In this document: piece by piece, positions 1 through 64,000 of the stretch
How positions within the stretch are numbered: position 1 is the stretch's first letter
Layout: each line of letters starts with the position of its first letter
Source: Rugalucina vietnamica
Lineage: Eukaryota; Mollusca; Bivalvia; Lucinida; Lucinidae
NCBI GenBank assembly: GCA_964017185.1
Contig: OZ024874.1
Span: 16,363,957 to 16,427,956, forward strand
Length of the DNA: 64,000 nucleotides
Direction: 5' to 3'
Position numbers and translations under genes: made by a program
The notes under the pieces: generated by a model
Database searches by the model: none
Told to the model about the DNA's origin: nothing
What the model saw: only the letters and a program-made list of their open reading frames with translations

Positions 1-194
1 GCTTCGTCCTTATTTAGACATTCCTTGAGTAAAGTTTTGAAATTGCAGTATATCTATATGTATCTGTCTATCGTCGCCGGTTTTATAAAGGGTCACTGTT
101 GAGCAATATGGCCCATACTACTTCCTTTTAAACGTTTTCACTGCTGACAAAGGAACAAACTTTAATTTTATATTTTATTATCTCTTATATCAAG

Positions 195-310
195 ATGGCT
201 TACGATATGTTTTCATAGTATAAGTACCTGACTATTAATTTAGTTTTCCCCCCATCTCGTTTTTTGAGTGAAATCTCTGATGGCGCCATTTCCTGATAAT
301 TGCCTAATTT
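195..310 (-). repeat. Fragment of dispersed element family A
   Basis: This is a partial copy of an element that recurs at least eight times in the window (about 1040-1470, 2215-2330, 4235-5910, 14205-14610, 35861-36346, 44621-45087, 50700-51190, 62372-62740). It is recognised by the block reading ataagtacctga, then a T-rich run, then the motif gcgccatttcctgat. Only one terminal part is present. Bases 1-190 also contain a reverse-orientation piece of the 373 bp repeat found inside the copy at 4235-5910 (agggtcactg, atggcccatacta). Confidence 0.6.
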
Positions 311-1040
311 TATCTTTATATTAAAACCTCTACGAAACGAACACACAACGTCAATAATGCACAGTAAGAAGTAAATGCAAAGCAAGGACAGTTTTGCTTT
401 CTTCACATGACTGTAATGGAATATATGGCGTGTAGTTAAGCCTTGTTTCACAGCTGATAAACACGTGGTATGGAATGGGTGACGCTCTCCACCCGAATTA
501 GAGATGAAAAATTCGAGTTTTCTCCTATACCATTTAGTCTATTGACTGATAGATAGGCGCAGTCAATGCAGAAATTTAGCATTTATTGAATGAAAGTAAC
601 ATAAAACTCAGGTTCTTTCACAAACACTTCCGTCCCATGAACATATAGTGCTTCCAACACAATAAATTGAAGTGTTTGCGAAAATAAAATAACCGGGAGT
701 TACTTTCTTACAATAAATCTTCAATTTCTGCATAACTGCACCCATCTATTTTTCAGTAGAGTATACACTATAGAAGAAAACTCGAACATTTAACCTCAAC
801 TTCTGTCTCAATTGCGTGTGTGTCACCGATTATTCATCGGTTTGTTTGTAAACAATACCACGTGATAGTCGGTAGTGTTGTTTGTTGCCTTCGCATAAAA
901 TTATGTACTAACACAGTTGTGGTTTCATTATATTTTAGACACTTAAATAAAATAATTGCAACGAGTTCAGAACATTTGATAAAGAATTAGAATATTGCAA
1001 TAAAAAGAAACATTAAAAAGAAAGTAATGACTAGTAAGGT
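311..1040. other. AT-rich stretch, nothing recognised
   Basis: No coding region, RNA gene or clear repeat could be identified. Short open frames have no recognisable protein features. Confidence 0.4.
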
Positions 1041-1475
1041 ACAATCAGAGCCAGAACAAAAGCACACCCTGCAATTTTTTATTTGCAGTTTAAATGCGTT
1101 TTTAAAGTCGATGCTTCTGCGGTGGTTCTGAATGCTTTATCTTTTGGAGTCGAATTTTGTGCTGTTTGAACCTTATGTACGTTTTCGTATTTTCGTGAAG
1201 TTCGGGTAACTGAGGTAACTGAGTGGCAGACTTTTGGGAAAGAGTACAAGTAGGCAATGATCAGGAAAAGGCGCAATCGGAAAAAAATTGATACCCCAAA
1301 AATTGATACCCCGAGGTAGGAAAAAACTAAATTGGCTATTATGAACGAATACTTAGAAAACATATCGTAAGCCGAGTGAGAAGCTATTTCCCAGTAGGCG
1401 GGCACTCAGTGCCCGAACCTAACTAAAAATATGAAACCGTACATAATAGCTGCTCATTTGGCTTACGATACCTTT
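1040..1475. repeat. Rearranged pieces of element family A
   Basis: Two abutting partial copies lie in opposite orientations. Bases about 1080-1235 match the block seen in reverse-orientation copies (aagtcgat, ggtggttct, cttatgta). From about 1240 the other end is read forwards, with its typical terminus gtacaagtaggcaatgatc followed by gaaaaggcgcaatc. A further short piece near 1450-1480 is inverted again. The arrangement suggests nested insertion or recombination between copies. Confidence 0.55.
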
Positions 1476-1504
1476 TCTTAGTATACTGAAGAGCTTTAGA
1501 AAAA

Positions 1505-2222
1505 CGGCAGTTAGTATTTTGGATCAATGGCATTTTTAGCCTTCCTTATGCCATATGACATCTCTTTGAATTTAAGGAGAAAAACAATTTACAATTTCAC
1601 ATGGAGGTTGTAGAAATCCATATATGAAACGCACTTTAGTTTTAGTTTTGTCTTTTTTTTTTTTTTATTTTTTTTTTTATTATTCTACGGGTCTGCAGAA
1701 ATGAAATATCCAGCACAATTGGAGTTTTACAATCTTGGTTGTGATGCAATGTGACGCCATGCTTGCCATCGTTCAACTATTCGGCACCTCAGCGGTCCCT
1801 TACCGGATATTGGGACAGTGAAATGTTGACGCCGGTCTGATCAACCGAACATGTTTCGTCAAGGCGCTAATTGGAGTCTTTAGAGAATCGACGTCACGGC
1901 GTTACATTACGTCGAAATTACGTCAACCATTACCATTCAAACAAGATAGCATCAGTGCCAGACATTCATTGCAATTTGCAAAACTTGTGCTTTTAATGAG
2001 TATGTCAATGGCAAATTGTTGTCATGCTCAATATTATTTTACAGTTTTGGAATTTAGAGGTATTGCTCTTGCACTCACATTACTTAATATTTTATATGGA
2101 ATTCACAACAAAGTTTCCATTCACATCAAGGTTTATGTGTGTGAAATTTTATTGAAATCGAACTGCTACAAATATGAAAAACAAATGAATAAACATTTTT
2201 GCGTTTTAAAGCTCTTCAGTGT
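1505..2222 (+). repeat. Copy 1 of a 0.7-0.8 kb direct duplication
   Basis: This stretch is repeated in diverged form at about 2985-3815. Shared blocks in the same order include the track from agttagtatt to ccttcctt near the start, then cctcagcggtccct, caaggcgctaat, a tract with acgtc motifs, and atgtgtgt with cgaactgctacaaatatg near the end. The copies differ by substitutions and small indels, including a long T run near 1650 in this copy. No coding potential is evident. Confidence 0.65.
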
Positions 2223-2330
2223 ATAAGTACCTAATTGTCGATTTAGTTTTTTCCCACCTCGGTTTTTGGAGTGAAAAGTTCTTGTTCGATTTCCTGATCA
2301 TTGCCTACTTGTACCGTTTTAAAAGATTGG
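2215..2330 (-). repeat. Terminal fragment of element family A
   Basis: It carries the family A block ataagtaccta...ttttcccacctcggttttt and ends with the family terminus gcctacttgtacc. It lies at the 3' edge of duplication copy 1, so the duplication may carry or abut the element. Confidence 0.6.
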
Positions 2331-2984
2331 TCAGAGGTTAAGACACACTATTTCAACATAATCTTTTTAATTGTATTTATGTCAAAGTCAATAACGATAA
2401 CCCATTAAAGATTCGAAGTTGGTTTTCGATTCATTTAAAGATTCGAAGTTGGTTTTCGATTTTAAGACCACATACATAGATGTTGATGTAGAACGCTACT
2501 CGGACAATAACTGCATGTTGCAATGGGGCATTTAACGCTGTGTACCAAATGTAACAGGCGAAGAAAAATACTGATGGTGACAAACCATGTTCTCTCGCAT
2601 GCGAAGCAAACACCTATAAGCGACGACTTGTATCTCAGTAAAAGACTTAGTGTACTATATACTTATGCCCTGTGATACCACGTGCGCAATCTGTTTGGCT
2701 TATACATGTTAAATACTGCACAGCTGATACTCGCTTTTGTTGTCACATCCGGTTTTCTCATGACGTGGTTCATATGAATGTTTAGGAGGAGTTCGACATT
2801 CGGTCTTGAACTTCGTAGCAATCTGCAGTTGAGCGTCTAAAAATCTCCATAGTACTAGTGATGGAAAAGTGGAATGACCACACTAGCACATCCAAATTGG
2901 AATTTACAAAAAAGAAATTACAATGAGGAAATCTGCCATTGGTCCTCTTGTTTATTTCTGCTTCATAAAATTGTGCTTTGAAAG
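2331..2984. other. Spacer, no gene recognised
   Basis: It holds an immediate 30 bp tandem duplication near 2405-2465 (aaagattcgaagttggtttt twice) and otherwise nothing that could be identified. Confidence 0.45.
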
Positions 2985-3815
2985 TTAGTATTTTTGTACC
3001 AATGACATTTCTAGCCTTCCTCAACAGGTGAAAGGGTCGGTACATTGTAAATGTACTCTACTTCCATTTTTACATGAAACCGACATTTTTAAAGGCACTG
3101 ACCACCCCCAGCAATAAAAATACATTTAAAACGTTTTGCCATGTGGCGTCTCTTTGAATTAATGGAAAAAAAAACCCATTTCACATGGAGCTTGTAGTGC
3201 TCAGTATACATGTATAAACACTTTAGTTTTAATTTTGTCTCGTTAATGGTCATTCTATTGATCTTTTGAAATGAATTTTCAAGCACAAAATTGGAGATTT
3301 ACCAACGTATTGATAACGTATATGTGACGTTACGTGACGTCATATTTGCCATCGATCAACCATTCGGTACCTCAGCGGTCCCTCCCAGCCAATTGGGACA
3401 GTGAAAGGAGTGAAAGGTTGAAGCTGGTCTGAACAACCAACTTTTGTCAAGGCGCTAATGTCTATGGAATCGACATCACGGCGCTAAATTGCGTCAAAGT
3501 TACGTCGACCATGACCGTTCAAATAAGCTAGCACCAGTGCCAGACAATCAGCGCAACTGGCAAAACTAGTGCTTTTAATAAGAAAGCAAAAATCTGTATG
3601 GCAAGGGCCAAACTGTTGTCATGCTCAATATTACTTTGCAATTTCGGATTAAGGTGTATTGCTGTATCAAGGACTAATGCTCACATATTATGTTACTCAT
3701 TATTTGATACGAAATTCACAACATACATATCAATGTTTATGTGTATCACATTTCATTGAAATCGAACTACTACAAATATGCAAAACATTTGAATTTCAAC
3801 TTTTGCGCTTTTAAA
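2985..3815 (+). repeat. Copy 2 of the 0.7-0.8 kb direct duplication
   Basis: This is the partner of 1505-2222, with conserved blocks in the same order and orientation (cctcagcggtccct, gtcaaggcgctaat, accagtgccagaca, cgaactactacaaatatg). The two copies lie about 1.5 kb apart start to start. It could be two copies of one transposon with no recognisable ends, or a local segmental duplication. Confidence 0.65.
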
Positions 3816-4011
3816 ATTCTTCAGAGTAGGATTACTCAATGTTTTGTGGCCAGCAGCACACAGGCTCGCCTGTCTCTTTCAAGAGGATCATTTGAAATAT
3901 CTGAAATGCAAGCAATTACTGTTTGATCAAAGAGTAAGTTGTATAATTTGTAGACAAACTTTGCCTTGTGTAAATGTAAATCTTTTAATTACCTTCACAC
4001 TTTTTTACAAT

Positions 4012-4225
4012 GGTGGTATAATGGTTAGCACGTCTGAACGGGATGCAGGAGGTCCGTGGTTTGATTCTCGGTAGCAGCATGACCGACTTTTGTACGCAAC
4101 ATATACGTTTTAATGAAAAACATCAAAAATCTTCTTCTCCGATTCTCGGTCGCAGCATGACCGACTTTTGTACGCAATAAAAATACGTTTTAATGAAATA
4201 ACTTTAAAAAATCTTCTTCTCTGTA
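4012..4225 (+). repeat. tRNA-like SINE head with duplicated 3' tail
   Basis: The head contains a tRNA-like box A (tggtataatggttagcac) and, about 38 bases on, a box B-like stretch (gtggtttgattctcgg), as expected of an RNA polymerase III promoter. No acceptor stem can be paired, so it is not a functional tRNA gene. The following tail of about 75 bases (gcagcatgaccgactt...cttcttctc) occurs twice in tandem, at about 4065-4140 and 4145-4220. Confidence 0.55.
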
Positions 4226-4234
4226 ACTACAGGG

Positions 4235-5910
4235 CCCACAGCATTTTGTTTTATGTATGTGGCAATGGCTAATGGTCTTCTATATCATGTTTATGATGAT
4301 TTATTTGTTTGTTCTTGATGATTCATTTACTAGTTAGAGTTTCACCGCGAGGACCGAAGAACTAACTGAATGTTATGAACCACTGCGGAAGCTGAGGGTG
4401 AGGTTACGGCCGTGTAAAATCGATTTAATAAAAATAATTGTTAGATCCTTTGGAAGCAGTAAAAATACAAAGCTAGAAGATGGGCCATATTGTACAATTT
4501 CGGGTAATGAACCTTCATCAGTGACCCTTTATAAAACTGGCAGCGAAAGCCAGACATTTTCCTGCAATTTCAAGAATTTACATCTATATAGTTTAAATCA
4601 ACGACTCAAATTCCCAAAGGGGCCAAATAATCAAAATACTGTTAAGAAGATGATTCTTAACATATAAAAATTTGAAAAACTTTATATATATTCACTGATA
4701 TCAAAGGATCAAAAGAAAAATATAATCTGCACTATGGATGATGTACGGGGAGACTTTTTAGGGCCGCCACACGGCACAACACCAGCTGCAGTAATAGCAA
4801 ATAAAAATAATTGTTAGATCATTTGGAAGCAGTAAAAATACAAAGCTAGAAGATGGGCCATATTGTACAATTTCGGGTAATGAACCTTCATCAGTGACCC
4901 TTTATAAAACTGGCAGCGAAAGCCAGACATTTTCCTGCAATTTCAAGAATTTACATCTATATAGTTTAAATCAACGACTCAAATTCCCAAAGGGGTCAAA
5001 TAATCAAAATACTGTTAAGAAGATGATTCTTAACATATAAAAATTTGAAATACTTCATATATATTCACTGATATCAAAGGATCAAAAGAAAAATATAATC
5101 TGCACTATGGATGATGTACGGGGAGACTTTTTAGGGCCGCCACACGGCACAACACCAGCTGCAGTAATAGCAAATAAAAATAATTGTTAGATCCTTTGGA
5201 AGCAGTAAAAATACAAAGCTAGAAGATGGGCCATATTGTACAATTTCGGGTAATGAACCTTCATCAGTGACCCTTTATAAAACTGGCAGCGAAAGCCAGA
5301 CATTTTCCTGCAATTTCAAGAATTTACATCTATATAGTTTAAATCAACGACTCAAATTCCCAAAGGGATCAAATAATCAAAATACTGTTAAGAAGATGAC
5401 ATATAAAAATTTGAAATACTTCATATATATTCACTGATATCAAAGGATCAAAAGAAAAATATAATCTGCACTATGGATGATGTACGGGGAGACCTTTTAG
5501 GGCCGCCACACGGCACAACACCAGCTGCAGTAATAGCAAATAAAAAAAAAATGTTAGATCCTTTGGAAGCAGTAAAAATACAAAGCTAGAAGATGGGCCA
5601 TATTGTACAATTTCGGGTAATGAACCTTCATCAGTGACCCTTTATAAAACCGCCAGTAACTTTGTGTTATGATCGTTTCAAGTCGATACTTTTGTGGTGG
5701 TTCTTTTTGTTTTATGTCTTGGTGTTTAAAATATTTTTGTGCTGTTGGCGCCTTATGTATGTTTGCATATTTTTAGTTAAGTTAAGGTAACTGAGTGGCC
5801 ACCTATAGGGAAAATAGCTGCCCATTCGGCTTACGAAATGTTTTCATGGTATAAGTACCTGATTGTTAGTTTGGTTTTTTCCCACCTTGGTTTTTGGAGT
5901 GGGGCGTTCG
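4235..5910 (-). mobile_element. Composite family A element with internal tandem repeats
   Basis: The left part (4235-4428) and right part (5650-5910) match the two halves of family A elements that elsewhere sit directly next to each other, as at 35861-36346 and 44621-45087. Here the halves are separated, at the junction aaatcgattt / aaaccgccagtaac, by about 3.3 copies of a 373 bp repeat. There is no coding sequence and no obvious terminal inverted repeat. Non-autonomous Helitron/Helentron-type elements of bivalves are known to carry central tandem repeats, and that is the closest match I can suggest. It could instead be a satellite captured by a MITE. Confidence 0.6.
4430..5655 (+). repeat. 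Tandem array, 373 bp unit, about 3.3 copies
   Basis: Units begin at about 4430, 4803, 5176 and 5542, giving periods of 373, 373 and 366. The third unit lacks a short stretch around gattcttaac, and the fourth unit stops after about 110 bases. Copies are nearly identical, with only scattered substitutions, so the array is recent or homogenised. Related but more diverged monomers lie outside family A elements at 42712-43022, 43870-44220, 48345-48900 and 50069-50360. Confidence 0.9.
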
Positions 5911-6829
5911 GAAAGTTCGAACAATTGTCTGCTCATTCACATAATATTCATAACGAATATGTTGTACTGAGACACAATAAAAATATTGTTCATTACAAAA
6001 AGGTGTGGTACAGGTACCCGGAGCACGCCAAAGTCAAAATGACGTTGCAATAACGTCAAACATTATTCTGATTCAGTTGGCGATGATCTCACTTTCTCAG
6101 CATAAACACCAAAAATCATTTTGTATTTCATCTATCTGCCCATCCTTTTGTAATACGTTTCCGTGACCAGTATCAGTATGTGATAATACAGCTCCCTGAG
6201 TTTATTTTGCTAATATTTTCCACTGAATTTTCATTTTTTTGCAATTCGTAATGGCACACAATTCCACTTCAAGATGGTTTCTTCGTATATCGTCATCACT
6301 TGATTGATTTTATTCCACTGTTAAAACATGAGAGTCATTTGTACATAAACACTGAACTTCATTATTCATAGTTTTCCAAGTTGTTTGACCATTTTAAGTG
6401 TTTCTGTGGGTGTTTTGTGAAGAAAGCGTATAATTTCTTAATCCTTCGCAACGCAACGACATTGTTTGACGTCATGGTTTTCCATACAACCCTCGTAATA
6501 AAGGGCCATTACTCTTTTGTGGAACATCACATTGATTTAAAAATTTCAGGAAATAATGTTATGTTGTAGAAATATTACATGACGGTTCCATGCTCTTCTG
6601 GTGATGGGCAAACAGTCAGAAAATATGTTTATTTCTTTAAGACTTCGTTTTAAAAAGTGACATTTTTCGGACTGCTCCGGGTACCGATGATGACGTTGCC
6701 ACGGCAACCAATATTTTTGGTTTCGCTGATCACTTTTCTTTCATTTTTCTATCAACAATTAAGAATAAGTAGAAGTTCACGCACACCAACTTTCCAGTAC
6801 AATGTATGAAAATTAAGAGAGTTATAACA
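5911..6829. other. No feature recognised
   Basis: AT-rich sequence with short open frames only. I see no gene, RNA or recognisable repeat. Confidence 0.4.
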
Positions 6830-7470
6830 AAATTACACGAACTTTCCGAACAACCTACGTATAAATCAGACCACAAGTCTAAAGCACAATGACGGAGCAA
6901 GCATTTGATACCAATTTCAGCAATCTGGGACAATTTGCAAAGTAACAGGCTATTTGCTAGGTAGACATTCCTATTTCGTCCATCATTTTTCCTTCAGCAT
7001 CTACAATTTTCATTAATATTTATGAATACAAAATCAGATAAATTATATATTAGACTTCATGGCTATATTGTATTACATAGGCATTTATTTAATATAATTG
7101 CCAGAACACTATGATAATATGCAGCCAAGATGCAAGTGATTTTGTAGGTATGTCCCAATATTTTTGAAACAATTTTTCACTGATATGTTAAGTTTTCATT
7201 ACATTCATAGGATAAATAATCCAAACATGCAAAGGTCAGACCATTTGTCTATGAAACATTGTCTTATCAATCATTTCGTACCAATTTCAGCATTCCTTTG
7301 CAATTTGCTGCTAAGATTATGTCATTTTCTAGGTATGATATCCTTATTTATATATCAGTTTCCTACATTATCTACATTTTTCATTAATATTTATGAAAAC
7401 TAAAATCATATACATCGTCAGTATGTATTAGAATATATATAGCTATATTAAAATCTGTTATACTGGCATT
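6830..7470 (+). repeat. Diverged direct duplication (about 270 bp x 2)
   Basis: Bases about 6885-7110 and 7255-7475 share blocks in order: accaatttcagca, caatttgc, gctaggta or tctaggta, catctacaatttt or atctacatttt, and cattaatatttatgaa. The copies are separated by about 370 bases. No coding content is evident. Confidence 0.5.
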
Positions 7471-7834
7471 TGTTTGATACTTTTTAGTACATTTGCAACT
7501 CAGATACAGTGAAAATGTAGGTATATCGCCTTTCATGAGTTTCATGATTTTCTCTGAATTCTTAAGTTTGTTTCATTTATATTCATGGACATATAAATTC
7601 GATATTGTAAAAAAAAAGATTCATGGCAGAAGAACGTTTGTCAAATGGTATACGTACATGAACCAATTTTACACAATGGTTCGGGCCTTTATTTATTTAT
7701 TGTTTTTTTCTTTAAATGATTTTTCTGACAATTTTAATGTCTTTATATTTAAACATATATGCAAATGTGTTTATTGGATGACATATCAACGAATCATAGT
7801 GATTTGTCAAAGATAAGACCAAGCTTTGTCGTCT

Positions 7835-7930
7835 AGGATAAGAAGCAGCAGAAATATGATGAGTTCTGTAGTCACACTTCCAATTCAGAGAAACGCATAA
7901 TCTGTTGCCATGGAAAACATGTATTTTCAA
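7835..7930 (+). repeat. Dispersed repeat, copy 1
   Basis: The stretch containing ttctgtagtcacac, ccaattcagagaaac and gttgccatggaaaac is repeated at about 11388-11460 in the same orientation. The limits of the family are not clear from two copies. Confidence 0.55.
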
Positions 7931-8276
7931 TCAAATACATATTCAATCAATATTCTGTTCAATCAAATACATATGAGCTTTTTCTTACAAAATGGCAAAC
8001 TTATCATAAGTTTTTGAATAATGCAGACTAAACTATTATAGAAATATACACGTACATGCAGCAAATATAGTGTCACGCTTTCCCAACAAAAACAGTCTTC
8101 CACATTTTTCTCTACCTTGTTTCTATCTATTGTTTCCCTCTTTAGTTACTTTCTGTCCTAAAAACGTCCCTGTAACAATAAAATAAATTTACCAATTTTC
8201 TTGAATATACGAGGGTTGTCCCAAAAGTTCCATTACACTCACTGTTTTGCCACACTAAAAGCACGTCAGAGCTTAA

Positions 8277-9221
8277 GGATGTTCGCTGCCAACATTTGAC
8301 ATTTCGGAACTTCCGGTTTTTATTTTGTTGAATATCTCGTAAACGGTTGCAGATATTTTCCTAATATTTTATATTTGGATACATATTGATGATATGCATT
8401 GAATGAGCCATGAAAATTGTCAATCTAAGGAACTTCATTTTTTTCACCCCATTTTCTGCACTTTTTCAGAAAATTTTAGTTGTCAGTAAAATTAAGGGGA
8501 TAGGGTAGATTAAACTTGCATATTATACATTTTCAAATAAATTGCACTAGTTCTATGTTTATTTTAGCAGCAGTATATGTGTACATTGTCTTCTAAGTCA
8601 GTCTTTCTGTATTTGGTGTGCTAGTTTTAATATTTTGGGTGGTTTTATGAAATGGGCTTTAAGAAATAAAACAGCCGAAAAAAGGCTTAAAATGGCGATT
8701 TTCAAGTGATTGGTTCTCTCTTATATGCACACTACCATATTTATTTCTTTCATTTATTCGAACAATATTACCAAGTTCTATGTTGTGTGAAAATACAAGA
8801 AAAAGTTTGAATCTACAAATATGGGTTTGGCACATTTCAAAATATTGATTTTTTCCGACTTTTTAAGTATGGGGGTAGGGTTGGAAAACGACTTGTAAAA
8901 TTTTGTCATTCACTTCAAGTTGCAAATTTTTCTATGCTTTTGGTCCAAAATAGTCTGCATTACGTAAATATTATGACTTTTGAAAGCTTTGTGGGTGTAA
9001 TTTTGTTCAAGACGGTTATGTTTCATAGAATTAAAAAATAAATTAATTTTACTAAATTTTAAACATGGTGTTCAGAGGTCTCATTCACAGGCCTGTAGCT
9101 TGAAAAAATGCACACTATCCTATACTTATTTTGTTTTCAAATGTCTTGTATTGTATTTTTGAATCAAAAAAGAGTGGTTAGAAACAAAGTTTGAATACTT
9201 TTTCATTGGCAGCGAACATCC
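8277..9221. mobile_element. piggyBac-like MITE (TTAA target)
   Basis: A 945 bp element has perfect 16 bp terminal inverted repeats, ggatgttcgctgccaa at the left and its reverse complement at the right, and is flanked on both sides by TTAA. Tetranucleotide TTAA target duplications are the hallmark of the piggyBac superfamily. There is no transposase frame inside, so it is non-autonomous. The interior is AT-rich. Confidence 0.75.
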
Positions 9222-9225
9222 TTAA

Positions 9226-10259
9226 AGCACTTATGATCACCAAGTACTATATCTAAGGGCTTTGGGTGCAAATTTTCGTACTGCTACGTGCATTTGTTAA
9301 AATGCAGCGGAGGTTTGAACCTTTGTTTCCCTACTGCATCGGAGCAGGTCTAATGACGTTGCCGTTAATTTTGATTTTTTCTTAATATTTTGCCGTTTGG
9401 ATAAATACACTACAAACAAACAATCTATTTCAAAATTAGATTTATATTTAGCTAAACGATACTATTGCATATATTTGGAAATCTGAGTAAAATATTTATA
9501 AGCAATTCGTCAAAATAATGCTATAAAGATCAGCCATGCAAAACAAGAATAATCAATCAAACGTTATCCATGTCAACAACTGCCCATGTTTCATTTGGTC
9601 AAGTAATATTATAGTTAGCTGATATATCGTTTCAAAAGTAGGTGTTGTGTTATAGTATTGAAGTCACCAACTTTTATCACCTTAAACTTTTGCTTGGTAT
9701 ATTTTAGATGTTTAAATATAACGACCCTGTTTTTTTGCTCCGCATGTTTTTGCCGACGTCGTAATTTTGTCGTTGAATTTTTATAGGTAAGCTATTTTAT
9801 TTGTCACCCAAAGTATCAAATCGTTCTCAAATTTCATAACATTATCACTAAATGATGCCAATAGAATAGTAGTTAGGCTTGTATATTTTTCTAAATGATC
9901 ACATTATACCTATGTTGATTTAGCAGATTGCGAAAAATAGAAATTACGAAAATATTTTGCATAATTTGACTTGCTCCGGTCATGTCTACTTATGGTAACC
10001 AAAGTAACTGTAGCAGTGAGGTCATTGAAGTGAGTATCAATTTGTACAGTAAAATAAGTTCCAATATGGCCAAATATTCTGCATGAGAAACCGTTGTTGG
10101 TTCCAGCTATGCGTTCAGAATAAAATGTATTTGTAACGGGACTTTTGGGACAAGCCACGTACATTAATGAGTTACTGATTAATAAGTCGTAATTACATAC
10201 ATGTACGTTAGAGAGAGTGAGTGTGAGTGAAAGGTAAAAAATTAACTGTATTGTACATA
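9226..10259. other. No gene recognised
   Basis: AT-rich, with short open frames only. Confidence 0.4.
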
Positions 10260-11280
10260 TACGTAGGCTGTCCGGAAAGTTTTGAGACTGTGTCTATAAC
10301 ACATTAATTGCTGAAACGAATATATTGAAATTTTACCCAGGAAAATGGCAATATACTATGAGGTAATGCTGAGAATTTCAGAAGAATAGCTTATCTGGAA
10401 CCTATTCATTGAATCATTTTAGTAGCAACAGGTCACTACTCTCGGAGCACTTTGACGTCAACAACGTCACGTCCCTTACAATTTTCAAGATGTTTCCTTC
10501 TGATCTGATGCCTTTTAGAGTGCCTTCAAGTCTATTCGGTACTAACATTTTATTGTAATTATGTTATATTTGATTTTTCTGAGAAGAACAGTTTATTCTA
10601 TTTTATAGACCATACGCCAGATTTCATGTAGCCAGCTCCCTACTACTTTGCACCAATTTTAAGTTTGTACCTTTACCCCTCAAACGTTAAACTGTCGGTT
10701 GCCCTTCCCCAAATTATCTGCATCTTTTCTAAAATCTTGCCCGTACCGAACAAATAATGACTAAACATATGCTTAATTTGATTTAGCCAACAACAACAAA
10801 TTTTGAGTATGTTGGGGACTAATTTCGGCATGCATACAGTGTTTGGTAGTAAGGCACTGCTCCGTGCATAGCTTTAACGTCACGTTTTTATCCAGCATTT
10901 CGATTGACATGAAAATTTCCGTAACTTATAGCAACAATGTTGTCGATCGGAACACCTTGAAATTTCTCGAACTATTTCAACAGATGATGTAGTGACATCA
11001 TGCAAGTTGCTTCTGCTTTGAAGAGCCAGATTTTCCAATAACGCTCATTTGTTTTGTTGTCTCAAGTATTTTGAAAACGTCAAATTCAAAGTGCTCCGAG
11101 AAGCACTACATTGGTGGCCTTGGAGACGAATATCTCAAACAATATTCATTTTTCGACTATTTTTTCCCACAGTTCCACACAAAACATTTACCTGTTCATC
11201 GGTATGTATTTTATTGTAAAGCATACAAATGACTTTGAGATACAGACACAGTCTCAAAACTTTCCGGACAACCCTCGTAC
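10260..11280. mobile_element. Tc1/mariner-type MITE
   Basis: A roughly 1 kb element has terminal inverted repeats of more than 30 bp. The left end reads tgtccggaaagttttgag, and the right end carries the same block in reverse complement followed by accctcgta. Ends of the form acgagggttgtcc next to TA are typical of mariner-like elements. No transposase frame is present. Confidence 0.75.
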
Positions 11281-12138
11281 ATGTATATTGTAAGACATGT
11301 AGGGGGATAGTCCTCCCCGACCCCCTGCATGTCATGTAACGGTGAGAATAAAAGGGCCATGCATGGGTGGCTGAAAAACAATAGGATGAATTCTGTAGTC
11401 ACAATTCCAATTCAGAGAAACACAATCGGTTGCCATGGAAAACTTGTATTTTATGTAGCTAGATTGAGTTTATTTAAAGCACAAACTGTTATTGCAATTC
11501 AGGGATCTCGAGAAATAAATTCTACCCATGAGCGGGTGGGGTAACAAAGTGGCGTCTGAAAACAATCTGCCACATTTTTTTGTTTCTGGCATCCATCTTA
11601 ATTCAACTTCTATATAGATATACTTTTGCATGGTACCAAAGGAATTTTTCTACCAGAACGATTGAAAAGAATTTTACTCCAGCTGGCAAGCCCAAATGTG
11701 CTTCATAATAATAACCAACCAACTAAGCCAATAAGACTTATATGTATGGATGGTTTCATTTGGTTTGACTAAACCACTTTTCCTAGGCAGGCTCAGGCAT
11801 GAACGGTTAACCAGTAATCAAATAGTCGGTCAGTAAATTAGAAGATTTTGCCTGGAGACACAAGCAGCCCATCTATTTCTCCTAGGCCCCAATGGGCGGG
11901 GGCCTAAATATCCACCCGACCATCCTTATCTCACCACTTGGGTCGATGCTTTCCACACCGCTTGGTTCGTTGTTTTCCAAATAACTTTGTCAAATAGTCA
12001 GCCAACAATCCTTCTTATATTAGACATTTCGCCTTAAACCGAGACTATCTTTATCGTTTGTTTTCCAGAATAAAATGCCCAGACCAAGACACTAGATTTG
12101 TTCTACAGTCATCATCAAAGTAAGCCTGACAAACAAAA
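11281..12138. other. Region upstream of the otopetrin-like gene
   Basis: It contains the second copy of the 7835-7930 repeat at about 11388-11460. Just upstream of the ATG, the stretch ttgttctacag near 12100-12110 could be a splice acceptor for an untranslated first exon. No promoter element can be named with confidence. Confidence 0.35.
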
Positions 12139-13980
12139 ATGGATGTAGAAGAAGACTACCCAAAAGGTCGTGCATCATCATTGTTCATGTTCGTCGTGTT
12201 GTCCGGTATAACGTTAGTTCTCGCATTGACACATTGGTTATCTGATCTCCATATTTCTCTGGCCCCTTTGTATGCATGGGAGATAATTCTTTTCGCAATT
12301 ACCTTACTTTCTATTGTGTGTTTCTTCGCAGTGAGGAATAATACCGACCATGTTATCGATGAAAGAAATGACTCTGACGTTGATCAAACGTCGGAGTTCG
12401 AGTTGTCAAGCACCGCTATGACTGAAGGCCTAGGGATTAATCAGGGTCAAACGTCAGAACCGCTTTGGATGCGATTTCCATCCCGACACGTTGCTCTTTT
12501 TGTTTGCTGCATTGGTAGTATCAGTATGCCTGTGTACGAAATATACAGAACTAGCGATAATTTATCATGCTTCGTCACTAATTCCACAGACGTGATTGTT
12601 CTTTTGAAATTAAAGATCACTAGCAACGTCTTCTACGTCCTGGCGTGCGTTTCAGTGATGGGATTTCTCCTTCGATTACGGAAGAAAATGTCAAAAAGCC
12701 CGGAGATGAAAGTGCTGATAGCAAGTCTAGTAGCTACAAATATTACTTTGATCATAAATGTGATCATGAATATCATATGGACTTCAAACACAATGGAAGT
12801 TGTGTCCTCATTAACGTCTCCCCTCATTAACGTAACTAATGCGAACATGACAGACGCCGAACTTCATAAAGAAGTGATTTACATCAAATGTGAAAATGAT
12901 ACTGGCTATGTTGACACGGTTGCGACATATTTCTACAAATATTCATATCAGTTTCCCGTGCAGTTTGCGTTTATTTCGTTTTGTTTCCTAGGGACACTTT
13001 GGAACATTCTGCCGAAACGGCAAGTACACGTAAGAAGACAGTTGATTCACTCTGAGGCACAAACGGCTTCAACTACCACTGCTCACCTAGTCTCCAAAGA
13101 TACAGGTGAACAACAGGACCCAGAGCGGCAGCCACTGGTTACAAGAAGTAGATCAGTCACACCCTGGTTGACTAAACTACGACGGGGTGGTAAAGCCACA
13201 TTCGTGTTTATTTGCAACTGGATAACTATAGTAACCACCTTCGTGGTCGTTGCAATATTCGCTTTTCATCTTTATACGGAGATCGGAGACGACACCTTTG
13301 ATGACGAAACTGTCATTCTTCATTGTGAAAAAAAGGATTGGTGCCCCGATTCTATAAATTCGATCATTCAGACAATCTATATCTACGTGATAAGTATTGT
13401 GGCATTCATAGGCTTTATGGTGGCTCGAAAGGAGACTAAAAGATATGATGCTTTCCATGCGGTTGATATAGTTATGCTGATCTGCGCAGGTGGACGCCTG
13501 ATTCTGGTTTTATTCGAAACAATAGATAACATTGGGGTCATCTATGAGAACAATACGGATAACAACACAGCCGAAAAGGTTCTCTTCTCCTTCAAGACAT
13601 TTTGTCGCTACATTGGATTATACACGCAAACAATCCTTGTGTTGAAAGTATCCAAAATAAAATTCGAGCAGAACTCAATGACAACTGGTAAACATTTGTT
13701 TATAAAATCCGTCATAGTATTCCTTGGCGTGTGCAATCTTGAGATTTGGCTGGCTGATAGTTTCTTGCAACCAACTGTTTTACAATACAATGAGAACATA
13801 AATTACGGACAATCATACGGACGAAAGAACTGGTTCTATCTAACCCAGCTTCTCTATCCATTCCTGACATTGTACAGACTGCTGTCAGCTATAATGTGCT
13901 ACGAAGCATGTGTCTTATTCAAACGCAAACAATTACGAGATGATGCGTCTTTGTTTAATACCGAAGATCAAGCTGAATGA
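12139..13980 (+). CDS. Otopetrin-like proton channel, single exon
   Basis: The predicted protein has 613 residues. Otopetrins are proton-selective channels with 12 membrane helices arranged as two six-helix halves that form dimers. Hydrophobic segments fall at roughly residues 13-33, 42-64, 114-134, 158-178, 190-214, 270-290, 350-375, 410-430, 445-463, 485-510, 525-545 and 570-598. Family-like signatures are visible: GLYTQTILVL in segment 10, GVCNLEIWLADSF in segment 11, and a final segment with tryptophan, YPFLTLYR and the charged end. A hydrophilic loop at about 295-345 links the two halves. The start is the first ATG, in context aaaaATGg, and a single stop ends the frame. Many animal otopetrin genes have introns; the intact single exon here suggests an intronless lineage or a retrocopy. 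No AATAAA is evident just downstream. The function is inferred from family; I am confident about the family. Confidence 0.9.
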   Translation: MDVEEDYPKGRASSLFMFVVLSGITLVLALTHWLSDLHISLAPLYAWEIILFAITLLSIVCFFAVRNNTDHVIDERNDSDVDQTSEFELSSTAMTEGLGINQGQTSEPLWMRFPSRHVALFVCCIGSISMPVYEIYRTSDNLSCFVTNSTDVIVLLKLKITSNVFYVLACVSVMGFLLRLRKKMSKSPEMKVLIASLVATNITLIINVIMNIIWTSNTMEVVSSLTSPLINVTNANMTDAELHKEVIYIKCENDTGYVDTVATYFYKYSYQFPVQFAFISFCFLGTLWNILPKRQVHVRRQLIHSEAQTASTTTAHLVSKDTGEQQDPERQPLVTRSRSVTPWLTKLRRGGKATFVFICNWITIVTTFVVVAIFAFHLYTEIGDDTFDDETVILHCEKKDWCPDSINSIIQTIYIYVISIVAFIGFMVARKETKRYDAFHAVDIVMLICAGGRLILVLFETIDNIGVIYENNTDNNTAEKVLFSFKTFCRYIGLYTQTILVLKVSKIKFEQNSMTTGKHLFIKSVIVFLGVCNLEIWLADSFLQPTVLQYNENINYGQSYGRKNWFYLTQLLYPFLTLYRLLSAIMCYEACVLFKRKQLRDDASLFNTEDQAE

Positions 13981-14204
13981 ATCGAAGTTTCCAAGGAACG
14001 CTTGACATGTGTAAAATGACAATATCGATATACAAATATAACAGTAACCGCAAAATTCAACTTCGAAGTGACGGAAAAATGACAGATACTTAGTCACTTG
14101 TAGAATATTTCCAAAATGCATAAACGCTTTCTTGAAGTGAATATAATGCTCAAACTACATGTGCCTTTGATAATAATATACTACTCATTAATATACTTTT
14201 CATT
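13981..14204. other. 3' flank of the otopetrin-like gene
   Basis: This is a presumed 3' untranslated region. No clear polyadenylation signal was found before the family A element that follows. Confidence 0.3.
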
Positions 14205-14610
14205 TTTGATTCATCAATTTATTTGTTTGTCCCTGATGATTCATTGACTAGTTATTGCCGAACAGTTAACATAAAACTGTGATCTACTGCAGAGGCGGGG
14301 GTGAGGTTAGGATCCTCTTAAACCGGTTTAAGAACCTCCCAGTAATTCTATATTCCAGAGGCGATACGTATGTTGTGGTTCTAATTGTTTTATGTTTTTG
14401 CTATTTGCACCTCATGTACCTTTTCATATTTTTAGTTAAGTTTGGGTAACTGAGTGGCCGCCTAATAGGAAATAGCTATTCACTCGGAGTACGATATGTT
14501 TTCTTAGTATAAGTACCTGATTGCCAATTTAGTTTTTCCCATCTCGGTTTTTGGAGTGAAAATTTCTTTCTGATTGCGCCGTTTTCTGATCATTGCATAT
14601 TTTCCCATTT
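14205..14610 (-). mobile_element. Family A element, no internal repeats
   Basis: It begins near ttttgattcatcaatttat, runs through ggtgaggttagg and ataagtacctgattg, and ends with gcgccgttttctgatcattg. The central junction lacks the 373 bp repeat found in the copy at 4235-5910. Confidence 0.65.
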
Positions 14611-14814
14611 GATTTAATGCGAATCTTAGTAAAGGTGACGAATTTCAGCTTTCAAAAATATGCATCTAAAGGCATACTGAATCAAACGTACATGTATCGG
14701 TTATCATAAAAATGACGTTTTACATGTTTTAGTAGAAGATGCTCCAACTCTAGAATAATAATCTGCAGATGAATCAGAAAAAACATGTCCGTGAAATAAA
14801 TACCCCCTTAAACC

Positions 14815-14995
14815 TCACTTTTATATAGTAAAACTGGGGTATACAGGGTATACATACCTTTCTTATTTTTGCTCTAAAACATAGATTATGGGTACTCGTT
14901 AGAACCGCCTCGCTAAGGCGGTTCTAATTTGTACCCACGATCTATATTTTGAGCAAAAATAAGAAAAATATCAAAAGTTTTTAAATGAAATTTTC
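14815..14995. repeat. Hairpin repeat family B, intact copy
   Basis: This dispersed repeat is also seen at about 22590-22760, 51285-51450 and 61540-61715. Flanks read acttttatatagtaaaa on one side and gagcaaaaataaga on the other. The centre is a stem: gggtactcgttagaacc, a short loop with ctcgctaagg, and the matching arm ggttctaatttgtaccc. The outer arms are also roughly inverted, so the whole unit can fold back. Confidence 0.7.
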
Positions 14996-15165
14996 AATTT
15001 TTAATGCTGAAAAAATCTCTGTATTTTGCATCATTTGGTGTGTTTTCGTAATGAAATACTTCAGTTGAAAATGCATTTAATCACGTATGGCAACAAATAC
15101 GCAAAGGAAATATAAATTTAAAAGTGACCATTTAAGCAGATTTACATCATTTCATTAGCGTAATG

Positions 15166-17978
15166 TCAACAAGTCACTGTTGTAGAATAAATCTGTATTT
15201 CTGAAAAGCTCAGGTAATGGTGATCTTTTCGCATCAATTTCACGGCTTTCCCACGCAACGGTTTCTGGCACTTCACGTTTATACTTTTCCCGATGCCAAT
15301 GGCTCCCCCTATTTCTCCACAAACATTGTCATCTACCGTGATAACAATATTAGACATCTCATTATCACAACAATCATGGCGATTTATCATTGTTACCATA
15401 GCAACAGTGACGTCATTACAAAATTCAAGCTTCCACCAAGGATGAGCTTCACTGGCAGTATGGGCAAATGTGTTTCTGTTTCCATCAATCGCCAAGATGG
15501 CTGGGTACTGTGGTTTTGGAAACTCAGAGCTTTGTGACACGCGGCTGTATTCCTTGACAATATTCACGGCTGGTCCGGGCACATACGATGGAGTTGGGAC
15601 TGGTTGCTCTATAAATGCAGTAAAACAGAATTATACCCAGCGGGCACATGACGTCATAATGACGTCAGATCGACGTCGATGTGACGTCATGACGTCGCAT
15701 CGACGTCGATCTGACGTCATTATGACGTCATGTGCCTGCTGGGATAGTTGTTGTGAAAAGGTGTCTTTAAATGGGAAAAAATGCCTTAATAGCATTCTGT
15801 ATTAAAATGAAAGTTCAGAGTAGAATAAATAAACAAAACAAAGCGAGTCGAAAACGATTTGTTATTACTTATATTTTTCTACGAAGTATTTAACTAACTT
15901 GCTGCATTGGACCACCCAATGACAGATCCGTACTGTAGTTTCCAATGTGAGGAAGTTTTCCTCTTCCTTACAGAGTTTAAATATGTAGGCCTGCCTCCTT
16001 AAATTGTATTGGATTTTTGTAATGTTATGACAATTTTATTAGACGCTTGGAGCTTTTGTTAAACGCTTACCATTGTTTTTTTCTTTTGTTTGTTTGTCTG
16101 TGTGTTATTTTCGCACTTTTAGCATATTTAGCATATTTCAACATCAGTCATCATCAAATGAAGTTACAAAAATAGTCGAAATTATTTTATACTTTACAGT
16201 GAAAACCAATGTATATCAAAACTTGATAAAATTGGTATTTTCATTGATATGGAATTTCACTGATATCAAATCTCACTGATATCAAAAGTCACTAAGCTAC
16301 ATTCTTATGAGAATTTTACATAAGCTTTCAAGCGTATCTGACACTGAAAAACTTCAATGGGAAAATAAGCAAGTAGCCCAACGGCAACGATCGCTAACCT
16401 GAAAGACAAAGTCAAGAGATGACCGTGAAAATCGGCTTGCAGGTTCTGGAGAAGATTTTTGATTGTTTTTTACCATATATGGGCGTGGTGGCAATCTTGG
16501 TCATGTGACCTGGATTTCGCGATCAAACTTTCGTTACCCCTACCAATTGATGCTTCACATAAGATTTCAGTTTGATTGGCCATGCGGTTTCAGAGAAGAA
16601 GATCTTTGAAAAGTGTATATGGACGACAGATCGGTCAAGGTCAAGAGATGACCTTGACCTAAATTAATCACATACTTTCTTAAGTCGTTTTGCATCTACC
16701 ACTTTTCAGGTCTCAGGCTGCAATAGTTTTAAAAAAATCCATAATTTTCACTTTTTCACATGTAAAAGCCCATATTTCCAAACTTGACCTTGCCATAAAA
16801 CAGGTCAAGGTAAGCCTAGGGTCATCATTTGATCAAACAATGATGGGCTGGAGGCCCAAATGCTACATATCAAGTTTCGTGAAAATCGGCCTACCGGTTC
16901 AGGAGAAGATTTTTGAGTTGTTTTTACCATATATGGGCGTGGCGGCCATCTTGGTCATGTGACCTGGATTTTGCGATCAAACTTTCGTAACCCCTACCCA
17001 TGGATGCTCCATATAAAATTTCACTTTGATTGGCCGTGCGGTTTCAGAGAAGAAGATCTTTGAAAAGTGTATATGAACGACAGACAGGCCGAGGTCAAGA
17101 GATGACCTTGACCTAAATTAATTACATACCTTCATATACTCTATTAGTTCTCTGCATCTACCACTTTCCAGGTCTCAGGCTGCGAAAGTTTTCAAAAATC
17201 CATAGTTTTCACTTTTTCCCATGTAAAAGCTTATGTTTCCAAAATTGGCCTTGTCGTAAAATAGGTCAAGGTCACACCAGGGGTCATCATTTGCGCAAAC
17301 TATGATGGTCTGGAGTCCCCGATGCTACATACCAAGTTTCGTGGAAATCGGCCCGCCGGATCTGGAGAAGAAGATTATTGAGTGGTTTTTACCATATATG
17401 GGCGTGGCGGCCATCTTGATCATGTGATCAAGATCTAGCGAACAAACTTTTATTCCCCCTACCCATGGATGTTCCACACAAAACTTAGCTTTCATCGGCC
17501 AAGCGGTTTCAGAGAAGAAGTTGTTTGAAAATGTGAACGGACGGACGGACGCACGGACGGACGCCGGCTCGACTACTATACTATAAGCTCACCTTGTGAG
17601 CCTTCGGCTCAGGTGAGCTAAAATCATACTGCAAAGTGAAAGTAATTACAATTTCAATTGTCGGTATTACATGAACAACTGTTTGAACTTGAATTGTTAC
17701 ATACCGAGTTGTGAAAGTTTTTCTTTAAGCTCTTCAACAGTATTTCCCATCTCTATCAGTTTCTCAGAGAGTTTCCGGACTAAATCAGTCTCACAGGCGC
17801 AATGACACACCGAATTCTCCTTGGAGCAATACACGACAAACACGCCAATAAGGATAGTCAAAACTGAAGAAACTATTATTAACTCCCAGTTCGTGTCCCT
17901 CGTTGATGACACACTCTGAGTTGATCTAGTCTCAGACTCACACGCAGAATCATGCTCTCTTCTAGATACCCCGCTCAT
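15166..17978 (-). CDS. Type II membrane F-type lectin (fucolectin), two exons
   Basis: Exon 1 is 17978-17705 and exon 2 is 15608-15166. The donor reads ctcG|GTATGT and the acceptor ttatag|AG, and the split codon GAG joins in frame to give 238 residues. Residues 1-31 are polar and probably cytoplasmic, 32-51 form a membrane anchor, 63-91 a heptad-like coiled coil, 93-106 a proline-rich hinge, and about 107-235 an F5/8 type C-like F-type lectin fold (AIDGN, PWWKLEF, NRHDCC, FSEIQIY). F-type lectins usually bind fucose through an H-x24-R-x-D-x4-R/K motif. Here R168 and D170 are present, but position 175 is Glu and the histidines (141, 147) are displaced, so specificity may differ or be lost. The ATG at 17978 is the first Met of the frame; an in-frame GTG lies two codons upstream. 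The model predicts a surface receptor with an extracellular C-terminal lectin head. Confidence 0.8.
15636..15743. repeat. 108 bp near-perfect palindrome rich in TGACGTCA
   Basis: The arms begin cccagcgggcacatgac and end gtcatgtgcctgctggg, with only one obvious mismatch. Inside, the octamer tgacgtca and the motif atcgacgtcgat recur symmetrically. The flanks show ata on both sides, which may be a target duplication. It sits 27 bases upstream of the lectin exon 2 acceptor. It is probably a short foldback transposon. The octamer equals the CREB consensus, but that is likely coincidental to the element. Confidence 0.85.
16390..17625 (+). mobile_element. Tandem-core element with GACG microsatellite and 3' hairpin
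   Basis: About 2.6 units of a roughly 460 bp core repeat are present; the marker accatatatgggcgtgg falls at 16472, 16926 and 17391. The core includes gaccttgacct, ggtttcagagaagaag and gtcatgtgacc. The array ends in a cggacggacgcacgg microsatellite, then a hairpin tail with arms agctcacct and aggtgagct around 17586-17620. Bivalve pearl-type elements combine core repeats, a tetranucleotide microsatellite and a structured tail in this way. It fills the intron of the lectin gene. Confidence 0.75.
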
Positions 17979-20044
17979 TTTCACATCGTCCCTTATACTG
18001 TTTTTTTTTTTTTTATTTTACAATGTATGTTTTTCTTTTGTTGTTTTTTTTTATAAGTTATTCATTATGAATGTTAAACAAATTTTTAAATAAAAATGCT
18101 GTTTATATCATTATCTGACATACATGACTTCGTACACACTGGTAATTTAATATGTTGTGTCAGTCCGATAAGTAACATACAGGTATACGACACGCCGATA
18201 AATGCTAAATACACCCTATAGATTCACTGTACACCGTAGAATCAGTGAAAGACACTGTACCAGTTATTGAACGCATTTTGGGGCAAAAGTGACGAGATAA
18301 TGGTAAGTATTTTGCATGTTTTCTTGCAATCCAGATCTATTTCTGTGCCATATTTTTCAGTTGATCGCTTTGAAACATGTTCTTGCGTCATCTTATGGCA
18401 GCCGAACCACAAAAGATGTTCGTTGGACAATACGGAAGGCATTCGTGTTGAAAAAACTAAAATCGATTATTTTTTCTCCCCTAGTTTCAAAATCAAACAA
18501 TTTTGAGAAAATAAAATACACCCAAAAGAAAGAACTACTTCGGCCCCTTCAATATAAGAAAGCGCATGCTGATCTGCTTCGTCGATTTCGAAATTTCAAA
18601 CAAAAAAGGACTGTACGTTCGAATTTCAGTGAAAAGAGCTACTACCCCAGTCAATGACAGGCATTGTAGGAAGTACGAAGTCTGCTTTATCTATTTGTGT
18701 AAGTTTCGAGGGTAGACTATGTATTGCTACCCTTAGGCCAGGGGCTAGGTGGACCGTTACATAGAGAATATTTAGTGTTAGTGGGTCAGATGATGTTCAC
18801 ATTGTAGTTGGTTTCTGGGCTCCCTAGGATCCGGTCAGAGTGCCCCGACCATTAGGCCGTATCACTGAGACTTTCCTCTAGGGTATACCTTCACACGTTG
18901 TACCATGGTTTAGTCTGTTTAATATTTTTAGTTTGTTAGATAGAGTCTATGGATGCATATGATTAGTGTGTGCGGTTTCTTTAAAAGAAAGGTAGACAGA
19001 GGTGTGATCACTCGGTCTGCTTGCGTGCTAGAGATAGCTGTTAGATAAATTCAGTAGTTTGCTGCTTTACAGGACCGACCCAGAAGATGAACCAGGGTGC
19101 CTGAAAGCCTTCAAGGAAACGCCGTGTTGAGGTGCCGAATCTACACCGAGCTGTTGGCGGTATCTACAAATACGCTCATTAGCTGTCCCATAATCACAGT
19201 ATACAAGTGTATATATGGAAATGAACAGTGTGTGAATACATCAATGCTATTTACATTAAAAAGAAAAACAATATGTAGTTAAATGTCTTTGATATTTACA
19301 GATTCCCCAGATGGGTACTAGAGGGAGGTGTTGGGAGTACGATAAGACGAAAAAGTGCTTCATATATCTACGCCATATTCGGCGGTCTAAAATAACCAGG
19401 GTCCCAGTATAGCAACATCCAACCCCCAGACGGAATAACTTTCTTCGGACACTGTTATGGGAAAAAAGAGAAAAAGTCAGAGGGAGATAGTCAATATTAA
19501 AAATAAATTCTTAAAACTGTGAAAATAACCCGAAAGAAAGCCTTATAATGTTCTATGATGTTGTCGGTGTTGTATGTTGTGATATGTGTTGCCTTCAAGC
19601 TCAGATTACAAAATAAAGCAGTTGACCTAGATTTCCTTATATACGCCGGCGAGCACGGCCCTAAGAGAGAGCATCAAAACATTGGTGTTGAAAAATGAAG
19701 TAAAAAAGTTGTAACTTTAAAACAATGTAGCTAATTCTAAACTTTACGAAAACGTATGAAATTTGGTGTGCTAATTATTTACAAAGTGTTCGGAAAACTG
19801 GCCGATTCAGAGTTTTGATAGAAGTCCTAAATATATAATAAAAAAGTGTCAAAAATGACATTTTGCATGTTTGTAAAATTGTTGTTTACTGTTTACGAAA
19901 GGCGAGAAAGTCGGTAAGTGGGCCAAGATGGCTTTGACGTCATACGGTGTGTTTATATCAATAATGTGACCAATTTAACCAATTTAAAGAAACTGAGAAA
20001 AGACACCTAATTCGGCGTTTTATACTCAAGGTGCCCCTTTAAAG
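17979..20044. other. Gene-free spacer upstream of the lectin gene
   Basis: It contains the presumed lectin promoter region next to a T run at about 18001-18014. A plus-strand open frame of 113 codons at 18316-18657 shows no recognisable protein features and is not called. Nothing else could be identified. Confidence 0.35.
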
Positions 20045-20720
20045 TCATCAAGCCCCGTTTACACATTCACGACTTTTGGCTACGGTACCGCTACGATTCG
20101 CCACGATTTGTAAAATCGTCGTGTACCGTGGTGTACCGTGGTCGTTCGTAGTAGAACCATGGTGAATCGTGGTGAATCTTGATAAATCGTGATGATTCGG
20201 GAAACTCTACGGCAGCGCTACGGAAGTTTTAAACTGTTTAAAAATTCGTGGCGTACCGTGGCGAATCGTGGTGGTAATTGGGCGTGGCCTAATTCGTAGC
20301 GCAACCGTAGCGGAACCGTGCTTATTCGTACTGACACCGTAGCTATATTCGCGGCTATTCGTGAGAGATCGTAGCCAATCTTGGAGCTCCGTAGCGAAAC
20401 TGTGGAATCTTTGTCACCACGAACTCTCACGATTCACCACGAATTGTCTACGGTTGTCCTACGAATCATCCACGGTTTCGCTACGGAGCTCCACGATTGG
20501 CCACGACGGCTACCGCCGTGAATCGTACTAGTACCGTATCGAACCGTACAAGCACCGTGAGCATTCGTTGTGCCACCGTGGTTAATCCTCATTGACCGTA
20601 GCGTTGGCGTCATGAACCGTCATTGATTCGTAGCGATACCTTACAGACACCGTACTAATATCGTAGACATTCTTACTGGAATCGTAGTGACACTGAACAT
20701 TTCCACTTTTCGCCACGATT
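20045..20720. repeat. Carpet of degenerate 10-12 bp motif, foldback-like
   Basis: Variants of cgtggtgaatcgt and cgtagcgaaaccgt occur dozens of times on both strands over about 680 bp with no fixed period. Both orientations are interleaved (caccacgattcgcc against ggcgaatcgtggtg), so the segment can form many alternative hairpins. No coding content is seen. A transposon with a structured interior is the most likely identity. Confidence 0.6.
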
Positions 20721-20795
20721 CATCCCGGTCCACCCCGATTTTTTCTGACCATGAGAAATCGGGATGAAACGTGGTGAATCGTAGAGAAAACCGTG

Positions 20796-20910
20796 AATGC
20801 GAGAAAACCGGTCATCGGGGTTTCCGACCAAGTCCGACATTAACCGGCATGTACAGTCAAAAAGGCTAGAAGCTTGAAATTTCGGGTAGAAGAAGAACAG
20901 AGATTGCAGT
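20796..20910. repeat. Half copy of MITE family C
   Basis: The sequence gcgagaaaaccggtcatcg followed by ggtttccgaccaagtccgac and ctagaagcttgaaatttcgg corresponds in reverse complement to the right half of the element at 21096-21330. Confidence 0.55.
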
Positions 20911-21095
20911 ATCAGTGTAGCAAAACCAAAAGCGCTGATTAGCTGTGCTGTCACTGATTATGAGTATTAAAATATGAGCCTCATAGGTGAATGTGACAGC
21001 ACAGCCTGGTTAAATCTGGTTTAACTGAGGAGCAAGCGTCTTGATGCTGAAATAATGATTTCGTTGACAATTTATTAAATGTCTCAAAAATATAC

Positions 21096-21330
21096 GAGCC
21101 GCATCGTGAGAAAACCGGATTTTTGCCTAGGCGAAAACAAAGGCGCAGATCAGCTTCGCGGTAACCGCGAAGCTGATCAGCGCCTTTGTTTTCGCTACAC
21201 GGATAGTACAATTTCTCTTCTTCTTAAATCCGAAATTTCAAGCTTCTAGCCCTTGTCTGTAACTGTACAGGCCGATTTATGTCAGACCTGGTCGGAAACC
21301 CCGAAGACCGGTTTTCTCGCGTCACGGCTC
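21096..21330. mobile_element. MITE family C with strong central hairpin
   Basis: Terminal inverted repeats read gagccgcatcgtgagaaaa at the left and ttttctcgcgtcacggctc at the right. The interior holds a nearly perfect stem-loop at 21131-21195 with arms gatcagcttcgcggt and accgcgaagctgatc, continued outwards by gcgaaaacaaaggcg. Further copies are at 32644-32877 and, decayed, at 56940-57166. There is no transposase. Confidence 0.8.
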
Positions 21331-21855
21331 AATTACGATGACGTCTAGAATCGGTCTTCTCTAACATTCATTCTGTGACATGTACATCATGCTTATTCTA
21401 CTCAGCGCTAGTAACCAAAAATAAATAAATACATCAATAAATAAATTAATTAATTGATAAAAGGGGAATAAAATTCGTTTCAATGCTTACATCACAAACT
21501 GATCCCAAAGTTTAACCACGGTGAGGCGATTCTGTAAAATACGATTTTTCTTTACGTTTCAAATTGAAATTACTTCATCGACAAAGTATCTATCTTCTGA
21601 TACTGAGTCGATCAATTTCTGATCATCACCTCAGATGTGATTATACATTTGAAAGACAATTTATGACCCAATTTTATGGTTACCCTCAGGCTATAGTTTC
21701 ACGTGTTTTACGAACAGACACGCCAAGTAAATCGTAGGTTAAATAGTTTATTTGATTGTCGTTTATCAAATACATATACAATATACAGTTATACAAGCTA
21801 TAACACAATTGATATCCAGTCTCTTGATTGACTTATGAAGCACTATTGTTTGTAA

Positions 21856-22075
21856 GGGAGCGCGATTGCGTAGTGGTAGAGCGTCGGACTCCGAATCGAG
21901 AGGTCCTGGGTTCGATCCCCACAGGCGTTACCGTGTTTTGTCCTTGAGCAAGACACATTAACTCCCTACAGTACTGGTTAAACCCAGGAACAGTTGGCTC
22001 CGTCCCGACATGACTGAAAACATTGTTGACTGGGTCGTTAAGCCTCAATACAAACAAACAAACTATAGTTTGCAA
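21856..22075 (+). mobile_element. tRNA-derived SINE
   Basis: The head has box A (gcgtagtggtagagcg) and box B (gggttcgatcccc) spaced as in a tRNA. It is followed by a central block with tccttgagcaagacac, which resembles the conserved core of V-type animal SINEs. The 3' end is cctcaatacaaacaaacaaac. The acceptor stem does not close, so it is a SINE rather than a tRNA gene. A second, more diverged copy is at 27001-27190. Confidence 0.8.
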
Positions 22076-22087
22076 TTTTCTTTAAAA

Positions 22088-22158
22088 CAGAATATACGTA
22101 TCGCAGAATATACGTATCGCAGAATATACGTATCGCGGAATATACGTATCGCAGATTT
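22088..22158 (+). repeat. 16 bp tandem repeat, about 4 copies
   Basis: The unit cagaatatacgtatcg is repeated about four times immediately after the SINE, with one substitution. Confidence 0.85.
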
Positions 22159-22589
22159 ACAAAATAAACATCAGATAAAACAGTGAATAAAGCTTATTAA
22201 AAAAGTTCAAATGACTGGCGAGGGTAAGCCGTGGGTACAGTGTGTCGGAAACCAATGTCCAGACGTCCGTCGCCTCGCCTCCTAAAATTACCTGTTTATT
22301 GTTTATCTGAGTCCCATGCTCATATACATATAACATACAAAATATACATACACAATATAAAATATATCACATATTTATTTTTAGAATTACCATAGAGGGG
22401 AAAGAACCGAAGATGATTTACATGTATCACTTGGCCCCTCACTGAGGAGACTTTTCCCACATCAATAGCTTCAAGTCGGGGTCATATCTGACTCTCGAAC
22501 CACCAGCGTGCAATTAAATATCAACCGTGCCAGGCTTAAAATCTAAGCATGCTTCACAATCATCGGGGAATCGTGCCCATGAAATGTAC

Positions 22590-22765
22590 ATGTATACCGC
22601 CTGAAACCCCACTTTTATATAGAAAAAGAGGGTTGTGCAGGGGTAAACTTTTTTCTTTCTAATTTTCGCTCGAAAACATAGATTGTGGGAACGTGTACCA
22701 AAAATCAATGTTTTGAGCAAAAATATTGAAAAAATATTAAAATGTTTTCCAATGAAATTTTCATT
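22590..22765. repeat. Hairpin repeat family B, centre deleted
   Basis: Flanks acttttatatagaaaa and gagcaaaaatat match the copy at 14815-14995, but the central stem is reduced to gtgggaacgtgtacc. Confidence 0.6.
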
Positions 22766-22789
22766 GTACCTTATACATGTACTATCATA

Positions 22790-22945
22790 GGAAAGTAAGA
22801 TAAGAACTTTTATGGTCAGCATCAGCAGTTTTAGAACTAAATTTCTTGCATTTACATGAGTTGCTTGTTCATGGATAAACATACAGCTTGTCGATGTTTT
22901 GTTGTCCATTCGCACAAGGTCATAATTGCAAAAGGTTAAAGTATA
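22790..22945 (+). repeat. Dispersed repeat D, copy 1
   Basis: About 150 bp (agaacttttatggtcagc, tttcttgcatttacatg, gttgcttgttcatggata, gatgttttgttgtcc) recur with a few substitutions at about 34035-34185, inside an intron of the CARD gene, in the same orientation. Confidence 0.75.
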
Positions 22946-23794
22946 TTGCATGGGCAAGTTTTTGTAATGATTAAGTTATATCGAATACGTGTAATGATTT
23001 TTCTTCACTGAAAAGAAAACTCAGTACTTCCTATAAGTTTCTTATATTTGTAAACATGTCATCATGAAATTCTGGTTCCGAAAGACCCCCCACAACCAAA
23101 AATTAAATTTGGAAATCAATTCATAGTGTCTATGAATAAATTTTGAAAATCACGGGGACCCAACTGTTAATCTAGTGGAGATGGAAATGACATGAATCCT
23201 GCACTTCCGGATACAAGCATGAAACTTGGCAGATATGTTTATAAGCATGAACTATTTGAAATTTTCTCGTTAGCCAATCAAAATTACTCCAATTTTCAAG
23301 ATGGCGGCTCGAAATTCCAAGATGGCTGCCAAAATAAATACTAAATTAGAAAATGGTGTTCTAGTCAGTGAGAAAAAGCTGAATAATGCTGAAAATAATA
23401 TTTCTGGATTATTTGCAAATAAATAAATATTTAATTGAGTCAGTATTGCCTTTGTGGGATTTTAGAAGGGGCCCACAATGGGGAAAAGTAAGGCAATTTA
23501 GCTGAAAAAAGCTGTTTTGCAACAAAACTCGTTTTATAATTAAGTGAAAAAAAAAAAACTAAATTCAATTGTCATTATTGCCTTTACTCAAGTCATGAAT
23601 AACATAGTTTCAGTTTTAATGTGTACTGGAAATAAGGTCTATTTGAATTATGGGGTTGCTGAGGGGCATAATTTGAAACTGATTAGAATGGCTTTTATGA
23701 AGAATCGTGAAGTTTCTAACCTTTACTGGGAAATATGAAAATTTATAATGCAAATACACTTTGCTCTACACATTTTGATAATACAATTCTTCTT
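22946..23794. other. No gene; short repeat shared with 27640-27755
   Basis: Bases about 23170-23285 (gagatggaaa, tcctgcacttccggatac, tctcgttagcca) are matched in reverse complement near 27640-27755. The remainder is AT-rich with no recognised feature. Confidence 0.45.
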
Positions 23795-23796
23795 CA

Positions 23797-23800
23797 TTTA

Positions 23801-23840
<40 letters not shown>
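23797..23840 (+). repeat. (TTC)n microsatellite
   Basis: About 13 units of cttctt-type trinucleotide. Confidence 0.95.
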
Positions 23841-23841
<1 letters not shown>

Positions 23842-24517
23842 AATATCATGATGAACGATTTTAACATGAAATGAACTATATACAGCCAAAAAGTGCTACT
23901 TAGGATTGCAATTAACTTAAGCTGGCTACTGATGCTTCCAAATAGTTTTCGTTCACACCAACGACGACAACAGACACAACAACAAGTGCATGTACTACTA
24001 ATACTTTTCATCTTTAATGTACATTCTGTGCACATCTTTAATCTTTAGTGGTACATTTTTGATAGTGGATGAATAGGACAATTTAAGCTCTAAACTCCAG
24101 CTTGAAAGTTAAGGAAGTCTATTAGAAAGTTTTCATTCAATCTGGATTTCATCTATATGCTTGCATCGTCAGAGATTCTATTTTCTTCATAATGTGCTGC
24201 TGTTCTGTTGGAGGAGTAGCACCAGATTGATTGTTTCATGAAGCCTGGTCGCTAGACTCTATCGGTGTCTTTAATTCTTAATGAGACTTAACGGGTGTCT
24301 TTGTAGCATTTCCGTTTTTTTCGCCTTGAGAGTGGATCCCATCCTATATGTCTCTGTAGAAAATCTTTCTTTAGATGTTGCTCATCAGGCATTCCTATAT
24401 AAAGTTGGTGCATCTTAGCTGTGAAACTATAATACCATTTGCATTTTTTGCATCCTTTGATTTCTCCAGACCACTGTGTCTGTAAGCTTGTTTTAACGCT
24501 TGATTTTAAGGTGTTTT

Positions 24518-24605
24518 TTCTCGGGAATCTCCCGTTTTCGCCCACCTACTGATTGGCCCGTCTCATATGAGCTGAAATAATCTTGAAAGGGACGTAAAAC
24601 TGAAT
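24518..24605 (+). repeat. SINE 3' tail inserted in the LINE
   Basis: The block cgttttcgcccacctactg, tctcatatgagctgaaata, cttgaaagggacgtaaaac, ending in an A-rich stretch, matches in reverse complement the SINE at 60405-60655 and a third piece at 60870-60950. Confidence 0.7.
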
Positions 24606-26021
24606 TAAAAAAGTATTTGTCCATTCGTAGTGATTTGCAGATTAGTGTACAGCTTTCCGGTGCCGATTGGAGCACAACATTTGTCTTTTTTGTTGATTGT
24701 AAGGTCATAGCTATCACAGGTAATCCATGTGGATCTGTTGCACCATGCATTTATGCCTATGAGCTGGTATTCTTCGCCATTTCCCTTATCTTTGTCATCT
24801 GCATAGAGTATATCATCCAGCACATCTATGTGCACCTTAGTTTTAGTTTTCAACTTCCGTTGGTCGAATAACTTTCCATCAAAAATGTTCCTGATTGGAA
24901 AATGAGTATCACAGACTTAAACGGCTTCAATGAGTATCGCAAATGATATCATACAGAAAGGTGTTGTCCCCTAGAGCAACCTTGTTTGGCCTCATTTGTC
25001 ATATCACAAGGTTAATAGAACTCCCCATCGTCCTGTGCATGCATATCATCATTCCCACAGGATGACCATTTGACCATGATTTACTTTGACAGGCCATATC
25101 TTCGCAAGTCTCTCACAACTTTGTTTAAATTTTTGGTGAAGTTGACAAGCACCATATATAGGTCTGCTTTCTGTTCTTGACATTTCTCATAAAGTTGTCT
25201 TGCTATATGAAAATCATCTATTGTCTTCCTGTCATCTCTGAATCAGCATTGTCTTTCCGGAATAAATCCTGCCTGTCAAAGACTTCAGAATTTCCTTTCT
25301 GTGTGTGAAGATGAATGTCTTGTGGGAATTCTTCCTTCCTGCACACAGCCACGGTGAAACAGCTCTTTCAGTCTCTCTGTCATAGATAGCCCCCAGACGG
25401 TAGCGGAACTTGCATTTGAACATAGAAATTTACCAGCTGAGAGTCTGTTGAACTGCTAGAGACTCCTTTAAACTACCCTTGCATATTTGATTTTAATTTG
25501 AAGTACATGTATATTTTTCTGGCTATCGTTGACGATTTATAAGAGATCACTGATGACGATTTAGTACTTTATTAGTATTTTATTGTCTTTCATCTATGAC
25601 GGTTTGGTATTTATCAAGCAAATAAACTGAATTTTTTCTATTTTCTTTCAAGAGTCTTGCATGTCTCTGACTTTTGATATAGATTGACACATATTGCTGC
25701 TGGTTTGTCTTCTTGCATAAGGAGCTAGTATCATCTTAATGCTTGTGCTGTTCCTCAAGATTCTAGAAGCCTCCGAATATCTTAACCAGTCTCATCAAAC
25801 CAGTAATTGAGTTTTCGAGATGGATGTCTTTAAAGTTCTATAGCTGAAGAATGTTCCAGTTTTCTTCTGTGTCTTCCAAACTGAGATTGATTGTACCCAG
25901 TTGGATGCAAATGTACATTCTATTTTGGTTCAATTTCGAGACAACCAGTCTCTATGGTGGTTTCTTGCTTAAAAGTCGCCTCTAAGGCTTGTGTTTGATG
26001 ACACCAGTCTATAATCTATCC

Positions 26022-26431
26022 TGGGCCGTACTTGATATAGCCAATCCGATTGATCCGATCGACCGGAGCATAAGGATTCTAAATCAAGTAGTCGCAATGG
26101 AGCGTGACGAAGCGCTCCACCGTCCAAGGTAGTGTGATCGGAGCAAGTCACGTGACCTGCTCTAAAAAACATGGCGTCAAAATATTTATACAAAACACAA
26201 TCGTACAGCGAGAGTGCGAGTGCTGGTGACTTGTGGAAGTATTCTTCATCTGAATCATCTTCAGATGAGCCGTGGAATCGCTCATAATTAGACTCGCTAC
26301 GACCAACTTCAGAACATTGCTTTTCCTCACTTGATTTAGTAATGGGAATGCACTCCGTTTGCCCACTTTCCCTTGATTTAGCGTGCTGCTCGGAGCAATC
26401 CGATCACTTAAAATTTCTAAATCAAGTACGC
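26022..26431. mobile_element. MITE inserted in the LINE
   Basis: The ends are gggccgtacttgat at the left and atcaagtacgcccc at the right, continuing as inverted blocks with ccgatcgaccggagca and tgctcggagcaatccgatc. Length is about 410 bp with no coding content. LINE-derived protein similarity resumes on both sides. Confidence 0.65.
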
Positions 26432-27000
26432 CCCAGCACCCTGCTCTACATTACATTTGTCACTCTGACACCCTGCCTGTCTTTTTCTCCACACTATGAC
26501 ATACGGTTTATGAGACGCCCGTGTTTGGATCGCAGATGCACCCATGATGTTCACTTGTATATCACTTCATCTTGACTGATCATGGTAGGTGTATGAGATG
26601 GACAATATTGACATATTTATCGCCCGTCAGAGGAAGTATCGAAGTCATTAGGTGGTCATTGATGCCTTATGGCAGTCCTGACATCTTACACAAAGCCAGC
26701 TCTTCTCACTTTGGCCTCCACACTAGGAGAAAGTACAGCCGGCACCAACTCTTTTTCCATAACCTCTACAAACTAAGTCTCACTCAGTACAGCTATCTGC
26801 TTAACTGTGACTAACAAGTGACTGTTCTTCGCTGTTGTCCAGTCGACCCAGGATTATCTATTAAGGGGCGAACATTCCTCTGCCGATCTTCAATGGTGTG
26901 ACAAACATCTCAGTATTTGGGAGACAATATTGACTGCTTAATAAAGGTGTTTTACATAAATTCATGTTAAATATTATGTTTTCCTACAATTATGACCAGG

Positions 27001-27190
27001 GGAGAGTGGTAGCTTTGCGGTAAAGCGTCGGACTGACTGCATCGAGAGGTCCTGGGTTTGGTCACCACTGGGGGCGTCGTGTTGTGTCCTTGAGCAAGAC
27101 ACATTTACTCACCACAGAACTGAAGCATACCAAGTAGTGTAAGTTCAGTGCAGGCATGACTGTAAAAAAATGTTGACTCAATACAAAGAA
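27001..27190 (+). mobile_element. tRNA-derived SINE, diverged copy
   Basis: It is the same family as 21856-22075: tagctttgcggtaaagcg (box A region), gaggtcctgggtttgg (box B region), the core tccttgagcaagacac, and the tail gactcaatacaaa. Confidence 0.75.
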
Positions 27191-27739
27191 GAAAAACAAT
27201 ATTGACCATCCGTACATGTTGACTGTAGCTAAATATACCCCTATACTACTATGATTAAAATAAAAATTATCAGTTGTTCAACTTTGAAAGATCAGTCGAG
27301 TAGATAATAAATATTTGTAATGTTTAAATCATATTTATCTTGTGTCTTTTCACACAGCAGCCTGTAATGATCCATATGAATGTGTACTTGTTGAGTGATG
27401 TTTAAATATGGCAATTTACGGTATTATATTTTCACAAAAGCAGTTTTATGGCACTGTTGGACACGTTGATGAGTCCCAGAACAATGGTTTAAGCAATAAC
27501 AATCAGTAGTGCAATAAAATCCACCCATTTACAAATTCCAGTAGTATAGTGTGTCAATAAATCGTAAAATCAAATGATTTTGACGGCCATCTTGAAAATT
27601 GCGTTAGCCACCTTGAAAATGGAAAAATCTGAGATGGCTAACGAGAAAATATTTATTAGAAAGGATTAAAGAACATATTCTGAAAGTCTCATACTTGTAT
27701 CCGGAAGTGCAGGATTGTCTCAAAATCCTGACGTTTCCA

Positions 27740-28010
27740 TCTCCACTATTACGGCACTTGTGTTTTTCAGCTAATGGTTTATAAAGTTGACATGTAGATA
27801 CAATTTTGCCACGAAAACTCATTACATTCTTAAATTCCTTTTGTTTTTCTTTGTCTTGGCCGTAAACTAAAAAGTATAACACAGTCCTGTGGGTGTCTAT
27901 ATTGAAATATATATCCAAACGGCTTTGTAAATGTACATTTATCTACAGAGCGTGAAAAACAGTAAGATAAGCATCTGTTGTATGCATCGAAGACGTTGTT
28001 AAAATTTAAT
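27740..28010 (+). repeat. Left arm of a 3.6 kb wide inverted repeat
   Basis: About 250 bp (gcacttgtgtttttcagc, gaaaactcattacattc, cacagtcctgtgggtgtc, aacagtaagataagcatc) are matched in reverse complement at 31135-31385. Sequence between the arms includes the 28319-28950 array. Confidence 0.8.
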
Positions 28011-28170
28011 ATGCGACACAGAAATGCATCGTGGAAGAATGAGACCGATGATTCAGTAAAATAAAATAGCAAATGTTGCGATATGGAGACAGTGATGCAT
28101 TTTCTTCAATAAATATTTTTAGATACATGGTAAAGGGGTCAACCATGCATGTTTTTTTTATACTGTATTA

Positions 28171-28318
28171 TTACTTGCAGAGGCTGGAGAAAGTTGTTTG
28201 AGCCCGAGGCCGAGGGTTCAAAGTGCTCCCGAAGACTTTTCTTATGTAAATGCAATGAAATAACCATAGTTTATCGCTGTTCTTGTATAATACACCATTC
28301 CAATGAAAACTGCCTCGT
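28171..28318. other. Spacer before the 177 bp array
   Basis: No feature recognised. Confidence 0.3.
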
Positions 28319-28950
28319 GTAATAAACCTGGCTAAAATTGACAGGAGCCTGCGCTTCAAACACCGGAAAAGATTAACTGGCTGCGCCTCGAGACCTGAAG
28401 ACCGATTTAAGTGTACAGATTCGAGGAGGCCACTTTTAAAATGTTCATACCAAGTTTAAATAAATTGGCCGAAGTATCCCACTTCTGACACCAATTGTAA
28501 TAAACCTGGCTAAAATTGACAGGAGCCTGCGCTTCAAACTCCGGAAAAGATTAGCTGGCTGCGCATCGAGACCTGAAGACCGATTTAAGTTTACAGATCC
28601 GAGGCCACTGTTTAAATGTTCATACCAAGTTTACATGAATTGGCCGAAGTATCCCACTTCTGACACCAATTGTAATAAACCTGGCTAAAATTGACAGGAG
28701 ACTGCGCTTCAAACTCCGGAAAAGATTAGCTGGCTGCGCCGCGAGACCTGAAGACCGATTTAAGTGTACAGATCCGAGGCCACTTTTTAGATGCAGTCAC
28801 ACCGAGTTGAAATAAACTTGGCCGAAGTAACCTAACGCAGACACCAGTTGTTGTAAACCTTGCTAAAATTGGCTGGAGCCTGTCTTTCAAACTCCGGCGA
28901 AGATTAGAAGGCTGTGTTCCTAAACCTGAAGACGATTTTAGGACTCATAA
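28319..28950 (+). repeat. Tandem array, about 177 bp unit, 3.5 copies
   Basis: Units start near 28319, 28498, 28673 and 28850 with aataaacctggctaaaatt and contain ggagcctgcgcttcaaac, gacctgaagaccgattt and ggccgaagtatcccac. The last unit is strongly diverged and fades after about 100 bp. Smaller echoes of gtttattcagac occur to about 29045. Confidence 0.85.
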
Positions 28951-31130
28951 TTTTAGACGCAGTTGGGGGTTTATTCAGACACAGTGTGCACTTTACGGGT
29001 TTCGAATCACTTATTCTGAGATGAATTTAGGGTTTTATTCAGACTCGGATGTGCTTCTACAGTTTTACCCCAAATATGATGTATTGGGTGAATTTATTCT
29101 ATCAGGATTGCCGACACCACAGACTTTGTTTTAGGACATCTTTAGTAATGACCAAATCTTCATGTAAGAATTTGAGGATAAGTCCGAAATTCCTCTCTTA
29201 ACAAACCAGTCTTAAACTTATAAGAATTACAAGTCTAACTCTTGTTTGCTAAGCCCTTAAAAATGACCACGTAACAAGAAAGTGGTTTATAAATCTATTT
29301 TGTACTAATATTTCTATCATAAGCATGGGCAAAGCAAACATGTAAACAACACAACAGCAATAATGACAAATTATGCAACCAAATTACAAAGACAGAAAGC
29401 AGTAAATTGTAATTAAAGTTTCATAATCTATTATGACTCTTGGAAAAGTTAATTTAGAAGTAAAGCCAAAAGTAAGTTTAATTTCTTCAATGATAATAAT
29501 TATTTCAGCAATGAAAGAAACTACAGAGTTCTTACAGTTATGTGAACACAGAATGTCTAAGAAAATAAACAAGGGCAAAAATAACTAAGTTTAAAACATT
29601 TGCAGACTTAGACAATTTCAGAGAAAATATTTCTATGCCAAAAATGACTAAGTTAAAAAGTTTCGCGGACTTAGACAATGTTCAGATGTCAAAAATTTCT
29701 AAGTCCAAAATAAGAAAATAAATAATTAATTAAATCCTTTGGAATTTCACTATTAATCCATAGAAGAATAAGCACACAGAATAATAATCCAAGAAGTGAA
29801 GGAAACTCAAAAACAGTCCCTTATATACCTGAAAATGCTACCTGTCTTACCTATAACATGAATGGTCACTTCCAGTTTAAAAACAGGTTTTAAAGCTAAA
29901 ATATGCAAAATATGCAAAAACTGTTACGGCTACAGTGTTTAATATGACAAAGACTTTCAATACATGTAACAAAAAGCATTTTAAAAGGCCATTTTAAAGT
30001 TTATAAATCTAAACACAAATCTGCTCAACCTAGTAAAAATTGACTCTTCCAAATTCCAGAACTAAGGAATACACATCTGCCTCCTTAAAATTGCAACTTT
30101 AGAGGTGCTAAAGGTGACACAGTAGTGTCAAGCAAAAAGGTCCCTTAGGTTTACAGAACAAATAAGATGAAAACTAAAGTAACTTCCAAATAATCTAAGA
30201 TTTCCTTAAAAGTTATAAAAGTCAAAACACTTACATTATAATAATATACTCTCAAAAGTTTTCTCACTAGAAAAAAGTCAAATTAATTAAATAATTCAGA
30301 CATTTACTTAAAAAGCACAGGCCCTAAAATTCTATGATTCCTTTAAATTACATCTAAAATATAAAGACTATGCTAAAGATTTACAGCCTAATGCAAAGAT
30401 AACATAAATGTCTATACTTTTACCAAAAATCATGAAAATTGCATAAAGATTAAGCTTGCTAGGACTGAAAAAGTATTTGCAGGACAAGTCATGACAAAGT
30501 CTAATTACTGCATACACAAAAATTGCTAAATACTCAGTCAAAATCAGTCCTATGAAAGTGAAAACTTCAGGAAATGTGCATTGTATCAACTACTATCTAA
30601 AGATACTAAAATCAGTGCAAAAAATACATAGAAAAAGGAAAAATTACATAGAAAATTGGGGGTCAAAACATGTCAAAACCTGAGGTTTACCACACTCGCA
30701 ATCGCACCTAAAAACCGCATAAACCCATTTCCCTTAATTCATTCTGATGTTTTTCCCCCTGCTTATCAGAAATGCATGGAGCCACCCATATTCAATGATA
30801 AACAATATTTGGTTAAGCCGTAGATTCATTTAATGTAAGGAAACATAAGTTCTGTCACTGATATGTCCGAAAATGATTTGCTGTTTCGAGGCAAGAATAA
30901 ATCAGTTGTGTCTTTCGAATGTTGACAAAGCTGAATCAGAAACTCATTCAAAATAAAAGTGGTATATGCTTTGAACCTCGCTCAACGAAGTGCATGTAGT
31001 CCAAGGAAAAAACGCCATGCAATATTTCGCTTGATAAAGGCACTCGTTATGCTTCTTCATGTACGTAAATAACTTTTGAAAGAGCCCAACAAAATGCTAA
31101 TTCTTCCATGACTCATTCTATTAGTACGTA
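28951..31130. other. AT-rich interior of the wide inverted repeat
   Basis: No gene or RNA was recognised. A diverged local duplication near 29590-29710 repeats gacttagacaat and aaaaatgactaagtt. The position between inverted arms suggests an old, coding-dead DNA transposon, but I found no transposase similarity. Confidence 0.35.
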
Positions 31131-31134
31131 CCTT

Positions 31135-31385
31135 CATCTTCGATGCATACAAAAGATGCTTATCTTACTGTTTTTCACGATCAGTAAATAAATGTGCATT
31201 TACAAAGCCGTTTGGATACAAATATCAATAAAGACACCCACAGGACTGTGTTATACTTCTTAGTTTACGACCAAGGCAAAGAAAAACAAAAGGAATTTAA
31301 GAATGTAATGAGTTTCCGGGGCAAAATTGTATCTACATGTCAACTTTATAAACCATTAGTTGAAAAACACAAGTGCCGTAAGTTT
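31135..31385 (-). repeat. Right arm of the wide inverted repeat
   Basis: It is the reverse complement of 27740-28010 with scattered substitutions; cacccacaggactgtg and gtatctacatgtcaac are clear matches. Confidence 0.8.
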
Positions 31386-31649
31386 TCCAATTGACTTCAA
31401 GTGGGAACATAAAAGAATTTTGCAGATCATAGTGGACGCCGATTTTGCAAACTCAGCTTTGTTTATTTTCACGAGAGCAAAACATGTGCTACTTACCGTT
31501 CAAGGGCAGAGGATGTGGAACGTCGCATTCGTAACGATCTCGCCGACGCATACGAAACTTCATAATAGCATGCATTAACATTCCACGTCGCATCAATAAT
31601 CACGATTAACAGTTGGGTCCCCGTGAAAATGTGCGGTGTAAAAATACCG

Positions 31650-31835
31650 ATAACACTGCTGGAGAAGTTTGGCTGTTAAACAGTTATTTGGCGTTGAAGT
31701 CCGTGACATGAATCCTGACACTAGCAAACCTAATAAGTTGCGAAATGTATACACCATAAGAAGCACGACGAGACATGATACCATCCAAAAACGACAAATT
31801 TACTATATCATATTAAGAAGTTATGTTTACCAGGA
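31650..31835 (+). repeat. Dispersed repeat E, copy 1
   Basis: It contains tgctggagaagtttggct, aataagttgcgaaatgta, tacaccataagaa and catccaaaa, repeated at about 45180-45345 beside a Penelope-like fragment in the same orientation. It may be part of that element. Confidence 0.6.
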
Positions 31836-32643
31836 GACACATGCGGTCCATCTATTAAATCTTTGGGCAACTAACAGGGCGGCGTAAAACTTCGATAACT
31901 TGTAAATGCGTCTTAGAAGTTCATTCTGAATATTTTAGTGAAGAGTTTATATTGTGAGAATGATCAACGGGTACTAACTGATAAAAAGTCTATTTGGATC
32001 ATTTGATTTTTTTTGTTGAGATTCTACATATAAATATGATTTTATCAATGGCTTACATGTAATATGAAAAAGCAACACCATCTCATGAATGTTAACAAAT
32101 TTGAATGAGTTATCTTAATATATCCGCATCACCTATTAGATGACCACTGACATGTTTAATTGCAATGATATCTGATATATTACACGATATATATTTATAT
32201 TTTAAATATTATAAAAGCACATTGACTATATTTTCTTCTTTTTATTTTTGTATGTGTCAATAATGACATCAAATATTAAAATTTACAATAGATATAATTT
32301 AACTTCACCAGAAATTCGATGTAGGCTGATATAGAATTAATAAAAATCTTTAGTGTAAGAAATATCAAATACCAAATAACAATGTATTTTGTTTGGTCGT
32401 CGCTGCTGACGTTGTTGTTTAAGTTAATAGATAAATTTATAAAAAGTAACATATGAAATAAAAAAAAATAGCTGTTAAAATGTGTTCACGCAATCACTTT
32501 ACTGAAGGATAGCAAACTCACAAAATTAAAGGCTAGCAGACAATGTTCCCCGATTGTCGCATGAGAAATCAAGTAGTGTCGGATCGGATGGGAATGATTT
32601 CCTGGTGAAATGAAAAGTGTTTATACGTTCGTTAAAATAAAAT
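31836..32643. other. AT-rich spacer, nothing recognised
   Basis: Very AT-rich sequence with no supported feature. Confidence 0.35.
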
Positions 32644-32877
32644 GAGCCGCCTCATGGGAAAACCAACAATCTGCATAGGCGAAAACAAAGACGCAGATCA
32701 GCTTCGCGGTAACCGCGAAGCTGATCAGCGCCTTTATTTTCGCTACTCGGATAGTACAATTCCTCTTCTACTTAAATCCGAAATTTCAAGCTTCTAGCTC
32801 TTTTCTGTGCTTGTACAGGTCGGTTTGTGTCGGACCTGTTCGGAAACCACATTATTGGTTTTCTCACGAGGCGGCTC
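32644..32877. mobile_element. MITE family C, second copy
   Basis: The ends are gagccgcctcatgggaaaa and ttttctcacgaggcggctc. The central stem-loop at 32679-32743 is conserved base for base in its core with the copy at 21131-21195. It lies about 0.5 kb downstream of the CARD gene stop. Confidence 0.85.
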
Positions 32878-33064
32878 AAATGCTGTTAACGATCAAACAT
32901 GTCTTCTGGTACAACGTAACAAAAACGTAAACATGAAATAAAGTTAATTGCAGTTCACAGTGAAGTAAGAGGGTTTTAAATACCTACTTCTGAAGAAGCT
33001 AAAAGTGGTACCACTGTTTATTCGGTTAATGACCCCTAATGGTGCAATATGGCCCTTAGATTGA

Positions 33065-33310
33065 GGTGATTATCACATCTCTACAGGGGGTCATAAAGAG
33101 GCCCTAAAGGATAATACTTGTAGTTCCACTGTTTATTGATTTTATGGTCCCTGATAACCTGTGCAAGAAAACTGCCTCTGCAATTGATATTGATTTTTCC
33201 TGTTGGCCACTACATGTATTCTGAGTTATCGTCAGGGCACTAGGTTTTCTAATGCACTGTCCCTTATCTAATGACCCTCAATAGACCTGGAAATAGGTCT
33301 TAAAGTTATC
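33065..33310 (+). repeat. Dispersed repeat F, copy 1 (CARD gene 3' end)
   Basis: About 240 bp (ggtgattatcacatctct, ggtcataaagaggcc, tattgattttatggtcc, tgagttatcgtcagggca) recur at 43630-43865 in the same orientation. On the minus strand this copy supplies AATAAA-type signals (tttatt at about 33132-33137 and 33017-33022) that could serve the CARD gene mRNA. Confidence 0.75.
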
Positions 33311-33393
33311 CGTGTCAGTCATAGATTGTTAAAATGTTTGCATAAAAAGTTTAGACATATTTTCTAGCTATACCATATATCAGTTATAGTGTG

Positions 33394-33983
33394 TTACTTT
33401 CTTTGCCCGCGGTTATGCTCCTTATGATGACTGCGTACTACGCGTGGTTGCATTATAGTAGGAGACTGGGTTGGACTAAGAGTATCTGAATTGCATGCAG
33501 TACCGCCACTCCCACAGGGTGATATTGGCATTAACTGTAGCAAAAAGTCTTGCTTATAATATGGACCACAGAAATCAGATGCCAAATTGTTAAATGGTAA
33601 TGATACATCTGGGCTTTGACAAGGGGTTATGTCTTCGAATTCGTTTGTATAGGGACTTTGTCTGCCATTGCCTCCCACTGACGGAATACTTGCTCCATCA
33701 TCGAATATTTTCGTTCCTTCTTCCTCAGTACTGCGCGATGGTGTAACATCTTCTGACTTGCTCTGAACAAGGGTATCTCTGATAAGCGTAGCACCCCTGC
33801 AGGCTTTAACGTTTATTGAACACGCTGAGATAGTGGTGCTTCCGGGCGCATTATGGTCATCACTGAATTCACAGCTGATGATCGCTTCTGTTAGTTCGTC
33901 ATGGATCTTATGGTTTGAGGGACGGCCGTCTTCTGTATCTGTATTCTCGGGATACTTGTTTTCTTTATTAAAGTCGAATTCAT
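33394..33983 (-). CDS. CARD gene terminal exon
   Basis: It encodes 195 residues and the TAA stop. The sequence is rich in acidic residues first (DEFDFNKENKYPENTDTEDG), then Ser/Thr-Pro motifs (TPSRS, CQSPDVS, ISPC, LSPTQSPT), and ends in a basic patch (RVVRSHHKEHNRGQRK). It is a disordered tail that could be phosphorylated or bind partners. The acceptor is cttgaacag|. Confidence 0.75.
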
Positions 33984-34991
33984 CTGTTCAAGAGATTGAT
34001 ACATTAAACACCTTATATATGTACATTCATAGAAACAATAAGGTAAGAACTTTTATGGTCAGCATGAGCAGCTTTAGAACTAAATTTCTTGCATTTACAT
34101 GCGTTGCTTGTTCATGGATAAACACACAACTGGTCGATGTTTTGTTGTCCTTTCGCACAAGGTAATTGCAAATGGTTAAAGTCTTGTGCATAAATTTTAG
34201 ATTTTGCTTAATTTCTGTACTTTTTTTTCTTCATAACAATTAGCATGTGGTTGACGCGCTTATGAAGAGGAAGATGCAAGCGGCCTCAAAGCATTGGATT
34301 TAAGTAACACACAATACATTATAAATTACCGTCAGTCGTTTGATGTTCTTGCTGATTTTGGACCCAGTTTTCGGTATACTTTGCTTTATCCACCTCACTC
34401 GTCTGGTATATAGCCTTGTGCAGACTTAGCTGAAGCTCGGACTCTGTGGGTATTTCTAATAAAACAAATAAGACTAATGATGTGTTTGTATAATGTGTCT
34501 CCCAACAGTCTCAGAAAACAAATGGTTAGCTGTTATCAGTATACATGTTAAACCTAGGCAAAGGAATATTCTAAAAGCAAAAAAGGAATAAAACTGTTCA
34601 ATTGAGGGAACATACATGTATGACCAGAAATTCCGTTAACGCAAACATTTTCATGCCTGATCGTTCATATTCAAGCCCGTAACGTGTCAAAATATACAAT
34701 TGTTGCATAACTATCTAGAAAAGGTCCCGATAATTATATAATCAAATACATTATTTTTAAACAAACAACTTACCTTTCGTCCAATTAACAAGGTATTCTG
34801 CTGTATATGTTATGTCTTTACCTTCAGATTTGTTCCTGCAATCATCGCCAATTGCTGACATCATGAAAGGACAATCCGCATTATCTTCTGAAATTAAGTA
34901 TTCATTAGCACGTTTAATGAAACGGGAAGACCTACACACAAATGTAATTAGATTTTTATTGACATTCTCAAAATTACTGTATTATATACTG

Positions 34992-35039
<48 letters not shown>

Positions 35040-38000
35040 GAATCGTAACAATATGTCCCCAAGAATTTTCGAGTTAAAGGGTTAAACGATGATTATTTTA
35101 GCTTTGTTACTGTATGATTCCTATTCATTGGATATTGGGGTAAGACTAGTAAAAAACTGATTTTCATTTCGATTAAAATTGAATGAGATTATTTGGTCGT
35201 CTTATATAATGCAAATCAGGAAAGATTTGCTCTGTGCTTGCGCACTTTTGAACCTCAAAATGATCAAGAAACAATGTCAGCTGCTCCCCTCTCCAAAATT
35301 CATGAAAAAGAAGTTAAGTTTCACGACAAACAAGCAAGTAATTTAAACCATCATAATTCCTATGTTTAATTGAAAGGGGGATAATTAAAATTTTATTCAC
35401 TTTTATTTCTTTAACGTGTGAGTCATCTGCTAAGAGGTACATGGTGATTTTTAATGGAGGTTTATAGCCATTTATTTGTTTGCGCATGCGTACTGTGCTT
35501 TACTACTTTTAGCATGCCTGTGGTCGGCATCGAATAACTCCTGAAATACTCATTGAAATGAAATTCTATTTCTTGTATTTGGAAGTCTGATATCTAATGC
35601 AGAAGAAGAAAATGCAATGATTTCTGATGATATCATAGCTTGCTCAAAATTTAGTGGAATAACACTGCTGCGCTTCTTTTTTGTTCAGTATAGTTTGGCT
35701 TCCGTAGCATGTTTCACCCTTTAGATTTCGTAATTGTGATGGCTTCTAGCGGCTCTATCTTTAAGTCAATATGTCGTTTGAGGCGTAAATATTCGTCGAT
35801 AAACTATCGACATCACGTGATATACGCGGACATCACGTAGTATGTGTTATTTTGATTTGAAAAGGTACAAGTAGACAAAGATCAGGAAAAGGCGCAATCA
35901 GAAAAAGATCCCCACTCCAAAAACCGAGATGGGAAAAAACTAAATTAACAATCAAGTACTTATACCATGAAAACATATCGTAAGCCGAATGGGCAGCTAT
36001 TTTCCCAATAGGTGGCCACTCAGTTACCTAAACTTAAATAAAAATATGAAAACATACATAAGGTGCCAAGCACAAAAATTAAAAAAAACACCAAGACATA
36101 AAACAGAAAGAACCACCACAGAAGTATCGCCTTGGAACGATCAGCAATATAAAATTACTTGCGGGCTTAAATCGATTTTACATGGTCATAACCTCACCCT
36201 CAGCTTCTGCAGTGGTTCATAACATTTAGTTAGTTCTTCGGTCCTCGTGGTGAATCTCTAACTAGTCAATGAAGCATCAAGAACAAACAGATAAATCACG
36301 ATAAACATCCTGATGAATCAAAACCGAGGACTCAACAGATTCAGTAAGACATTCTGCAAAATTAACACAGTTTACAAGTGACTTTTAGGCTGTACCTGAA
36401 ACGTCTAACATTTTCGCTGCAATGTCAAGATAATTTGCTATCTTTAGAGCATCAATGAAGGCAAGAAGACAGCTCGGCTCTTTCTGCAACAGTTTTCGTA
36501 AAAGCCAAACGACCCTTCCACGTCGCTGAGTAGATACTTTCAGTATTTCGTCGAACTCCGGTGCTTTGAATACTCGCTCTTGTACAAGTTTCTGCCGTAA
36601 CCTTGTAGGTTCGATTTCGTTCACTAGATAGGCATAATTGCTCAGAACATTCTTCCGTATGTCTGTAAAAATATGATGTGAATAACGCACAGCATGTTTA
36701 TTCTGGACAGCTTTAGAACATTAAGAAAAAGGCAAGCATCTTAATTAAATGATATATTGTGATCATGTAGACCACACGTTACAAGGTGGATTTAAAGGAT
36801 CTCAGTTTTATTTTGATTCCCTAAAATGACAATATTGTGTGGCAAATATTGAATTTATGCAACGCTATTGCTTGTCTATTCTGTGTTTAGAGTTTTGATC
36901 ATGTGAAATCAAATCAAGCATGTCCTCTCGACATGAAATGTTTGAAGTTAATCTTAATGCTCTTTTGGCGGTAGAAATGCCATTCGATGCCATAGAAAAA
37001 GACGAAAATTATTGTGGTAACCTCTATATTAATATTGTAAAATACCTTCTGTCGATACTCCCTTGTTCTCGTTTTCCTTACGACACAGCACATCCAGCAC
37101 AAATGTCATATTCTGCCTCTCCAGATCTTTAATGAATCTATCTATTGCAGTTTGTCCTTCTTTTAGCATGGCTTCGACAAATCTTTTACATCTAATCTTT
37201 CTTTGGTCAGAAGATATAATGTCTTCTGTCCTTATATTCTTGTTCTCAACACAAGAGACGAATAATTTTGGTTCAATTTCATTCTGGAGAAACGTCAGAT
37301 TTCGTCTGATTTCCTTTGGCCCGACTCGATACGATGTGGTGGTATCTATAACAAAGAGAAGAATTAAAACGTTGACGATATAGAGCATAGACCATCAAAA
37401 TAGGGATACGTTTTAATGGAAAATACTCTGTAGTGCTGCTTTAATATGTACATGTATTATTTAATATTTGGTATTTGATGAAAAATACTTCTTTGGAATA
37501 AGGCTTGCCAAATTTTAAATCTCGCTGGCTTACAGAATTTTCATCGTATATCGCTCAAATAATAGTCACATCTACATTTCTTTCGTAGTGTTTCATTGTA
37601 TATTTGACCTTTTTCACCCCTAGTAAACCTTATTTGCTTTCATGTCGATCCTTTGCTTACAGTGTCACTATTTCATTTGTTTCTCTTTGCAAAGGAATGA
37701 GCAAAACATGAAATTTATACTTTACAGTGTATATGGTGATACAGAATATCTGATACCATTTCAGCCTTCAATAATTTTGTTTTGGAAACATATGCAATAT
37801 TAATTATCCCATATTTGACGAATGGATTTTCCCATCATTATCAATTGGATGAGTCTTTCATTTTGAGGGGCATCAGGAGTGATTTTAAAATTTTATTCAA
37901 TAATTCGATGTAAATTCTCTACTACCATGTGACGCCGCGTTCTGCGGCGTCACATCTGGGGCTATTCTGTTTGCCTATGTCCCATAAAAGGGGCGCCAGG

Positions 38001-41000
38001 CTTAAATGAGTTAAAATCTACATCAAAATAATCTACAATAATTAAAGTTTTGTTTGATATACAATCATATGTATGTTGACGTATATTTTGTGCATTTTAG
38101 AGTCGATTGAGCATATACGAGGGTCATTCAATAAGTAATGCAATATTGGCCATAATGTTTTGTTTGAACACGTTATTTAAGTTTGATTTAGCTTTCTTGA
38201 AACATAAATTCAATTCGCCCTCTGCAAGACAGCTCAACACCTATTCACATGCTCTACTTCCTGTTGCCTAGCAACAATAGAACACTGTGCAAAGGCACTT
38301 GGCCACGACTCTTAAAACCGTTGCCATGGTGACAGGAAAACCAAAATAAACGTATTCTCTTTATTTTCTTACACCGAACTTAAAATAGTTGCATTTAAAA
38401 TTCAAGATAATGCAATCTGACTGATATATTTTAAATGACACCCAATCAAAGTTGAAATAAGGACTAAAATTTCTCGATTGAAGGGTGAAAAACGGGGGTA
38501 GAGATACAATTTCTGCTACAATTTGACATCTAGTTTGTTTAATCGAATATTTATACGCCTAGTTATATCTGCCATTGGCACTTTGTAAACCACTTGCTAT
38601 AAAATACAAATCTCAGATAACATATTTCGTTGCCTAGCAACAAAAATCTATGGAAAATGCATAAAACCGAAATCACAGGTTCTGGCGTTGCTAAGCAACA
38701 GTTGACACGCGTGGGGATGTATGAACATTGCAGTTGCCTAGAAAGCTCTGGCTAAGGTGACATTACACAAACATGTTCATAGAGAGCTATTTAAAACACC
38801 ACCAAAGAAATACCAAGGCTTTATGTTTATTTATTTAAGTTTTGAAAAGTGGTTTTCGCGGCTACGACACCTTCGCTGCCATTCTATGGTTGCTAAGCAA
38901 CATAAAGTGTATGGTCTGATTTAGTTGATGTTTATTTTCCTAAATACAGATTGAATCAAACTTTCAGAAGTTAAAAACACTACCTCTGTCAGATAAAAAT
39001 ACAGAAAAATATGCTACATATTGCATTACTTTTTGAATGACCTACGTGTAGATACAAATGGCTTGCCTTTATCTTTCTCTGTCACAGTTCTTAACAAATC
39101 CAGCTGCCCATTTGCTTTTATTTGCTTCTCAAACAAACAAATTGCTCTTTCTGGTAATGACAAAAGCTTCCGTAGGAAAGCCTCTGTTTTCGTCGAAGAA
39201 GAATTGTGACCATCGTTCATTTGAGAAAATTCCTCTCTTGCAGCAAAATCTATTAGTTTGGAACTAGAGAACACTTTAAGGTAGCTCGTTACGTCTTGCA
39301 ATTCTCTTTCCATGAACGTAAAATACTTGACAATGAACTTCTTTGATAATCTGCATGTGCATTTTTCTAAAATGAATAAATAATTGGTACAGCTGTTTAA
39401 TCATGAAAGAGATTCACTAGTTGAAAAAGCATCCTTATGGTATCAAGGGAAATGTTAAAGTGTTAAAGTTTAATGAAACTTTGGACAATATAGCAGATGG
39501 CCCAACTCAGCTTCCAAACAGCAGGTATTCCGTGTAACACACACACTATGAACAATTTACACTGCAATGTAAAATAACTTATCGTTCGTTTGTATATTTA
39601 TTATATTCTCAAGGTTTGGCAACTTCCTCTTTGAAACGAAAACGGACAGTGCACTGGCGTTTTTCTCTAATTGTAAGTTGTAAGCGTGAAAAAAATAACT
39701 GAGATTGAAACAAAGCATGTATATTTTACACACATTCGAAGATAGTTTTACTAATAGATAAAACAGAACATACTTGCTATCAGACTCCTTTCAGGGACCA
39801 GCAGTTCGATGTTTACTTTCTGGATGTCTCTTTCTTTTAGCGTTTGTAGCTGCTCTTGAGTGAATATTTGATTGACTAGCCTCTGCAAGTTTATATTGTT
39901 ATCTAGTAAGTCTATGAACTTGGAAACTGTTTCTTCTGATAACGCGTCAAACTTGATGCGGATGGAAGAGTATTCAAACCCTGACAAAGAAGCACTCCCT
40001 ATTTCCATCGCCTGCAAATGAGAAAAAAATGTTGACAAGGATGTGTATCAACTGTCATCATAGGATCATAATATGCATGTTGCTTACTGACAGGGATAGA
40101 GTACTCGTACGTGTACTTGTACGCGTACCATTTGAGTACAATTTTTACAGTACTCAAGAACAGTGTTCAGCGAAATTTGTAAGTACTAGTACTTATGCCA
40201 AGGTTACATTTGCGTCGATCATCGTACGGTTTTTCGGTCTGCGATTTTCACTACGATTTTTAGACATCGTTGGTGATCGTGGGCTACGACGTATGTGTTT
40301 ATAATTTATACTGGCATCGTACGATTTCTTGCTGTGCCTTTTGTAAACGTTCTGATACAAAAACGAAGATGCAAAAAATGACATCTTACGATCATCGCAA
40401 GCTAATCCTAGCCCAAATGTAATCTAGGCATTACTCAAGTATTGATACAAAATGCCCTGTAGATGAGAAAGCGTAAGGCTGAGTACTTTCTGAGCACTTT
40501 CAATGTTTAACTTTGAATAGATCAAAGATCATGTCAATTTATTAGAATGTACTTCTTTTCTATAAAAAGTTTATTAGGTCAGTAAGGGTACAGTGTCCTT
40601 TGGTCAGTCTTATTATGTATCAAATTCCAGTGGTAATAAATAATTATCCTTTGCATTGACTGGCTATTGTTATATTTCCACACCTTCTACTACATGTGAT
40701 TTCTTAGAGTATTGTCACACTTGCTATCCTGACGTCACAAATCTGACAGGTTTAAATTTTTTACATGCATGTAAATATGATTATCCAAACCTTCTTGTAT
40801 TATGATTATCCAAACTTTCTTGTATTATTGTAACTACTGTTACAATGAATATGCTAAAAGTTCATTTTATTCAATTATATATCATACCGAAGCATGCGAA
40901 ATACTGCTAAAACATATTTAAAGCAATGTGCCTTATAATGGATACATCTAGAAAACTAAATATACAGTTAGTAGTTTGTGAGATGCTTTCATCAAACCAT

Positions 41001-44000
41001 AAACGAAACTAAGTTTCTGAGATTTCACCACAATCTAGACTTGTATGAAGATTAATAGATGCACTGTTATACTGTTAAATACTGCTTTAATAGTGTTTCA
41101 ACCAACGATACCTATAGGAGGAAACTAATCAGTTGATAGTTTAGTACGCTTGACCTTCCTACAATGTGTCGACTTCATAGTTTTTGTTTCTCTATCTAGA
41201 ATATACAAATTATTCGGATTTCAAGGTTTTACATTGATCAGTGATTAAATCACATTCACTTAATATGCCTCTTGAAATGAGATGGCAATCCAATAAAATG
41301 GTTGATTTCGCCATTTTACACATTTAATAACATTGTTGTAACTTAGCTTCATTGAACGTACGAGGGGTGTTCTTTAATTCTTGTCATCGACTCAATTTCT
41401 CCTATACCAGAATCTGTACCAGAGCAAAAAATTTGGTAATTGTAGATGGGTTCTTTGTGATATTGAAATCACCCAATAATTTTATGACGGTGCAATTGCT
41501 CATAGCAAACTGAGACTCTAAAGAGAGGCACCCTTATGACACTGCTAATACCTTCTTCATCCTGTCCCAATAAACAGCATAATGTTTGAATTAAAATTTT
41601 ATACCTTTGGGATCTCCATTACCTTGCAAGCGCATTGGTGAAAAGTAATTTTCTTAAAACAGAAATTACAATTTTTACGACAGCTGTAAACATAGTACTA
41701 TGCCAGTTTTTACGTGTTGATAAATTGATTGAACATCGCAATAGAAGTTTCAGAGCATAATAATTTCCTGTCCAGTTATGACTCATCCAAAATGTTAATG
41801 CTGCTTTGTGTCAGATCTTTGCTGTTTCCATTGATATAAGTTTTGGATTATTTATCCACTAAAATCTTGGTTTATGAGTAATAACATTTTGAAAGATAAC
41901 ACAAAATGTCAGTGAAAGCGCTGTCCATACCACAATAATAGCATGTACAAATACTACTACAACTTCAAAAAATCTATTTACTCGATAAGTTCTCAGTAGA
42001 CGCGTTTTGGTTGACCTTTTCAATCATGAAATTTGACAGTGTTTCTATTATGATAGAGACGGGCAGCTCTCTAAGAAATTAAGCACCTGCTCCACCTTAT
42101 ATGTGAAGGAAATGTTAAATTGCCTGTATAGTAACTTACAGCGAATGTCGATTTAGACCATTTTAGACAAACTTGAGATAGATATCAATTTGAGATATTC
42201 ACCACACAATCCAATTGACAAAATTTAAAACTACGAAAAGGTGTAACCTGCGCGGTGATTTTGAATGACGTATATTTAAGATATTATGACGTCATAAAGC
42301 AGGAGCAATAACTCTATAAAGTCAAAATAAAAATATTATACAAAAGTGTTTTCTGTTGCTCATATGAATGACAACATAATGTGTAAAATAAAAGTGGGCC
42401 TGTATATACTACTGCGAAAGTTATAGCCTTTCCTATACTAGGGACCGAAATAACATTTTGTAAATTAACTGAAAATTAACACAGTGTCATTACTGTACCC
42501 TGTTTTAAAATACGATTACTATATGACCGTGCGTCGGACAGCAATAATTTGGATACCAGTCTGATCAGAAAAGATCTGGCTTTCACCACATATGAACAAC
42601 AGTCTCATTGATTGTCCACAGAAAAAATAATCAAGCAAGTGACAAGTATTAAAGAACACCCCTCGTACATGCAGCCAAGACATTTGGAAATCCCTAGATA
42701 ATCTTTAGTGAATAAAATATAAAGGTTGATCCTTTGGAAGCAGCAAAAACATTCAAAGGGAGATAGTATGGACTATATTGTACAATTTCGGGTAAAGAAC
42801 CCTCATCAGTAGCCTTTTTAAAACCGGCGACGAAAGCCAGACTATTGCACTGTAATTTCGAAATTTTACACGAAGTCTACATCAAAGACATATTCCTAAA
42901 CGGGGTCAAATAATTTCAAACATTGCTTAGAAGTATGTTTCTAAACGTGAGTGTTTTGAACACTCTGAATATCTTTACTGATCTCAAAAAACCTGAATAA
43001 AAATATAATCTGCACTATGGATGATAATCTTTAGTGACTATTTACCTCTTCTTCCAATAATAAATTGAAGACGCTGTTGTTAGATATAACTGCAGACATT
43101 TCCACGTCCGATGCCGAGTTTTCTCCGATGGTATTCAATTTCAATTCCATCATATTAGCACTGATACTTCGGTTTGCTAAAAAGCATAAAAATGACACTT
43201 AAATTAAATTATCATATAGGCATATTACAGAGCCAAAGGAGGTAAAACTATATTTAAATCAGCTAACGAAAATTATACGATATTGATTAAATATTTGTTT
43301 ACATTGAGTTAATCCACACTTTTTAGACCAGTCACTGAGAATCTCATTTAAATGTATCTGTTTTTTGTCTTCAGTACACTAGTACTATGCATGAAGGCCA
43401 AGACACAACGAAGTATGTCTTTAGTGGCTGTACTTTCCATACAATGAAAACAAAGACATAGACAAACTGCACTTTGTCACAAAGCTGAGTTCAATCTTTT
43501 TTGCACTAAAACGTCATGTTATTGCTAGTTAACTTGCACTGCTGATCCCATTATAGATTCACATAATAGATGTATAAAGGCAAATTTTCATGATGTGGTT
43601 TAGTCCATGCTTTCATACTGCCATAATAAGGTGATTATCACATCTCTGCAAGGGGTCATAAAGAGGCCCCTAAAGGAAAATACCTGTAGTTCCAATGTCT
43701 ATTGATTTTATGGTCCTTGATTACCTGTGCAATAAAACTGCCTCCCTCTGCAATCAATATTGAATTGTCCTACCTGTATTCTGAGTTATTGTCAGGGCAC
43801 TAGTTTTTCTAATGCTCTGTCCCTATTCTAATGACCGTCAATAGACATGGATTTAGGTCTTAACGAGAAGTGAACACATTAATGAGAAAGTGGATAGGCC
43901 ATACCGCGGTTTCGACTATTAAAGTCTCGTCAGTGACCCTTTAGATTTGGCAACATGGAGCCAAAGATAATTACTGAAATTTCGCAACTTTCAACAGGGA

Positions 44001-47000
44001 AGTGGGTACAAAGACTAGTATTATCTAAATGGGACCAAATATATTAAACAGTGGTTATAAAATGAATCTTGTCCGATAATAACTTTCTGATTTCTCAGAA
44101 TATACTCGCTGATCTCAAAGGACCAAAAAAAATATAACCTGCACTATGGATGATGTACGGGGAGATTTTAGGGCCGCCACACGGCACAACACCAGCTGCA
44201 GTAATAGCAAATAAAATTAAAACTGAGATCCTTAAAGAGCAGTGAACACATTAATGAGAAAGGGGATGGGCCATACATTTTCATTCGCCTTCGGCTCTTG
44301 AGGTCATAATGAAAGGTCAGTGAAAGTGTGGTATAATTTACAAAACACTGAACTGCAAGCAAAAACCAGTTGATTATCTATAACTAAATTAAATATTTTT
44401 ATAGAATCGTCTCTTACCCAACTATTAATGCACAAATTTATACTAAAACAAGATCGTAACTCGAATACTGTATTTAAACACTTTTAAAATAATTGTGCGT
44501 ATGTATTGTTTAGCGTCTGACTGACTCTTATACACCTCGTGGACTTCCATTGACAAAATAGAGTCAGATGCTTCGAAGATCGAAACCAATACTGTTTATA
44601 GATCAAAGCAATATTATACGAAAAGGTACAAGTAGGCAATGATCAGGGAAAGGCGCAATCACTCCAAAAATAGAGGTAGAAAATTCTAAATTGACAATTA
44701 GGCACTTATGATTAGAAAACATATCATAAGCCGAGTGAGCAGATATTTTCCAATAGGCGGCCACTCAGTTACCCGAACTTAAATAAAATATGAAAACGTA
44801 TATAAGGTTCAAACAGCACAAAAATCGATTCCAAAACATAAAACAAATGGAACCACAACAGAGGAATCGCCTTGGAAAAATCAGAAATATAAAATTACAA
44901 GGGGGGGGGTGCTGAAACCGGTTTTACAGGCGCCTTAACTCCCCCTCATCTTCTGCAGTGGTTCACAACATTTAGTTAGTTCGTGGTGAATCTCTAACTA
45001 GTCAATGAATCATCAAGGACAAACAAATAAATCACGATGAACACCATGATGAATCAAAACCGAGGACTCAAAGATTCAGTTAGCTGAAATGACCTCAGGT
45101 AAAGGCGTCTTTAACCCAACATTAAATTTAGAAATCAATTCATAGTGTCTGCGATAAATGTCGAAGTTTATGATAACGATAGCCCTGCTGGAGAAGTTTG
45201 GCTGTTAAACATTTATTACACGCGTTGAAGTCCGCTACATGATTGCAGACTCAAGCAATCCTAATAAGTTGCGAAATGTATACACCATAAGAAACACGGC
45301 GAAGAACGCCACCATCCAAAACCGGAAAATTTACTATATCAAATTAAAATCATCGCGTTTATCCAATTTTAGAAGAAACAGATCCATTTGCAATAGACAG
45401 ATGTAAATTCGAAAATGGGGATTCGGTATCTGAGCCAACTGTAGTTCAGGTGGATAAAATTGATTGACCATGCCTGTCAATGTTCAAAAGGTCATCGAGG
45501 TACCTAGAAGTCGAATTACAAGCCTCGATAATATCAGCTTGATTGACACGGTTATGAGAATCAATGTAATCTCTTTCGTAACAGTATAAAATAAATCAGC
45601 TTCAAGAGGGGTGCAATTTGTACCCATCGGAATTTTCAACAATTTGTCTGTATAACTTGCTTCCGAATCTTATATAAATATTATTCAGGCGATAGGATAA
45701 GGCGTCTCGTACATTCTGACATGACTAAAGTGTATATCGACATTGGTCAGAGAAAGTGAAAAAAGGTTTTCTTTCATTTCAGGCCAAATAAAGTGAACCA
45801 TAGTTATTTAATGCTCTTTCAAAGGTCCACTCTATCAAATCGAGAAGTTTTTATTTATTCAGATTTTGCGACGATGTGGTATACACAGAAGAAAAATCAT
45901 ATGTGGACAAGCACGTCGCATGGAACCCTCTGCATTTCAGTTTACTGAGCACCTCGCCAGAATCTTTATTGACCAAAACCAAAACCTACTTTGCCTACTT
46001 ACACCGTTTTATTTGAAGATTTATACACCGTCTCAAAGTATCGTATGACACGAGATTTGATAGCAGTAAGACAGGAAAGCAATAGTTTAGAAAGTTCAGT
46101 GGTAGTACAAGAACTAGAATTTGCAATAATTTACTTTTATGCGGTCTTTAATAAAGCTTAGGCAACCAACCTAAGTGGAAGTGTCATAAACGATGAACAG
46201 TAGTTTAACTGGTATTTTTCTTCCATGGATTTCACATCCGCTGCAGATAAATGATTATTCCCTCTTTATAACAGCCATTTCGGTTCTAGCTAGGATCTTG
46301 AAATCAATAAACATGGATTTCCTCCTTTTTACAGGCCGTTTGCAAAGTTAAGAAATATGATAATTGCTTTATAAGTCAAATCAAAACTGTGTGTCTTGGT
46401 ATATATCTTATAAAAGAATTAGCAATAATACTCAGTCTGAAATAACACTTACTGTTCCTTTCGTTTGCCGGAACAGTCGAAATGTGGCCATGGCGTGGCA
46501 TTAGCTCCAGAGAAAGTTCATTTACTGAAAAGAAACGAAAGTTAACTTTCACATATAAACGCAACATATTTCAAAGCAAACCGACACACATATTGATTAT
46601 CATACGCCATTCAAAAACTTATGGTTTCATTTTTTATCATTTTTTCTTGGAAATAATTTTAAAATAAATATGAAATCGTAATATAAATCAGTGAATCGCA
46701 ATCTGCCTTTCAAAATCTCACGATAATTGCGAAATTTCACATTAAAGATACCGTATGGTTTATCTTTATTATATAAGCATTAATTGTGTTTAAATTTGCG
46801 TTGAACATCATTGCTCTAAACGTTATACATACTCAGTTGTACAACATTTAGCCAAAAATCCTCAGCACTGATGATAAAATGTGATTTAAGAATTGTATAA
46901 TAACAATCAAAGACGAACACATACGTGGCAATATGCTATCTAGCTGTTTATTTTTTAGCTGGTTGGCAAGCTCTGGGTATGATGCTTTCAGTGCAGTTTC

Positions 47001-50000
47001 AAACAGACTGAAATTCTTCCTTCCGCCGCGCTTAACATGATCGACTAGTATCTTAACCCTCGTGTGTCTTGAAGGTGTCACATAAATGTCTTCATGGTCC
47101 ATGAATGAGAGAAACCCGGAAACCAGTAAATCGTCTATAATATCTCGTGGCTCTAGATTGTCCTCTAAGCCTTTGGCTAGAAACTGCAGTTCGCTGATGA
47201 TCATTTCTGAATCCGGAGTCATGGGGTGTTTAAGTGGAAGTAACAGGTGACACTGCAGGGGATAAGGTACATGTATAAAAAGCAATTGCTTTACTCCAGT
47301 GTAACACGGTTATAGGTAAGATAATGAACGTGGCCCAGAATTACAATCTTCCCTCAAAGTTATGGGACACATTAGTTAAGATGGCGAATTCAAAAAGATG
47401 TACAGGGTGTCACAAAAACGCAACCGCTACTAAAAAGTGCATAATTTTTTCAATAATATAGATATAAGTGAGATATATAATACAATAGTAGTTCTATTAT
47501 ATGTAATCCTTAAACTGACACCCGTTTTGCTAGGTGGTTCTTCAACAGAAAGTGACGTCATAGTAAATCTGTGATGTCACTTCCTGTTGTTTGCTGCAAC
47601 TTGCAATCCCGGAAATGGAAAGCCGTTAACAAAATACAATTTCCAAACGTTCTTAAGGCTTTATTATCTCTTACAAGGGGTATAACCTTGAGACAAATGC
47701 CATAATAATCAGAAAATTAAGAGAACTACTTCAAAAATGGACAACATTTGCTGAAAACTGCATTCCAAAATAGGAAGTGGGCAACCATCAAAAGTGTCAT
47801 GTAAAATTTCCAAAACTCCGAAAGCAGTCATTTGCAATAAAGTCGGTAGTTCTGGGTATAGGTGTAGTACATAATAACAATTCTTATATCTCTGAAGACA
47901 TTGTTTTGAAGCAAAGTTTGATATAGTTTTCTGTAAAAGTAAAACAGGCATTGTAGCGGCTACATTCTATTGGGAAATTTTACATGACACTTTTGATCTT
48001 TCTTGAATTGTCAAGCACTTCCTATTTTGGAATAAATTTGCATTGTGGCAACTTTATCCACTTTTATCCATTTTAAGAAGAAATTAAGGCTTGAGAACAT
48101 TTGAAAATTGCATTTTGTTAAATGCTTTCCATTTCATCGATTGCAAGTTGCAACATACAACAGGAAGTGACGTCACTTCCTGTTGAAGAACCACCTAGCA
48201 AAACGGGTGTCAGATTAAGGATCAAATATAATAGAACTACTATTGTGTTAACTATCTTACTTATATATATATTATTAAAAAAGTTATGCACTGTTTAGTA
48301 GCGGTTGCGTTTTTGGACACCCTGTATATAAATAAAAATTAAAACTGAGGTGAACACATCAATGAGAAAGGGGATGGGCCATACCGCGGTTTCGACTATT
48401 AAAGTTTCGTCAGTGACCCTTTAGATTTGGCAACATGGTGCCAAAGAGCATTACTGTAATTTTGCAACTTTCAACAAACTAGTCGATACAAAGACTAGTA
48501 TTATATAAATGGCACTAAATATATTAAACATTGGTTAGAAAATGAATCTTAACCGATAATAAAATTTTGATTTCTCAGAATATCCTCGCTGAACTCAACG
48601 GACCAACAAGAAAATATAACCTGCACTATGAATGATGTACAGGAGACTTTTAAGGGCCGTCACACGGCACAACACCAGCTGCAGTAATAGCAAATAAAAA
48701 TTAAACCTGAGATCCTTTAAGAGCAGGGAACACATCAATCAGAAAGGGGATGGGCCATACCGCGGTTTCGACTATTAATTTCTCATCAGTGACCCTTAAG
48801 ATTTGGCAACATGGAGCCAAAGAGAGTTACTGAAATTTTGCAACTTTCAACAAACTAGTCGATACAAAGTCTAGTATTATCTCAATGGGACCAAATAAAC
48901 TATAAGACTTAAGTTTAGCAATTTTTTCATTCATCATAATTTTCAAAATCAAATGTTTGAAAACTTTTCATACGCTTTTAATATGTCAAGTGATGTTCAA
49001 ATTCATGTTTCGAGACGAGTTTGTGTGCTTTTCTCATGTCCATGAGTTTCTACGTTACGTTTAAAAAATCATGCAAATCACGTGCCTAGCATTCCACGTG
49101 CGTCACATGTTATCAATTTTTGCCTTGTTTGATTGATAAGAGTGTCATAATGAATAAACCGGAATGACATTCGAAAAATTCCGTGAGGGGACGCCGTCAT
49201 GGCCTGACGTTAAACCAGCGTAGCATGAAGATCAATATGATAAGTGCAGACATGAAGAAAAAGGAAGCCAATTGAAATTTCTAAGCTTACTAGAGTACGA
49301 TACAGTCTCCTAAAACCATATTCCATCAGCTGATATCATCAAAAACCGGCATCATGACGCCAGACAACGTAAGGCTATCATGATATAGGGCAATGCCAAT
49401 TTGACGTCATAGTGACGTAATCGATTTTTAGGCAACCTTCGAGCATCAGGTTTGATAATTTGCGGCATGGAAAGATGGATTTGTATTGGAACAGCTGACA
49501 GGAAACAGCCTGCGTGGTGCGAACACCTTGAATATCGCCGTTACGTTTTTGGTCCTGTAAACGTTAAACGTAAACGTGCAAGACTAGACTTGACACCACA
49601 TCAAACCTTATTGGCCTACTAAGCGAATGTTTTCTCGTGAAAGCGAAATCGCACGTCATTTCAGCAATTAAACACATATTAGTTCAACTCGGGAGAAAGA
49701 CCAGGGAACAAAATGACGTCAGTTACGTCATACACCGGGGGCGTTACCTGGTACCATAATGGAATCAAATCTCTACGATCATGGTACTGTACCCTTTTTG
49801 AGCACAAGAAGATGTTAAAATGACTGTTTTAGGAATAAAAGGTTAACTTTTCATATGCCGAGAAACAATGTGAATTTTGAGGTGACACCCCTGTAAACTT
49901 TGACGTAGTGTAATTGCGTCCGGAGAAGATGGATTTCCGAGGAAAAGTAAAAATTGTGGTTTCTTAAGGATTAAAGATTGATGGGTTGAAGTGTTTAGTT

Positions 50001-53000
50001 CAGTTCATCTTTATACCAATTTGCAATTTTGAAATCAAATAAAAATTGCTAAACTTAAGTCTTATAGTATATATTAAACATTGGTAAGAAAATGAATCTT
50101 AACCGATAATAAATTTTTGATTTGTCAGAATGTCCTCACTGATCTCAAAGGACCAAAAAGAAAATATAACCTGCACTATGGATGCTTCTTAGGGCCGTCA
50201 CACGGCACAACCCCAGCTGCAGTAATAGCAAATAAAAATTAAAACTGAGATCCTCTAAGAGCAGTGAACACATCAGTAAGAAAGGGGATGGGCCATACCA
50301 CGGTTTCAACAATTAAAGATTCGTCAGTTAACCTTTAGATTTGGCAACATGGATAAAATATACCAAATTCAAAACCTTTAAATTACCATGTAAATGACAT
50401 TTTATTTGACACACCTATATATTTTCGTACAAACTGTTGCTAATTTTAGCGGTAATATTAACTTGTCACCTTCACTAAGGTGGGCCTTAACTTTAGGAAA
50501 TAATTGTAATTCTGGGCGGTGAAACGTCACAATAATTGTAAAAAAAAGAGTAAACTAAATTGGACATTTTAAATGTCTATCGACATACATGTATGCTTGT
50601 AAAGAAACTTAACACCGGGGTCCAACTGATGTTTTTCTTTTGCTCCGGAGCTAGTAAGTTATTCGGTGCCCAGGGATCTCCATCGTCGGGCAGCTTACTG
50701 AATCTGTGAGTACTGGTTTTTTGATTCATCAGGATGTTTATCATGATTTATTTGTTTGTTCTTGATGATTCATTGACTAGTTAGAGATTCACCACGAGGA
50801 CCGAAGAACTAACTAAATGTTATGAACTACTGCAGAGGCTGAGGGTGAGGTTATGGCCATGTAAAATCGATTAAAGCCCGCCAGTAACTTTGTGTTACTG
50901 ATCGTTCCAAGTCGATACTTCTGTAGTGGTTCTTTTCGTTTTATGTCTTGGTGTTTAAAAATGTTTGTGCTGTTGGCGCCTTATGTATGGTTTCATATTT
51001 TTAGTTAAGTTAAGGTAACTGAGTGGCCACCTATTGGGAAATAGCTGCTCATTCGGCTTATGAAATGTTTTCATGGTATTAGTACCTGATTGTTAGTTAG
51101 GGTTTTTCCCACCTCGGTTTTTGGAGTGGCAATCTTTTTCTGATTGCGCCATTTCCTGATCTTTGCCTACTTGTACCTTTTTAACAGTTAATGTTCAAGG
51201 ATATAATATGTACACAGGATGTGTCAATGACATTACGAAAACATGCCCGTGTAAGATTCAGACTTTTCTTGAGTTGTAAAAAGTGAACATTTTCAGTAGA
51301 ATTTGTTTAATATATTTTTTCTTATTTTTGCTCAAAACACAGCATCTGGTTACACGTTGTACGAGTACCCATAATCTATGTTTCGGAGCAAAAATAAGAC
51401 AAATAGATATACCCCTCTATATCCCAGTTTTGCTATATAAAAGCAGGGTTCAGTATATTTATCTGGCTTTCGTTGCCGGTTTAAAAAGGGTCACTGATGA
51501 GGGTTCATTACCTGAAATTGCTCAATATGGCCCATACTACCTCCTTTTGAACATTAGGATCTAGCTTTTATATTCAAGGGGGGTATTCCCTATACGGAAA
51601 TGTTTTCGTAATGGTAAACGATGAGGCAGTAATTTCTTATGTTTATCGCGTCCAACCTTTTTTTACTAATTTTGTAATAATCAAGTGTACATGTACATTG
51701 TACCTGCACTTTGTTCGCCTGGGGATAACAAGTAGTCTAGCTTTTCCTCTGTGAATGCATTGAAGATTTTAGAAGTCAAACCAAAAATATTGCTTTTTGA
51801 GCTATGGACGAGTGACTTGATCAAAATATCAGCTCGGCGACTTCTTGATGGTTCTTCCTTGATACTTTCCATATCTTTGTCCGAGAGCACTACGGTTGCA
51901 TACAATTTGTCCGCCAGACCATGCTTTGGCTCCAGTTCATCCTTCAATAGTTTGTATTTTCTTCTGAAGAGGTCTTTTAGTGTCGCCCATTGCTTATCCG
52001 GCTATTAACAAACAATCAATATGTTTTTATGGACTTATGTGTGGTCATGGTATATACATGTTTGAAGATTTACCTGTATAAAAAGCATTGGTTATTTTTG
52101 TCAACAATGTTACATTCTTTAGCATGCTTTATCATGTGGCTGTTGAATATGTTGCAAATGCATGGATTTGTGTATACATGATTGTGAAATGAGTGGTCAG
52201 CTCAGAGCAAGTGAGTCATTTTTCAGTTACTTCCAGGTTGAAATCGTTGGACCCATTTTTCTTAGCTTTTTGAAAAAAATAAGCCAGATTTTTCGATGTA
52301 GTCATTGACTTCAATCATATAAGAACCTGAAACAAAATGCATGTCAATAAGCGCACACGTACCGCCCCAAGTTACCCACTCTCAGAATTTTCCAGAAAAA
52401 ACATGTTTACACTAACTTTTCCCAGAGAAATACATTTCCATGACCCCAAAATAATTTTTAATTTGTCAGATTATGTATCCTAGACATTTAGGCTTTGTGT
52501 AGTTTTATTCAAATGCATTACATTTTCCAGGAAATGGGTCCCACGAAAACCAGTTACATTTCCATTTTTACACCAAGCTATTTAAAATTTTAAAATAATA
52601 ACTATATGGAGTCATTCCTAGTATCTGTGACGTCTATTAGCAATAAATGCACGTCATCATTTGATTGACAGATTCAAGGAAACAGTAGATTTCTGTTTTA
52701 CATACCCCACCCACTCATGTCAATATTGATAAATTCTTTAAGTAACAATAAAAGTAACAATAATTATCAATTTACATCAATTCATTCCCGAAAATGAGGT
52801 AAGTTGTTTTTTTTAAATTTGGATATCTACAATTAACTAAAACTGTAATTGTAAGCCCCTTCATGAGTGACTTACCGTGGAAGTAAAACTCAATTTTCCA
52901 GTCGGTGACATCAGTCCACTAGATGACGGAGAAACACCTGTAGGAAAAGATAGAAATGAATTTAAGGACTTGGAAGTTGTTTGTTAAATACATTGATATA

Positions 53001-54209
53001 TGTATACTTGGATACTTACTTGCTATCCCTGCTTCTACTAGAAAGTGAAATTCGCCGCTCCTTTGGAAATAAAGATGTAATGCTCTTGGTCTACAGTCTA
53101 AAGGTAAATTTAATATCCTTTAACAAGATTGATTAAAAGTACGACATGTTAGGCTGTATTACACAGATGCTTGATGCGCGGCCACTGTCATTTTAATAAC
53201 CTGGGTGGCTGCATTTAACTCTCTTAAATAGCACCACGAGTTCATCGACGTTATTTTATAAAGCTTGCCAAATGGTTTCAATTGTATGAATTTTACAATG
53301 CATTTTTCTCTCAAACATTTTAAGATATACTTTTTAAAGTCTATTAATGCTTTTATTACAAGGATGAGTCTATTATTTAGTATTTTATAATGCATAACTA
53401 AGTAAGATTTCTTCTTGAGACGTCTCCGGCCCACAATACAGGTTACATGGACGTAAAGTACTGGTATGGTAAGACCTGGACGCATAAAGGAGCCTATGAG
53501 CCATGCCGGAATTCTGAGCTGGCATAATTTGATATCCTAGTTCTTCACAATAATATTGTGATTGCCGTGGCAACCGATACATAAAGTGTCTTCACCGGGG
53601 CAATTCCAGTGCATATACCTACCGCTTTCCCCATGGTATGAGGAGTATGCAGAATCTACTGATGGCAAATAGAAGTTAGAGTATGTTGCTGACTTTGTCG
53701 GCGTGTCACTCACAGGGAGCCCTATAAAGAATAAAACGATATATACATTTTCATGGCGACAATTATTGGTTAACATGGGTTGACAGCTACAGACAAATTA
53801 AATATTTCGGCACCATGCTTCATATTTACAAAACACAGAAAACTATTGTTAAAATTTATTTTTCATAATTAAAAAAAACCCCAAAAACAACAACAACATT
53901 TTTCTGTCTTTTGGATGAGATCAAAATTGGCAAAGGCAACCACCAAAGAACAAAGAACACATAGAAAAGTAGTTATTCTGAACTGAGAAGAAACGTGCAT
54001 TTTTGGACCAGAAGCTCTCTATATGGCAATCGTTGCTTATAAAAGTCCTATAAAACGTCCGTAACATTCATTCCCCATCCTATGATCGACTGTTCACTTT
54101 TTTCTTTACCTGGACTATCACTATACGACAAGTCAAATCTAGGCTTTTTTGATGGTCTTTCTGTTTGTTCTTCTTCTTGATCGTCGTCCCTTAGATAAAG
54201 TATATACAT
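33394..54209 (-). CDS. Multi-CARD protein, 15 exons, 1025 residues
   Basis: Exons, 5' to 3': 54209-54110, 53721-53623, 53097-53020, 52937-52876, 52001-51704, 47206-46925, 46524-46453, 43176-43046, 40011-39774, 39366-39046, 37345-37046, 36662-36396, 34887-34774, 34455-34330, 33983-33394. All junctions are GT..AG and keep frame; lengths sum to 3078 nt. Residues 1-113 are low complexity with an acidic stretch and a possible nuclear signal (PSKKPRF, 19-25). CARD domains fall at about 114-212, 213-306, 454-560, 561-660 and 661-749. Residues 331-453 are unassigned, and 750-1025 form a disordered Ser/Thr-Pro-rich tail. CARDs mediate death-fold assembly in caspase and innate immune signalling. No enzyme domain is seen, so a scaffold role is inferred. 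The first ATG has an in-frame stop 9 nt upstream; a possible acceptor at 54190 leaves room for further 5' exons. Confidence 0.75.
34035..34185 (+). repeat. Dispersed repeat D, copy 2 (CARD gene intron)
   Basis: It matches 22790-22945 at high identity over about 150 bp. It lies in the last intron of the CARD gene, starting about 50 bases upstream of the terminal exon acceptor. Confidence 0.75.
34330..34887 (-). CDS. CARD gene exons 13-14 (linker)
   Basis: Exons 34887-34774 and 34455-34330 encode polar sequence (CPFMMSAIGDDCRNKSEGKD, TAEYLVNWTK, ELQLSLHKAIYQTSEVDKAK, ENWVQNQQEHQTTD). Two nearby alternatives at 34930 either shift phase or run into a stop, so the acceptor atttcag| at 34888 was chosen. 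Confidence 0.65.
34993..35036 (+). repeat. (AC)n microsatellite
   Basis: About 21 uninterrupted dinucleotide units in an intron of the CARD gene. Confidence 0.97.
35861..36346 (+). mobile_element. Family A element, complete, no internal repeats
   Basis: It begins aaaaggtacaagtagac and ends near gaggactcaacagattcagt. The two halves are joined directly at the junction aaatcgatttta. It lies in intron 12 of the CARD gene, about 50 bases downstream of the exon 12 donor. Confidence 0.75.
36396..36662 (-). CDS. CARD gene exon 12: CARD 5
   Basis: It encodes 89 residues and is the most typical CARD of the set: IRKNVLSNYAYLVNEIEPTR, KLVQERVFKAPEFDEILK, GRVVWLLRKLLQKEPS and CLLAFIDALKIANYLDIA. The acceptor is tttacag| and the donor ttcag|GTACAG. 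Confidence 0.8.
37046..37345 (-). CDS. CARD gene exon 11: CARD 4
   Basis: It encodes 100 residues. CARD-like helices are EIRRNLTFLQNEIEPKLFVS, IRTEDIISSDQRKIRCKRFV, EAMLKEGQTAIDRFIKDL and MTFVLDVL. The acceptor is gttatag| and the donor agaag|GTATTT. Confidence 0.8.
37927..37955. repeat. Perfect 12 bp hairpin
   Basis: The arms atgtgacgccgc and gcggcgtcacat flank the loop gttct. It lies in intron 11 of the CARD gene and stands out as GC-rich in an AT-rich stretch. No poly-U terminator or gene context is seen. Confidence 0.8.
38115..39050. mobile_element. Mariner-type MITE abutting CARD exon 10
   Basis: Terminal inverted repeats read acgagggtcattcaataag with gtaatgcaatat at the left and, in reverse complement, cgtaggtcattcaaaaag with gtaatgcaatatg at the right. 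The interior contains several gttgctaagcaac and ttgcctagcaac type short palindromes. There is no transposase. Its right end overlaps the splice donor of exon 10. Confidence 0.75.
39046..39366 (-). CDS. CARD gene exon 10: CARD 3
   Basis: It encodes 107 residues. CARD-like helices are FTFMERELQDVTSYLKVF, LIDFAAREEFSQM, KTEAFLRKLLSLPERAIC and LFEKQIKANGQLDLL. The acceptor is cattttag|. The donor C|GTAGGT lies within the terminal inverted repeat of the neighbouring MITE (38115-39050). Confidence 0.75.
39774..40011 (-). CDS. CARD gene exon 9 (possible half CARD)
   Basis: It encodes 79 residues with SEETVSKFIDLLDNNINLQR, LVNQIFTQEQLQTLKERD and IELLVPERSLIA. The pattern resembles the first helices of a CARD but lacks a convincing second half. 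The acceptor is tttgcag| and the donor agcaa|GTATGT. Domain identity is uncertain. Confidence 0.65.
41361..42665. mobile_element. Mariner-type MITE, 1.3 kb, TA target
   Basis: The left end cgaggggtgttctttaat and the right end, reverse complement of the same with a short extension (cttgtca / gacaag), are both flanked by TA. It lies in intron 8 of the CARD gene. No transposase frame is present. Confidence 0.8.
42697..43037 (+). repeat. Single satellite monomer between 15 bp direct repeats
   Basis: One diverged unit of the 373 bp family (cctttggaagcag, acaatttcgggtaa, ctgcactatggatga) is bracketed by identical copies of gataatctttagtga at 42697-42711 and 43023-43037. The bracket looks like a target-site duplication, although 15 bp is unusually long for a DNA transposon. 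Confidence 0.7.
43046..43176 (-). CDS. CARD gene exon 8
   Basis: It encodes 43 residues (ISANMMELKLNTIGENS, then SVFNLLLEEE). The acceptor is ttttag| and the donor gaagag|GTAAAT. The donor lies 8 bases before a 15 bp direct repeat that brackets an inserted satellite monomer. Confidence 0.65.
43630..43865 (+). repeat. Dispersed repeat F, copy 2
   Basis: It matches 33065-33310 over about 240 bp with scattered substitutions. It lies in intron 7 of the CARD gene. Confidence 0.75.
43870..44225 (+). repeat. Diverged satellite monomer
   Basis: It is related to the 373 bp family: gagaaagtggataggccata, tcgtcagtgaccctttag, ctgcactatggatgatgtac, gccacacggcacaac. It forms a subfamily with 48345-48900 and 50069-50360 (ccgcggtttcgactatta). 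Confidence 0.75.
44621..45087 (+). mobile_element. Family A element, no internal repeats
   Basis: It begins aaaaggtacaagtaggc and ends gaggactcaaagattcagt, with the same internal order as 35861-36346 and a run of nine G at the central junction (44901-44909). Confidence 0.75.
45180..45345 (+). repeat. Dispersed repeat E, copy 2
   Basis: It matches 31650-31835 (tgctggagaagtttggct, aataagttgcgaaatgta). Confidence 0.6.
45430..45870 (-). pseudogene. Penelope-like reverse transcriptase fragment
   Basis: On the minus strand the motif IPMGTNCTPLEADLF matches the conserved PMGTNCAPL-type block of Penelope-like elements. It is preceded at 45700-45640 by NNIYIRFGSKLYRQIV and followed, after a one-base frameshift, by the region that encodes the SRYLDDLLNI catalytic motif. 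Frameshifts and stops make it inactive. It lies in intron 7 of the CARD gene. Sequence from 45870 to 46120 is not assigned. Confidence 0.65.
46453..46524 (-). CDS. CARD gene exon 7 (linker)
   Basis: It is a 72 nt phase 1 exon with acceptor cttttcag| and donor aaca|GTAAGT. It encodes LSLELMPRHGHISTVPANE, with no domain. Confidence 0.65.
46925..47206 (-). CDS. CARD gene exon 6: CARD 2
   Basis: It encodes 94 residues with CARD-like helices: LQFLAKGLEDNLEPRDIIDD, FLSFMDHEDIYV, RHTRVKILVDHVKRGG, NFSLFETALKASYPELANQL. The phase-compatible acceptor is gattcag| at 47207. A stronger-looking acceptor ccctgcag| at 47253 also leaves an open frame but is phase 0 and would not join to exon 5, so the shorter form was chosen. 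Confidence 0.75.
47403..48324. mobile_element. Foldback Tc1/mariner-type MITE, 922 bp, TA target
   Basis: The ends cagggtgtcacaaaaacg and, in reverse complement, cagggtgtccaaaaacg are flanked by TA on both sides. Inverted similarity continues for about 400 bp on each arm (gacacccgttttgctagg, caaaagtgtcatgtaaaa), leaving only a short loop. The arms have diverged from each other. It lies in intron 5 of the CARD gene. Confidence 0.85.
48345..48900 (+). repeat. Satellite array, part 1 (diverged subfamily)
   Basis: About 1.5 units of the ccgcggtttcgactatta subfamily, with period near 375: gatgggccataccgcgg at about 48373 and again at about 48747. It is interrupted at 48900 by the element at 48900-50068 and resumes at 50069. 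Confidence 0.8.
48900..50068. mobile_element. MITE inserted in the satellite array
   Basis: Terminal inverted repeats of about 27 bp begin ctataagacttaagttta at the left, with the reverse complement at the right, followed by gcaattttt-type sequence. Satellite sequence stops at accaaata on the left and resumes at tatattaaac on the right. The interior of about 1.1 kb has no coding frame. Confidence 0.8.
50069..50360 (+). repeat. Satellite array, part 2
   Basis: This is the continuation of 48345-48900: ctgcactatggatg, gccgtcacacggcacaac, gatgggccataccacgg, ending at atttggcaacatgg. Confidence 0.8.
50700..51190 (-). mobile_element. Family A element, no internal repeats
   Basis: It begins ttactgaatctgtgagtac and ends gcctacttgtacctttt, the reverse order of the plus-strand copies. 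The two halves join at aaatcgattaaagcccgcc. It lies in intron 5 of the CARD gene. Confidence 0.75.
51285..51560. repeat. Hairpin repeat B plus a satellite fragment
   Basis: Bases 51300-51450 match family B with the central stem shortened (cttatttttgctc, gagtacccataatc, gagcaaaaataagac). Bases about 51455-51560 are a reverse-orientation piece of the 373 bp family (cctgaaattgctcaatatgg). The CARD 1 exon ends 140 bases beyond. Confidence 0.6.
51704..52001 (-). CDS. CARD gene exon 5: CARD 1
   Basis: It encodes about 99 residues with a clear six-helix CARD pattern: LKDLFRRKYKLLKDELEPKH (helix 1 region), LADKLYATVVLSDKDMESI, EEPSRSRRADILIKSL (the conserved R..ILI.L helix 4 stretch) and the C-terminal IFNAFTEEKLDYLL. 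The acceptor is ttaatag| and the donor gcag|GTACAA. Confidence 0.8.
52876..53721 (-). CDS. CARD gene exons 2-4 (N-terminal linker)
   Basis: Exons 53721-53623, 53097-53020 and 52937-52876 encode Ser/Thr/Tyr-rich sequence (TYSNFYLP, YSSYHGES, PSSSGLMSPTG). The middle exon (26 codons, phase 1 on both sides, donor GTAAGT) can be skipped without breaking the frame, so it may be a cassette exon. Confidence 0.65.
54110..54209 (-). CDS. CARD gene exon 1 (possible start)
   Basis: From the ATG it encodes 33 residues: an acidic run DDDQEEEQ, then PSKKPRF, a plausible monopartite nuclear localisation signal, then LSYSDSP. The donor is ccaG|GTAAAG. The start context is weak. The alternative acceptor ctaag| at 54190 would make this an internal exon of 80 nt. 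Confidence 0.55.
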
Positions 54210-54522
54210 GTAGTTTTAATGATTTCGTATGTGTTAATGAGTTAATGCTAATCACAATTTGCCCCGGCCGAGGGCAACCCAATCTCTTGCATGCTAATCC
54301 AACACTATACCGTTGTAAAAGCCGGCTTGTACCGCAAGAAAATACAAGTGTGTAGTATATCAAACACTATTACATTTCCCCCCTCCATTTTAGAATCCGA
54401 ATCCCCGAGTCCCTATTAGACGTTCAGGAACCTAAATTTGACACGGATGAGCATTGAGCCACCCATATCATCTGATGGGTTAGTTTATGGTTCGTACCGC
54501 AAGGCGATACAAGTTTGTAATA

Positions 54523-55066
54523 TATACTGAACAAAAGTGAAAACGCTACACAGTATTTCATAATATTTAGACACGAATGTTCATCCCAGATTTCATTTAA
54601 TTGCGAAACATTTTATTACATATAAGAATTTATATTGACTGTAATTTGCCTTTTGATTTGTTTCTGTTAAAGCGAAATACGCCATACTACACGCATTTTA
54701 AGAAGTAGGAGGTCAGAAAAAAAATCATGTCAATTCAGTATCACGTGTAGCAGAAAACGCTAAAATGAGCGCATGAAATCGACTGTGGTTTGCCCCATGC
54801 AATGCCGATGTCGAGCGCTCAATTTGTCAAGTTTGGTTTCACGAGCTATATATATAGAGAAAGTACATGGTCATTTTTCTGACCCCTTACTTGTTAACTA
54901 AATATGAATGCCGCACAGTTTGCATTCACAGAATAAGATTAAAGTGCAAGTTACTGACAAAACATGACAGTTTTATTTGTGATGAAAAAATTTGTAATGA
55001 AACAGAATGCGAGACAGAAATTTGAACTAGAAAATGAGTGTAGCGTTTTAACTTTTGTTCAGTATA
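54523..55066. mobile_element. Mariner-type MITE, about 545 bp
   Basis: The ends tatactgaacaaaagtg plus aaaacgctacac and the reverse complement gtgtagcgttttaac plus ttttgttcagtata give about 30 bp inverted repeats. It is probably TA-targeted. It lies just upstream of the putative CARD gene start. Confidence 0.75.
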
Positions 55067-55182
55067 GTGAACACTACTACATGTGCGTGAAGCTTAATCG
55101 GTGTAGCTTGTGCTATGGCGTTCATTCGCTGAGGGAAATGTAGTCGGTAACTTTAACACACACACTGTAAATATTTAAGTTT

Positions 55183-55445
55183 GATGCATTCCTTAGCGCA
55201 TGAGGAGTCATTATTAAACGACAACTCTTGTACGATGTATGTAGCACATTTCACGGCATTTAGTCTATGTCGAATGGGAATCTCATGGGAATTCAGTCAA
55301 ACATTTCCTTGTGCTACACAATGGACGATGCATGCCTTAGCGCATGAGGAGTCATTATGAAACGACAACTCGTGTGCGATAATCTAGAGCACATGTATGT
55401 AGCACATTTCATGGCATCCTTGTGCTACACACTGGTAACTTTTTA
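55183..55445 (+). repeat. Tandem duplication, 144 bp offset
   Basis: The sequence gatgcattccttagcgcatg with gaggagtcattat and gacaactc recurs 144 bases later with small indels, including tgtagcacatttca and ccttgtgctacac. Confidence 0.8.
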
Positions 55446-55803
55446 CACGTATGTCGAAATTTGAGCGACAGCTAAGTTGCACCTACCCAATAAAGGCAAA
55501 CTATCCTCCACGTGCAAATTATACTTAAACGCAAAAGTTTCGCAATACTTATGCATTTTTTTCGTATTGACTCGAAAATCATTTCGGTGATATTACGATT
55601 GACAAGCCCAGTTCTTTGCCTTGCATACATGTACAACATGAAAATCAGAACGCTGCGGCTTATGGTTGTCGAGAAACTTCAAGGTAACCCATCAGTTAAA
55701 AGTACAGATGCGAAAATGAAATTTCAAAGTATTGTTCGTTTTCAAAAGTAAAACGGACAACAAACGCCAATATGGAAAGTTTATGCCTTGGTTGACGTTT
55801 ATT

Positions 55804-55805
<2 letters not shown>

Positions 55806-55842
<37 letters not shown>
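55806..55842 (+). repeat. (GT)n microsatellite
   Basis: About 18 uninterrupted dinucleotide units. Confidence 0.97.
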
Positions 55843-55843
<1 letters not shown>

Positions 55844-56939
55844 CGAGTTTAAGTTTAGACGTAATTGGCTGTTAATAGGCAAATTAATATCAATATCGAA
55901 ACCTTTTAATGACGTAATATAGCCCTCAGTACATAGCACACTGAATGACATAAAGATCGTGCCCTAGCCGAGCATAATGAGTATGTAATGACTGTTTTAT
56001 AAAATAAGCTAAGTTAACGTAAACAAAGAACGAATCAACTAGAGTGCTGCTAAACAATAATTTGCAGAGGTTTGTTTTCTGCTTGAACAGATACCAAAAT
56101 ATCGATTGATGTTGTTTGTTTTTAAATCGAAATAAATATCCAAATTTTAGACGCAAATTATTAATATGAAATAGGCACACCTAATGGGCAACCAACCAAT
56201 CTATCAGGATACCGCACGCTTGAATTCATGATTTTTGTGTGTACATTAGTTTGCCGTTTGTTTTGTTGCTTAACCAAATGAACAACTTTAGGCAATGCTC
56301 ATATCTGTGCATCAAATTTCCTTTTGTAAACATAACTTAGATACCTTAACTTACAAAAACGTATGGCTCTCATCATTGAATTGTATGCAAAATGGACTTT
56401 CAAACTGGTTTACATGACCAGATTACGGATATGCATCATATGCACCAGAAGTTTTCAACAAGGCATCAATAAATGTATTATTAAATAACCAGTCTGCAAT
56501 TCTATAGCTTTTCTGTTCCAAGACACTTATAGATCTCTTAAAAAGTTGTAAATTGAGCCTATACGCCACCAGGCCTCCCATTTATTTTACTTCCCATTTT
56601 AAATTCGTCATCAGTATTCACAGAAGCCATGTTTCAGTTTTGTTTGCATTCAGGCTGAACAGTACAGTCAACCATTTTTCATTATTACAAGACAATCCAC
56701 ATTTTTTGGATACTTGATGGTTACAAAAGCGTTCAACAACACATCCTAGTACTTATGTCTTAGAAGCAGGACCTTTCTATCGAGCTAAGCTACATGTACA
56801 AGTACATGTATGTCAACATATTTGGAAATGATTTTGGGTTAAATATCTGGCACAGAGTCACATGTACAAACTGTATATAAACACAGCAAGTATATGGGTG
56901 TGTAGAATTTATTCTTTTAAAATGTAACATTTATAATTT
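55843..56939. other. Spacer, nothing recognised
   Basis: AT-rich; no supported gene or repeat. Confidence 0.35.
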
Positions 56940-57166
56940 GAGCCACATGAGAAAAACAGGATTTTTGCAAATGTGAAAACAAAGCCGCAGATCAACTGAG
57001 TAGTAACTGTACATCTGATTAGCGCCCTTGTTTTCGCTACACATATAGTACAATCCCTTTTCTACTTAAACTTTCTAGCTTCTTTACTTTTCCTGTGACT
57101 CAACAGACCGGTTTGTGAAAGACCTGGTCGGAAACCCTGAAGACCAATTTTCTGGTGTCATGGCTC
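56940..57166. mobile_element. MITE family C, decayed copy
   Basis: The ends gagccacatgagaaaaac and ttttctggtgtcatggctc remain, but the central stem has lost pairing (gcagatcaactgagtag against catctgattagcg). Confidence 0.7.
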
Positions 57167-58561
57167 ATTTAATAGTCTATTACATTTCTGAAATATTTTA
57201 TTTAACAGAACTCCTATATGGAAAATGTTGCCAAGCATTTTTCAGTTCTAATGTCTCACTTTTCTAACTAAGATTCTTGAAGTTAAGTTTTAATATTTAA
57301 GTGACACCTTCACAGGTCTGTCAATTTAATAAATAAAGTGCATATTCTTAAGCTAAAACAGACAACTTTCACATGAAAAAGAAGATGGTATTTGCTAACT
57401 TTTACTAAGAATATTTGAAAAACAGTAAAGTAGTTTGATGATTCAATTGTAGTAATTGCGCTTTGACAAGACAGAATCCTGAATGAATGAACTTGCTGGC
57501 AAGATGGGGAGTCTCAGAATTGAATCTAAATCAGTCCATAATGTTTATGCTGACTGGGCATAAATTTCTCTGGTAATGTGTTAACAATGTTCCAGTTTCC
57601 ATGGTCAATGATGCATTTGACACTGGTCAATACTGTATTCCCACTTAAAAGATCAAACCGTAAATAAATCTGAAACAGATTTTAACACCTCTAATAAATT
57701 ACATGAAACCTTATCAAGGAAAATGCATCAACTTCTATAAGAGTAAAGTGCCTATAAATTCAATCTATATTCATAATAATTAATTCTGTAAAAGATTTCA
57801 TATTTTAGCAATTAAGATGGATATTCCAAAACTTTATACTTATGATTAAGTTTTAAATCATAGATGTATAAGTACACATTTATTAGATGCATATTTGCTT
57901 GACTCAATGTTTTACATTCGCAGACAATTGCTGTGTTATTAGGATGGTCAGATATATACAAATCAATCTGAGGCAGTTATTACCATCCTGTATACCTGTG
58001 ATTCTTACAGTGCAGACTGATGCAGCATTTCACGACACATGACACGCAGTCCAGTGATTGGTAGCTAAATGATCCATTGGGATTCAACCTACAGCAAAGA
58101 GGTCATTGTCTCTCTGTAGGTATATGCCTCACGGTAAGTTGCACTCAAATCAATCTGGCTTCCAAACACTACACTCCATTTTGATGGAATGTTGCATCAA
58201 TCTGTGCTTAAGAAATTTGGTTGCATCACGGATATACAGGGGTTTACCAGTATATTTTACTGAGATCTGTTCTTGGATCAGGGGAAGCAGAATATGAGGA
58301 AAGAAGTATAAATATCTTCATGACCAAATCTTCATGAATAACCATACTGTACTTCAACCAAGCATTCTTAAAACCTACCTTTTTAGCTATTCACCTAGTT
58401 CAAAAATGTATCTGATATTGTTTTCCCATTGCATTCCTTGATCCCTAAAAAGTTCAACACAAATTTTGAAAATCAGTTGACAAAATCATAACATTATAGT
58501 ACTGAATAGCAGTGTTAACCTTGCATTTTACATGCACTGGTGGGAGGTACTTCAAAAAATT
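57167..58561. other. Spacer, nothing recognised
   Basis: No coding exon, RNA or repeat could be supported. Confidence 0.35.
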
Positions 58562-59592
58562 AACAAGAACGCCGCGGAGGTCGATATCGCACCTGCACTG
58601 GGCAAAATAACTAAAAACCTGAAATATAGGTCGAGGGGACCAGGTCGAGGTATGTTCTGAAAGGGTATGTCAAGGACATTTACTATGCAAGATTTCACAC
58701 TCACAGCTATCACAGGTGCAGAGAAAACCAAAGTTTGACATAAAAAATTAACAAGTCAATGGACCATGAAATATAGGTCAAGGTCAGCAAGTCAAGGTGC
58801 ATGCTTGACGTGTATGTCAAGGACAATTACTATGTAAGGTTTCACACTCGCAGCTATCACAGGTGCAGAGAAAACCAAAGTTTGACAAAAATTAACAAGT
58901 CAATGGACCATGAAATATAGGTCAAGGTCAGCGGGTCAAGGTGCATGCTTGAAGGGTATGTCAAGGACAATTACTATGCAAGGTTTCACACTTGCAGCTA
59001 TCACTGATGCAGAGAAAATCAAACTTCGACATAAAAATGAACAAAGTCACTGGAAGTCAGTGGACCTTGAAATATAGGTCAAGGGCACTGGGTCAAGGGG
59101 CGTGCTTGAAGGGTATGTCAAGGACAATTACTATGCAAGGTTTCACACTCGCAGGTATCACTGATGCAGAGAAAACCAAACTTCGACGTAAAAATTAACA
59201 AAGTCAATGGACCGTAAAATAAAGGTCAAGGGCACCGGGTCAAGGTGCATGCTTGAAGGGTATGTCAAAGGGTATGTCAAGGACAATTACTTTTCAAGGT
59301 TTCACACTCGCAGGTATCACTGATGCAGAGAAAACCAAACTTTGACATAAAAATGAACACAGTCAATGGACCGTAAAATATAGATCAAGGGCACCGGGTC
59401 AAGGTGCGTGCTTGAAGTGTATGTCAAGGACAATTACTTTGCAAGGTTTCACGTTCCTAGCTCTCACTAATGTAGAGAAAACCAAACTTCAACGTAAATG
59501 TTGACGGACGGACGAACGGACGGACGGACGGACGGACAGACGGAAATTTGGACTCCTATATCGCACCCTGCTATAAGCAGGTACGATAAAAA
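58562..59592 (+). mobile_element. Pearl-like element: 150 bp core repeats + GACG tail
   Basis: The left end reads acgccgcggaggtcgatatc. About six units of roughly 140-155 bp follow, each with gggtatgtcaaggacaatta, aggtttcacactcgcag, gatgcagagaaaacc and atataggtcaagg. The array ends in a gacggacggacggacgg microsatellite at about 59502-59540. The 3' tail has a small stem (cctgc / gcagg) before gataaaaa. Core repeats plus a tetranucleotide tail are characteristic of bivalve pearl elements. No coding sequence is seen. Confidence 0.8.
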
Positions 59593-60403
59593 TCAATTAT
59601 TTCAGCACAGGACTTCTGTTGTGAGAAACATTCCATCTAATTTTCAGGATGGAGCCTAATTCAAGAATGTTTTTGGAAATAAAATTAATTTGTGAACACA
59701 GTTTGAAAACTTTTGCATGTCAAAACATTTGGAAAGCAAATTTTATGCATGTCAATCACTAAATTTTATTCTACTCTGAAAAAATGTTATGGTGGTTTCC
59801 AGAGGAGGGTTTAGGGAAAGAGTAAATCTTGGGTCATATAACTTGAGGAGCACTTACCTATGAAATTATGACTTGAACAATAACACAAAATAATGCCCCT
59901 CCTGGTCCAAAGGTCACAGTCCAGGACAGCACCATGAATATCTACAGTTGCTGAAAATAATAATATCAACTTATTATGATCTACATATTGAATTTCTACA
60001 TCAAGTTTGCTTATCCTAGTTACTTTACTTCAGTTTTGTGTTCATAAGGACAAGCAACAGGTGAAAGAATGTTTGTGTTCATTGTAGTTTGGCATTTTAT
60101 AAACCTGTTTTTCAAAATTTCCTGATTTTGGCTTAAATTGAAAAATTCCCTGACTGATGTCAAAAATCCCTGACAATTCCTTGACTTTAAAAAAAGTGAT
60201 TTCTCTCTGACTTTTTCCCTGACCATGGACACCCTGAATAAGTATTTGCAAGAAAGACAGAAACTTTATTTGTCTTACCCAAGGCTAATTTAGAACAACT
60301 CAATGACCATGGATTCATGACCACACTGCTGGTTTTTTACCTGAAAATAAAACAGTACATGAAAACAGTTCAAAGAAACAGTAAAACTTATTCAAATGAA
60401 AGT

Positions 60404-60404
<1 letters not shown>
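59593..60404. other. Spacer, nothing recognised
   Basis: The phrase ccctgac occurs several times in 60120-60235 (tccctgactgatgtc, tccctgacaattcc, ttccctgaccatgg), hinting at a degenerate short repeat. Otherwise empty. Confidence 0.35.
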
Positions 60405-60438
<34 letters not shown>

Positions 60439-60655
60439 CTAATTCAGTTTAACGTCCCTTTCAAGATTATTTCAGCTCATATGAGACGGGCCAATCAATA
60501 GATGGGGCGAAAACGGGAGAACCGCGAGAAAAACCACCTGGCACACCCGCAAGCAGAACTTGGCTTGTCTCACATGTGGCCAGAGCGGGACTCGAACCCA
60601 CACCAGACACAGCGGTGAAATGATCGAGTGATTAAGAAACACGGAGCCACCTCAA
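60405..60655 (-). mobile_element. tRNA-derived SINE with long poly(A) tail
   Basis: On the minus strand, box B is gggttcgagtcccgctc in a tRNA-like head starting ggtggctccgtgtttctta, followed by cgttttcgccccatc, catatgagctgaaata and cttgaaagggacgtt. A run of about 33 T on the plus strand (60405-60438) is the A tail. Related tails are at 24518-24605 and 60870-60950. The long intact tail suggests a fairly recent insertion. Confidence 0.75.
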
Positions 60656-60869
60656 ATGAAATTGACCATAGTGTCAGACAATATAGTATTGGCAGAACAA
60701 TTTCATATGAAAAGCGGTTCATATTCATCTTGTCAACTTTTTTTTCCCATTTATACTGCTCATAATCATTCCTGTGTCTCACCACTGTGTCCAGTATATG
60801 TGGGTTCAAGCCCCCTTTGCCTTGGGTAGTGTGCTTATGGGTGTACAAAGTATTTTGTCTTAGAGTACT

Positions 60870-60950
60870 TCAGTTTTCGCCCCGCCTACTGATATGCCCA
60901 TCTCATATGAGCTGAAAGAATCTTGTAAGGGCGTAAAAAGTAGGTTTAGA
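60870..60950 (+). repeat. SINE 3' tail fragment
   Basis: The block cgccccgcctactgatatg, tctcatatgagctgaaaga and cttgtaagggcgtaaaa matches the SINE at 60405-60655 in the opposite orientation. Confidence 0.65.
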
Positions 60951-61368
60951 AAAAGAGAACAAGTTTCACTATCCATGATGTTCTTGAACATTTATGAATT
61001 AATTAAGTTCAGACAGGCAAGCTCTTTGACCAAGTGGTAGGGGTCTCCAATTTCCTGGGATCAATACTATTGTAAAAGTTCTGGGATGTTATGCAATATT
61101 TGGATTATTTGCAAGATACTCTTACAATATTCATGAGACATAAATTTGTAAAAGTGCCTCAATCTCACTTCATTCACAATAAGTTTGTTAAGTTTGTTTT
61201 GTCACAAGATAGACAAAAATAATTACCCAATTATTTTCAAAACTTGAAACAGTTTTGCATCAATTGCCTTGGTAAAGAGATGTTTGCAAAAGTGTCATAG
61301 AAGCCAGGCATACTTTTGATTTACTAATATTTGCATTTGATTGTGTAACCAGAACTTTGAAACATTGG

Positions 61369-61456
61369 GGGTGGCCCTAGTGGCCGAGTGGTTAAGAGCG
61401 CTGATATTTTATTACCGCACTTAACCATTCAAGCATCTGTGTGGATTTGAAGAAAA

Positions 61457-61489
<33 letters not shown>

Positions 61490-61502
61490 GAAAAGAAAAG
61501 AA
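61369..61502 (+). repeat. tRNA-Leu/Ser-like head with poly(A) and (GAAAA)n
   Basis: The stretch ggccgagtggttaagagcgct is a close match to box A of class II tRNAs. No box B or acceptor stem follows. Instead, after about 50 bases comes a run of about 23 A, then gaaaa units. It is best read as a truncated SINE. Confidence 0.55.
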
Positions 61503-61539
61503 AATTGTCAGCTTTAAAAATTGAAAATTTCATCAGAAA

Positions 61540-61720
61540 AGCTTTGATATTTTTCTTATTTTTGCTAGATTGTGGGTACACATTAGAACGCCTCACCGAA
61601 GCGGTTCTAACGAGTACCCACAATCGATGTTTGGGAGCAAAACTAAGAAAAATAGGTATGCCCCTGCATTCCCCAGTTTTTCTATATAAAAGTGGGGTAT
61701 GAGGGGGGGGGGGGTATACT
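61540..61720. repeat. Hairpin repeat family B, intact copy
   Basis: The stem gtgggtacacattagaac, loop with gcctcaccgaagc, and arm ggttctaacgagtaccc match the copy at 14815-14995; flanks are cttatttttgct and gagcaaaactaaga. A G run (61705-61714) follows. Confidence 0.7.
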
Positions 61721-61904
61721 TTTCATGGACATGTTTTCCTGATGATTAATTTATTATATAATAGGCAGATTTAAAACCAAGACTTTTAACTGTCGTTGTT
61801 TAAAAATCACTCCGAATCAGGGTCGGTGGTGCGGCTTGTTGGCGAACTGTCTTATCTCGATTGTTTACAGTATTGCTGCGTATTGAATTTGGACTGGTTT
61901 AGCC

Positions 61905-62930
61905 CTATCTCACTGGAATGCGACAACTGGAGACTATTTCGCGACAAAGATTGACAATATAAACACAACTTTCACCGTTTCACGTTGCAGTCTCATTGAA
62001 CAGACATTTATGCGTCAAATTCGCAAATTTCAGTCTAATTTTGAAAATAAATCTTGCGACTTTCATGCAATAGTCACACGACTTTCCCGGGAATGTAGCT
62101 TATTTTCATTTTAATTCGTACGACAGTTGCACAACATTCGTGCAAGTGCTGCACGACATTCGTACGAATGTCGCTTAGTTTTATTTTCTCACCAGATAGT
62201 TGTGAGGTTTTTCGCATGTTTTCATAAGACTGTCGCGCAACCAATGTGAGACACTCGCAGGACATTGTTACGAGTGTCGCGAAAATTTGGCGTTGTAAAT
62301 TTGCCAAAATTTCGCGGCGACAGGTTCGCGACACTTGCACGACTGTTGCACGACATTCTTGCGAAATATTTTGGAAAAAGGTACAAGTAGGCAAAGATCA
62401 GGAAAAGGCGCAATCAGAAAAAGATTCCCACTCCAAAAACCGAGGTGGGAAAAAACCAAACTAACAATCAGGTACTTATACCATGAAACATATCGTAAGC
62501 CGAATGAGCAGCTATTTTCCCAATAGGTGGCCACTCAGTTACCTTAACTTAACTAAAAATATGAAAACATACATAAGGCGCCAACAGCACAAAAAATTTT
62601 AAACACCAAGACATAAAACAAAAAGAACCTCTACAGAAGTATCGACTTGGAACGATCAGTAACACAAAGTTACTGGTGGGCTTAAACCGGTTTTACAGGT
62701 ACCTAACCTCACCCTCAGCTTCTGCAGTGGTTCAACTTGGACCACTTTAAAAAGTTGGAACAACTTTAAAAAATTCGCATAAAATTTTGAAACATGTTTA
62801 AAACCTACGGGACCAGTTGGCAACAAGCTCACGACACATGAATATTCTCACGACACTCGTGCGACACTCGCACAAATGTAGTGCGAAAGTCCGCGACAAA
62901 ATTCGCATGCCAGTGAGATACTATAGCTTT
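61905..62930. mobile_element. Foldback element with CGACACTCG carpet, split by a family A element
   Basis: The ends tatctcactggaatgcg and, in reverse complement, tatctcactggcatgcg are inverted repeats. Both internal parts (61920-62365 and 62745-62925) are dense in variants of cgcgacactcgtgcgac on both strands. The block 62372-62740 between them is a family A element in plus orientation (aaaaggtacaagtaggc to cttctgcagtggttc). It is therefore a nested insertion. Confidence 0.7.
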
Positions 62931-63836
62931 TCTCGTATTGGATCTTTTTTCGATGTCGGCGGTGGACAATCTACAGATGTAAAACAAAACCGGCTCAAAT
63001 TTTACTGCATTCAACCTAATTAGGACCTTTCCAATTAATGTTTGTAAGCATAAGATTTACTTCACGTATCCTTTGAGAACCACTAGATGATCGATCGCTG
63101 GTCCTTGATCGATCACTTGTCGTCTTACGCTACCCCACCCACTGGTGGCGGTGGTTCGGATTGTTTTTAATCTGTTAAATTACACCTTCTGTATGTTAGA
63201 GACTATAAATATTTTGTTGACGATGTTTAACATGTGCAATGTCCACCTACTCGCAGTAAACAAGGTGCAGATCCAAATAATCATAGAGGAAACCGAATCA
63301 GGTAGTGAAATTTCGAGTCCTTCTTCGATTGACAAAGTTATCTTTGAGACAACTAAACACCGAAGTGCTAATCAGCGGTACCAAGTAATGTCATACCGGT
63401 TCAGGCTGTTAAACAGGGCTTAACATTGGCTAAGTCAGCATGAATGAATTAGTTTCAATGAACCATTTCCATGCATTTCAGAAGCATATCTCATTTCAAC
63501 TGCCTCCCGCCATCCAACTAGCAAAGAACGATTTCTGTTGCTATGCAACAATTACGGAGAGAATGAACCACAGCTTGTAAGAGGAAAAATAATGATAAAA
63601 CGAAAGTAAAGAAAAACAGGTTTTGCATTTCAAACGCAGTTTCGAGCGTTTGTATGTTCTTGTGTAATTTCATTTTCAACTATCACAAGTCTAGCATATT
63701 TTTATTTGTAAGATTAAATGGTTTCGCTTGGCGGAATTCGACTGCGGTAAAAATTTCCGGAAGTTGAATGACTCACAAAAATCGACGTCTTCATACTGCA
63801 AAACAGAATAGAACAGAACAGAACTTCTAATCGTAA
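62931..63836. other. Spacer, nothing recognised
   Basis: A plus-strand open frame at 63145-63423 has no recognisable protein feature and is not called. Confidence 0.35.
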
Positions 63837-63893
63837 AGCAACCAACACCTCGTTGTTGTCGCTGCGCGACAACAACTCGGTTGGTTGGTTGCT
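63837..63893. repeat. 57 bp imperfect hairpin
   Basis: The arms agcaaccaac plus gttgttgtcgc and gcgacaacaac plus gttggttgct fold with a three-base loop (tgc) and a few mismatches. It may be the centre of a MITE whose ends were not found. Confidence 0.75.
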
Positions 63894-64000
63894 ATAAAAC
63901 ACAAACGTCACATTAACGTCAGAACGCAAAAATGCGATCAAATCCTGTTTATGGTAAATCATTACCCAATGTGTTGGGACATAAAATATACATTCAAAAT

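Follow-up and report, generated by a model that had tools for sequence, protein, structure and literature searches.

A candidate five-CARD adaptor gene, conserved in three related proteins, in the lucinid bivalve Rugalucina vietnamica

The window, a stretch of 64,000 nucleotides from the bivalve Rugalucina vietnamica, carries on its minus strand a gene model that runs from 54209 to 33394. The model was rebuilt from this strand, read from 54500 to 33300, and consists of 15 exons that together give 1025 codons followed by a TAA stop (Table 1). All 14 introns are of the GT-AG type, 12 of them in phase 1 and the other two in phase 0. The gene extends over 20.8 kb, with long introns of about 4.5, 3.3 and 3.0 kb, and the nearest AATAAA 3' of the stop in exon 15 lies at 33137. 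An earlier sequence-only reading had proposed these 15 exons and 1025 codons; its frame, ends and stop were reproduced, but its exon 3, its start ATG and its acceptor between CARD1 and CARD2 were not.

Just past exon 9, a short open stretch of the minus strand (39563-39666) reads KNASALSVFVSKRKLPNLENI.. and could be taken for an exon. As an alternative exon (39666-39563) it was rejected: it is incompatible with the phases of the model, and P0001, a relative described below, has no matching sequence.

Several other features were found in the window. The foldback element in the CARD1-CARD2 intron (Table 1) is probably a mobile element. A tandem array at 4427-5650 is made of 3.3 copies of a 373-bp unit with 98% matches; pieces of this unit are scattered over the CARD-gene introns (42711-43025, 44100-44209, 48526-48692, 50076-50230 and 51462-51535), and another is present at 29-102. 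On the plus strand, 12130-13980 is an uninterrupted frame of 616 codons with the look of a multi-pass membrane protein; no Pfam family exceeded the cut-off in it, and it may be otopetrin-like. On the minus strand, an exon-like ORF at 15166-15630 contains an F5/8 type C (galactose-binding) domain, for which both PF22633 (36.9 bits) and PF00754 (30.4 bits) scored above cut-off.

Table 1. Coordinates of the modelled exons and of the foldback element within the window.
Feature	Position	Strand	Evidence or remarks
Exon 1 (earlier model)	54110..54209	-	Homologous part 54110-54191, RDDDQEEEQTERPSKKPRF.., with second half of the NLS-like motif
Exon 2, low-complexity linker	53623..53721	-	62.5% identity to P0001 (tblastn)
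Exon 3 (earlier model), 26 codons	53020..53097	-	No tblastn match; gap in P0001, P0002 and P0003
Exon 4, linker VSPSSSGLMSPTGK	52876..52937	-	76% identity to P0001 over 21 residues (tblastn)
Exon 5, CARD1, phase 0-1	51704..52001	-	Pfam CARD 27.1 bits; 74% identity to P0001 (tblastn)
Foldback element in CARD1-CARD2 intron	47398..48329	.	148-nt arms, 92% complementary; 20-nt arms outside them
Exon 6, CARD2, phase 1-1 in model	46925..47206	-	Pfam CARD 35.5 bits
Exon 7, linker	46453..46524	-	Full protein alignment with P0001; no tblastn row of its own
Exon 8, middle region part 1 (MELKLNTIGE..DVEMS..EEE)	43046..43176	-	74% identity to P0001 (tblastn)
Exon 9, middle region part 2 (SSIRIKF..NIELLVPE)	39774..40011	-	67% identity to P0001 (tblastn)
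Exon 10, divergent CARD3 after conserved KCxC	39046..39366	-	hhalign and held-out HMM; no Pfam CARD match
Exon 11, CARD4, phase 1-1	37046..37345	-	hhalign and held-out HMM; no Pfam match
Exon 12, CARD5, phase 1-1	36396..36662	-	Pfam CARD 33.5 bits
Exon 13, conserved stretch after CARD5 (CPFMMS..YLVNWTK)	34774..34887	-	47.5% identity to P0001 (tblastn)
Exon 14, ELQLSLHKAIYQ..EVDKAKYTE	34330..34455	-	79% identity to P0001 (tblastn)
Exon 15, Ser/Pro-rich tail, TAA stop	33394..33983	-	52% identity to P0001 (tblastn)

A chain of in-phase exons picked by eye is weak evidence taken alone, and for this reason relatives of the encoded protein were sought. The full-length model was searched against about 5.8 billion proteins, of which the 8000 candidates sharing most words were scored. 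The sole match was P0001, an unannotated protein of 1025 amino acids (longest contig, 3,595 nt) with 64% identity to the model over 98% of the model's length. When residues 440-830 of P0001 were the query of a second search, three of 5399 candidates were returned: P0001 itself, P0002 (1083 amino acids; longest contig, 3,674 nt) and P0003 (1114 amino acids; longest contig, 4,539 nt), the last two sharing 42% and 41% identity, respectively, with these residues of P0001. When the alignment of the relatives served as the query, with the 8000 candidates sharing most words again scored, two of the three known relatives were recovered and no new ones. Since this third search missed P0003, further relatives may escape searches of this kind.

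P0001-P0003 lie on contigs of 3.6-4.5 kb, and their frames run without interruption for about 3.1-3.3 kb, against the 20.8 kb covered by the gene in the window. We infer from this that the three sequences are transcripts, three intronless copies being less likely. When P0001 was compared with the window by tblastn, the minus-strand matches followed the exon order and their ends coincided, or nearly so, with the modelled splice sites; the exceptions are exon 3 and exon 7 (46524-46453), the latter resting on the full protein alignment. P0002 and P0003 have the same architecture: their five CARD positions align in the same order, as does the region that separates CARD2 from CARD3 (hereafter the middle region). 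Because P0001 matches the model at full length and the other two align along this shared architecture, the comparison indicates that the 15 exons are one gene. This agrees with the sequence-only reading, the CARDs and the middle region lying in one frame in all three relatives. Long introns that contain repeats, and a CARD1-CARD2 junction that is not settled, would suit two adjacent genes, one with CARD1-2 and the other with CARD3-5, joined by mistake; since each of the three relatives has all of these parts in a single frame, and their longest contigs measure 3.6-4.5 kb, such a mistake is scarcely credible. It is very probable that the locus presents the architecture of one conserved animal gene, encoding a five-CARD protein of about 1,000 residues.

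The same alignments corrected the model at three points. Exon 3 (53097-53020), opposite which all three relatives have a gap and tblastn gave no match, is probably not an exon, or else is species-specific. A direct splice from 53623 to 52937, which skips it, is in phase and yields GESGVSPSSSG, three residues short of the GENGSFGVSPSSSG of P0001; this is a candidate junction, not fully settled. The start is probably misplaced as well. Instead of the ATG at 54209, the relatives have a different N-terminus, and homology to P0001 starts at 54191, with an Arg codon and at a possible acceptor (CTAAG/G), the six residues ahead of it (MYILYL) being probably non-coding. P0001 has 18 residues before the point that matches 54191. 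An upstream first exon was looked for on the minus strand between 54.2 and 64 kb, as a frame that opens with ATG and has a good phase-2 donor, and eight weak candidates were obtained, none of them similar to the relatives. A scan of the same interval for the N-terminal motifs gave one match, at 54388, which lacks a donor of suitable phase, and tblastn of N-terminal pieces against the window found nothing convincing beyond exon 1. Finally, the homology of the CARD2 exon continues upstream of the modelled acceptor at 47206, to about 47240, and P0001 carries 18 extra residues at the CARD1-CARD2 junction. The true acceptor is perhaps at 47252; tblastn against the window revealed no additional short exon between these two CARDs.

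Five of the exons had been read as encoding one CARD each. When single exons were compared with the Pfam CARD family (PF00619; gathering score, 23.9 bits), CARD1, CARD2 and CARD5 passed (three out of five, scores in Table 1), whereas CARD3 and CARD4 alone gave no match to this family. In each of the four proteins (the model and P0001-P0003) Pfam CARD was matched in three stretches. Held-out HMMs were then built from the 16 rows of four CARD positions, and the fifth position was scored together with 2000 shuffled sequences. With a profile of CARD1, CARD2, CARD3 and CARD5, all four CARD4 rows scored above every shuffle. With a profile of CARD1, CARD2, CARD4 and CARD5, three of the four CARD3 rows did so (E values of 2.2e-6, 1.2e-4 and 2.3e-3), and the window's own CARD3 row (E of 0.3) fell beneath 3 of the 2000 shuffles.

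Profile-to-profile alignment with hhalign gave a similar picture. CARD4 scored above 60/60 shuffles with each of the other four CARDs, its E value against CARD5 being 1.6e-5; as a yardstick, CARD1 and CARD5, both accepted by Pfam, matched each other at 2.7e-4. Against CARD4 and CARD5, CARD3 reached E values of about 0.002 and scored above 60/60 shuffles; against CARD1 and CARD2 it was at shuffle level, its score being reached by 26/60 and 9/60 shuffles, respectively. Searched alone as four-row profiles against the PDB, neither CARD3 nor CARD4 found a CARD structure. The reading of five CARD exons is thus upheld by Pfam for CARD1, CARD2 and CARD5 and by the held-out profile for CARD4, which appears to be a solid CARD, and CARD3 is probably a divergent CARD that is supported mainly through the relatives.

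A profile of all five CARDs was also run against the window's 910 six-frame ORFs of at least 35 codons, and exactly the five CARD ORFs, themselves among the training rows, cleared it, the next best ORF having an E value of 0.07. A 16-row profile that left CARD3 out (CARD1, CARD2, CARD4 and CARD5 from four proteins) matched in the PDB the CARDs of APAF1 (E of 1.1e-8) and caspase-9 (7.5e-7), followed by those of CED-3, RIG-I, CARD8 and BCL10 (2.5e-4 to 0.0041). The best 60 of 64 distinct PDB sequences (E up to 10) were mostly CARD proteins; three were designed, and among the weakest matches two (E of 0.49 and 1) were unrelated.

To trace the history of the domains, a tree was built of 20 CARDs, from five positions in four proteins. 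It contained one clade per position, with support of 0.948-0.983. Identity between CARDs within one protein was low (mean of 17.9% over 40 pairs, range 10.9-25.0), and that between positional counterparts was considerably higher (mean of 51.6% over 30 pairs, range 31.7-87.9). CARD5 is among the best conserved, with 88, 53 and 48% identity to its three relatives. Net charge also varies among the CARDs: CARD2 is negative and CARD5 is +4, each in 4/4 proteins. The clustering by position indicates that five distinct CARDs predate the split of the four sequences and that each has been retained since. In the model, CARDs 2-5 occupy one exon each with phase-1 introns on both sides, the start of the CARD2 exon being unsettled; single CARD exons flanked in this way have the form that exon duplication would be expected to leave.

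The remainder of the protein had been described as otherwise disordered, a description that the relatives contradict: both the middle region and the stretch after CARD5 are conserved in 3/3 of them. Exon 2 carries conserved DTPxKS and VDSAYSSY motifs, given here as in P0001. The middle region (43176-43046 plus 40011-39774) is conserved in 4/4 rows, in all of which DVEMS, EEE, SS, I and KF are invariant, and a pattern read by eye, strands flanking helices, suggests that it is probably a beta/alpha module. The window and P0001 rows of this region had no Pfam match, and those of P0002 and P0003 gave sub-cut-off matches only (Trp_repressor, MMR_HSR1, FTH and WxLIP_PGBD); the whole model gave a zf-CRD match at 408-468, below cut-off (E of 0.058). 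A middle-region profile found no convincing structure in the PDB, the best match being a designed binder (E of 0.062). A sixth CARD was considered for this region and rejected, hhalign scores against CARD1-CARD4 being at shuffle level; the score of 15.6 against CARD5 was above 60/60 shuffles, over 15 columns only.

The beta/alpha pattern raises a further candidate. The middle region could be a TRADD-N domain that has diverged, with the protein acting as a nuclear regulator parallel to DEDD2 and NCOA6, in which death-fold contacts are coupled to nuclear events. In the excerpts of PMC8195603 available, TRADD-N is given an RRM-like fold with a Ser (uS) motif in the strand 2-3 turn, large expansions in bivalves are reported for proteins that combine TRADD-N with death-fold domains, and DEDD2 is called nucleolar. 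The bivalve expansions and the location of DEDD2 would fit this reading, as would the basic clusters at the N-terminus, and the invariant SS before SIRIKF, set in a strand-helix-helix-strand order seen by eye, resembles the uS motif and the RRM-like fold. However, the middle region has no TRADD_N Pfam match up to an E value of 10, and a first helix of the TRADD-N type is not obvious in it. The best 30 rows obtained with its profile consisted of the 4 member rows plus 26 shuffles, and included none of four human TRADD-N fragments. In hhalign, its scores with fragments of DEDD/DEDD2 and NCOA6 were reached by 1-3/60 shuffles, and that with TRADD by 59-60/60; the hhalign test is without power, because the TRADD-N families miss each other in it (E of 0.11-0.26). 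A TRADD-N identity for the middle region is best treated as a lead, and the nuclear-regulator reading built on it is doubtful.

At the N-terminus, K-K-x-K/R is present in 4/4 rows, and a second basic cluster lies upstream of it in the 3/3 relatives with a full N-terminus. This basic N-terminus resembles a nuclear localisation signal; K-K-x-K is a common sequence. Nuclear localisation of the five-CARD protein is a tentative prediction, possible rather than probable. At the other end, the tail motif SPxGSxGTxC(N/Y)S is kept in 4/4 rows.

The view that the protein lacks an enzyme was borne out, no enzyme domain exceeding the Pfam cut-off in the model or the three relatives. NACHT, helicase, caspase, kinase and BIR/RING domains were absent by Pfam up to an E value of 1 from the model, which lacks its true first exon, and from P0001-P0003. 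In these relatives CARD was the only family above cut-off; the few sub-cut-off matches in the model and relatives were at chance level, and NCBIfam, a prokaryotic library, gave no match.

Characterised CARD proteins usually combine one or two CARDs with a sensor or effector. Taken as a whole, the best explanation of the locus, and one whose chances we judge evenly balanced, is a conserved, enzyme-less five-CARD adaptor in which each CARD would dock a partner. Its predicted layout runs from a basic, NLS-like N-terminus through CARD1, CARD2, the middle region, CARD3, CARD4, CARD5 and the conserved stretch to the Ser/Pro-rich tail. Each CARD would serve as an individual socket into which one particular CARD protein docks, such as an initiator caspase, a BCL10-like adaptor, or a protein of the APAF1-like or RIG-I-like kind. 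By bringing several such partners together, the protein would assemble a single signalling complex, which the middle region and the tail might regulate or localise, possibly in the nucleus. Because the CARDs are divergent within the protein and conserved by position, a hub with five specialised sockets is favoured over a set of equal nucleators. Any specialised use of the CARDs, not docking to different partners alone, would be compatible with this conservation by position, and the heterotypic mechanism, although plausible, has in our estimate a little less than an even chance. A more elaborate version, a nuclear switchboard in which five specialised CARDs surround a TRADD-N-like switch and join apoptosome, RIG-I-like and inflammatory pathways, would be decidedly improbable.

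Two other functions were weighed against the adaptor. In the first, the string of CARDs would be a ready-made seed for one type of CARD filament, the pre-wired nucleator suggested by the sequence-only reading. Excerpts of PMC10055258 state that death-fold adaptors can hold nucleation barriers and can be templated by other death folds, and five CARDs per chain would raise the local concentration; in the same excerpts, self-assembly is reported for fewer than half of 109 human death-fold domains. If the CARDs seeded one type of filament, their interfaces should have stayed similar, but the CARDs share 10.9-25.0% identity within the protein, each is conserved by position, and their net charges differ. 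These comparisons slightly disfavour a pre-wired nucleator, and we regard homotypic seeding as unlikely. In the second, the protein would act as a decoy or inhibitor, capping or sequestering the CARDs of caspases or sensors and dampening cell death. This would suit a protein with no effector domain above cut-off, and the CARD profile does match CARD-only proteins (6j52, E of 1.4e-4; ICEBERG, 1dgn, E of 0.0087). Known CARD-only inhibitors, however, are small single-CARD proteins, and the conservation of the middle region, the N-terminus and the tail points to a function beyond capping; a decoy role is not a probable one.

Returning to the conserved adaptor, the CARD module is known, and the five-CARD arrangement was not found described in open-licence PMC text, among the matches listed, which is compatible with an undescribed protein. 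If the adaptor reading is true, five different CARDs with no effector would form a natural hub where death and immune pathways could meet. They would also provide five separable baits, an experimental handle on CARD-CARD contacts in invertebrates with large death-fold repertoires.

Among known systems, the apoptosome, an oligomeric CARD platform, offers a working analogy for the five-CARD protein. APAF1 and caspase-9 have the closest CARDs among solved structures, within the best 60 of 64 PDB sequences, and the CARDs of CED-3 and CED-4 are weaker matches to the profile (2.5e-4 and 0.0083, respectively). In APAF1/CED-4 and caspase-9/CED-3 a single CARD is combined with NTPase/WD40 or protease domains; in contrast, the window gene has five CARDs and no NTPase/WD40 or protease domain above the Pfam cut-off. 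BCL10, CARD9/CARD11 and RAIDD are enzyme-less CARD adaptors with one CARD each, and in CARD9/11 and RAIDD the partner module is a coiled coil or a death domain. BCL10, RAIDD and CARD9 matched the profile of the window CARDs more weakly (E of 0.0041, 0.013 and 0.021), and, unlike RAIDD-type adaptors, the window protein has no Pfam death domain. Viral copies were also looked for: 32 pattern matches were obtained in viral contigs, none of them a relative by tblastn.

Closer to bivalves, the available part of PMC8917759 reports no CARD in mollusc IAPs. The excerpts of PMC8195603 describe death-fold domains beside a small beta/alpha module (NCOA6 and DEDD2 clades, expanded in Crassostrea); in the bivalve TRADD-N proteins, as probably in the window protein, death folds adjoin such a module, but the proteins described there are mostly DED-linked. 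Lophotrochozoan RIG-I-like receptors, which according to the portion of PMC8998645 available have two tandem CARDs, share this tandem arrangement with the window protein, in which their helicase and RNA-binding domains were not found by Pfam. In oyster caspases each CARD is encoded by two exons, as stated in the accessible text of PMC7836458, compared with one exon per CARD in the window gene. These caspases are themselves bivalve CARD proteins, and thus possible partners of the five-CARD protein.
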